This document shows, piece after piece, positions 1 through 33,659 of a stretch of DNA of 33,659 nucleotides (within the stretch, counting starts at the first letter, position 1; each line of letters opens with the position of its first letter). The translations under genes were made by a program, and so were the position numbers. The DNA comes from Nitrospira sp. (lineage in GTDB: Bacteria; Nitrospirota; Nitrospiria; Nitrospirales; Nitrospiraceae). The DNA lies in the NCBI GenBank assembly GCA_029865225.1, contig JAOUHJ010000033.1, forward strand, positions 1 to 33,659, written 5' to 3'. The notes under the pieces were generated by a model. The model worked only from the letters and a program-made list of their open reading frames with translations, was not told where the DNA came from and did not search any database.

Positions 1-66
1 CGCCCACTCCTCCAGCGTCTTCCGGTCTGGCTCGGAACACTGCAACCTGTGCGACGTCTTGGACAT
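1..66 (-). CDS. IS630-family transposase, N-terminal fragment cut by the window edge
   Basis: Only 22 codons are visible on the minus strand. The start is at 66, with a good AAGGAGG ribosome site just before it. The peptide begins MSKTSHRL and ends SEPDRKTLEEWA, which resembles the start of IS630 transposases, where a helix-turn-helix region opens with a 'L(S/T)xxERxxLExWA'-like segment. The call is strengthened by an inverted terminal repeat upstream (106-126) that matches one beside an IS630-like C-terminus at the other end of the window. The catalytic DDE part lies outside the window. Confidence 0.6.
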   Translation of the reverse strand, partial: MSKTSHRLQCSEPDRKTLEEWA

Positions 67-105
67 GGTCGGCCTCCTTGCCCAAGACGGTACGCCTTAT
101 CGATT

Positions 106-126
106 ACTTATGCAACTAAGCACTAG
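106..126 (-). repeat. Terminal inverted repeat of the left IS630-like element
   Basis: Read inward on the minus strand this is CTAGTGCTTAGTTGCATAAG plus T. It matches the plus-strand sequence at 33535-33555 in 19 of 21 positions. It lies 40 bp upstream of the transposase start at 66, the usual place for an IS end. The CTAG at its outer edge contains the TA dinucleotide that IS630/Tc1 elements use as target. Confidence 0.7.
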
Positions 127-306
127 TTGGAAATCTCCGAGTGCTGCAAGTGTCTTCAAGACATCGGCTACGTCAGCCTCACATACAATCGGAAACCGTT
201 AACCTTCCCAGGACTACACTGACACCTCCATAAGTGGGAGATCGTGTATGGTGTCTGTGGAATTCCTGCGCGAAACTGTTATCGACCCGCGTCCGATGAG
301 GCAGAC
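127..306. other. Intergenic stretch next to the IS end, no gene seen
   Basis: This lies between the IS end and the stop of the DUF3237 gene. The open frames here have no ribosome site and no recognisable protein content. I see no clear terminator or promoter. Confidence 0.4.
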
Positions 307-846
307 TTACCGAACTATGTAAACATCGTACTTGACGAAGGCGTTTTCCCCTAACTGCACTTCGACCACTTTGCCGATACATTGCACATGGTTCAGCCAC
401 GCATACTTTTCTGCCGAAGTCTGCATCGTTGGCGCGAGTATGAAGTAATGATCTTCTCCAGTGATCACTTCCCCTTTCATCAGGCGATCCCAGCTCTCTT
501 TCGTATAGCTGACGATGCCATTCGAACTGATATAGATGAGCGCGCCATCGTCCGTCTTGACGGTTTGCCGCACATCGATTCGAGCATTACCTGCGGGCAT
601 GATTCGAAGCCAGTCCGCTGCGGGAGGGATGATGCGGCCATTGATCTTGGGACCCTTAACCCATCCCTCACGACCGGACGGGATCGTAGAGATGAACAAC
701 GTATCGTCGATCTGCTGAGAAGCCTCAAAGGGTACGTAGAGCGTCATGAGGTACTCGGTCGAGATCCGTGTAGTCTGGGCCTGGACGGTACAGGAAGTAA
801 ATGTAAGTGCACAGGAAATGCTTACCAAGATCTGCTGCAATGTCAT
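307..846 (-). CDS. Secreted DUF3237-family protein
   Basis: This 179-residue protein begins with a signal peptide (MTLQQILVSISCALTFTSC, then TVQAQ). Cleavage may be at the AQA-type site, or at the Cys as a loose lipobox. The rest matches the DUF3237 (UPF0311) pattern: a strand-rich barrel with LYVPFEASQQIDDTLFISTI, then G-x-KINGRIIPPAADWLRIMPAGNARIDVR and DDGALIYISSNGIVSY. The function of the family is not established. The frame stays open upstream of 846, but the residues there look random. The start at 846 has a GGGAGG site at the right distance, so I use it. It has no obvious operon partner; the IS630-like element lies just downstream. Confidence 0.8.
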   Translation of the reverse strand: MTLQQILVSISCALTFTSCTVQAQTTRISTEYLMTLYVPFEASQQIDDTLFISTIPSGREGWVKGPKINGRIIPPAADWLRIMPAGNARIDVRQTVKTDDGALIYISSNGIVSYTKESWDRLMKGEVITGEDHYFILAPTMQTSAEKYAWLNHVQCIGKVVEVQLGENAFVKYDVYIVR

Positions 847-1315
847 TTTTGTTCCTCCCTCTGGTTGGTTTGCGGAACATAGGTACGGCCGGGCGGGGCT
901 TTTAGCACAAGCCGCCGCGTCCGACTCGCAGTCTACGCCACCACGAAAGACTTGCCACGGGTGCTCACCAACAATCATCACCGACACTTGGGCGCAGGAT
1001 ACAATACGCAATCTCACAAAGGAACGGTATGCTGTGGCCCAACTGCGACAGCTATCATGCCCGACGTGGCTCCACAGGGTCTTCGTCTGTCCATGACTCC
1101 TCCATTTCAACTGGTGCGCAAAGCGAGAGTGGAGCCTAAACCCATGATTCCACGGCGGTATGCCAACCGAGGGGGCTCCACCCTGGCTTGCGCGGGAATT
1201 CGCTGATGACAGTTTCCTTAGCTGATGTTAGCTTACGACTGGCCCTTGAAAGGGTACACCACGCCAAGTTCTGTCGTTCGGTGTGCAGACGATCCTTGAT
1301 GGGACCAAAACCGAC
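847..1315. other. Intergenic region between two divergent genes
   Basis: Leader DNA of the minus-strand DUF3237 gene and the plus-strand GT87 gene. Open frames cross it on both strands, but none has a ribosome site plus plausible protein content. I see no convincing consensus promoter. Confidence 0.4.
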
Positions 1316-2662
1316 ATGCTTTTTCGCCTTCCGCTAATCCTATCGTGCTCGTTGTTCGCAGTCTGGTTGCTGGCACCGATTGCGCTTGTCGTGGATTCGT
1401 CGGAGCGCGGTATGGTACCGATCGATTTTCTCGCGTATCAGCGTGCTGCCGAGGCGATCACCAAGGGCCAGAGCCCGTATGCGACAGCCGAGGAAAGTCA
1501 CGAGATCTTTCGGTCGTTCAATCGCCTTGAATCGGAACTGCAAGCTGCACAGGCGCGTGGCGAGGGGCGGGTCTTTCTCCGCGAGGCCCTCGCCCCACCC
1601 CAACAGCCAGGGCCTTACGTCTATCCGCCGACGCTCGCGCTCTGGATCAATCAGTTCAACCTTGACGGCGTGGTCTTCACTGTCGTGATTATGGCGTCCG
1701 TTCTGGGTTTTGTGCTGATCTGGTTCCGCGCGACCAGCGCACACGCTGGCTGGCTGCTGCTGGTGATCGGCTCATGGGATCTGTTGGCCACTATCCAGGG
1801 CGGCAACGTTGAACTCGTGCTTTTGTTCGCCACTCTGGCTGCGGCCCGACTCCTCTGGAGCCAGCGGTTGATCTGGGCGACACCGCTCATCGCGTTCGTG
1901 GTGCTGATCAAGCCTTTTTACGCACTCTTCTTCGTCGCCTTCCTCCTCTTGCAAGCTGTGCAGCCGCGCAGCGCGGAGCGAGAAAACCCAAAACCGCTGA
2001 TGGCGGCCGGCGGGATCCTGCTGCTGCTCCTGGCAGCAGAACTCTACCGCTGGGGACCGGACTTGCGAGCCGAGACGCTCGCCTTTTACCTCAACGCGGG
2101 GGATTCGATGTGGACAGCCCTCCCGTTAGCCGAGCAATCCCCGCTCAGCGTATGGAATCGGACACCGTTGCAGGGGTTGGTCAATCTCGGATTGGCCTTG
2201 CTCCCAGCGCAGGTTGCCGCGTTGGGGCTCTGGGGCCTGTTCCTTGGAGTGAGCCTCTGGTTGGCGCGCCGCGCTTCACTCAACTTCCCATTGGCCTTTG
2301 GTTTGGCCCTGACGCTGCTCTACTGGGGCCGACCGGCGGGGTACGGCTTCAATTATCTCGAGTTGGTGGTCGCAATTGTGCTCTGGCCATTCCTTGTGCG
2401 TTGGCAGAGACTTGCCGTGCTGGTCGTCATAGCAGGGATCATGGGGTCTCGCTGGTGGGCCTTCGCCGAGACGATGCGTGGCGAAAATCTGTCGTTGCTG
2501 ACGATGCAGTCTGCAGCGTGGCCCTGGGAGACCTGGTTGGTCCTCCCCTTTTTCTGGCTCCTGCTACTCTGGGTGATGACGCGTTCCCGCGATTCCGACC
2601 AAGACCTCGCAGGGGGTCGAGAGGCACAAGTGGCCATTCGCGCTTCGACAGTCACATACTGA
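1316..2662 (+). CDS. GT87 (DUF2029)-type polytopic membrane glycosyltransferase
   Basis: The protein has about 448 residues and many hydrophobic segments. After the first membrane helix comes DFLAYQRAAEAITKGQSPY, and later PGPYVYPPTLALW. This 'DF..Y..A...GQ.PY' plus 'Y.YPP' pattern is typical of GT87/DUF2029 proteins, which use a polyprenyl-phosphate sugar to mannosylate or glycosylate lipids on the outer face of the membrane (PimE is the studied example). The acidic residue of the first loop is present (Asp in VPIDF). The C-terminus is a short cytosolic tail. A GTG at 1283 would add 11 residues, but no ribosome site precedes it. I prefer ATG 1316, where the first membrane helix begins, although its ribosome site is also weak. 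The sugar and acceptor cannot be told. Confidence 0.75.
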   Translation: MLFRLPLILSCSLFAVWLLAPIALVVDSSERGMVPIDFLAYQRAAEAITKGQSPYATAEESHEIFRSFNRLESELQAAQARGEGRVFLREALAPPQQPGPYVYPPTLALWINQFNLDGVVFTVVIMASVLGFVLIWFRATSAHAGWLLLVIGSWDLLATIQGGNVELVLLFATLAAARLLWSQRLIWATPLIAFVVLIKPFYALFFVAFLLLQAVQPRSAERENPKPLMAAGGILLLLLAAELYRWGPDLRAETLAFYLNAGDSMWTALPLAEQSPLSVWNRTPLQGLVNLGLALLPAQVAALGLWGLFLGVSLWLARRASLNFPLAFGLALTLLYWGRPAGYGFNYLELVVAIVLWPFLVRWQRLAVLVVIAGIMGSRWWAFAETMRGENLSLLTMQSAAWPWETWLVLPFFWLLLLWVMTRSRDSDQDLAGGREAQVAIRASTVTY

Positions 2663-3265
2663 GCCGACCACCAAATAGTGCGTAATGTTCAGTTGGCAAA
2701 GTCTCAAAACCCCTTGTTTATAAGCGTTCCAAGAATCAAGATGCGCACTATTTAGCGTTCCCCTCAGTAACAGGATTGCGCGCTCCGCAGCCCGTTCGAT
2801 GCGGCCTTGTTCGTCGTAGCCGAGGTCAGTGACCGCGGTGAAGACGGCTTGTGCGACGCGATGGGTAGCACACTGTGGCTAAAGTGTGACAGAACCAGCG
2901 TGTCCAATCAGTTTTTATCGGTTCTTCCGCTATCTCTGATTCTCGTATAAGGGATTGAGAACTAAGCAATGAGGCACAATCATAGCCTCTAGTCTCTGGT
3001 CCTGTAGAGGCTTCTAATCTCGCCCTCTCCGCCCTATCTTTCCTCACCTACAATCCTCACCCACGTCCCCGCTCACTATCTCAGCATCGATCCGGCACAC
3101 TTCAGTGTGCTGTCGGACCATTGATCACTTGCCCCTTGGGTTCACCAGAAAATTGCTGACCGTACCTTAGTTGGGCCCTGCCACCTACCAGAGGAGTAGT
3201 CCGACCTCCCATCCCTATATTACCGTGCGACTATTGTTGACCTTCGGCTTAGAACAGGAGGGAAG
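2663..3265. other. Gene-poor region with an inverted repeat and a possible gene relic
   Basis: No intact gene is seen. A perfect 10-bp inverted repeat (AAATAGTGCG at 2673-2682, complement at 2744-2753) encloses 61 bp. On the minus strand about 2770-2870 reads AVFTAVTDLGYDEQGRIERA then AERAILLLRG, which looks like part of a real protein but has no start; I cannot name it. A hairpin lies near 3090-3115 (GGCACACT / AGTGTGCT). Confidence 0.35.
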
Positions 3266-3622
3266 ATGCCTTCAGCACTGCTCTCACAAACTATGATCGA
3301 ATGCATCCTCTCAAAGGACAAAGAAGGGTTAATGGGAGAGGGGTGCATCTACGACCTCTCATCCTCCTCCCCCACCATTTCACAACCAGAGCACTTGCAC
3401 CCTGGCGACTATGTCAAACTCCGCCTGTGGCTGCCTGAGGAACACGTCTGCGTCTCCGTCGAATTGGCGGAGGTTCAGTGGATTAAGAATCATTGGATCA
3501 ATGTTGAGGTGCTCAGCGCATCGCCTGGGGACCAGGCGCGGCTCAGGAAGTTCGCGTCCGTTGAAGATCAGTCCTCGCCAAGTTCGCGCAGGAAGTGTGA
3601 CCGGATCTTGATTCACGCGTAA
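3266..3622 (+). CDS. PilZ-like domain protein
   Basis: The protein has 118 residues, with a strong AGGAGGG ribosome site before ATG 3266. It reads GCIYDLSSSSPTI, then LHPGDYVKLRLWLPEE, VELAEVQWI and NVEVLSASPGDQARLRKF. This is the order of strands in PilZ domains, which bind cyclic di-GMP in many bacteria. The usual 'RxxxR' at the N-terminus is absent, and the 'D/NxSxxG' motif is DLSSSS, so the Gly is replaced. It may be a PilZ-fold protein that does not bind the nucleotide. It stands alone. Confidence 0.6.
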   Translation: MPSALLSQTMIECILSKDKEGLMGEGCIYDLSSSSPTISQPEHLHPGDYVKLRLWLPEEHVCVSVELAEVQWIKNHWINVEVLSASPGDQARLRKFASVEDQSSPSSRRKCDRILIHA

Positions 3623-3961
3623 CGGCATCATCGCCGCTATGGTAACCATCTGAGCCATTGACGACATCACACCTGGGTGAAGGTCGCTGCCGTGGAGCCC
3701 ACCCACCGGTAGCACAGGGTTTCTTCCTCCTCCCGGAGAAACCTACCTTCACCCTTATTCATATCAGGCACACAAACACACATGAAACAGGCCTGCCGGA
3801 TACAGAAGAACCTTGTTGACCAGCCCCAGATCGAGTCTCAAAACGAACGGCCCCCCTTTGGCTCGGTTCATCGTACCTCCATGGTATTTGCGACTCGCCC
3901 CTTCTCGTCTTATCCTCACGCCATTCACAGTACGGCACAGCGAGCTCACAGAGGAGACGCG
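3623..3961. other. Intergenic region with inverted repeats
   Basis: A perfect 10-bp inverted repeat (GGGTGAAGGT at 3675-3684, complement at 3745-3754) encloses a smaller hairpin (GGTTTCT ... AGAAACC near 3718-3744). The frame open from 3782 runs into the zinc-ribbon gene, but its first 60 residues look random. I see no other gene. Confidence 0.4.
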
Positions 3962-4162
3962 ATGAGAAAACAGGGCGACCAGGCACAGCCAAACCCCAAA
4001 GCGATTCATGGGAAGGCATGCCCATTCTGTGGCGGGAACACCTATCAGCTCATTCTGGAACACGCGACGACAGCCGAAGACTCGAGTCTACTCGTTCATT
4101 GCCATCGATGCAGTCGTCCAAAGAACGTAGAAGGCGAATTCAGGAGCATCTTATGGGTCTGA
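3962..4162 (+). CDS. Small zinc-ribbon protein
   Basis: The protein has 66 residues. ATG 3962 follows a GGAG site (AGAGGAGACGCG). It carries two CxxC pairs, CPFC (in HGKACPFCGG) and CHRC (in LVHCHRCSRP), about 28 residues apart, so a single zinc ribbon is expected. Basic residues precede the first pair. An earlier ATG at 3782 exists in frame but has no ribosome site. The stop is 53 bp before the IS256-type gene, so the two may be co-transcribed. The role is unknown; such ribbons often bind nucleic acid. Confidence 0.6.
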   Translation: MRKQGDQAQPNPKAIHGKACPFCGGNTYQLILEHATTAEDSSLLVHCHRCSRPKNVEGEFRSILWV

Positions 4163-4215
4163 TTCCACGCTTCTCACATCTGAATCATCAGAGCAACCAT
4201 CGCGGAGGCTACGAG

Positions 4216-5868
4216 ATGGCGCTTCACTACGTCCGGACCTACTTCACCCGCCAACGGCATAGACGGCAGACGCTCCAAATGCTGTCCAACAGTGGTGTCA
4301 TACGACCAAGTCATATCGAAGTTCGATACACCACCCCTCTCCTGAAAACAGAAGAACAAACCGACTTCTTCCTAGACAACACGATTCCCCTGACAAGTCA
4401 CTCGAGTCTGCTGACCGAATTCATGGAGTCCATACAACCTCTCATCGTGGGCATGCGCTCACTCCGCCCGTATCTGTCCCGAGCGATCTCGTCGTTAGGT
4501 GTAGGACTGGCTTCACGCCACCACAGCCATTCCGGTGAGCCCTCAACCACTGCCTTGGTTGTCACCGGGGGGAACGCATACACCGCCATGCTGGAGCGAG
4601 TCTGTCACGGGATGGTCCGATCACGCGCAGCAGTAAATGACACGCCAACGCAGTGGGTAAGAGGGAGGAGCCAGGGCCAGTTGCACCAGATCTTGGAAGG
4701 GAACGGCACCACATATCTCCGTGGCGTCCAGGCAGAGCACCGATGTGACGTGGCACCGGTTGATCTGCCTACCGGAAGCCGGCACGGTTCTGAGAAACCT
4801 GATCAGTCCCCAATGACCGGTGGGACCGTCACGGTCCTTCGCCCCAAGATCGTGGACCTCGCCAAACGATTTGAGCGCAAGGTCCTCCCACTACTCACTC
4901 GGCGGCCTCGGGAGGTCAGTCGTGTATCCTCGGGCCAGGATGCCCATGGGCTCGCCACCGAGGACTTCGATGGAGCGTTGCACAATCTGTTGAGCGAAGG
5001 GGCGCCGCTGCCGGTGGGTTCGATCCAACGGCTCAAGATGTTCTTCCAGCTGGAATATGACGCGTGGAGAAAACGGGATCTGTCGCACCTGGCAGTCGCC
5101 TACTGGTGGGCCGACGGCATCTATGTCAAAGCAGGCATTGAAGATCACAAGAGCGCACTCCTCACGATCGTAGGCACGCTCATGACCGGCGAGCGGATTG
5201 TCCTGGCCTGTGACAGTGGAGAGCGGGAAAGCAAAGAAAGCTGGCTCACACTTCTGCGTGATCTCAAACAGCGTGGGCTCACGTTCCCACGCCTCACGGT
5301 GGCTGATGGGCGCCTCGGTTTGTGGGCAGCCTTAGACGACATCCATCCCTCCGGTGCGCAACAAGGATGCTGGAATCGTAAGATCGCCACGGTCCTCAAG
5401 ACACTCCCGAAGGAGGCTCGGCCGAAAGCGAGAGAGCAGCTGAAGGCAATGGCGTATGCGAAGACCCAAGCCGAATGTGAGGAACGGCGAGACAAATTCG
5501 TACGGACATACCGGAAGACGGAGGACAAAGCGGTCAAGACCCTGCTGCGGGACTGGGAACGAATGGTGACTTTCTATGCGTTTCCGCAGGAGCATTGGCG
5601 TCATATCCGCACGACGAACGTGGTGGTATCGCCCTTCGACTCGGCGCAGCTCCGCACAACCGCCTCCCGGCACTATAAACGCATCGAGGGAGCCAAGGCG
5701 ATCATGTGGAAAATGCTCCAGGTCGCTGAGAAGTCCTGGAAGAGACTGCATGCGCCGGAACTCTTAGCCATGGTGTCTTCCCACGTAACATTCAAAGATG
5801 GGGTGAGGACACAGTCGGAAGGTTTCACAAAATCCATGAATCGCCACCCGGAGAGGACTGCCGCCTAA
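4216..5868 (+). CDS. IS256/Mutator-type transposase homologue with a replaced catalytic Glu and a long N-terminus
   Basis: The 550-residue protein starts at ATG 4216 after a GGAGG site. From about residue 205 it follows the IS256/Mutator transposase: TVTVLRPKIVDLAKRFERK, YWWADGIYVKAGIEDHKSA (first Asp), LTVADGRLGLWAALDD (second Asp), GCWNRKIATVLKTLPK, then FPQEHWRHIRTTNVVVSPF. In relatives this last motif is 'TTNxxES', whose Glu is the third acidic residue of the DDE triad. Here the codon is GTA (Val), one base from GAA, so the enzyme may be inactive. The first ~200 residues are not recognisable as the usual N-terminus and are low in similarity to anything I know. No terminal inverted repeats are evident around it. 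It could be a dead insertion sequence or a domesticated protein. Confidence 0.75.
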   Translation: MALHYVRTYFTRQRHRRQTLQMLSNSGVIRPSHIEVRYTTPLLKTEEQTDFFLDNTIPLTSHSSLLTEFMESIQPLIVGMRSLRPYLSRAISSLGVGLASRHHSHSGEPSTTALVVTGGNAYTAMLERVCHGMVRSRAAVNDTPTQWVRGRSQGQLHQILEGNGTTYLRGVQAEHRCDVAPVDLPTGSRHGSEKPDQSPMTGGTVTVLRPKIVDLAKRFERKVLPLLTRRPREVSRVSSGQDAHGLATEDFDGALHNLLSEGAPLPVGSIQRLKMFFQLEYDAWRKRDLSHLAVAYWWADGIYVKAGIEDHKSALLTIVGTLMTGERIVLACDSGERESKESWLTLLRDLKQRGLTFPRLTVADGRLGLWAALDDIHPSGAQQGCWNRKIATVLKTLPKEARPKAREQLKAMAYAKTQAECEERRDKFVRTYRKTEDKAVKTLLRDWERMVTFYAFPQEHWRHIRTTNVVVSPFDSAQLRTTASRHYKRIEGAKAIMWKMLQVAEKSWKRLHAPELLAMVSSHVTFKDGVRTQSEGFTKSMNRHPERTAA

Positions 5869-5949
5869 GCCATCTTAACTTTTCTCAGGACGGCAACTCC
5901 TATCTCTCGCGCAACAGAACTTCAATAGACTTCACAAGCCGATGTGTCT

Positions 5950-5975
5950 GACCCTCACCGGTTCCGGTGAGGGTC
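5950..5975 (+). terminator. Hairpin downstream of the IS256-type gene
   Basis: A perfect inverted repeat, GACCCTCACCGG / CCGGTGAGGGTC separated by TT, lies 80 bp after the stop at 5868. It would fold into a very stable stem with a small loop. No T-run follows, so it is a weak intrinsic-terminator candidate or an mRNA end-stabilising hairpin. Confidence 0.45.
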
Positions 5976-6114
5976 ACCGAGCCTGACTCTTCTCTTGTGC
6001 CGTTCATATGGGCTGAGGTAAGATGCCTCCGCGTCGGTGATTTCCCGCCCGATCAACGGTCTCCGCTGTGGATGCGGGGCGACCCTTTGACGCGACCCTG
6101 AGGAATAGTGACCT

Positions 6115-6207
6115 GGAGAGGTGGCCGAGTGGCCGAAGGCAGCGGTTTGCTAAACCGCCGTAGGGACAAAATCTCTACCGAGGGTTCAAATCCCTCCCTC
6201 TCCGCCA
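6115..6207 (+). tRNA. tRNA-Ser (anticodon GCT)
   Basis: The acceptor stem is GGAGAGG at 6115-6121, paired with CCTCTCC at 6197-6203, then G and an encoded CCA at 6205-6207. The anticodon stem GCGGT/ACCGC holds the loop TTGCTAA, giving anticodon GCT at 6149-6151 (reads AGC/AGT). The long variable arm (TAGGGACAAAATCTCTA) is typical of serine tRNAs. The T-loop is GTTCAAATC. A decayed integrase follows downstream. Confidence 0.97.
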
Positions 6208-6377
6208 TTCCTTCTACATTCTCTCTCTCCAGAAATGCGCACGGCGGCATCCCTTCTCCTGAGTGCCCTACGATTTCCGTTGTGAGCTAGGCAACCGGTC
6301 GAGCATTTTTCATTGGGCCTCTCGCCAAGGCTTCATACCGGAGGGGTTCGACTCAGTCAGAAGGCGAGAACCAACAA

Positions 6378-6802
6378 CTAAAGAACCAAGACGGGCGGCG
6401 GAAGGTGCCGATTCATTCGTCTCTCCTCCAGCTTGGCTTTATCGACCATCTCCAGGCCTTGAGACAAGCCGGTAAGACCTGCCTTTTCCCCACCTCACGA
6501 AAGGAAAGGCTCCGTTTGGTGATGCAACCGGCAAATGGTAGCCCGGATTCTGAAGAGAGTCGGCCTCAAGAACAAGACACTAGTGCTGCAGGGGTTAAGA
6601 CATACTGGGGTGACTTGGTTAGCGAATGTTGGTCTCAACAAAGCTAAAGAGTCTGGTGTGCCATGCTGGGCAAGATGTCCGTGATCGAATTTACAATCAT
6701 GGGGTGCCGTTGCCGATGTTGAGGGATGGGTTGGAGAGACTCGAATATCCTGAGGTTCTTCAGGCTTTGAAGATCAAGGGGCAGAGGGATGAGGCGTCTT
6801 GA
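6378..6802 (+). pseudogene. Tyrosine recombinase (phage-type integrase) relic, C-terminal part, frameshifted
   Basis: Three pieces in different frames join into the C-terminal half of a tyrosine recombinase. Piece one, from about 6378, reads KNQDGRRKVPIHSSLLQLGF and then DHLQALRQAGKTCLFP, the 'RRxPIHPxLxxLGF' region. Piece two, from 6535, reads MVARILKRVGLKNKTLVLQG then LRHTGVTWLANVGL, with the active-site Arg of the LRHT box. Piece three reads GQDVRDRIYNHGVPLPMLRD then GLERLEY and ends at 6802; it carries the expected nucleophile Tyr (IYNH). The His of the usual LGH box seems lost at the last frameshift. The N-terminal half is absent. Integrases often use tRNA genes as insertion sites, so this is likely the remnant of an element that entered at tRNA-Ser. 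Confidence 0.8.
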
Positions 6803-6816
6803 AGCGCCCTATATTA

Positions 6817-7683
6817 TTACGGTTTGTTACCTACAAATATGGCTGGAGGTCCACCTCGCGACGGATACACCATCACCTCTACTCGTTCGCCTATGCGGTT
6901 CAATGCAGAAAGTAGAATCAATGTGCTGGGCATTTGTAGATCTTTCACGACGACGCGAATTCCTTCAGGTACGCCATCTGTAGGAATGAGAGGGCCTAGC
7001 CTCGTTACAGCCCAACCGCTTTCCTTTAGCCCTGATGCAATGTCTCTTGCAAAACGTTCTGATTCAGAATTTAGAGCAACGAAATCTACCTCAATCTGAC
7101 CCTTCTCTCCTTTAGACAGTGCATCTAGAAAATCTTTCCGTTTGGATTCGATCAACCTTCTCCCTTTTGTGCGTTCCTGTAGAGCCTGGAGTTCCTGACT
7201 GGAGTTCGACATTTCTTCTCGGAGTTTGTCTACCTCTCTTTCAAGAACCTTCATCTGTTCCGCAGAACCCACAGGAAACGGATGGCGTTGTTGCCATTTC
7301 ATGAATTCTTCTGGAGTAGGTTTCGTCGAGAGAAAGGCGGTTGTTTCTTGCTGGTAAATGACTTGTGCGGGTGTGAATCCATCCCGTTTAATCGAAAGGC
7401 ACTGAAGGTAGTTATTGGTTCGTGCATCTCTGACAGCTTGGCTCGCCAAGGATACGACGGAAGGATAGGTCTTAAAATCAACGCTGCCAGTGATGGCCCT
7501 TACAAACGTGGTTTCGACGACACGAGCGTCAACACCTGCTGAAGTGAAAGTGTCCGGTGGTGGTTCTTTACATCCATAGTTGTCTTCGCCTACTGGCTGT
7601 ACAACGCCCTTAGGTGAACATGCAACGGATACCATACAAGCAGCGAGGACTAGGTAGAAAAGACCTATGCGAGTCTTAATCAT
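6817..7683 (-). CDS. Lipoprotein with a central coiled coil, function unknown
   Basis: The protein has 288 residues. ATG 7683 has a GGAGAAG site; the frame stays open further upstream. The N-terminus MIKTRIGLFYLVLAACMVSV then ACSPKG is a lipoprotein signal with the lipobox Cys in VAC-S. Residues ~145-195 form a charged coiled coil (EQMKVLEREVDKLREEMSNS, then QELQALQERTKGRR). The C-terminal ~90 residues (VDFVALNSESERFARDIASG, LKESGWAVTRLGPL, GIRVVVKD, IFVGNKP) form an alpha/beta domain. Similar C-terminal domains occur in uncharacterised membrane-linked proteins. It ends 14 bp from the integrase relic, so it may be cargo of the lost element. Confidence 0.7.
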   Translation of the reverse strand: MIKTRIGLFYLVLAACMVSVACSPKGVVQPVGEDNYGCKEPPPDTFTSAGVDARVVETTFVRAITGSVDFKTYPSVVSLASQAVRDARTNNYLQCLSIKRDGFTPAQVIYQQETTAFLSTKPTPEEFMKWQQRHPFPVGSAEQMKVLEREVDKLREEMSNSSQELQALQERTKGRRLIESKRKDFLDALSKGEKGQIEVDFVALNSESERFARDIASGLKESGWAVTRLGPLIPTDGVPEGIRVVVKDLQMPSTLILLSALNRIGERVEVMVYPSRGGPPAIFVGNKP

Positions 7684-7829
7684 GGTGCTTCTCCACCACA
7701 TACTGTCGTTGACTTCACCTGTCGGAAAAGCATTGTAGGAGACCACTTCTTCTTAAGCAAGACGCCTCCTGGTAGATATAGGATAGACCGGAGTTCTGTG
7801 CTTTATGCCAGATACTCACCGGTTTGGCA

Positions 7830-7854
7830 TTGACAAATGTAATACCAGTATAAT
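7830..7854 (+). promoter_or_regulatory. Candidate promoter ahead of the 33-residue membrane protein
   Basis: A consensus -10 (TATAAT at 7849-7854) and a consensus -35 (TTGACA at 7830-7835) occur about 110 bp before ATG 7963. The spacer is only 13 bp, shorter than the usual 16-18, so one box may be fortuitous; TTGGCA at 7824-7829 would give a 19-bp spacer. No other gene on this strand could use it. Confidence 0.4.
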
Positions 7855-7962
7855 ACCTCTCTACCTGGTTGGTTCAGATAGGTCTGCTCCCCCAGTAGAC
7901 AAGGCAATAGCCAAAAGCATAGGCTGATCTCAGAATCTCAGACTTAACCCGAGGAGTGAGCC

Positions 7963-8064
7963 ATGCCTGGAATGTTTGGCAAGAACCCTCCGCTCATGCT
8001 GATCGCTATTGCCCTGGCTATGATCGCTATTGTGGTGTTTGCCTTGATGACGGCAGGTAATTGA
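7963..8064 (+). CDS. 33-residue single-helix membrane peptide
   Basis: The sequence is MPGMFGKNPPLMLIAIALAM then IAIVVFALMTAGN. ATG 7963 has a strong GAGGAG site (CCCGAGGAGTGAGCC). A short polar N-terminus is followed by about 20 hydrophobic residues and a short polar tail, so one membrane helix is expected. A promoter candidate lies about 110 bp upstream. The site and composition make a real gene likely. The function is unknown; small proteins of this kind may act as membrane regulators or toxins. Confidence 0.6.
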   Translation: MPGMFGKNPPLMLIAIALAMIAIVVFALMTAGN

Positions 8065-8356
8065 AATAGCCTGAGTAAGTATCTGCTAGCTTGGATGGTG
8101 CCCTCAATTCCGTCCGATTTCCGTCTCGCCGAATCGATCCCCCGGCATCCCCTCCACCCCATGCCGGATGACTGCTGTCGTGAGAAAGACATCCTGTCCA
8201 GCAGTTGTCGTGAGGCCTCTCGCCACGGCTTCCCACCGGATGGTTTCAACCCGGTCAATGGACTGGGAGGGATTCCGCAACCAGTTGAACGCTACTATTT
8301 CCTCGTTTCCCCATCTTGACCTTCCATCGCCCATAGTGTAACCATTGGTAACTTCC
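8065..8356. other. Intergenic region with one copy of a 44-bp repeat
   Basis: No gene is seen. Positions 8214-8257 match 6316-6359 in 36 of 44 bases (core GGCCTCTCGCCA-GGCTTC, then ACCGGA-GG-TTC). Open frames on the minus strand here have no ribosome site. Confidence 0.4.
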
Positions 8357-8746
8357 ATGTTGCCCCGTCAAGATATCACCAAAGGTCTCTACCTTCGTCT
8401 GGCTGCCTCCCGTTTTGGCTATCCGGCCGGTCTGATCGGAACCGTTCACACGACCGGCACCGATTGGTCAGGAAACTGGTACTTCCAACTTCGCTGGCTG
8501 AACCGGCCAACAGGCACACGACAGAGACCTGTAGCAGAATGGAGCCTCAACCTCCGTGACAAAGACCTTGAAGATTTCGAACGGATTGAGTCGTGGGAAC
8601 AGGTGCAGGAGCTCCTGAGGGAGTCGAGGCCTCAGCGCAAACCTAGGAGAAAGGCAAACAGGCGGCTCAGGTTTTCCAACCCTCTTGGGCGGGTTCTGAG
8701 AGGGAGAAAACACCCGAACCAGTTGAAGCTGTACGAATGGAGTTGA
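8357..8746 (+). CDS. Hypothetical protein, 129 residues
   Basis: I do not recognise the family. The first 90 residues look like a genuine folded protein: YLRLAASRFGYPAGLIGTVH, GNWYFQLRWLNRP, EWSLNLRDKDLEDFERIESW. The last 40 are very basic (RPQRKPRRKANRRLRF, GRVLRGRKH), so contact with nucleic acid is possible. ATG 8357 is used; no clear ribosome site precedes it, and a TTG at 8345 would add four residues. Confidence 0.5.
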   Translation: MLPRQDITKGLYLRLAASRFGYPAGLIGTVHTTGTDWSGNWYFQLRWLNRPTGTRQRPVAEWSLNLRDKDLEDFERIESWEQVQELLRESRPQRKPRRKANRRLRFSNPLGRVLRGRKHPNQLKLYEWS

Positions 8747-8817
8747 CGCAAGACACGAAACAACGCCGTGGCCTATCGCGCCTGGGTGCGCCCGGCTATC
8801 GTACCAACATTGTCCGC

Positions 8818-8988
8818 TTAGCCTTTTGCGGCGGCGGCTTCCTGTTGCTGGTCGATTTTCTGCGACAGTTCATGAACCATGCGAGTGAGCTCAAGGACCG
8901 CTTTGTAAGGGATGTCCGGATTGGTACTTTCTAGCTGTCTCAGTCGTAGCTCAAAGTCCTCGAGTCGTCTTGACAGTTTGCTCACCAT
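8818..8988 (-). CDS. Small helical protein, 56 residues
   Basis: The protein starts MVSKLSRRLEDFELRLRQLE and continues with VLELTRMVHELSQKIDQQQE and an alanine-rich tail (AAAAKG). Heptad spacing of Leu suggests a short coiled coil. ATG 8988 has a GGGAG site at a normal distance; the frame stays open upstream but that part looks random. It ends 71 bp from the end of the convergent gene at 8746. The next minus-strand small gene (9083-9253) lies just upstream, and the two may form a pair. The function is unknown. Confidence 0.55.
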   Translation of the reverse strand: MVSKLSRRLEDFELRLRQLESTNPDIPYKAVLELTRMVHELSQKIDQQQEAAAAKG

Positions 8989-9082
8989 ATCGAGCTCCCT
9001 TCGTTTAGGGAATGTCCCGCAGAGAATTTCGACTCCACATGGATTCATTGAACGACGCAGCAAGGGTATTGTCAAGCAGGGC

Positions 9083-9253
9083 TCACGCGTCTGTTCCCGT
9101 TTTGGGCATGGGAGGGAACCAGGGGATGCGGCTGGTATCGGGAAGGCCTTTGGCAAGATTCTTGTCGTCTCTCTTGGGACCGCCGAGGTTCCGAAGGCCC
9201 TTGCCCCTGCGCTTGACCACTCGACGCGGCTTGGAGGGTTTCTTGGTAGACAT
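9083..9253 (-). CDS. Small basic protein, 56 residues
   Basis: It starts MSTKKPSKPRRVVKRRGKGL and then reads RNLGGPKRDDKNLAKGLPDT with a proline-rich end. It is strongly basic at the N-terminus, which could bind nucleic acid or be disordered. There is no ribosome site before ATG 9253. Instead a TGGTATAAT extended -10 box ends 6 bp upstream, which would put transcription start on the ATG itself. The call rests on codon-like composition and this promoter and is tentative. Confidence 0.45.
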   Translation of the reverse strand: MSTKKPSKPRRVVKRRGKGLRNLGGPKRDDKNLAKGLPDTSRIPWFPPMPKTGTDA

Positions 9254-9259
9254 GTCTTG

Positions 9260-9268
9260 ATTATACCA
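9260..9268 (-). promoter_or_regulatory. Extended -10 promoter directly at the start of the small basic gene
   Basis: On the minus strand TGGTATAATCAAGACATG runs into the ATG at 9253. TATAAT is a perfect -10 and the preceding TG-G is an extended -10. Transcription normally begins about 7 bp after the box, which is the A of the ATG, so the mRNA would be leaderless. No good -35 is present at 17 bp, which fits an extended -10 promoter. Confidence 0.5.
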
Positions 9269-9461
9269 GGAAACCCGCAATACCAACGAACAAGAAATAT
9301 CTATTGTACGCACTGTCGCAAGTGAATAGACGAAGTTGTGGTGTCCGCCTGATGTCGGCAGGCTCTTGAACTGGTCTGGAAGATTTCTATTGTGAGTTTG
9401 AAACGCGTATCGTATCCTTACAGGCTACATGAGCCCCCTCACAAGAAAGGACCAATCATCC

Positions 9462-10148
9462 ATGTCATCCATGCGAATTCATATCCTCGGCCTAGCCACC
9501 GGGCTTTGTCTCCTGACGACTCCGGGGCTTGCTGCCTCGTCGGATCCATCCAACGATGATCAAAAGACCCTGTATGCGCTCGGATTGGCCATCAGCCAGT
9601 CGCTCGGAACCTTTTCCTTGAGCGAAGCCGAACTCGATATGGTCAAGAACGGCCTGACCGATGGTGTCCTCAAACGATCTCAAAAGGTCGATCTCCAAAC
9701 ATATGGACCAAAGATCCAATTGCTCCAACAGTCCCGCTTGGCCCTGGTCGCCGAGGGTGAGAAGAAGGCGGGTACCGCATTTCTCGCCAAAGCGGCTTCG
9801 GAAAAAGGTGCGACCAAGACCGAGTCCGGTATCGTCATCACCCCCATTAAGCCGGGTTCCGGGGCGACACCGAAGGCAACGGATACGGTCAAGGTGCATT
9901 ATCATGGCACATTAACCGATGGCACAGTGTTCGATAGCTCCGTCAAGCGAGGAGAACCCGCAACCTTTCCGCTTGGCAAGGTCATCAAATGCTGGACGGA
10001 AGGAGTGCAACGCATCAAGGTTGGTGGAAAAAGCAAGCTGATCTGCCCATCAAACCTAGCCTATGGTGATAGTGGTTCACCTCCGACCATCAAGCCTGGT
10101 GCGACCTTAGTGTTTGAGGTGGAGTTACTCGACATCGTCAAAGAATAG
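9462..10148 (+). CDS. FKBP-type peptidyl-prolyl cis-trans isomerase, secreted (FkpA/Mip-like)
   Basis: The protein has 228 residues. A signal peptide (MSSMRIHILGLATGLCLLTT then PGLAAS) is followed by a helical dimerisation region (residues ~25-115: LYALGLAISQSLGTFSLSEA, QLLQQSRLALVAEGEKK) and a C-terminal FKBP domain: VKVHYHGTLTDGTVFDSS, then GEPATFPLGKVIKCWTEGVQ, IPSNLAYGD-like SNLAYGDSG and TLVFEVELLDI. This is the FkpA/Mip/FklB layout of periplasmic folding isomerases. ATG 9462 has an AAAGGA site. An in-frame ATG at 9429 would add 11 polar residues and spoil the signal peptide. The active-site residues Tyr, Phe, Asp and Trp are visible. Confidence 0.9.
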   Translation: MSSMRIHILGLATGLCLLTTPGLAASSDPSNDDQKTLYALGLAISQSLGTFSLSEAELDMVKNGLTDGVLKRSQKVDLQTYGPKIQLLQQSRLALVAEGEKKAGTAFLAKAASEKGATKTESGIVITPIKPGSGATPKATDTVKVHYHGTLTDGTVFDSSVKRGEPATFPLGKVIKCWTEGVQRIKVGGKSKLICPSNLAYGDSGSPPTIKPGATLVFEVELLDIVKE

Positions 10149-10258
10149 AGCACAGTGGTGCCGTCTCCGCACAACTCACGAGGCGGCACCACGCGTATGT
10201 GTTCGAAGACCTCCCGCACCTAGGCCCTACACCTTCCAATGTTTCCGATGACTAACTC

Positions 10259-11575
10259 GTGAATGAGAGCGCCTCCACAAACCCTCCTGAATCTATGCCC
10301 CCCTCTCCCCTCCGTTGGTTGATTCTTGGGCTGCTCTTCGCCATCAGCGTCGTGACCTATATCGATCGGGTCAATATCTCCGTCACCGCACGCCAGATGA
10401 TGCCGGCACTTGGGATCACCGAGCAGGAGATGGGATTGGTGTTCTCGGCCTTTGTCGTAGGCTATGCCCTCTTTCAGATTCCTGGTGGATGGCTCAGTGA
10501 TCGCTGGGGTATTCGTCTCATCCTCATGATCGCCCTGATCTGGTGGTCCTGCTTTACGGCCTGGACGGCTGTCGCAGCGACGTCGTTCCTCGCCGTACCA
10601 TTCGGTGTGGTGGGGGCACTGGCCTGTGTTCGATTTTTCCTGGGTGTCGGAGAGGCGGCAGCCCTGCCGACGTTTAACCGAGCGGTGACCGACTGGCTTC
10701 CAAGCCATGAACGGGGACTCGGCATCGGCATCGCTATCGGGGGAATCGGAATCGGCGCGGCAATCACACCGCCCATCACAGCATGGGTCATGGTCAATTA
10801 TGGGTGGCAGACGGCGTTTTATCTTTCGAGTGGATTGGGGTTAGGCCTCGCGGCTATCTGGTGGTTCTTGGCCGCTGATCGTCCGGCAAGCCACCGATGG
10901 CACAAGCCGCACAGGACCGAGGCTCCGAGCCTCTCCGTTCCTACGAAGCAGCCATCGATTCCATGGTCGGTGTTTCGGCGCACGCCGAGCGTCTGGTGGC
11001 TCGTGGTGAGTTATGGGTGTCTGGGCTATGTGGCCTATGTGTATATGTCCTGGTTCTATCTCTATCTCGTCAACGTGCGAGGCTTTACCGTCCTCAGTGG
11101 CGGCCTGTTTGCCGCCGCACCGTTTCTGATGATCCTTCTATCCTGCCCGGCCGGTGGATGGGTCACTGACCGGCTGGCCATCCGCTATGGCATCACGAAA
11201 GGCCGCCAGATCGTCGGCATGATGGGAATGGGCCTCGCCGCAGGGTCGATCGCGCTCGGAGCAAGTGTGGAATCTCCGTATCTGGCGATCGCCAGCCTCT
11301 CGTTAGGCGCGGGGTGGCTCTACTTCACGATCGGCGCCTATTGGTCTTCGACGAGCGATCTTTCACCGACCCACGCCGGCAGCCTGTCAGGTCTCATGAA
11401 TATGGGAGCCAATATCGGGGGAGCTCTTTCTCCGACCTTCACACCATGGATCGCTCAACAGTGGGGCTGGACCGCTTCCCTGAGCGTGGCAGCTGCCATG
11501 GCGCTGATCGGTGGGATCATGTGGCTCGGCATCCACCCTGGCGACGGCCTCACACCAGATACGACCGGGCTGTGA
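10259..11575 (+). CDS. MFS transporter, ACS-like (anion:cation symporter) type
   Basis: The protein has 438 residues with about 12 hydrophobic segments. TM1 ends in YIDRVNISVTARQMM, and loop 2-3 reads GGWLSDRWGIRLI, the MFS 'GxLxDRxG' signature. TM4-5 read FFLGVGEAAALPTFNRAVTD and LPSHERGLGIGIAIGG. This pattern (YIDR, GVGEA) is typical of the ACS family, whose members carry organic acids such as hexuronates or phthalate by proton symport. The substrate cannot be told. A GTG start at 10259 is used; ATG 10295 is an alternative that would begin just before TM1. It lies between the two isomerase genes without an obvious link. Confidence 0.85.
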   Translation: MNESASTNPPESMPPSPLRWLILGLLFAISVVTYIDRVNISVTARQMMPALGITEQEMGLVFSAFVVGYALFQIPGGWLSDRWGIRLILMIALIWWSCFTAWTAVAATSFLAVPFGVVGALACVRFFLGVGEAAALPTFNRAVTDWLPSHERGLGIGIAIGGIGIGAAITPPITAWVMVNYGWQTAFYLSSGLGLGLAAIWWFLAADRPASHRWHKPHRTEAPSLSVPTKQPSIPWSVFRRTPSVWWLVVSYGCLGYVAYVYMSWFYLYLVNVRGFTVLSGGLFAAAPFLMILLSCPAGGWVTDRLAIRYGITKGRQIVGMMGMGLAAGSIALGASVESPYLAIASLSLGAGWLYFTIGAYWSSTSDLSPTHAGSLSGLMNMGANIGGALSPTFTPWIAQQWGWTASLSVAAAMALIGGIMWLGIHPGDGLTPDTTGL

Positions 11576-11640
11576 CCGGTAGGCCTCGGCCTCGTCGCCG
11601 CTCCTTGTCATCGTGGAGACTGGCTTGATACAGTCGGGGC

Positions 11641-12162
11641 ATGGCAATGCAGTTTCAAAAGAAAGATCCACGCATCACGATCACGACGAGATTCGGTGAG
11701 ATCAAAGTTCGCCTCTATTCTGACGCGGCACCGCGTCATGTCGACAACCTCATCAACCTCGTGAAGATGGGGTTTTATAACGGCACGACCTTCCACCGTG
11801 TGGTCCCGGGGTTCATTATTCAGGGTGGGGATCCGCTGAGCAAACATCCTGATCGCCAACTCCATGGAACCGGAGGCCCTGGGTACTTTCTCCCGCCAGA
11901 ACCGAACGACTATCCCCACAAGCGTGGTGCTTTGTCGATGGCCAAAATGCCGCGCGAGAGTAATAGCACGCGTGACTTCAACGACAACGGCTCCCAATTT
12001 TTTATTTGCGTGGATGACAATAGCGGTCTGGACCGTCGCTATACCGTGTTCGGAGAGGTCTTTCGGGGAATGGAGGTCGTCGACCACATTGTCGCTGTGC
12101 CGCGCGATGAACGCGATAATCCGTTAGAGCCCGTCAGAATTACCGTGACGGTCAAGGAGTAG
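11641..12162 (+). CDS. Cyclophilin-type peptidyl-prolyl cis-trans isomerase
   Basis: The protein has 173 residues and no signal peptide, so it is probably cytosolic. Cyclophilin motifs are in order: GEIKVRLYSDAAPRHVDNLI, FYNGTTFHRVVPGFIIQGGD (active-site Arg in FHRV and the Phe), GSQFFICVDD and LDRRYTVFGEVFRGMEVVDH. The length matches PpiB-type proteins. The insert around residues 70-95 (KHPDRQLHGTGGPGYFLPPE) is typical of bacterial short cyclophilins. It is 26 bp before the Sua5 gene and may be co-transcribed with it. Confidence 0.93.
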   Translation: MAMQFQKKDPRITITTRFGEIKVRLYSDAAPRHVDNLINLVKMGFYNGTTFHRVVPGFIIQGGDPLSKHPDRQLHGTGGPGYFLPPEPNDYPHKRGALSMAKMPRESNSTRDFNDNGSQFFICVDDNSGLDRRYTVFGEVFRGMEVVDHIVAVPRDERDNPLEPVRITVTVKE

Positions 12163-12188
12163 GACCTGAGGGTTGGCATCACATACCT

Positions 12189-13241
12189 ATGGGCGAAGAA
12201 AATTACCCACCCAAAGGCACGGTCCTCTCGGCAACCGACTCGGTGTCCATTCGGCTGGCAGGCAGCATCATCAGGACAGGCGGACTGGTGGCCTTTCCTA
12301 CTGAAACGGTGTATGGACTCGGCTGTGATGCGATGAATCCCGTCGCTGCAGCGAAGGTCTTCGAGGCCAAACAACGGCCACAGTTCGATCCCCTCATCGT
12401 GCATATTGCCGATCGATCACAACTGGACGCAGTGGTCACCTCGCAGCCCCCACTCGCCCAGAAACTCATGGACGCATTTTGGCCTGGTCCCCTGACGATA
12501 ATCCTGCCAAAGCAATCGGTCATTCCTGATCTCGTCACCGCAGGCTTACCTACGGTTGCCGTCAGGATGCCAAGCCATCCGGTCGCGCAAGCGCTCATTC
12601 GTGAGGCCGGCACCCCCATCGCTGCGCCCAGCGCCAATCCATTCGGCTACGTCAGCCCCACGACGGCACAACATGTCTCCGATGGTCTTGGGAGCAAGGT
12701 GGATCTGATTCTGGATGGAGGACCCTGTTCGGTCGGGGTCGAATCGACCGTCGTCTCGTTGATCGATACACAACCTGAACTCTTGCGCCCGGGCAACATC
12801 ACACTGGAACAACTCACTGCTATCATTGGCCCAGTGCGTTGTGGGGCCTCAGACCATGACCAGCCAATTGCCCCAGGTCAGTTGACCCGCCATTATGCGA
12901 CCCTCACTCCCCTCACTATGCTCACCTCTGCCGGAACTCAGGCAGTTCCAACGTCTGACGAGCGGGCAGGCCTGTTGCTCATCTCCCAATCGAATGTGAA
13001 CGCAGACCGATTTACTGCCGTTGAAGTATTGTCCCCAAACGGAGACTTGCGAGAGGCGGCACGCAACCTCTTCGCCGCGCTTCGGCGTCTGGATGCGCTT
13101 CACCTTGATCGAATCTACGCCGAACCCTGCAAGGAAGTGGGGTTGGGAATGGCAATCATGGATCGCCTCCGCCGCTGCGCAACTAGCCTCCCCCCAGCAC
13201 AACGTGGAACGTCAAATCCACATCGACTCGCCGCACCTTGA
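12189..13241 (+). CDS. tsaC: Threonylcarbamoyl-AMP synthase, Sua5/YrdC type
   Basis: The protein has 350 residues. It makes threonylcarbamoyl-AMP from threonine, bicarbonate and ATP, the first step of the t6A37 modification of ANN-decoding tRNAs. The YrdC domain fills the first ~205 residues: GGLVAFPTETVYGLGCDAMN, then AAKVFEAKQRPQFDPLIVHI, FWPGPLTIILPK, VAVRMPSHPVAQALI, PIAAPSANPFGYVSPTTAQH and GVESTVVSLIDTQPELLRPG. The linker PIAPGQLTRHYATLTPLTM leads to the C-terminal Sua5 domain, so this is the long Sua5 form rather than the short TsaC form. The last 59 bp overlap the 3' end of the convergent protease gene at 13183. Confidence 0.93.
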   Translation: MGEENYPPKGTVLSATDSVSIRLAGSIIRTGGLVAFPTETVYGLGCDAMNPVAAAKVFEAKQRPQFDPLIVHIADRSQLDAVVTSQPPLAQKLMDAFWPGPLTIILPKQSVIPDLVTAGLPTVAVRMPSHPVAQALIREAGTPIAAPSANPFGYVSPTTAQHVSDGLGSKVDLILDGGPCSVGVESTVVSLIDTQPELLRPGNITLEQLTAIIGPVRCGASDHDQPIAPGQLTRHYATLTPLTMLTSAGTQAVPTSDERAGLLLISQSNVNADRFTAVEVLSPNGDLREAARNLFAALRRLDALHLDRIYAEPCKEVGLGMAIMDRLRRCATSLPPAQRGTSNPHRLAAP

Positions 13242-14217
13242 TTGAAACCTCCTGACCTGGAGTGGTCCGCTCAATCAGGTAGTTCTTCAGGTGAGCGCCA
13301 TCGAGAATCTCTGTCCCATCGATAGCCAGCAGAATATCGTGTTTCTGGACACCTGCCGCCTTAGCTGGTTCGGCAACATCTTTTACAGCTACGCGCAACT
13401 TGGTTCCATCCTTCACCGAGGTCAGATGGACGCCCAGTTTCGAGAACGCGAGCGGCTTGCCGGAGAGCGCCGCGTTGACGATGCGTTCTGCAAGATTCCC
13501 CGGAATGGCAAAAGCCATGCGGCTGCAGTAGGCCTGGTTTTCCTCCTTGTCGGTCTGAATCACGGCGTGCAGAATCCCCACAATTTCTCCTTGGGCATTG
13601 AACAATCCCCCTCCTGAGTTCCCGCTACATGCAGAGAGGTCAGCCTGAATGAGGCGGGTATCGACCGTTTGCAGGAATGTGTTGGTATTTCCAAGTCGCC
13701 CGAAGGCCATCGTCGGCCCCCAGCCGAGGGGATAGCCGACCGTGAACACCTCCATGCCCGGCACAGTTTCTCCTGTCGCAAATGACGTCTCCGTCGCAAG
13801 AACTCCACGATGAGGTTCGCTGACACGGTAGACCACGACATCCATAAAGGCACTGTCGCCGACGAGATCCGCAGAAAGCTCGTGGAGATCGTTTGTCAGC
13901 AGACGAATCTGCTTTTGAATAGTAGTTCCCATGGTAGGGTCATGCTTTTCCGCCGCATGCCTGGCGGTAATCACATAGCCGTCTCGCAGATGGAAACCGG
14001 TTCCTCGGATGGCGACCTTCCCATACTTCTCGGGCACTCGCTGATCTTGTGTATCAGCCAGAATTCCCACGGTCACCTGTCTTGCTTGAAGAAACACGTC
14101 CTGACCGAGTGGCGTGGTCTCCGCCTTGACGGAAAAGGCGAGGATCGTCGTGACAACCCCAACGCTCGCGGCACCTCGGTACAACCAGCGAGCCAGGACC
14201 CATTGAAGCTTGCTCAT
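13183..14217 (-). CDS. Trypsin-like serine protease with PDZ domain (HtrA/DegP-like), exported
   Basis: The protein has 344 residues. ATG 14217 follows an AAGGAG site. The N-terminal hydrophobic stretch (RGAASVGVVTTILAFSVKAE) is a signal peptide or anchor. The protease domain has the catalytic His in YVITARHAAEKH, the Asp in SAFMDVVVYRV and the Ser in CSGNSGGGLF. A single PDZ domain closes the protein (LGVHLTSVKDGTKLRVAVKD, GVQKHDILLAIDGTEILDGA). HtrA proteins with one PDZ domain handle damaged periplasmic proteins. The spacing of the catalytic residues is a little unlike DegP (a long loop with CSGNSGG), so a special substrate is possible. The 3' end overlaps the Sua5 gene on the other strand. 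Confidence 0.88.
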   Translation of the reverse strand: MSKLQWVLARWLYRGAASVGVVTTILAFSVKAETTPLGQDVFLQARQVTVGILADTQDQRVPEKYGKVAIRGTGFHLRDGYVITARHAAEKHDPTMGTTIQKQIRLLTNDLHELSADLVGDSAFMDVVVYRVSEPHRGVLATETSFATGETVPGMEVFTVGYPLGWGPTMAFGRLGNTNTFLQTVDTRLIQADLSACSGNSGGGLFNAQGEIVGILHAVIQTDKEENQAYCSRMAFAIPGNLAERIVNAALSGKPLAFSKLGVHLTSVKDGTKLRVAVKDVAEPAKAAGVQKHDILLAIDGTEILDGAHLKNYLIERTTPGQEVSIKVRRVDVDLTFHVVLGGG

Positions 14218-14434
14218 TCGTCGCTCCTTTCAACGACAGTTCGGACATGTCCACCACATACTATAATTCGGGTGTCGTTCGTTCTGAAAGGGTGTCAGAA
14301 TGACCAGACACTCGTCGCGTACATCAACGGGAAGGGCGGCATCAAGTGATGCAAGAACTCTTGCAAGGTACAAACATGGGGCCTTATAGTCTCACGCGGC
14401 TCGGGTGCACCCTCAACGTTCTGAGCAAGGGCTG
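14218..14434. promoter_or_regulatory. Divergent intergenic region between the protease and the first SUMF1 gene
   Basis: About 215 bp separate the two divergent starts, so promoters for both should lie here. An inverted repeat lies near 14280-14310 (GTTCTGAAAGGGTG / CAGAATG). I see no clean -35/-10 pair. Confidence 0.3.
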
Positions 14435-15334
14435 ATGTCGAATCGTTTTGGCCGGTCTCTACACTCCATCGTTCTACTCTTCCTGATGACCGGCCCCGCT
14501 ATGGCAGAATCCGGGTCAAAGCCCACTCCGGACCTGGCCAAACACTTGGTGAGGATCGCAGATCTGGCTCGCCCGTCACCGATGGTCACGATTCCTGCCG
14601 GCCAGTTCTTGCTCGGCAGCAAGCGAATCGATGGTGATCCCTACGGGAAATGGACACAGTTCGACGACACGGAACTCCCTCAACAACCAGTCTGGTTGGA
14701 TGCCTACGAGATCGACCGAGATGAGGTCAGTCTCGGCGAATATCTGTCCTACCTCCAGCGGAAGAAACTCTATCCTTCCCCTGAGCTCCAGAAACTGATT
14801 TGGCACGTCATCACCGTTCATTTCGTGTCAGACCAGACGTTGGCCCGCTGGCCGGCACTCTATGTCACATGGTCCGAGGCACAGGGCTTCTGTGCGACCA
14901 AACGCGCAAGGTTGCCGACCGAAGCGGAATGGGAAAAGGCGGCACGCGGTCCAGAGGGCAACCTCTATCCGTGGGGCGACGCTGCCCCAAGTTCCACGCT
15001 GGCGATGTTTGGACAACATCATGTGCATGAAATCCCCATTTTGGCGGCCGTCGAGTCACATGATGAAGGGAGAAGCCCCTATGGCCTTCACCATATGGCA
15101 GGAAACGTCGCGGAATGGGTACAGGACTGGTTCGGTTTCGACTACTATGCCTATATGCCGGCCCGCAATCCGCAGGGTCCGACAACCGGACGCTATAAAG
15201 GCATTCGTGGAGGCTCCTGGAAAAGTAAACGAGTCATGCTCCGTACCGCGACGAGAGGTGGATCAGCCCCAGATCAACGTTCAGCGACGATCGGATTCCG
15301 GTGCGCACGTTCGTCTGTGTCCATGACCCCTTAA
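14435..15334 (+). CDS. Exported SUMF1-domain protein (FGE-like fold, no FGE cysteine pair), copy 1
   Basis: The protein has 299 residues. A signal peptide (SLHSIVLLFLMTGPAMAESG) is followed by a SUMF1 (formylglycine-generating enzyme fold) domain: PMVTIPAGQFLLGSKRIDGD, AYEIDRDEVSLGEYLSYLQR, CATKRARLPTEAEWEKAARG, GNVAEWVQDW, GIRGGSWKSKR, IGFRCARSS. The Cys pair used by true FGEs after the RGGS motif is not there, so sulfatase activation is unlikely. NirV (partner of copper nitrite reductase) and PvdO have the same fold. ATG 14435 is chosen (AAGG site); GTG 14405 is an alternative. It is the first gene of a plus-strand run (SUMF1, DUF4412, SUMF1). Confidence 0.88.
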   Translation: MSNRFGRSLHSIVLLFLMTGPAMAESGSKPTPDLAKHLVRIADLARPSPMVTIPAGQFLLGSKRIDGDPYGKWTQFDDTELPQQPVWLDAYEIDRDEVSLGEYLSYLQRKKLYPSPELQKLIWHVITVHFVSDQTLARWPALYVTWSEAQGFCATKRARLPTEAEWEKAARGPEGNLYPWGDAAPSSTLAMFGQHHVHEIPILAAVESHDEGRSPYGLHHMAGNVAEWVQDWFGFDYYAYMPARNPQGPTTGRYKGIRGGSWKSKRVMLRTATRGGSAPDQRSATIGFRCARSSVSMTP

Positions 15335-15433
15335 CCACCAGAAATCGCCCGAACACGAAGAGGCCCGCAGTCGATGGGAACGTCCAGATCACCCAGAAGA
15401 AAATGTGCAAACGTCTATGGTAGGATTTTTAAG

Positions 15434-16027
15434 ATGCGACAGATTGTCTTGGTCTTCAGCCTTACCTGTAGCCTGTTGCTTCTCGGTCCGAGAGGCTGGG
15501 CCTTGGAGTTTACCGCCGATCAGGTGACAAAAATCCAGGGCAAATTGCAGAAGGCGAACATTTATTACCGTGACACCATGTGGCGGATTGAGCACCACAC
15601 CATGGGCCCTGTCAATGTGAGTATCGTACGCAAGGATAAGAAGCTCGTGTGGCTGCTGCTGTCAAGGATGAAGCATTTCAAGACTGTCCCCTATAGCCCC
15701 GATCAAGATCTGAGGGTGACTGAGCAGTTGGACGGCGAAATATCACGGCAAGAAATCGGAACAGAAATGCGAGACGGGCATCCGACCATCCTCTATGAGG
15801 TTACAACTAAACACGGTGAACACATTGAAGAGTACTACCAGTGGCTGGCCACGGATATTCGTTTTCCCATGAAACTGGCCAAAAAGGACGGGAGTTGGAT
15901 TGTGGAGTATCACCATGTAAAAATGCGCCCGGTCTCGGACTACCTGTTCAATCTTCCGGTCAATTTTCAGCCCCTGGAAGGCTTCAACACCCTGCCACCC
16001 GAACAAACCGAACCAGACGTACACTAA
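15434..16027 (+). CDS. Exported DUF4412/LolA-like protein, copy 1
   Basis: The protein has 197 residues with a signal peptide (MRQIVLVFSLTCSLLLLGPR then GWALEF). The mature part is strand-rich and reads like a LolA-fold barrel: NVSIVRKDKKLVWLLLSRMK, ILYEVTTKHGEHIEEYYQWL, RFPMKLAKKDGSWIVEYHHV. The same layout (ligand-less barrel, then 'YYQW' and 'K...G.W..EY..') is seen in the minus-strand protein at 19303-19938, so the two are paralogues. DUF4412-type proteins are exported and may carry a lipid or bind a partner; the function is not known. ATG 15434 has a TAGGA site. The next SUMF1 gene starts 16 bp after the stop. Confidence 0.7.
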   Translation: MRQIVLVFSLTCSLLLLGPRGWALEFTADQVTKIQGKLQKANIYYRDTMWRIEHHTMGPVNVSIVRKDKKLVWLLLSRMKHFKTVPYSPDQDLRVTEQLDGEISRQEIGTEMRDGHPTILYEVTTKHGEHIEEYYQWLATDIRFPMKLAKKDGSWIVEYHHVKMRPVSDYLFNLPVNFQPLEGFNTLPPEQTEPDVH

Positions 16028-16043
16028 CCAAGGAGGATGGGCC

Positions 16044-16955
16044 GTGCGAGTTTCTGGAATCGTGGCGAGTACTGCGATCATAAGCATGATGGCTGTAACG
16101 GCAACGTATGCGTTGGACGTTGCGGATGTCGTCCGGCAATGGACTCCTGAAGGGAAACAACTGGCAGAGGAACGGGCCAAGCTGCCGGCTCACGACGAGA
16201 TGATCTTGATTCCGGCCGGCGAATTCCTCATGGGAAGCGATAAGAAGGTGGATCGCAACGCCTATCAAGCGGAATTTCCGCAGCGAAAGGTGTATTTGAA
16301 GGCGTACGAAATCGACAAGTTTGAAGTCACGACCGTCCAATTTTTAAAGTATGTCCTCGCGCACGATCATCCACCATTGATCGACTGGCAGTATGACGGC
16401 GGCAACTTCCAAGACACGATGTCGAGCCACCCCGTCATGCACGTATCGTGGGATGAGGCCGATGCCTACTGTCGTTGGGCCGGCAAACGCTTGCCGACCG
16501 AAGCCGAATGGGAAAAGGCCGCACGTGGTGAGGACGGACGCATCTATCCCTGGGGCAATCAGATGGCTGGATTATCACGAGCGAACTACGGCCGCACCGG
16601 CTTGTCAGGCCCCGTGCGGGATCGCCCCGAACGACTGTTGCTCTACCCACCGATTATTTCTGTCGATAAATATGACAATGCCGTGAGTCCATACGGCGTG
16701 TTTCAGATGTCCGGAAATGTGGCTGAGTGGGTAGCCGATTGGTATGACCGCAAGTACTATGCGACCGCGCCCGATAAGGATCCCATGGGGCCCGAAAAGG
16801 GAACGCAGCGAGGGTTTCGTGGCGGCAGCTGGATCGACAGCACGCCCAGCGTAAGAGTCGCACAGCGCAACGGGACCGACCCGAGCACGAAGATGAATTG
16901 GTTGGGGTTCCGCTGCGCCCGAGACGTGACGTCCGCTCCAGAACTTCAGAACTAA
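16044..16955 (+). CDS. Exported SUMF1-domain protein (no FGE cysteine pair), copy 2
   Basis: The protein has 303 residues. The GTG start at 16044 has a perfect AAGGAGG site. A signal peptide (VRVSGIVASTAIISMMAVTA then TYALDV) is followed by the SUMF1 domain: MILIPAGEFLMGSDKKVDRN, AYEIDKFEVTTVQFLKYVL, CRWAGKRLPTEAEWEKAARG, SPYGVFQMSGNVAEWVADW, FRGGSWIDSTPSVRVAQR and LGFRCARDV. No Cys is present after RGGSW, unlike real FGE. It is nearer to the NirV-type group than to sulfatase-activating enzymes. The stop lies 2 bp from the stop of the convergent copy 3. Confidence 0.9.
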   Translation: MRVSGIVASTAIISMMAVTATYALDVADVVRQWTPEGKQLAEERAKLPAHDEMILIPAGEFLMGSDKKVDRNAYQAEFPQRKVYLKAYEIDKFEVTTVQFLKYVLAHDHPPLIDWQYDGGNFQDTMSSHPVMHVSWDEADAYCRWAGKRLPTEAEWEKAARGEDGRIYPWGNQMAGLSRANYGRTGLSGPVRDRPERLLLYPPIISVDKYDNAVSPYGVFQMSGNVAEWVADWYDRKYYATAPDKDPMGPEKGTQRGFRGGSWIDSTPSVRVAQRNGTDPSTKMNWLGFRCARDVTSAPELQN

Positions 16956-16957
16956 GA

Positions 16958-17821
16958 TTACGGCGTGACTGGGCTCTCCGATGACTGTGGCATCGGAGCG
17001 TCTGTCGCGCAGCGAAATCCTGTCGACTCATTCCGAATGGTCGGATCGCTCTCTACCCGGGTAAAGATGCGGACGCTGGGCGTCTCGTTTTGCCACCCAG
17101 CACCTCGAATGACTTTTTTCGTTCCGGACCCCGGTCCTTTCGGGTTCTTAGGCGGGCTCTTCTCATAGTATCGAGGATCATACCAGTCGTTCACCCATTC
17201 CCAGACATTGCCGGCCATGTCGTACGCGCCATAGGGACTCTTCCCTGCCTCATAACTCCCGACGGGCATGAGGGTCTTCTCACCGATCCACCGTTGGTTG
17301 TAATTGAGATGTTTCGCCGTCGGTTCCACATTCCCCCATGGGAATCGTTTGTCGGACGTCCCTTTGGCTGCCTTTTCCCACTCTGCTTCCGTCGGCAGCC
17401 GTTTCCCTGCCCACGTACAGTATGCGTCTGCATCAAACCAATCGACGTTGATCACCGGCCGATCGGCAAGCGACTCCGTGATGCTGTCTCCTTGCCACAG
17501 ATTTCGCGTGGGATTCGTGGGATTCTGTGGCACGCGATGCCCGGTAGCCTTCACGAAGTCCAGATACCGGCCGTTCGTCACTTCAAATTTGTCGATTGCA
17601 AACGTATCGAGGAACACCTCGTGTCGTGGGTATTCATCCCGTCCCCCGTCTCGATCACCGGAGGGAACTCCCATTGGAAACGAGCCGGCCGGCACGACGA
17701 TCATTGGTGCGCCGTCTTTACCGGCGAGTACTGCACCTGATCCCTCAACCCCACCTCCATCTGCGAACGACAACGATACCCCGAGCACGACATATGACAC
17801 AATCAACGATCGCACCAACAT
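16958..17821 (-). CDS. Exported SUMF1-domain protein (no FGE cysteine pair), copy 3
   Basis: The protein has 287 residues. ATG 17821 has an AAGGAG site and starts a signal peptide (MLVRSLIVSYVVLGVSLSFA). An in-frame ATG at 17944 overlaps the stop of the HEAT gene, but the residues it adds spoil the signal. The SUMF1 domain is complete: MIVVPAGSFPMGVPSGDRDG, FAIDKFEVTNGRYLDFVKAT, CTWAGKRLPTEAEWEKAAKG, SPYGAYDMAGNVWEWVNDWY, VIRGAGWQNETPSVRIFTRV, STGFRCATD. The Cys pair is absent here too. It is the last gene of the minus-strand run that follows the multicopper oxidase. Confidence 0.9.
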   Translation of the reverse strand: MLVRSLIVSYVVLGVSLSFADGGGVEGSGAVLAGKDGAPMIVVPAGSFPMGVPSGDRDGGRDEYPRHEVFLDTFAIDKFEVTNGRYLDFVKATGHRVPQNPTNPTRNLWQGDSITESLADRPVINVDWFDADAYCTWAGKRLPTEAEWEKAAKGTSDKRFPWGNVEPTAKHLNYNQRWIGEKTLMPVGSYEAGKSPYGAYDMAGNVWEWVNDWYDPRYYEKSPPKNPKGPGSGTKKVIRGAGWQNETPSVRIFTRVESDPTIRNESTGFRCATDAPMPQSSESPVTP

Positions 17822-17936
17822 CGCAGCATACTCCTTCCCCGAGATCGACCACGACTGCACCGTACCATAGTCTTGGAACGGAACGCTGGGTCTACTCGCT
17901 CTGGACACAACACAGAAGCCACACACACGTTTGCAT

Positions 17937-19295
17937 CTAGTCATTCACGGCAAGCAGGCTGAGCAGTGCGCCACCCGCGGTCGCCCGAACCGCATCATCC
18001 TCATCGTGGAGACTCTGTTTGAGTATTGGAATCGCACGCGAGCCTTCGACCTTCGTCATCGACTTGACCGCTGCAATTCTCACGCGGGATACCGTGTCTT
18101 GAATCAGCAGCATCAACGCCGATCGTGCCGGTGCTCGATTGGCCCCTCCGGCATGGCCCAACGCCCTTGCCACCGCGGCACGAATCGCCGGTTCCTTCAT
18201 ATTGATCAGATCCAGAACAGAATCGGCTACCACCTCGTACCGTTCGCCCTGTTCTAACAAGGCTCCGATCACAAAGGCTCTGACAGCGTTGTCACGATCG
18301 CCGAGCGCCTGGGTCAAGGGAGGACTGGCATTCAAACCCTGCAATTGTCCTAAACTGACCGCAGCGGCAATTCGCACCGGGGGGAGAGGATCCCTCAGTA
18401 AACGGGTGAGCGTGGTCAGTGCCTCCTCCGAAGGGACACGTCCAAATCCTGTTGCGGCGGCGCCGCGCACCGATGGTTGTTTGTGCTCGCTTGCCTCCTT
18501 GAGAATCGGAACAACCTGCGTCGGCTGACGTTCCATCAACGCACGAATAGCCGAAGTTCGTTCATCGGGATTGGGCGCTCGGGCATAGCGCAAGAGCAGG
18601 TCACAACCGTTCGGACGTTTCAGATGGCAGAGGACCTCGGCGGCCGCCACCCGCACACGCACCTCAGGGTCCTTGAGCGCCGGTTCAACCAGTGACAATA
18701 CCGAAGCATCGTTAGATTTTGTAAACCCCTTGAGCACCGCTTCCTTCACCAACACGGCCTGGTCCTCCAAGGCCTGCCTAAATTTTGGAGACCGTCGACC
18801 AGCATCGAGTTTGGCAAGTCCCTCGGCAGCCAAGGCCCGGACAAGACCGGATCCATCACTGAGTCCATCCTCGAAAAATGGAACCGCGTCGGCGCTCTGC
18901 CATTCTTTCAGGGCCGTAAAGGCTGCCCCTCGCATCTGCTCACGCATATCCTTGGTAAGGACGACGACGAATCCGAGTGCGACCTCCCGCAGCGTAGGAG
19001 TTTCATCCTGTTTCGACACCTGAACGAGCTGGTCATATTCACTTAACGCATCCTTGGGCTTACCAAGCCTCAGCAATGTCCGAACCTTCAGCCGACACAT
19101 ATCCGCTGTACTGGCTTCCTCACTGTTGAGCTTGTTCAGCTCTTCAAGTGCCTTTTGGAATTCCTTGTTGTCGTACAAAGTGTGGATCGACTGCAGATCG
19201 GCTTCAGTCCCGCTCCATGTCGGTTCGAGCATGGGGGAGACAAACCAGACCAGCCCACATACAACACCTGCAGCCCGTCGAAGAAATCGGTTCAT
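17937..19295 (-). CDS. Exported TPR/HEAT-repeat protein
   Basis: The protein has 452 residues. The signal peptide is MNRFLRRAAGVVCGLVWFVS then PMLEPTWSG. Residues ~30-90 form a TPR-like region (IHTLYDNKEFQKALEELNKL, LRLGKPKDALSEYDQL). From ~110 to the end come about ten HEAT repeats of 30-31 residues with the usual 'DPxxxVRxAAAxALG' pattern: LKDPEVRVRVAAAEVLCHLK, LRDPLPPVRIAAAVSLGQLQ, IKQSLHDEDDAVRATAGGAL-like end. Such scaffolds bind partner proteins. ATG 19295 lies 8 bp after the stop of the DUF4412 gene, with a GAGGAG site that overlaps that stop, so coupled translation is likely. A periplasmic scaffold for the copper-oxidase complex is a reasonable inference. Confidence 0.85.
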   Translation of the reverse strand: MNRFLRRAAGVVCGLVWFVSPMLEPTWSGTEADLQSIHTLYDNKEFQKALEELNKLNSEEASTADMCRLKVRTLLRLGKPKDALSEYDQLVQVSKQDETPTLREVALGFVVVLTKDMREQMRGAAFTALKEWQSADAVPFFEDGLSDGSGLVRALAAEGLAKLDAGRRSPKFRQALEDQAVLVKEAVLKGFTKSNDASVLSLVEPALKDPEVRVRVAAAEVLCHLKRPNGCDLLLRYARAPNPDERTSAIRALMERQPTQVVPILKEASEHKQPSVRGAAATGFGRVPSEEALTTLTRLLRDPLPPVRIAAAVSLGQLQGLNASPPLTQALGDRDNAVRAFVIGALLEQGERYEVVADSVLDLINMKEPAIRAAVARALGHAGGANRAPARSALMLLIQDTVSRVRIAAVKSMTKVEGSRAIPILKQSLHDEDDAVRATAGGALLSLLAVND

Positions 19296-19302
19296 CACTT
19301 CT

Positions 19303-19938
19303 CTACTCCTCACGCCCCTGGTTCATCCCACCAGGGCGCTTTCTATATCCCGGAGGCTTCTCAAAATATCGGGTGGATTGAGGTGACAGGCGAATTCGCT
19401 CATACTCGAATGACCAATTACGGTCCTGACTGACCAGCTTGAGGACCACCCCAATCTCTACGTCGACCCATTCATAAAATCGTTCATGAAGACCTTGCCG
19501 TTCCACCTGTACATCAAATAATAGCGCGGCCCGACCCGCCACGGCCGCATCACCGACGGCGGTTCTGCTTGTTTCTCCAGCGAGCTCCGCGCGCATCGAC
19601 AGAGTGTCATCCGTGATCGGCAGAACCAGGAGCTGCTTCTGTTGGGGAAGGACGTACCACCGCTCACCTAAATCAGGCCTGATGATTTCGATCGCCGAGA
19701 ACCCCAGCTCGGTTCGAATGGCGTACTTATACTCCAATCTCAGTCGATCACCCTTTGCGAAGACCTGCGCCTGATACTTCTTGCCGTCGACCCGCTTGAC
19801 GAGCGTACCGGAAAATTCAGCCTCGGCAGGAACCGTATCGTTACCTTCGGCGAGGGGAAGGGTCGTACTCAGCGCGACGACCCCGACCAACGCAATCATA
19901 CTCGACCTGTATGTCATCCTTGGAAGAGACGGATGCAT
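19303..19938 (-). CDS. Exported DUF4412/LolA-like protein, copy 2
   Basis: The protein has about 211 residues with a signal peptide (SMIALVGVVALSTTLPLAEG). The barrel part reads AEFSGTLVKRVDGKKYQAQV, LRLEYKYAIRTELGFSAIEI, RWYVLPQQKQLLVLPI, FDVQVERQGLHERFYEWVDV and LVSQDRNWSFEYERIRLSPQ. It is a paralogue of the protein at 15434-16027; the 'HE.(F/Y)Y.W' and 'K..W..EY..' stretches align. An alternative start is ATG 19917. It begins 6 bp after the stop of the cupredoxin-like gene and 8 bp before the HEAT gene, inside a tight operon. The function is unknown. Confidence 0.7.
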   Translation of the reverse strand: MHPSLPRMTYRSSMIALVGVVALSTTLPLAEGNDTVPAEAEFSGTLVKRVDGKKYQAQVFAKGDRLRLEYKYAIRTELGFSAIEIIRPDLGERWYVLPQQKQLLVLPITDDTLSMRAELAGETSRTAVGDAAVAGRAALLFDVQVERQGLHERFYEWVDVEIGVVLKLVSQDRNWSFEYERIRLSPQSTRYFEKPPGYRKRPGGMNQGREE

Positions 19939-19944
19939 CGGTCA

Positions 19945-20868
19945 TCAACGCTGGTGTTCGAGCAATGGCTGGATATCGACCGAATACCCTAACGATTCGA
20001 GACCAAATCGTGGATTATCGAGGATTTTATACGCGGTTCGATTCCCTCTAGGAGCCGGCAATGTCAGTTGCTCGACAAGTGTTCCATCCGGCTGCACCAC
20101 GACCGACTTCGTGGTCCCGGGTCCCGTCTGAGGATGCCAGACGACCAATTGATAGGTACCGGGAGGAATCTGGTCGATCTTGAATTTTCCTTCGGCATCA
20201 GTCAACGCATAGTACGGGTTGTTCACGGCCATGGCCCAACTTTCCATGTAGGCATGAAACCCACACTGCATGTAGAAGGTGCGTCGACCTTTATTGAGAT
20301 AAATCGGCCCGACCAACGATTTTCCCGGGGCATGGTTGTGCAACGCATGGAGATCCCCACGCCGATGCTGATAGTTCATGACCAGCGGAGTATTGAACAG
20401 CACACGAGCTCCCGCTTCCAACGAGGTCTCATAGCCTTGAATGTCGTGCATGACCGGATCCATGTTGATCACTTCCACCGCATGCCCGTTCCGGACGACC
20501 GTCATAAATGGCTGAAACATACAGTCCCGAGCCTCGATCAACGGAACCGACACCTCAAACGGCTTTCCTGACTCAACCCCTTCCAAGAGGACAATGGCAT
20601 CCTTCAACCCGCCTTGATGGCCGACGATAAAGTCATGCAGCAGACGCCACCCCCGTCCGTTCGATATACGCCCACAGTAGGCAGGATCGGGAAAGGTAAT
20701 GAGATTGAACGCCTTCGGCTCCGGTACCGATCCATCGAGTGTAATTGTCCCTTCGATCGTTCCCCCATGGGTGATCTCCACAACATCGTACGAACGCGCA
20801 GGCACGGTCCCCAGCACCCACGCGAGGAGCCCACAAACGACGATAACCAACCTGCCCTTACCGCTCAT
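19945..20868 (-). CDS. Exported cupredoxin-like protein with a C-terminal carboxypeptidase-regulatory-like domain
   Basis: The protein has 307 residues. ATG 20868 follows GAGGTGAGGGAC. A signal peptide (GRLVIVVCGLLAWVLGTVPA) leads to a beta-sandwich (TITLDGSVPEPKAFNLITFP). The cupredoxin part is in residues ~100-230: NGHAVEVINMDPVMHDIQGY, HALHNHAPGKSLVG and FYMQCGFHAYMESWAMAV. The His of MHDI plus Cys, His and Met of CGFHAYM fit a blue-copper (type 1) ligand set. The tail reads TDAEGKFKIDQIPPGTYQLV then VWHP, which resembles the carboxypeptidase regulatory-like (CarboxypepD_reg) fold. It stands after a terminator and a TATAAT box, and leads the run to DUF4412, HEAT and SUMF1. It may carry electrons to or from the large oxidase. 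Confidence 0.78.
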   Translation of the reverse strand: MSGKGRLVIVVCGLLAWVLGTVPARSYDVVEITHGGTIEGTITLDGSVPEPKAFNLITFPDPAYCGRISNGRGWRLLHDFIVGHQGGLKDAIVLLEGVESGKPFEVSVPLIEARDCMFQPFMTVVRNGHAVEVINMDPVMHDIQGYETSLEAGARVLFNTPLVMNYQHRRGDLHALHNHAPGKSLVGPIYLNKGRRTFYMQCGFHAYMESWAMAVNNPYYALTDAEGKFKIDQIPPGTYQLVVWHPQTGPGTTKSVVVQPDGTLVEQLTLPAPRGNRTAYKILDNPRFGLESLGYSVDIQPLLEHQR

Positions 20869-20904
20869 GTCCCTCACCTCATACTCGCGAGTTGAATTGA
20901 TTCT

Positions 20905-20910
20905 ATTATA
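20905..20910 (-). promoter_or_regulatory. Promoter -10 box for the cupredoxin-like gene operon
   Basis: A perfect TATAAT on the minus strand lies about 36 bp before the ATG at 20868. A weak TGCAAT 16 bp further upstream could be the -35. It sits just after the terminator hairpin that ends the oxidase gene, so the small operon can be transcribed on its own. Confidence 0.5.
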
Positions 20911-20959
20911 CCGAGTTGAGCCCTCAATTGCAGGGACCATGCGACCACACGAAAAAGCA

Positions 20960-20998
20960 GAGGGGGGAACCATGCCTTTCTAGCACGGCTCCCCCCTC
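20960..20998. terminator. Strong bidirectional terminator after the multicopper oxidase gene
   Basis: The arms GAGGGGGGAACCATGC and GCACGGCTCCCCCCTC (one mismatch) fold over a 7-base loop. On the minus strand a T-run (GCTTTTT) follows; on the plus strand ATTTTT follows. It lies 31 bp after the oxidase stop at 21029, so the oxidase transcript should end here, with any read-through feeding the downstream run. Confidence 0.75.
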
Positions 20999-21028
20999 AT
21001 TTTTGCGTTCCTCAGAATTCTCTGGCGA

Positions 21029-24000
21029 TTACTTCATCGCCGTTGGAACTGCTTGAGGCTGATCATCCGCATCCGCATGTTTGGAGCCAACTCCACCAGC
21101 GGTCAACGGCTGTAGCCTCTTATCCCCAGCCGGCAACACCCTCATATATCCCCACTGCCCAGACTGAGAGTACGGCAACCGCTGGTTGCTATACACATAG
21201 TCCCCAGGCATCCGGTACGGGCCACCGGCTGATGGGATAAAGGCATCGAGCGTTTCAGAACCTGAGAATTCTACGACACTGATCTGATCAGCTCCACGCA
21301 TGAACGGTTCGATCGGCCACTCATGTTTTTCGACGCTGAACATGCCGTTCTGTTCGTTATTGGCGCCGATGACATGGATGCGCACCGGATCACCGGCATG
21401 CGATTCAATGATCGGGGTCTCTGGATCTTCAGGCTTATCCGCCTTACAAGGCTGGAACATCTTACCCAGCGAACACCCCTGGTCTTCGCGGAACAGGTAC
21501 GGCTCGGACCGGTAGTTGATTCCGGTCAAGCCCGCGACGTTCTGCACATACGGCATGAAGCTCGTGCCGATGATGTTATCCTCGTCCTGGAAGAACAAGG
21601 CCACATCGCGGTAGTTCGGACGCATCTCGTTTCCAGGTATGGACCTGTCCACGATCACGTCGGCCGCCCAGGCATTCTTGTTCGACAGATCGACGCCCGT
21701 TTTGGGATCGCGGTACTTTGACCCCTTCGGACCCACCACGATCGCGCCGAACAGGCCGTTCCTCGGATTCGTCATCACATTGCCCCAGTCCCAGACGAGT
21801 GAGGTCGTCTCACCGTTGAACGGATCGGCATAGTACGTGTAGACCCGTTCGCCGCCTGGAGCAATCGTCTGATCACCAGGATTCTTCCCGACATTGGCCC
21901 CCATGGAATCCTTCGGATCGAAGGCGAGCCCGATCGCGGAGAATGAGGCTTTACTGTCCTTCATCTTGTTCTTCAGATTCACCTTGACGCAGTCCCCAAC
22001 GTTCACCCGAAGGGTCAACGGCATGGGTCTGGTATTCCCGGATACTTTCGCCACATCGTCTTCCAGCGCATAAATCTTTGCATCCGGATTGGCGAGCTGT
22101 ATCTTTCGCTCAAAATCGACCTCGATGGCTTCCGGTGCCTTCGGATTGAAGGTCATCGACGGATAGTCCATCGCGACGACGTTGAAGCTCTTGACCGGAG
22201 CATCGGCAGGACACACCGGCAAGGCCTCCGGAATCTCACCTTTGTTCGAGAATCCAGCAGGCAGTTTCTTCAGATCCTTTTGCTCCTTATCATAGACCCG
22301 CACAATGCCCCATCCACCTTCGGACAGCTTCGACGACCTGCCATTGAAGTGGATATAGTCGCCGGGTTGATGCCGTGGGCCACCGGCCTCCGGTACAACC
22401 AAGTCATACCGTTCTGCAATGCCCACATGGATGGAGTTCTTGCGGTTCGCATCGGGTGCATACCGCTCTGTCCAGAACGAATGGCCGGACAAGGTCCAGG
22501 TCATCGTTTCGTTCATCAGCGTATGCAACAGTCTGAACACCATCGTGTCACCCGTATACGCCCTCAACAGCGGCGTATAGGGATCCCCGTGAATTTGACT
22601 GTTGAAAATCTGAGACACATCCGGATTTGTCGCCAACCGTTGTGCGATCGGTCCGGCACGGAAGTTCAGCCCGCTTCCTGTGGTATGTGTCCCACCGTTC
22701 AAGAACGGCATCGGAGTCATGTAAATCTTTTCAGGCATGACGAAAGAGACGGTCTTCCCTGCCTCTAGCGCCACTTCGATCGGTTGCCCCGGCGGATTCC
22801 CGGCCGTGACGATGTTGACCGTGTGTGGCACCGTATCATGCACTTGAACCATAAGCTCACGGAAGCTGTTGTTCACACCATGGCCCACCGGCTCGTTGGT
22901 ATGAATATCCGCAATGGGACCGCTCCGGATCTGCTTCCCGGTCGTCGGATCATGATAGGTCGACCCCACCGGTTCAGCGATAAACGTCCCGAACCCACCA
23001 TGTGGCCAAGTCGTCGCACCGAACGCGTGATCATGCCAAAACACCGTCCCCACGTCCGCATCCACCCAGAACCGTTGACGGACAAACTCAACCGTCACGA
23101 TGTCCTTCGCCGGGTGATCGTGCTTCAACCCCTTTGATAGCGTGATTTGGTTGCCTTTGATCGCCTTAATACGTGAAATCTCGTTCCCTTTCACGTTATC
23201 GGCACCGACCATGATCAAGGTTCCCACGTGATACTGCTTGGCGTTCTTCACTGAAATGGTCTTGGACCCCTTCTTCACCGCAGAGGTCAAGACCGTGTTC
23301 ATCGGGACGGGAAGTCCTTTTTGGTTCTTCTTCTCCAGCATGGTGAAGGGACGAACCGACTGTTCATAGGAGAACCCGGTGATCACCCCATCCGATGCTT
23401 GGTTATCGAACTGCAGGAAATGCCAGTGCGTGTTGATCTTCGACGCCTGGAAGTTCGTGTAGTCGTCGTCGTCCCACTCACTGGTTAAGGTCCAATCCAC
23501 ACAATCATAGATGTTGCCACGCACGACCAACGGATACTTGAGGTCATCGTTGGCGCGAATGGCCGCTTCCTCTTCGTGCAACACGTAAATCAACCCATTC
23601 GGATCGACCACCGCAGGCTCCTTCCCTTGAGCCTTGGCAATCTTAATCGGCACCCTGATGAAATGGACGTTGAAGTTCTTCCGGCCTGCATTCTCCGGAC
23701 AGAGGCTCCAATTCCCCTGCTCTCCGGGCTTGGCTTGGTCGAGGCTCTCCTCACCATTGTCGTCGCGGCGGATCATCTCCAACCATGGCGCTCCGACGTG
23801 ATTCGGGGAGAACATGACACGCTTCCCAAAGTGCGGGGTGAGATGCGGCCAGGCTACCTTGCCTGTCAGCGGCTCGAACATGATCGGATGCCGCTTTCCA
23901 GGATGGGTCGACGTATATTTAGGATTCTTGACATCACTTTCCTTCTCACTCATGGCGCGATTACCGTCCCACACCCAATCCAACACGGTCGCGTCATAAG

Positions 24001-25864
24001 AAAGAATCTGGCCCTTCTCGTCATCCTTATGGCCAGGCTTACCGGGCGGTGGCAACTGCATCGCAACCCAGTCCTTGATCGTAATCGTGGCCGGGTTCCC
24101 CTTCCAATTGCTCTTGCCCTTCTCAATGATCTTGAACTGCGTCCCGAACCAATCCACTGTTTGGCCGATCAGCTTGTCTGATGAGATCGGCGCCTTGATG
24201 CGACCTTTCCGATCCGGAAGCTCTCGCAGATCCGGCATCACGTCATTTCGCATCTCACCCTGCTGGATCGTGTTGTACACGCGCCAATAGCCCCACATAC
24301 CGGACACATAGTGATGCGCCACATGGCAGTGGAAGAGGAAATCGCCAGCCAGCTGTTGGCAGAGACCGGACCCGCACTCGGTTTCCAGGTCCAAGGCCTC
24401 CGATGGGCCGATGACCTCGACGTCGACACGATCTGTCTTGTGACGGATCACCGGGTACTTCACCGGGCCGTTGACTGCCGTAGCCCAGAGGTTCATGTCA
24501 TCGATGGCCCGAGGACTCCTCGGCCAGCGAATCGACCCTCCATGCGGGTGATGGCTATGAAACACTTCCGACCCGCCATGGACAAGACGGAATTTTGCCG
24601 GGTCTCCGATATAGGAACGAGGGATGGTCGGAGCAGCGTCGCCGAAGGTATAGGAACTATAGCCCATCGACTCGTCCTCGAACCCAAAGTATTCGTGCTG
24701 CAGGTGCATGTTGTTGATGCCGAACGGCTCACTTCGGTAATTGATCGCGCGGCCGCCTGGACGATAGGTATCCGTCAACGGATCACGTTGAGGCAGGAAA
24801 TCGCCCTTCTTATTGAGAGGGCGGAAGGCTTCGTCCCCGACCTCATGGTAATACAAGACGAATTCACGAAAGTCAGGGCCGGTACCATTCTTGATCATAA
24901 CCTGCCAGCCGCTGGTCGCCGGAGTCGGATCACCACTTCCCAGCGCTTCCCAGTACGTGGACCCACGAGGCTCCACGACGAAGGACCCGAACATGCCCAT
25001 CACGGTGAGCTCACGATCGTTGCTGTAGGTATGGAACTGGCGCACCCCTTCTTGGGTGTTGGGATGGATATACCATTCCATTTCCACGGACTTGTCTTTG
25101 GTCGCCACGGCATCAGAATTGGTCGTGGTGGCCGCAGCACCGGTCTTGCTGATCACCATCGCCGAGCCATGAATGTGGAGGCTGACATCCTCGTCACCCT
25201 CCATCTTGTTGCTCAGCTTGATCTTGAGACAATCTCCCTGATTGGCACGGATCGTGAGCGGCTGAATCCACTGCGCTTGCACGCCAGGTAGGACGGCTCC
25301 TGGATCAAAGCCCTCCTTGTCCCGCGCTTCACGGTTTGCGGTTTCTTCGGCTCGAACCTTGTCGATATCTTCATCCAGCACATACATGTAGCCAGGATAA
25401 AAATCGAGCCACTGGTTGAGCGTGATCTCAACGTTGATCGCGGAGACATTGTACTGCTTCACGGGCGCAGTCGCTGGACACCGGCCTCCCCCGGTCGCGG
25501 CCACTGGTTCCACCCGAGGGTCGGACATGAGCAACATATCCTGGCCGCCGGCTCCATACTGGTGCATCATGGCCGAGGTGTTGTACATGCCGGTATTCAC
25601 CGCCTGTACCTGCGGATCCTTGGACATCTGGTCCATGATGCGCTGGTGTTGCTGCTCGACCATCGCAGCGCGATCGGCCTTTCCCGACATCGCGTCCTCG
25701 ACGATCGTCTGTCCCTTGAGCTGCTCCGCCCAACCCGGCAACTGGTGGTTCATTGCCACGGACGTTGATGGGGTTTCTGCAAATACGAGTGAACTCCCAA
25801 AGAGAGTCACACAGGCGGTGAGCCCAAGCATACGGGCACACACGGAGCGGGAATGTGAAAACAT
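21029..25864 (-). CDS. Giant exported multicopper oxidase, six-cupredoxin-domain type
   Basis: The protein has 1611 residues. ATG 25864 has a perfect AAGGAGG site. A signal peptide (residues ~1-35, ending SSLVFAET) is followed by three repeated modules of two cupredoxin domains, each opening with a 'CP...A..FNV' strand. Module 1 (~110-560) has LHIHG (~230), FHSHHPHGG and HCHVAHHYVSGMW (~513), a full type 1 Cys site with His and Met. Module 2 (~700-1170) has INTHWHFLQF (~811) and FWHDHAFGATTWPHG (~942), but its third motif is lost. Module 3 (~1180-1600) keeps the fold (VWDWGNVMTNPRNGLFGAIV) but lost all copper His. So one blue copper and one trinuclear site shared between modules are expected, as in ceruloplasmin-like and MnxG-like six-domain oxidases. 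The substrate is unknown. Confidence 0.85.
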   Translation of the reverse strand: MFSHSRSVCARMLGLTACVTLFGSSLVFAETPSTSVAMNHQLPGWAEQLKGQTIVEDAMSGKADRAAMVEQQHQRIMDQMSKDPQVQAVNTGMYNTSAMMHQYGAGGQDMLLMSDPRVEPVAATGGGRCPATAPVKQYNVSAINVEITLNQWLDFYPGYMYVLDEDIDKVRAEETANREARDKEGFDPGAVLPGVQAQWIQPLTIRANQGDCLKIKLSNKMEGDEDVSLHIHGSAMVISKTGAAATTTNSDAVATKDKSVEMEWYIHPNTQEGVRQFHTYSNDRELTVMGMFGSFVVEPRGSTYWEALGSGDPTPATSGWQVMIKNGTGPDFREFVLYYHEVGDEAFRPLNKKGDFLPQRDPLTDTYRPGGRAINYRSEPFGINNMHLQHEYFGFEDESMGYSSYTFGDAAPTIPRSYIGDPAKFRLVHGGSEVFHSHHPHGGSIRWPRSPRAIDDMNLWATAVNGPVKYPVIRHKTDRVDVEVIGPSEALDLETECGSGLCQQLAGDFLFHCHVAHHYVSGMWGYWRVYNTIQQGEMRNDVMPDLRELPDRKGRIKAPISSDKLIGQTVDWFGTQFKIIEKGKSNWKGNPATITIKDWVAMQLPPPGKPGHKDDEKGQILSYDATVLDWVWDGNRAMSEKESDVKNPKYTSTHPGKRHPIMFEPLTGKVAWPHLTPHFGKRVMFSPNHVGAPWLEMIRRDDNGEESLDQAKPGEQGNWSLCPENAGRKNFNVHFIRVPIKIAKAQGKEPAVVDPNGLIYVLHEEEAAIRANDDLKYPLVVRGNIYDCVDWTLTSEWDDDDYTNFQASKINTHWHFLQFDNQASDGVITGFSYEQSVRPFTMLEKKNQKGLPVPMNTVLTSAVKKGSKTISVKNAKQYHVGTLIMVGADNVKGNEISRIKAIKGNQITLSKGLKHDHPAKDIVTVEFVRQRFWVDADVGTVFWHDHAFGATTWPHGGFGTFIAEPVGSTYHDPTTGKQIRSGPIADIHTNEPVGHGVNNSFRELMVQVHDTVPHTVNIVTAGNPPGQPIEVALEAGKTVSFVMPEKIYMTPMPFLNGGTHTTGSGLNFRAGPIAQRLATNPDVSQIFNSQIHGDPYTPLLRAYTGDTMVFRLLHTLMNETMTWTLSGHSFWTERYAPDANRKNSIHVGIAERYDLVVPEAGGPRHQPGDYIHFNGRSSKLSEGGWGIVRVYDKEQKDLKKLPAGFSNKGEIPEALPVCPADAPVKSFNVVAMDYPSMTFNPKAPEAIEVDFERKIQLANPDAKIYALEDDVAKVSGNTRPMPLTLRVNVGDCVKVNLKNKMKDSKASFSAIGLAFDPKDSMGANVGKNPGDQTIAPGGERVYTYYADPFNGETTSLVWDWGNVMTNPRNGLFGAIVVGPKGSKYRDPKTGVDLSNKNAWAADVIVDRSIPGNEMRPNYRDVALFFQDEDNIIGTSFMPYVQNVAGLTGINYRSEPYLFREDQGCSLGKMFQPCKADKPEDPETPIIESHAGDPVRIHVIGANNEQNGMFSVEKHEWPIEPFMRGADQISVVEFSGSETLDAFIPSAGGPYRMPGDYVYSNQRLPYSQSGQWGYMRVLPAGDKRLQPLTAGGVGSKHADADDQPQAVPTAMK

Positions 25865-26147
25865 GGACCGGCCTCCTTGTCTTGTATTGAAAACCGACAA
25901 TTAAAATGTGCTGCCGATGGTCATCCTCACAGACTATCTGATCTCAGAGGCTTTCAAAAATCGATTACACTTGAAATCAATTCATTGAAGCGCTGCAACC
26001 GTACTGCACTCAACCTGCGTTGTCAATATCGGCCCAGACATTTTCCTGCATCATGATCACGTCAGCCAGTGCCTGTTCCGACACAGCCCTTGCGGCTGTT
26101 TGACCCCTTTTGTATTGATGGCATGAGCCCTCGTCTTCCTATCGAGA
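25865..26147. promoter_or_regulatory. Leader region of the oxidase gene
   Basis: About 280 bp of leader before the oxidase gene, downstream of the accessory gene at 26148. An AT-rich stretch near 25950-25990 contains ATCGATT and an imperfect dyad (TTCAAAAATCGATT ... AATCAATTCATTGAAG) that could be a regulator site. Near 26091-26107, ACAGCC/GGCTGT forms a small hairpin. I cannot name a sigma-70 promoter with confidence. Confidence 0.3.
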
Positions 26148-26813
26148 TCATTGGCTGATTGGACCCTTGCGGGTCATGGTGCTCTGGAGATCCATTTCGA
26201 GCACGACCGGACCATCACGTTTGCCGGAATCACGCTGCCGCGGCATCTGATCCGCCATGAGCTTCTCCAAAGGAACCGCTACAATGAGTGGCGCCTCGTC
26301 CGAAGAACTGGAATGGAGGAAAAGACGGAGCGTCTTGGGCCGTTCTTTGGGAGCGATCTGCGAAGCCATATTCTTTTCAATAAACCCTACCAACAATCCA
26401 CTCCCATCGGCAAGTTTATGGATCTCATAGGCATTCGGTACGCTCGCAACCCGTTCCAACGCCAGATCAGGACTCTGGGTCACCAACACCAACCCAAGGG
26501 CGGGCGGTTGGATGAACCCAAAGCTCCCGATTGGTGCCTCTGAGAACCGCATCGTCCCAGCGTGGAGTTCCGTGACTCCGGTCTTCGCACGTAACTGCCG
26601 CCGCAGCTCCGCTTCACTTCCGGTCGTCTCAATCACCACCGCCGCCGGTGCGGCTTTCTGAACAGGCAAGACCTCCGTCTTACCACCGGGTGCAGCGTCA
26701 ACACCAATCGGGCTGAACATCCCATTCGCAAACCCTACCAGCGTCAGCATAATCAAAAGAATGCGCTGGCTGATGTGAGATGATGTACCGGAAGCAAAAG
26801 CATGACAGAGCAT
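26148..26813 (-). CDS. Exported protein of unknown function upstream of the oxidase
   Basis: The protein has 221 residues. ATG 26813 has a GAGGAG site. A signal peptide (QRILLIMLTLVGFANGMF) is followed by a basic, alanine-rich region and a beta-rich part (IGSFGFIQPPALGLVLVTQS, SGLLVGFIEKNMASQIAPKE, KTLRLFLHSSSSDEAPLIVA). I do not recognise the family. The same direction and a 283-bp gap to the oxidase suggest a possible accessory role, but its transcript may be separate. Confidence 0.6.
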   Translation of the reverse strand: MLCHAFASGTSSHISQRILLIMLTLVGFANGMFSPIGVDAAPGGKTEVLPVQKAAPAAVVIETTGSEAELRRQLRAKTGVTELHAGTMRFSEAPIGSFGFIQPPALGLVLVTQSPDLALERVASVPNAYEIHKLADGSGLLVGFIEKNMASQIAPKERPKTLRLFLHSSSSDEAPLIVAVPLEKLMADQMPRQRDSGKRDGPVVLEMDLQSTMTRKGPISQ

Positions 26814-27082
26814 AAAGTTCTCCTCGGGCGAACCTGAACAAGACGGCAATCACTTTGGATTTTAGGAAACGCGATCGGGAAAAAGCAAACAGAGGGTTCG
26901 TTCGTGAGGGTTATCGATTATGCCTTCTTAATTGGTGTTCTCGCCCTAGTGCAAGCGTGGTCGCGTCGCGGCGCCAGTCATGTTCGCTTTTCGGCAAGAC
27001 CGCCGTAGTTCATCACGCTTGCGATATCGCCATATCCTTGATACTGCTGCACGATATCGGGCAAACAGCGCGTGAGGTGCGT
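26814..27082. other. Intergenic region
   Basis: No convincing gene. A short frame from about 26905 (VRVIDYAFLIGVLALVQAWS, ending ARPP) has one hydrophobic stretch and could be a tiny membrane peptide, but evidence is weak. The start of the Uma2 relic has a GAGG site at 27074. Confidence 0.3.
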
Positions 27083-27360
27083 ATGACTCCCCACACCGGC
27101 CACCTGAAAATCACCTACGAAGACTACCAATTGATCCCGGACGACGGGAAGCGCCACGAAGTGATCGATGGAGGGCATGTCATATCGCCCTCATCCCGGA
27201 ATATTGGATCCTCGACCCGGAACTCGCTCAGGTCAAAATCTATCGCCTCATCGACGGCCATTACGGGCAGGCCGCCGTCCTGACCCTGGAAGCGCAAGAC
27301 ACGCTCACCACACCACTGCTGCCAAATCTGAGCCTGCCCCTCGCCACGCTCTTCACATAA
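27083..27360 (+). pseudogene. Uma2-family endonuclease relic with an internal deletion
   Basis: The N-terminus MTPHTGHLKITYEDYQLIPD then DGKRHEVIDG is the Uma2 (DUF820) opening. In another frame the sequence IALIPEYWILDPELAQVKIY then RLIDGHYGQAAVLTLE and TTPLLPNLSLPLATLF is the Uma2 C-terminus. The middle, about 80-100 residues with most of the PD-(D/E)XK-type active site, is missing. Only the 'EYWILDPE' part of the catalytic core remains. It is therefore a deleted copy, not a small functional gene. Confidence 0.8.
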
Positions 27361-27616
27361 ACCCGATATCGGAAGTGCAACATTTTCCTGATATCCGACC
27401 TCAACCCTCGTACTGATTCGCGATGATCCCCCTCGATCCGGATCACGCTTTGACGAAACGGCAAGACCGACTCTTCGCGGTTCTCAAGGCGGGCAGCCTC
27501 TTAGCCTGCATCTGGCCTCCAACGAATGCTTCTCATCTTTTTTGTCTCCCCTCCACCATTCCGCGACGCACAAGACTAGATCCGACCCCAGAGTTTCTCG
27601 TCTGCACTCGATCGCA
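27361..27616. other. Intergenic region
   Basis: The end of the Uma2 relic and the leader of the toxin gene. A frame from 27423 (PLDPDHALTKRQDRLFAVLK) looks like an ordinary coding stretch for 20-30 residues but has no relatives I recognise; I see no promoter. Confidence 0.3.
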
Positions 27617-27988
27617 ATGCCGACGAATACAATTGAGAGAAGTTCTAGAGAGGATCCGCTTGACGCTCCACCATCTTATGGTATCAAATACCCTATGCCA
27701 AAGGGCAGATTGGTCCTCCACACCAAGTACGTTGACGAGGTCGGAGGCATTATTGAAATGAAGGCGTATCAGGTCCCCAGAACAGCAAGCGCGCCACATG
27801 GCTATAAATATTCGTTAGTATACATTCTCAATGGTGAGCGACTGGTAGGCTACGACAATCATGAACAACAAGGCGATCACCGACATCGCCGAGGTGAAAT
27901 CTTCCCGTACACGTTCACGTCCATCGACCGACTAGTCGACGATTTTCTCCATGATCTGGTGCTCATCAAAAGGGAGACGCATACATGA
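27617..27988 (+). CDS. tumE: TumE-family (DUF6516) toxin-like protein
   Basis: The protein has about 123 residues. The core reads VLHTKYVDEVGGIIEMKAYQ, APHGYKYSLVYILNGERLVG, YDNHEQQGDHRHRRGE and IDRLVDDFLHDL. The 'KY.D....I.E' start, YK(Y)SL, 'G.RLVGYDNH...GDH.H..G' and the 'F....L...F..D' end are the TumE/DUF6516 pattern, a group of proposed toxins whose partner is a small HTH protein. ATG 27617 is one choice; ATG 27695 would begin right at the conserved part. Neither has a strong ribosome site. The stop overlaps the next start as ATGA. Confidence 0.72.
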   Translation: MPTNTIERSSREDPLDAPPSYGIKYPMPKGRLVLHTKYVDEVGGIIEMKAYQVPRTASAPHGYKYSLVYILNGERLVGYDNHEQQGDHRHRRGEIFPYTFTSIDRLVDDFLHDLVLIKRETHT

Positions 27989-28359
27989 AGGTCAAAAGGC
28001 TCAAAGTCGGAGTACGCTCTCTCGAAGAGGGGCTGTCAGAATTCAAGAACACACTCAAAGCTATTAAGACAGGACGAAAGATCACCAAACGAACCGGCGT
28101 GTATTTCATCAGCGTTGAGGCCATGCGGCAGGTGCTCACGGAGCCTCGACTATCCCTTCTCCATGTGATTCGGACGCGCCGGCCACGGTCGTTGGCAGAA
28201 CTCGCCAAACTCGTGCATAGGGATTTTAAGAACGTGCGTGCTGATGTCAAAGTCCTGCACGATCTTGGACTCGTTGAGGCAAAGGCAGGACCTCGGTTAC
28301 GAGATGCCGTGAGCCTGTCAGTGCCCTATCAGCGCATTCAATTTGAGATAGCCGTCTAG
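27985..28359 (+). CDS. Winged-helix antitoxin-like partner of TumE
   Basis: The protein has 124 residues. Its N-terminus (VRSLEEGLSEFKNTLKAIKT) is helical. The second half is a winged helix-turn-helix: LSLLHVIRTRRPRSLAELAK, LVHRDFKNVRADVKVLHDLG, LVEAKAGPR. This is the layout of the DNA-binding proteins usually paired with TumE (HVO_A0114-like, MarR-like). The start shares 4 bp (ATGA) with the toxin stop, typical of co-translated toxin-antitoxin genes. Here the toxin gene comes first. The antitoxin probably represses its own operon. Confidence 0.72.
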   Translation: MKVKRLKVGVRSLEEGLSEFKNTLKAIKTGRKITKRTGVYFISVEAMRQVLTEPRLSLLHVIRTRRPRSLAELAKLVHRDFKNVRADVKVLHDLGLVEAKAGPRLRDAVSLSVPYQRIQFEIAV

Positions 28360-28636
28360 CCAGATGAACGCATGGCCTACCGTGTAAGGCTCCGCGCGAT
28401 ACCTGGTTCGGAGGGAAGCCTGTTGTTCACCTGAACCACCAATTTCCCAGAAGAGCACAGCGCGCTCATGATCTCTTCACTTTTTCCTTGACCACCAACT
28501 AAAGATTCCCGACCCCTTTATATTCTTCCATGCAAGACTCCAATTTCTGGCAGATTAGGTTTGATACTGGAATCTGCAGTGACCGCGCCGCACTCTCCTC
28601 GCGCGAGGAGAATGCGGGGGAGGACTGATCCGCTAT
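28360..28636. other. Intergenic region with a repeat and a terminator-like hairpin
   Basis: A 23-bp sequence at 28493-28515 (CACCAACTAAAGATTCCCGA then CCC) also occurs at 30604-30626 with one change. A long hairpin lies at 28589-28618. I see no gene. Confidence 0.4.
28589..28618. terminator. Hairpin downstream of the metallopeptidase gene
   Basis: CCGCACTCTCCTCG and CGAGGAGAATGCGG form a 14-bp stem with one mispair and a two-base centre. It lies about 20 bp after the stop of the minus-strand metallopeptidase at 28637. No T-run follows, so it may end or stabilise that mRNA. Confidence 0.5.
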
Positions 28637-30250
28637 CTAGTCCTCCGGATGCGGACACGACTTAGGCGCACCCGACGGGTCGTAGTTGAGGCCCATCGCC
28701 GTAGACATGATCTCGCTCACATGCTGTGGGGCCGCATGACCGCGGCAGATGAAGCCATCGAGCACATCGGTGATGTCAAGCCCGTTTAGGCCACGATCAA
28801 CGTAGTTGGGGTTCGTGCCGCGCGCCCCTGAGCCGCCAAGATAGTAAATGAGTACATCGTTGAGGGCGAGCGCTGATGGCGGAGCGGAGGGACCGCCGCT
28901 GACCTTGTCAAACTGCCCGAACTCGCAGGTGGCGCCACAGGTAGCGGGGGTTTGGCCAAGGGGAATGAAGCGCGTCAGTTCCTCCGGCTCACCGTTGCCG
29001 CCGTCGGTCATATCATAGATGATCCGCTGGAACCAGCCAGCATTCGCCAAAGTATTGTCCCATGATACTGCCTGCGGAAAGCCGGGTGTGCCTCCGCCGG
29101 TGAGGCACTCGGCGTGTTGAGCGACGGTATCGATCCGCGGGGCCCAGTTGCTGCCGTTCCAACAGGCCATGCGCGCATTGATGTCGAGATTCTCCAATAG
29201 GCCTGTACCTGTAGTTGTGATCCAGCTTGTGTTCCGAATCAGGGCCGCCTGAACGTTGGCTAATCCTTCGCCGAAGCGGCCATAGCTGGGGTTCTGTCGC
29301 AGAAAGTGTCGTTGAAAATAGTGGGAGGTCTCATGGACGTGCGCGTGCCCGTCGAAGCCCAGATCCGAGCAGTCCCAGGGAATATGGATATAGCCAGGGT
29401 CAAGCCCTGGCAAGTAGAAGGCGAAGCTCAATATCGTCCCCCAATCGCCATCTTTGCACCCTATTTCGGCTGGCTTGAGACCCTTGGTATGCTCGACATT
29501 GATCTTGGGCAACTTACCCTGAGTGACGCCCGGCAGGCGCGCGTAGTAGGCGCGTGCCTGCTGCATGTTGTCCATGATGAAGAACCCGCGGGCGGCGTCG
29601 TTGCTCATGGGCACCACGACCGTCCCGAGGTTAAGCCCGCCCGTGGCATCCGCAATGTTGAAGGTCCGGGTGAAGCTATAGAGGCGGTAGTCCCTATTCT
29701 TGTTCGTGAGCTCACTCGTCGACGCAATGGGACCCTTGTCCCAACGGGCGACGCCCACCGGGTTGAACTCGGAGAGCGCCAGGACGGTGATCTCGGCCTG
29801 TGCACAGCCCACGGGAGTCCACTCGAACGAGAACCCCCCAGAACTGCTCGTCTCGCGGCGGATGTAGTGGCCGCAGGAGTCCTGCAGCACGACGATGGCG
29901 TTCGCAATGTTGCGCGTTTGCTTCGTCTCGGTGGCCTGAGCCTTCCAGGGCCACATTGGCGATGCCTGGGCGTTGATCAGAAGCTTGACCGGATATTCAA
30001 ATTTGAAGCGGCCCGATACTCGATGTGTGTGCTCAAACGGTGCTGGAGTGAAGTCAAGGTCGAGCGCGACCCCGGCCGCTGGGATTACCTCCCGCAGTAA
30101 TTGGATGTCCACAAACTCCGGCTCTTCGACCGGCCGTGCCTGAGATCGCTCTAGGGCCTGAGTCGACTGCTGGGCGGCTGCGAAGGCTGAAACACCGAAG
30201 GTCATTGCCAGCGCTGCTATCGTGATCATCACTTTCTTCATGTTCTTCAT
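28637..30250 (-). CDS. Secreted gluzincin-type metallopeptidase
   Basis: The protein has about 537 residues. ATG 30250 has a GAGAGGAA site. A signal peptide (KKVMITIAALAMTFGVSAFA) is followed by ~250 residues of beta-rich sequence (ALDLDFTPAPFEHTHRVSGR, IVVLQDSCGHYIRRETSSSG). The catalytic motif is GHAHVHETSHYFQRHF, with the HExxH zinc site (HETSH). FGEGLAN about 20 residues later supplies the third ligand Glu, as in gluzincins. Further residues hold several cysteines (CWNGSNW, CGATCEFGQF). The C-terminus is ISTAMGLNYDPSGAPKSCPH. It lies directly after the peptide-precursor array on the same strand; a role in the same locus is possible but unproven. The exact family is not recognised. Confidence 0.75.
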   Translation of the reverse strand: MKNMKKVMITIAALAMTFGVSAFAAAQQSTQALERSQARPVEEPEFVDIQLLREVIPAAGVALDLDFTPAPFEHTHRVSGRFKFEYPVKLLINAQASPMWPWKAQATETKQTRNIANAIVVLQDSCGHYIRRETSSSGGFSFEWTPVGCAQAEITVLALSEFNPVGVARWDKGPIASTSELTNKNRDYRLYSFTRTFNIADATGGLNLGTVVVPMSNDAARGFFIMDNMQQARAYYARLPGVTQGKLPKINVEHTKGLKPAEIGCKDGDWGTILSFAFYLPGLDPGYIHIPWDCSDLGFDGHAHVHETSHYFQRHFLRQNPSYGRFGEGLANVQAALIRNTSWITTTGTGLLENLDINARMACWNGSNWAPRIDTVAQHAECLTGGGTPGFPQAVSWDNTLANAGWFQRIIYDMTDGGNGEPEELTRFIPLGQTPATCGATCEFGQFDKVSGGPSAPPSALALNDVLIYYLGGSGARGTNPNYVDRGLNGLDITDVLDGFICRGHAAPQHVSEIMSTAMGLNYDPSGAPKSCPHPED

Positions 30251-30278
30251 GAACATTTCCTCTCGGTCAAGGGCGAAG

Positions 30279-30400
30279 TTACCGCAATTGCCCTGAGCCT
30301 GGTGGGCCATAGGAACATACAACGGCTACAGTAATGCCAGTATTGGCTTGGATTGCTCTTGTGTTACGCCTCACAGGATCAAATTGAACTGGCGTCTCAT
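30279..30400 (-). pseudogene. Third MRLP-type precursor peptide gene, one-base frameshift
   Basis: ATG 30400 lies 25 bp after the stop of the protease-tail relic, as in the other two copies. Read as is, it stops after MRRQFNLIL. Compared with copy 2 (ATGAGACTTCCAGTTCAG) one base is missing near the fourth codon (ATGAGACGCCAGTTCAA). Restoring it gives M-R-x-PVQFDPVRRNTRAIQANT then GITVAVVCSYGPPGSGQLR, which stops at 30279. The end VVCSYGPP recalls the 'CSYDG'-like ends of cyanobactin precursors. The ribosome site is also weakened to AAGAAGTGAAG. It could be decayed, or a sequencing error. Confidence 0.65.
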
Positions 30401-30425
30401 TCTTCACTTCTTGCGGGAACGTCAC

Positions 30426-30675
30426 CTATCGCACAAACGAAGATCGCTCCGGACTGACCATCGCCGATACTACTTCGCTCACATCAATACAGCACCACTA
30501 CACCTTTCTGGCCTGCTCAAAGACTTACTCGGGGTCATGGTGTCAAGCTCCATGTCCTCCTTCATGGCTTCTCCAAAAACCTCACTCTCTTGATACACAT
30601 TCGCACCAACTAAAGACTCCCGACCCTTTTGTCTTCCCCCCAGATCGGACTCCGTTCCACCTGAATAGCATCAAG
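30426..30675 (-). pseudogene. Decayed copy of the PatA-type protease C-terminus (relic between peptide genes 2 and 3)
   Basis: Pieces of the protease gene end lie here in order but broken. At 30643-30675 LDAIQVERSPI matches LDTIEVERSPI. At 30426-30604 GANVYQESEVFGEAMKEDME matches TNVYQVSEIFKEAIKDDMEL, and, after a deletion and two stops, VFEQARKV then WCCIDVSEVVSAM and RSSFVR match VFVQARKVYRCCVDVSDVV to the real end SWYVR. The stop at 30426 is 25 bp from the peptide-3 ATG. The first piece overlaps the stop codon of peptide gene 2. A short foreign spacer (30605-30642) splits it. Confidence 0.75.
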
Positions 30676-30904
30676 GATACGGATATGCATCTCCGACTGT
30701 TGGTCCAATTCCAATATCAAGTGGATTTGCACAGCAGGGACAACCGACCGGGGTAACACAAGAACAATGCGGAATACAGCCCCGTCTCTCGCCTACACTT
30801 CTTGTTATTCTAAACCTTCCGAATATTTGATAGATAATTCCAGTATTGAGCTTTGGTGCAAAGCTACTGCGTGTTATGCCGGATGCCTGAACTGGAAGTC
30901 TCAT
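30671..30904 (-). CDS. Second MRLP-type precursor peptide, Cys-rich core
   Basis: The predicted peptide has 77 residues and begins MRLPVQASGITRSSFAPKLN. An AGGAGGTGAGAA ribosome site precedes ATG 30904, the best in the array. The second half reads GERRGCIPHCSCVTPVGCPC then CANPLDIGIGPTVGDAYPYP: six Cys in 17 residues, no close relatives known to me. In a PatA-type system the Cys could become thiazolines or form disulfides. The stop codon lies inside a relic of the protease gene, so the natural C-terminus may have been changed by the rearrangement. It has no visible helix or signal peptide. Confidence 0.65.
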   Translation of the reverse strand: MRLPVQASGITRSSFAPKLNTGIIYQIFGRFRITRSVGERRGCIPHCSCVTPVGCPCCANPLDIGIGPTVGDAYPYP

Positions 30905-30929
30905 TTCTCACCTCCTGGCTGAACGTCTA

Positions 30930-31113
30930 CTATCGCACGAACCAAGACCGCACCGGACCGGCCATCACAAGCACCACATCACTCACATCAACACAGCATC
31001 GATGCACCTTTTTGGCCTACACAAAGACTTGCTTGAGGTTAAAGCATGTCAGCTTCATATTCCAGCAATCGGAGTTGGCGGCCGATTCACAAACATAGAT
31101 CGCACTCCGAGTT
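30930..31113 (-). pseudogene. Decayed copy of the PatA-type protease C-terminus (relic between peptide genes 1 and 2)
   Basis: The real protease ends ...CWDMKMTCFNPKQVFVQARK and then VYRCCVDVSDVV to RSWYVR. Here the sequence reads SDCWNMKLTCFNLKQVFV, a TAG stop, then AKKVHRCCVDVSDVVLVMAG and PVRSWFVR with a final stop at 30930. It begins near 31113 with CGGAGTGCGATC (real gene CGGAGTCCGATC). A ~14-bp insertion and a small deletion disturb the first part. The stop-to-ATG gap to the next peptide gene is 25 bp, against 27 in the intact copy. Confidence 0.8.
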
Positions 31114-31132
31114 GATGCGACAGTAGACAGCT

Positions 31133-31164
31133 AGGGTTGGCAACGAAAAGACGTTGCCCACCCT
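31133..31164. terminator. Hairpin downstream of the first precursor peptide gene
   Basis: The arms AGGGTTGGCAACG and CGTTGCCCACCCT pair at 12 of 13 positions around a 6-base loop. On the minus strand it lies 54 bp after the stop of peptide gene 1 (31218). There is no T-run, so termination is uncertain. Confidence 0.45.
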
Positions 31165-31217
31165 GCCTCTCTCGAACGATTTGCTTCGTACCTCAGCGTA
31201 TCCTACGGCCCTTAAGA

Positions 31218-31403
31218 CTAATCCTCGACTATTTGTTGTCTTCTGATAGTACCATTTCGTCTATACCACGTAGTAACAGTTCTTGCTTCTACTGGTTCTG
31301 GTTCCTCGACTGCAATAAGCCGTTGCGGATAGACTCCCTCGCTCGACCCAAACGATAATGCACTTTTTCTTCCAACCGGTTGACATTGATTCGGCAATCT
31401 CAT
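31218..31403 (-). CDS. First MRLP-type precursor peptide
   Basis: The predicted peptide has 61 residues: MRLPNQCQPVGRKSALSFGS then SEGVYPQRLIAVEEPEPVEA and RTVTTWYRRNGTIRRQQIVE ending in D. A TAGGAGGTGAGCC ribosome site precedes ATG 31403, 27 bp after the protease stop. The MRLP start and position are shared with the other two peptides, but the rest differs. It has a single Cys. The acidic middle followed by a short basic end resembles a leader followed by a core. No signal peptide or membrane helix is seen. Confidence 0.65.
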   Translation of the reverse strand: MRLPNQCQPVGRKSALSFGSSEGVYPQRLIAVEEPEPVEARTVTTWYRRNGTIRRQQIVED

Positions 31404-31430
31404 GGCTCACCTCCTATAGTTAATGTGTAT

Positions 31431-33428
31431 TCATCGCACATACCACGACCGCATCGGACCAACCATCACAGGCACCACATCGCTCACATCAACACAGCAC
31501 CGATACACCTTTCTGGCCTGCACAAAGACTTGCTTGGGGTTAAAGCATGTCATCTTCATATCCCAGCAATCGGAGTCTGGGCGGCCGATCGGACTCCGTT
31601 CCACTTCAATCGTATCGAGCTCCATATCATCCTTTATGGCTTCTTTAAAAATCTCACTAACTTGATACACATTCGTGGCTGCATAGTTGATTGCTCGGTG
31701 TTGCGGCGTCACACCTAGATTCCGGATTTCCTCATACACACGACGGAGAAAGTTGGCAATGGCTTGTGCTTTCACGCCGTACTCATCTTTCTCCTTTTGC
31801 GGCGCTTTATCTTGAGGCGGAGTCCCACAAATAGTCTGAACGAGCGCCGTGGTGTTCCAACTGTACATGCCGCGCAAAGCCGGATAAATGATCGGCACGA
31901 CCTGACCAGTGAATAGCCTGGCGTTTGCGGCGATATACCCAGGAATCGAGACTCGCTCGACTTCGCCCTTGGCCTGGTCTCCAAGAAATTCACACAGCCG
32001 CTGACAGATCGCGCTTGCAAATCCCCCCTGAGCTTGTACGGCATAGATCGGCGTAGCATCCAAATTGAGAGTCCAAAGAATTGCAGCCGCGTCCCACGGA
32101 TTGTCTTTGAGATAGGTCAAGAGCTGGAGAGGGTCGTGGGGATTAGCCGGCTGCTTCATGTGCTGCATAATGGAATCGCGGCGCGCCTCGGTGCCAAAAT
32201 CATAGCCGAGTTGTCCGAAAGCGAATACGAGTTGCTTTGGCGCCGTACCTCCACACTCACAAGCAGCGGCTTTAACATTGCTGGGACTTATTGACCCCTG
32301 CGGGGCCAGGACTTCTTCCTTCTGCGTACTCATAGTGCTTCCCGAAGGTTGTTTTTCCATAGCCGTATCCACTGCCCCATTTTCAAAAGACGCGGCTTGC
32401 ACCTGCGCTGAAGGCGGTTGCCGTGCAGTCGCCATCTCAGTAGAACTTGAGTCCTTCTCGTCCGGACTGGTTGCCGTTGTACTGTTTGTTTCCGACATGA
32501 CGTTCTTTCCTCCTCTGATTTGCCGCATGGCTCCTTTGATATTTAGCCGACCAGCAAGGAGTCGCCGACAATCTGATACTGGTTGTTCATCACATCCTAT
32601 TGCAGTCTTCAGAATCGCTGCTCGTACGGCCTGAGCATCAGGTTTTTGCCCAAGCTTGAGCTGTAGGCTCAACATCAGTGCTGCAACTCCCGAAACTATA
32701 GGTGTCGCATAACTGGTCCCGCTGGTGGCACCAACACCTCCTCCGGGAATAGCCCCTTGAATATTTTCTCCAAGTGCCAAGACGCCTTGTGCCTGATATG
32801 GCTTCCCCCAATTACTGAAACCCATTGGTTCACCTTGCGCATTCATCGCTCCCACAGCCAATACCGATGGCAACGCACCTGGAATATGCAGACACTCGCA
32901 ACCTTCGTTCCCCGCTGCGGCCACGATGAGAACGCCACGGTTCGCACAATCCTTGATCGCATCAGCGAGTAGAGGGTGAGCCGTGCCAGAGGGGGTAAGC
33001 TCACCACCGCTGATGTTGACAATGTGCGCGCCCGCTTGAACAGCTTGACCAATCGCCCGTGCAAGGTCGACCTGTGAACAAGGAGCAATAGAGCCCGCAT
33101 CCCCATCCTTGAAGACCGGGATAACCACGCCTCTGCAACGAGGCGCAATGCCCTTAACAGGTCCATCATGATGTCCAAAGATGACACTGGCGATATGGGT
33201 ACCATGCTGTGAGGCTGGGCCATGATCTGCTTCTCCCGAAACTAGCGTCTCAATTCGAGTAAGATCAGCGCGAGCGAGGCTCGTATGCGACTGGTCAACT
33301 GAACCATCGAGAATCGCAATGCAAATGCTGGAATCACCTAACGTTTCCCCCCAGAGCTCATTGAGGCCGGGAATTTCCATGTTCGCAATGGGTGACTGCT
33401 GAATAGGCTTGCTCCCAACCGACTGCAC
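31431..33428 (-). CDS. PatA/PatG-family subtilisin-like maturation protease
   Basis: The protein has 665 residues. The GTG start at 33428 follows an AAGGAG site. A subtilase (S8) domain fills residues ~20-280: Asp41 (CIAILDG), His75 (QHGTHIAS), Asn174 (AAAGNEG) and Ser239 (ATSGTSYATP). A Ser/Thr/Gln-rich linker (~310-375) follows. From ~385 to the end is the C-terminal domain of the PatA/PatG cyanobactin maturation proteases: FAFGQLGYDFGTEARRDSIM, NPHDPLQLLTYLKDNPWDAA, WTLNLDATPIYAV, GEVERVSIPGYIA and RPDSDCWDMKMTC to RSWYVR. In cyanobactin pathways such proteases cut precursor peptides. No signal peptide is seen. It precedes a peptide gene by 27 bp. Confidence 0.88.
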   Translation of the reverse strand: MQSVGSKPIQQSPIANMEIPGLNELWGETLGDSSICIAILDGSVDQSHTSLARADLTRIETLVSGEADHGPASQHGTHIASVIFGHHDGPVKGIAPRCRGVVIPVFKDGDAGSIAPCSQVDLARAIGQAVQAGAHIVNISGGELTPSGTAHPLLADAIKDCANRGVLIVAAAGNEGCECLHIPGALPSVLAVGAMNAQGEPMGFSNWGKPYQAQGVLALGENIQGAIPGGGVGATSGTSYATPIVSGVAALMLSLQLKLGQKPDAQAVRAAILKTAIGCDEQPVSDCRRLLAGRLNIKGAMRQIRGGKNVMSETNSTTATSPDEKDSSSTEMATARQPPSAQVQAASFENGAVDTAMEKQPSGSTMSTQKEEVLAPQGSISPSNVKAAACECGGTAPKQLVFAFGQLGYDFGTEARRDSIMQHMKQPANPHDPLQLLTYLKDNPWDAAAILWTLNLDATPIYAVQAQGGFASAICQRLCEFLGDQAKGEVERVSIPGYIAANARLFTGQVVPIIYPALRGMYSWNTTALVQTICGTPPQDKAPQKEKDEYGVKAQAIANFLRRVYEEIRNLGVTPQHRAINYAATNVYQVSEIFKEAIKDDMELDTIEVERSPIGRPDSDCWDMKMTCFNPKQVFVQARKVYRCCVDVSDVVPVMVGPMRSWYVR

Positions 33429-33534
33429 AGGCCAGACTCCTTAAGGCACACCCTAGCTGAACCGCGATGAACGGACCATAGAGCTGTGGATCTACTTGGA
33501 TCCAGAGACATCAACAAAATGGATCTACGTGAAT
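33429..33534. promoter_or_regulatory. Leader of the protease gene with a direct repeat
   Basis: Between the protease start and the IS end. Two similar 21-bp words lie 33 bp apart: TGGATCTACTTGGATCCAGA at 33487 and TGGATCTACGTGAATCTAGT at 33520 (16 of 21 bases the same). They could be a regulator site, or belong to the IS target area. No clean promoter is seen. Confidence 0.35.
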
Positions 33535-33555
33535 CTAGTGCTTAATTGCGTAAGT
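33535..33555 (+). repeat. Terminal inverted repeat of the right IS630-like element
   Basis: CTAGTGCTTAATTGCGTAAG plus T. It matches the left repeat (106-126, minus strand) at 19 of 21 positions. It begins 7 bp before the transposase stop at 33542 and overlaps the end of that gene. The orientation is as expected for the 3' end of the same IS. Confidence 0.7.
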
Positions 33556-33659
33556 TCACGATAGTGTTTCTGAGTTGAGAGCCTTTGACTTCTCTCTTGC
33601 GCCACACAAAAGGTTTGGCTGTTGGTCCATAGGCGGCCACAAACGCTTCGATGGCCTGA
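33542..33659 (-). CDS. IS630-family transposase, C-terminal fragment cut by the window edge
   Basis: The visible end reads QAIEAFVAAYGPTAKPFVWR then KREVKGSQLRNTIVNLRN. The 'I..F...Y......PF.W.K' motif is the characteristic C-terminus of IS630 transposases. It is on the same strand and in the same orientation as the N-terminal fragment at 66-1. If the ends belong to one IS type, about 280 residues lie outside the window. Confidence 0.65.
   Translation of the reverse strand, partial: QAIEAFVAAYGPTAKPFVWRKREVKGSQLRNTIVNLRN

Follow-up and report, generated by a model that had tools for sequence, protein, structure and literature searches.

The genome of a Nitrospira (4.1 Mb in 169 contigs) encodes a 1611-residue multicopper oxidase, and the question raised by this locus is where such a protein would hold its copper and what it would oxidize. 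Nitrospira are dominant nitrifiers, and work on sand filters suspects manganese oxidation by them without a proven enzyme. The window analyzed here is the whole stretch of 33,659 nucleotides that contains the gene. Our preferred reading, with a probability of about 0.55, is an exported six-domain oxidase of the MnxG kind, in which a single type-1 copper and a trinuclear cluster would reduce O2. Its substrate would most likely be a metal ion, with Mn(II) as the first candidate, as in the nearest characterized relative, MnxG.

Gene, modules and the insert in domain 3

The six-domain, MnxG-like oxidase is encoded at positions 21029-25864 of the minus strand, which is also the strand of all parts of this gene and of the hairpin and the four genes that follow it. 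An earlier note had given this reading frame and its length of 1611 residues correctly, with the strand omitted. The ATG at 25864 stands a few bases 3' of AGGAGG, a good ribosome-binding site, and the frame remains open upstream to a TTG at 25900. The plus strand across the same positions is packed with stops. Orthologues diverge by about 0.09, 0.04 and 0.45 at the first, second and third codon positions, and because the differences fall mainly at third positions, this is a genuine coding gene under strong purifying selection. A Sec signal peptide is predicted at about residues 1-29 (25778-25864), as judged by eye from the translation.

The three repeated modules that had been read from the sequence are borne out by BLAST self-similarity (modules 1 and 3, 5e-16; modules 2 and 3, 2e-16; modules 1 and 2, 6e-6). 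In the translation a similar CP..A..K.(F/Y)NV segment opens each of them. The protein therefore consists of six cupredoxin-type domains. Among solved structures, MnxG is the one strong relative (PDB code 9bxa; phmmer 1.9e-77, family profile 1.3e-168). This entry, described as a mutant in a type-1 ligand (H340A), is also the top Foldseek match (3.5e-11). From self-similarity and alignment to 9bxa, module 1 comprises domains 1 and 2 (about residues 129-575, positions 24140-25480; 9bxa 8-377), while module 2 comprises a long linker and domains 3 and 4 (about residues 576-1190, positions 22295-24139; 9bxa 444-782). Module 3, delimited by self-similarity, holds domains 5 and 6 and is without a copper ligand set (21032-22294).

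The profile alignment to 9bxa is interrupted in domain 3, where positions 588-699 correspond to 444-555 and positions 786-844 to 557-615 of the structure. The extra stretch of about 86 residues (about 839-924) separates the ligand motifs L1 and L2, which are 131 residues apart here and 46 in Priestia MnxG. Together with the model described below, the gap and the spacing place the insert within residues 839-928 (23081-23350). MnxG is without it, the paralogues of Nitrospiria have it in common, and Streptomyces has it in a shorter form. An AlphaFold run on residues 140-1190 with 17 sequences gave a pLDDT of 40.6 and was discarded. With residues 343-985 and 64 sequences, domain 3 and the insert folded and domain 2 did not. 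In that model residues 853-928 form a small domain with a pLDDT of about 82-96 over most of its length. It matches the phage tail tube protein 9n71 (Z 11.2, 2.2 Å over 75 residues), which ranks above MnxG itself. The model thus suggests a small β fold of phage-tail type. A role in surface binding or subunit contact would be a guess. A search of viral contigs gave no relative.

Predicted copper sites

Conservation of the ligands was scored in an alignment of 87 rows, one of which is masked with X at L4. Motif L3, HSHHPH (residues 436-441, positions 24542-24559), contains the predicted type-1 ligand H436 and the trinuclear ligands H439 and H441, conserved in 86-87 of the 87 rows. Motif L4, HCHVAHHYVSGM (residues 512-523, positions 24296-24331), provides H512 and H514 for the trinuclear centre and C513, H518 and M523 for the type-1 site, in 86 of 87 rows. 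Motifs L1, HWH (H813 and H815, positions 23420-23428), and L2, HDH (H944 and H946, positions 23027-23035), both in domain 3, are present in all 87. The ligand positions are also kept in Priestia MnxG and in proteins of Streptomyces and Halalkalicoccus.

These conserved ligands support the prediction of a single type-1 site made of H436, C513, H518 and M523 in domain 2, as well as of a single trinuclear centre split between domain 2 (H439, H441, H512 and H514) and domain 3 (H813, H815, H944 and H946). The predicted mononuclear copper is confined to domain 2. The geometry of copper would follow from the sequence and from homology to 9bxa. Thus ligand conservation agrees with the earlier note on one trinuclear site between modules 1 and 2, or more precisely at domains 2/3, on one blue copper, and on a copper-free third module, which has no ligand set in the 87-row alignment. 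There the segment ASFSAIGLAF, itself conserved, occupies the place of an HxH motif. No second set of L1-L4 is present, so that two complete trinuclear centres are absent on sequence, and no ligand was lost through alignment error.

The HIH of domain 1 (H230-H232, positions 25169-25177) is a different case. All motifs quoted in the note are present, but this one is not tenable as a copper site. H230 is kept in 60 and H232 in 66 of the 87 rows, so that roughly one quarter to one third of the rows have lost the motif; each of the twelve ligands of the trinuclear centre (eight) and the type-1 site (four) is kept in 86-87. The HIH pairs with FHTYS, without an HxH partner motif. It is best described as vestigial in this alignment, with no conserved ligand. 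In addition, the essential HxxHxH of module 1 (H436-S-H-H439-P-H441) was missing from the list of motifs. The ceruloplasmin or hephaestin type, with a trinuclear site at domains 1/6 and type-1 sites in domains 2, 4 and 6, was rejected, as neither domain 4 nor domain 6 has a ligand set in the 87-row alignment and domain 1 is without an HxH motif at L2.

In the proposed mechanism, the substrate would hand over single electrons to the type-1 copper in domain 2. The electrons would then pass along the Cys-His path to the trinuclear cluster at domains 2/3, where the reduction of O2 to water would take place. The other domains, 1 and 4-6, would form a copper-free scaffold. The gene, its modules, the ligands with their conservation, the homology to MnxG and the neighboring genes are direct observations; export, copper loading, the direction of electron flow and the substrate are what we infer.

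Neighbouring genes and paralogues

A gene for a predicted blue-copper-like protein with a CarboxypepD_reg domain (Pfam, C-terminal) is located at 19945-20868, in a frame open to 20973. It follows the oxidase gene in 39 of 41 close loci, defined by an oxidase at least 78% identical, and one to three such genes occur per locus. Residues H176, C237, H240 and M243 (ORF numbering) are conserved across 45 close homologues and a further 55 that are more distant, and the protein may accordingly be a copper binder by its sequence. A hairpin resembling an intrinsic terminator, with a 17-pair stem and a T run, lies directly 3' of the oxidase gene (20960-20998), and a GC-rich hairpin is also visible there in most of 24 loci inspected. 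Joint transcription of the two genes is doubtful because this hairpin stands between them.

This partner gene raises the possibility that the oxidase works in the periplasm as an O2 reductase fed by the blue-copper-like protein and not by a metal ion, serving electron overflow or O2 scavenging. We consider this a minor possibility. It is favored by the conserved H, C, H and M ligands of the predicted type-1 protein, by its regular place after the oxidase in one to three copies, and by a paralogue of about 73% identity beside nxrA-nxrB, described below. It is weakened by the terminator-like hairpin and by the fact that accepting electrons or carrying copper would be equally conceivable roles of the partner.

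Three further genes follow. A putative exported LolA-like protein (19303-19938), assigned by eye and without a match in Pfam or NCBIfam, is found in 27 of 32 close loci, and a HEAT-repeat protein (17937-19313; Pfam 7.5e-62) in all 32. A formylglycine-generating-enzyme-like protein (16958-17944; Pfam FGE-sulfatase, 9.5e-62) is linked in part of the loci only. It belongs to a cluster (14405-17944) next to the oxidase gene region that is duplicated in part and contains three such genes and a second LolA-like gene. A 233-residue exported protein with no family match (26148-26849, minus strand) is directly upstream of the oxidase in some loci: 3 of 36 close ones and 5 of 16 in the group of 72-78% identity. 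Elsewhere in the window, a transposase-like ORF (4018-5868, plus strand; IS256-like by eye) lies near a tRNA-Ser at 6115-6207. A subtilase resembling cyanobactin-maturation proteases of the PatA/PatG family is encoded at 31431-33428 on the minus strand (712 bits, above the cut-off), and a partial homologue of it lies near an oxidase paralogue in another locus (L002).

Almost all sampled genomes of Nitrospiria encode members of the oxidase family, and there are usually several copies. Homologues occur in 57 of 59 near relatives; the exceptions are the order-mates G041 and G053, the latter only 71% complete. Of 198 phylum members sampled, 67 have a homologue, 65 of them within the class Nitrospiria, and the unmatched genomes listed are all outside this class. 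Orthologues are 89% identical in N. moscoviensis and 85% in N. defluvii (L023). Most genomes have two or more paralogues. The window genome itself encodes one of 69% identity (contig C69), and also a 1993-residue MnxG relative (L107:6299-12280, on contig C120 of this genome, G000) that scores 904 bits to the NCBIfam model NF041487 and is closer to Pseudomonas MnxG than the window oxidase is. The tree of the whole family has a midpoint root, and the branches leading to Priestia, Streptomyces and Halalkalicoccus are long; we therefore relied on its placements within Nitrospira alone.

The distance between the paralogue of about 73% identity and an nxrB-type gene is about 4 kb in G232 and G198, and in G055 it is about 7 kb. 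The order in G198, with names assigned by eye, is nxrA, nxrB, a small membrane protein, a sigma-54-type regulator, a NirK-like protein and the giant oxidase. At L159:4998-16991 a giant oxidase paralogue adjoins nxrA-nxrB and a NirK-like gene; a long opposite-strand ORF in this locus (5298-9773) was rejected as spurious.

Possible substrate and comparison with known oxidases

Mn(II) is the leading substrate because enzymes of the MnxG type oxidize it (PMC5622069, PMC11930936) and Nitrospira is associated with manganese removal in filters. In P. putida lacking both mnxG and mcoA, formation of Mn oxide is abolished (PMC11930936), and in sand filters, Mn removal is associated with the abundance of Nitrospira and with MnxG genes (PMC12070406). 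Several observations argue against the preferred reading. The best NCBIfam match of the oxidase, MnxG NF041487 (a model of 1894 positions), reaches 135 bits and so misses by far the equivalog cut-off of 3100. The same genome contains the closer relative of Pseudomonas MnxG. The MnxE/F partners are absent: in tblastn with the two small Priestia proteins encoded upstream of mnxG, the window gave nothing and there was one weak match elsewhere (E 0.07). It is also important to note that in the nitrifier families examined Mn oxidation had not been demonstrated and the function awaits tests (PMC11995701). Moreover, the oxidase is nearly universal in Nitrospiria, which suggests housekeeping and not specialized formation of minerals.

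Protection from reactive oxygen by making Mn(III) is an improbable role. It has been proposed for the MnxG-like oxidase in the NXR cluster of Nitrospina and Nitrospira, in organisms without superoxide dismutase and catalase (PMC3578206). That proposal is speculation based on genomes only. Oxidation of Fe(II) or Cu(I) for metal detoxification is of similarly low probability. Metallo-oxidase activity is common among multicopper oxidases, which is in its favor, and no copper-resistance genes were recognized beside the oxidase in the window, which is not. The algal ferroxidases are six-domain homologues with the trinuclear site also at domains 2/3 (PMC3600357), again a point in favor. Little credence is given to a broader picture, in which the oxidase and blue-copper genes would be a multi-paralogue module defining Nitrospiria, for extracytoplasmic electron flow linked to Mn(II) or nitrite; one paralogue would be connected with nitrite oxidoreductase, and a domain of phage-tail type would have been grafted on close to the trinuclear site. 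A nitrogen compound as substrate, which the note had allowed, in an enzyme of the NirK kind is practically negligible: many NirK chains appear among the Foldseek matches, since domain 3 is a cupredoxin, and a NirK-like gene adjoins a paralogue, but 9bxa scores far better and the complete set of eight conserved trinuclear histidines, lacking in copper nitrite reductase with its type-1 and type-2 sites, points to O2 reduction. For the MnxG-like reading, the twelve ligand residues and the conserved partner gene make the question of substrate directly testable.

Several large oxidases can be compared with this protein. MofA of Leptothrix and OmpB of Geobacter are large metal-linked multicopper oxidases (PMC5566968), likened here by description. 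With regard to the MofA system, no CxxCH, and thus no mofC-like cytochrome c gene, was found in the window ORFs of at least 100 residues, and peptidyl-prolyl isomerases (compare mofB) lie about 9-11 kb from the oxidase gene, without the mofB linkage. The MnxG-like oxidase that has been reported for the NXR cluster in Nitrospina and N. defluvii, highly conserved in the latter (PMC3578206), is probably the paralogue of about 73% identity beside nxrAB in G198. The window gene is a different paralogue, with a cupredoxin, LolA-like and HEAT neighborhood.

Such genes in Nitrospira and Nitrospina have thus already been mentioned. Our additions are the near-universality in Nitrospiria with paralogues, one of them beside nxrAB, the downstream blue-copper-like gene, the absence of MnxE/F, and the insert. 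The size and layout are not supported as novel. In every bacterial six-domain oxidase analyzed in 2013, the trinuclear site lies at domains 2/3 and domain 2 alone has a mononuclear site; the lengths listed run from 1217 to 2681 residues, with 1941-1970 for Pseudomonas (PMC3600357). The copper map in the note is therefore right but not new, and the size ordinary for the superfamily. The claim that the protein is larger than MnxG-type enzymes is valid for the Bacillus type (1217-1228 residues) and fails for Pseudomonas MnxG (1944-1970 residues; PMC3600357, Appendix), which shares superfamily and size class with the window oxidase. MnxG of Bacillus sp. PL-12 (9bxa; 1217-1227 residues) has the same six cupredoxin domains and the same copper ligand positions at domains 2/3 as the window oxidase. 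However, its sequence is only distantly similar, its linker is shorter, and it works with MnxE/F.

Follow-up and report, generated by a model that had tools for sequence, protein, structure and literature searches.

The contig examined here, hereafter the window (33,659 nucleotides; contig C113 of the 4.1 Mb, 99.98% complete genome G000), probably carries a minimal, YcaO-free precursor/protease locus of cyanobactin-like type, in which a leader would be recognised, a core released, precursor cassettes duplicated and cores swapped. This proposal is drawn from the lack of YcaO and of the heterocyclase recognition element, together with the presence of a leader and a protease of the cyanobactin type. 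The association of protease and precursors, their anatomy, the duplication, the neutral decay of the copies, the sharing of cores and the absence of YcaO are established at the level of sequence; cleavage, expression, activity of the products and recognition of the leader by a protease domain are inferred.

The protease gene of the window, which an earlier note had placed in the PatA/PatG family, does belong there. Its product matches TIGR03895 at 712 bits (cut-off 421), and Pfam identifies the S8, PatG_D and PatG_C domains. The closest PDB relative is 4h6w, an N-terminal cyanobactin protease (E 3e-102), with 347 bits against 181 bits for the PatG macrocyclase 4h6x; the window protease is nearer to the PatA-type structures (4h6w, 3zxx) than to the macrocyclase. 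The structure of the PatG DUF (4uvq) covers residues 395-663. A candidate catalytic triad, D41/H75/S239, was read from motifs and is invariant across the Nitrospira orthologs. Among 396 Nitrospirota genomes sampled, only two others hold orthologs (83% and 77%). The contig L050, which carries a near-ortholog, belongs to a Nitrospira MAG. In the protease tree, one branch (86/84) separates 16 non-cluster proteases from the cluster PatA (96/96) and the PatG rows. Those of Nitrospira adjoin Calothrix and Acaryochloris, which suggests transfer, though in a tree with several long rows and an arbitrary root.

Downstream of the protease, three small peptide genes had been described, and the coordinates given are right (Table 1). 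The first two ORFs are open and each is preceded by AGGAGG. The third is not an intact gene: its frame from the ATG at 30400 ends after nine codons, and the longer ORF needs an alternative GTG start. The gaps from stop to ATG, previously put at 25-27 bp, measure 27, 25 and 25 bp in the three cassettes. No model of the Pfam and NCBIfam libraries covers any of the window peptides.

Table 1. Features of the precursor/protease locus in the window
Feature	Position	Strand	Evidence
PatA-type subtilisin-like protease with C-terminal PatG_D/PatG_C (665 aa)	31431..33428	-	TIGR03895, Pfam, PDB relatives
Peptidase S8 domain (residues 33-276)	32601..33332	-	Pfam
PatG_D, residues 401-498, within the C-terminal domain of unknown function	31935..32228	-	Pfam; 4uvq match
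PatG_C, within the same domain, with the 3' end that is copied downstream	31443..31778	-	Pfam, copy search
AGGAGG ribosome-binding site of precursor 1	31410..31415	-	
Precursor 1, 61 aa (MRLPNQ...): leader, predicted site GVYPQ and 34-residue core without Cys	31218..31403	-	
Leader motif of precursor 1, LPNQCQPVGR	31368..31397	-	Motif also present at 17 other loci
Predicted PatA-type cleavage signature of precursor 1, GVYPQ	31323..31337	-	Signature scan
Decayed copy of the protease 3' end (relic 1), interrupted by an in-frame TAG; its end lies 25 bp from precursor 2	30930..31086	-	
AGGAGG ribosome-binding site of precursor 2	30911..30916	-	
Precursor 2, 77 aa (MRLPVQ...): leader LPVQASGITR, predicted site GIIYQ and Cys-rich core	30671..30904	-	
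Core motif of precursor 2, CIPHCSCVTPVGCPCC	30731..30778	-	Matched by CIPGCICVSPIDCPCC, contig C145, same genome
Fragmented copy of the protease 3' end (relic 2), carrying deletions and two in-frame stops; its end lies 25 bp from the third cassette	30426..30675	-	
Third precursor, broken; GTG ORF of 48 aa with degenerate leader PVQFDPVRR and site-like NTGIT	30279..30425	-	

The copies of the protease tail that were said to precede peptides 2 and 3 as stop-bearing relics are confirmed. The copy at 31082-30933 is 74% identical to the last 50 residues of the protease (E 1e-20), and the copy at 30536-30429 is 61% identical to the tail (E 4e-6), with an extra piece at 30613-30503. At the DNA level they reach local scores of 223 and 116 (with a further 69 and 41), whereas none of 100 shuffles exceeded 29.5. 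Substitutions relative to the intact gene are spread evenly over codon positions 1/2/3 (8/6/6 in relic 1 and 8/5/8 in the other copy), whereas the differences between orthologs lie mostly at the third position (3/2/13). By this pattern of substitution, the tail copies are no longer under coding constraint and decay neutrally, and the intact gene is under selection. Judged by shared derived bases, the cassette-2 copy is closer to the window gene than the G102 ortholog (six of the eight informative sites), which suggests a local duplication.

From the tail through the spacer and the leader, the three cassettes resemble one another as far as the putative cleavage site (z for the leader 3.6, 6.2 and 3.1); the cores show no such likeness (z about -1 to -0.1), which agrees with the shared start and differing bodies noticed before. 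The cassette-2 tail is still 87% identical to the gene, yet identity between the leaders falls to about half and the cores show no relationship; the core was probably replaced, or evolved faster than neutrally. The reading of the peptides as RiPP-like precursors stands in a refined form: the genome lacks YcaO, only two of the three peptide genes are intact, and replacement describes the cores better than mere mutation.

The unit formed by protease end, spacer and precursor start, proposed earlier as what was duplicated, is real and recurs elsewhere. In Calothrix (L044), a tail relic ends about 37 bp before the second precursor (DNA score 96 vs 29). In the cyanobacterial locus L172, the leader of the first precursor runs directly into a protease-tail relic, which is followed by a second leader, exactly the order that tandem duplication of tail, spacer and leader would leave. 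Tail relics beside the fused protease of G200 were matched at chance level only. The unit is also found in a split Nitrospira system, composed of an S8 protease, a separate PatG_D/PatG_C gene and then up to about eight precursors with the leader MxMPGFTAExSLYxT. Relics of the DUF gene lie 24-31 bp before its precursors in G200 (contig C1) and G289 (contig C9), and relics are also present in the window's own genome (contig C145) and in G245. Like the fused system, the split one has precursors in tandem and relics of gene ends ahead of them; its enzyme parts are homologous and one core is common to both. It differs in that protease and DUF are separate genes and the leader sequence is unrelated. 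No published description of it was found in the open-access papers searched.

The tail copies could also be functional cis-elements, kept upstream of the precursors for translational coupling or as promoters. The near-constant distance between tail and precursor, in the window as well as before several split-system precursors, agrees with such a role, as do the split-system relics that remain open frames (L103, L100). We consider it unlikely, although it survives better than any other alternative: the window copies hold stops and deletions, their differences are even over codon positions where those of the orthologs are not, and many precursors elsewhere have no detectable protease tail.

The precursors were further sought beside other proteases. 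Loci were picked by the protease alone, and ORFs were scored within 2.5 kb downstream of 18 non-cluster proteases from Nitrospira, Nitrospinia, Terriglobia, Shewanella, Streptomyces and cyanobacteria. The leader motif [LIM]PxQxxPVxR occurred in 34 ORFs, where the rate in flanking and control DNA predicts 1.1. Its strict form is present at 17 of the 18 loci, and the remaining one, of Acaryochloris, has a looser leader (MRIPNQSIGQIR). The motif definitions were set after some members had been seen, the 34 ORFs are not independent, as some share loci or phyla, and one match (LPFQREGAVR, L037) is probably due to chance. Examples of the leader are MSLPKQSKPVMR in Nitrospinia, MKIPKQNKPLIR in Shewanella, MRLPIQAEPVIR in Terriglobia, LHMPQQAPPVDR in Streptomyces, where the precursors are in tandem, and MNLPKQSAPVER in a cyanobacterium. 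A locus holds up to six precursor copies, each with a single core of about 30-90 residues. These loci have a conserved leader, a variable core and an adjacent gene for a putative cognate processing enzyme, the traits of a RiPP in the broad sense. The earlier note would have abandoned its reading had no relatives been found near PatA-type proteases elsewhere and no conserved start; both were found.

The cleavage point of PatA-like enzymes follows G(L/V)E(A/P)S (PMC10885120). The related signature G[VIL]x[PA][SQAD], which played no part in the selection of precursors, is present in 17 of the 34 non-cluster precursors, against 0.48 in shuffled sequences (maximum 4), and lies almost always 18-24, and mostly 19-22, residues past the leader proline. 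In the other half it is missing or present only in relaxed form, as the GIIYQ of window precursor 2; the exact GVEAS is found in L162. Genuine cyanobactin precursors (L165 and L175, which match TIGR03678) carry the same leader, MDKKNLLPNQGAPVIR...LAELSEEALGGNGLEAS. In L175, the GLEAS site is 30 residues from the leader proline instead of about 20 because the heterocyclase recognition element of about ten residues, LAELSEEALG, is included between them. The element LAELSEEAL is missing from all non-cluster precursors. For three precursors at separate loci the sole NCBIfam match is TIGR04446, which each meets at E about 0.05, below the family cut-off, in the stretch of leader and site, and the window peptides match no cyanobactin precursor model.

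Subtilases often have small partner proteins, and the short proteins are encoded directly beside a subtilase, so they might be inhibitors or folding partners of the protease and not peptide precursors. This we find improbable: the bodies of paralogs are unrelated, one locus may have six of them, the signature keeps a fixed spacing, and the leader is the one used by genuine cyanobactin precursors.

The other cyanobactin enzymes are missing. No YcaO was found in the window's genome, in G102, in G200 or in four relatives. The window's genome has only two full PatG_C proteins, the window protease and the DUF of the split system, leaving no PatG macrocyclase, and by inspection no precursor has an ending like the C-terminal AYD(G) element. 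Macrocyclase, exporter, immunity and tailoring genes were sought as neighbours of these proteases, and none is conserved. In G200, a B12-radical-SAM pair lies upstream of the protease and might have been a tailoring partner; it was set aside, having no homolog in the window's genome. A plasmid search with a Scytonematopsis precursor gave no match. An ordinary cyanobactin pathway, with heterocyclase and macrocyclase encoded elsewhere in the genome, would account for the cyanobactin-like leader and protease, and YcaO genes do exist elsewhere in the genomes of some relatives. It is nevertheless very hard to maintain: the three genomes named above refute heterocyclisation by YcaO, the precursors lack the recognition element, and the second PatG_C protein is the split-system DUF only. 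That the peptides are spurious ORFs beside a decaying gene end, without biology beyond the duplication, is scarcely credible in spite of the broken third ORF and the absence of family models, as the leader is kept at the same place across five or more phyla, ribosome sites are present, and Shewanella and Nostoc precursors have a common core, GxNTQCCGSxCxTxYCxIGLSSKGC (score 156, shuffle maximum 64).

In the YcaO-free precursor/protease locus that we propose, the PatA-type protease, probably cytoplasmic, would act on short precursors encoded nearby. It would recognise the N-terminal LPxQxxPVxR leader, possibly through the PatG_D/PatG_C domain, and cut about 20 residues beyond it, after G(V/I)x(P/A)(S/Q), freeing the core. 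The isolated PatG DUF showed no NMR binding to PatE' or to its heterocyclised form (PMC4259220), evidence that, at least in PatG, this domain does not bind the leader; the PatA-type domain was outside that study. The released cores would be hypervariable and often Cys-rich or amphipathic, properties that would fit antimicrobial or metal-binding peptides, although this is an inference and no activity is claimed. New precursors would come from local duplications that take in the protease 3' end, the spacer and the leader. The protease copies would then decay, and the cores might be replaced or traded, also with a sister system of different leader.

Azoline cyanobactins, such as patellamide (PatA/PatD/PatE/PatG), share with these loci a PatA-type protease with C-terminal DUF and the LPxQxxPVxR start; their N-terminal cleavage signature, G(L/V)E(A/P)S (PMC10885120), is resembled by the one predicted here. 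The present loci differ in lacking the YcaO heterocyclase and its recognition element, the PatG oxidase/macrocyclase and the follower recognition sequence, in their long single cores and in their occurrence beyond cyanobacteria too. The anacyclamide/piricyclamide cyanobactins supply the only model that matches several precursors, though weakly (TIGR04446, PirE). Their pathways retain a macrocyclase and a prenyltransferase, which are not seen here. The protease family is already named in databases; for the precursors, for their YcaO-free association with the protease and for the tail cassettes, no model was found, nor any paper among the open-access ones searched. The cyanobactin leader and N-terminal protease are thus widespread: six bacterial groups or more have them as a two-part system that includes neither heterocyclase nor macrocyclase, and cyanobactins may be an elaboration of it. 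In addition, the fused and split leader/DUF pairs can be compared, which offers a way to probe what the PatG DUF does, a question of long standing.

Precursor diversification appears here caught in the act, as decaying gene ends mark each duplication and one core stands under two leaders. It is possible, though we hold it only tentatively, that the 3' end of the gene for the presumed leader-recognising domain, the spacer and the leader form a portable homology arm, at which recombination lets arrays grow and swap cores between paralogs and between the two leader/enzyme systems of one genome. The precursor 2 core resembles that of an MPGFTAE-leader precursor on contig C145 with a score of 83, against a maximum of 53 in 5,000 shuffles. 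The degenerate DNA pattern of this Cys-rich core, CIPxCxCVxPxxCPCC, occurs in exactly two places in the 396 Nitrospirota genomes, and its reversed control has zero matches in the same set. The same core under two leaders in one genome, and nowhere else in the 396, suggests that cores have been exchanged between the fused and split systems.

A second Nitrospira system, in which protease and DUF are separate genes, consists of an S8 protease, a stand-alone PatG_D/PatG_C protein and precursors in tandem. Besides the copy in the genome of the window (G000), it occurs in the extracted loci L096–L100, L102–L106 and L108. Its precursors have the leader MxMPGFTAExSLYxTxxxY, a (V/I)(V/I)PQ-like site is frequent further along them, and the two examples scanned against family models gave no match. 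Genes resembling poly-gamma-glutamate hydrolases, by eye only, are interspersed with these precursors; the one in L103 immediately precedes a relic of the DUF gene.

Behind a PatA gene in L048, an ORF fuses a methyltransferase-like N-terminus to the PatG_D/PatG_C domain, and therefore more than one kind of enzyme carries the DUF.

In other phyla, Shewanella and Nostoc precursors have the same leader and a near-identical six-Cys core, which suggests a selected product transferred between phyla. Streptomyces plasmids carry tandem precursors; among their predicted cores are NLFDIIKSLF and FFPLLAGLASLLF, and these cores have the look of short amphipathic peptides with membrane activity.

In the window, the HETSH-motif protein had no match in family model searches; the multicopper oxidase is distantly similar to MnxG, a manganese oxidase, with a score of 135 bits that falls well short of the family cut-off, and the G102 contig has an ORF of comparable length and position. 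Upstream of the G200 protease, a Gly/Pro/Trp-rich protein (MATEDSIKRLEERLTRLEANL...GYRPPSWGGWGY) precedes two adjacent B12-binding radical SAM genes; together they appear to form a RiPP locus candidate of their own.

Coordinates of the features in the window and in related loci
Feature	Location	Strand	Remark
Split system, Nitrospira	G000 contig C145:126590-133151 (= L114:6590-13151)		
Poly-gamma-glutamate hydrolase-like gene	L100:9454-10344	-	likeness by eye
Poly-gamma-glutamate hydrolase-like gene	L103:6262-7176		likeness by eye
Poly-gamma-glutamate hydrolase-like gene	L097:10168-10938		likeness by eye
Methyltransferase-like/PatG_D/PatG_C ORF	L048:12092-13765		
Shewanella and Nostoc precursors	L046:9982-10173 and L130:8450-8641		
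Streptomyces plasmid precursors	L128:10453-10988 and L129:9439-10611		
Secreted-looking protein, HETSH motif	window 28637-30322	-	start directly after third cassette
Multicopper oxidase	window 21029-25900	-	1623 residues
ORF of G102 contig	L037:1966-6894		1642 aa
Two adjacent B12-binding radical SAM genes and 184-residue protein	L038:1577-5869 (= G200:C13:11576-15868)
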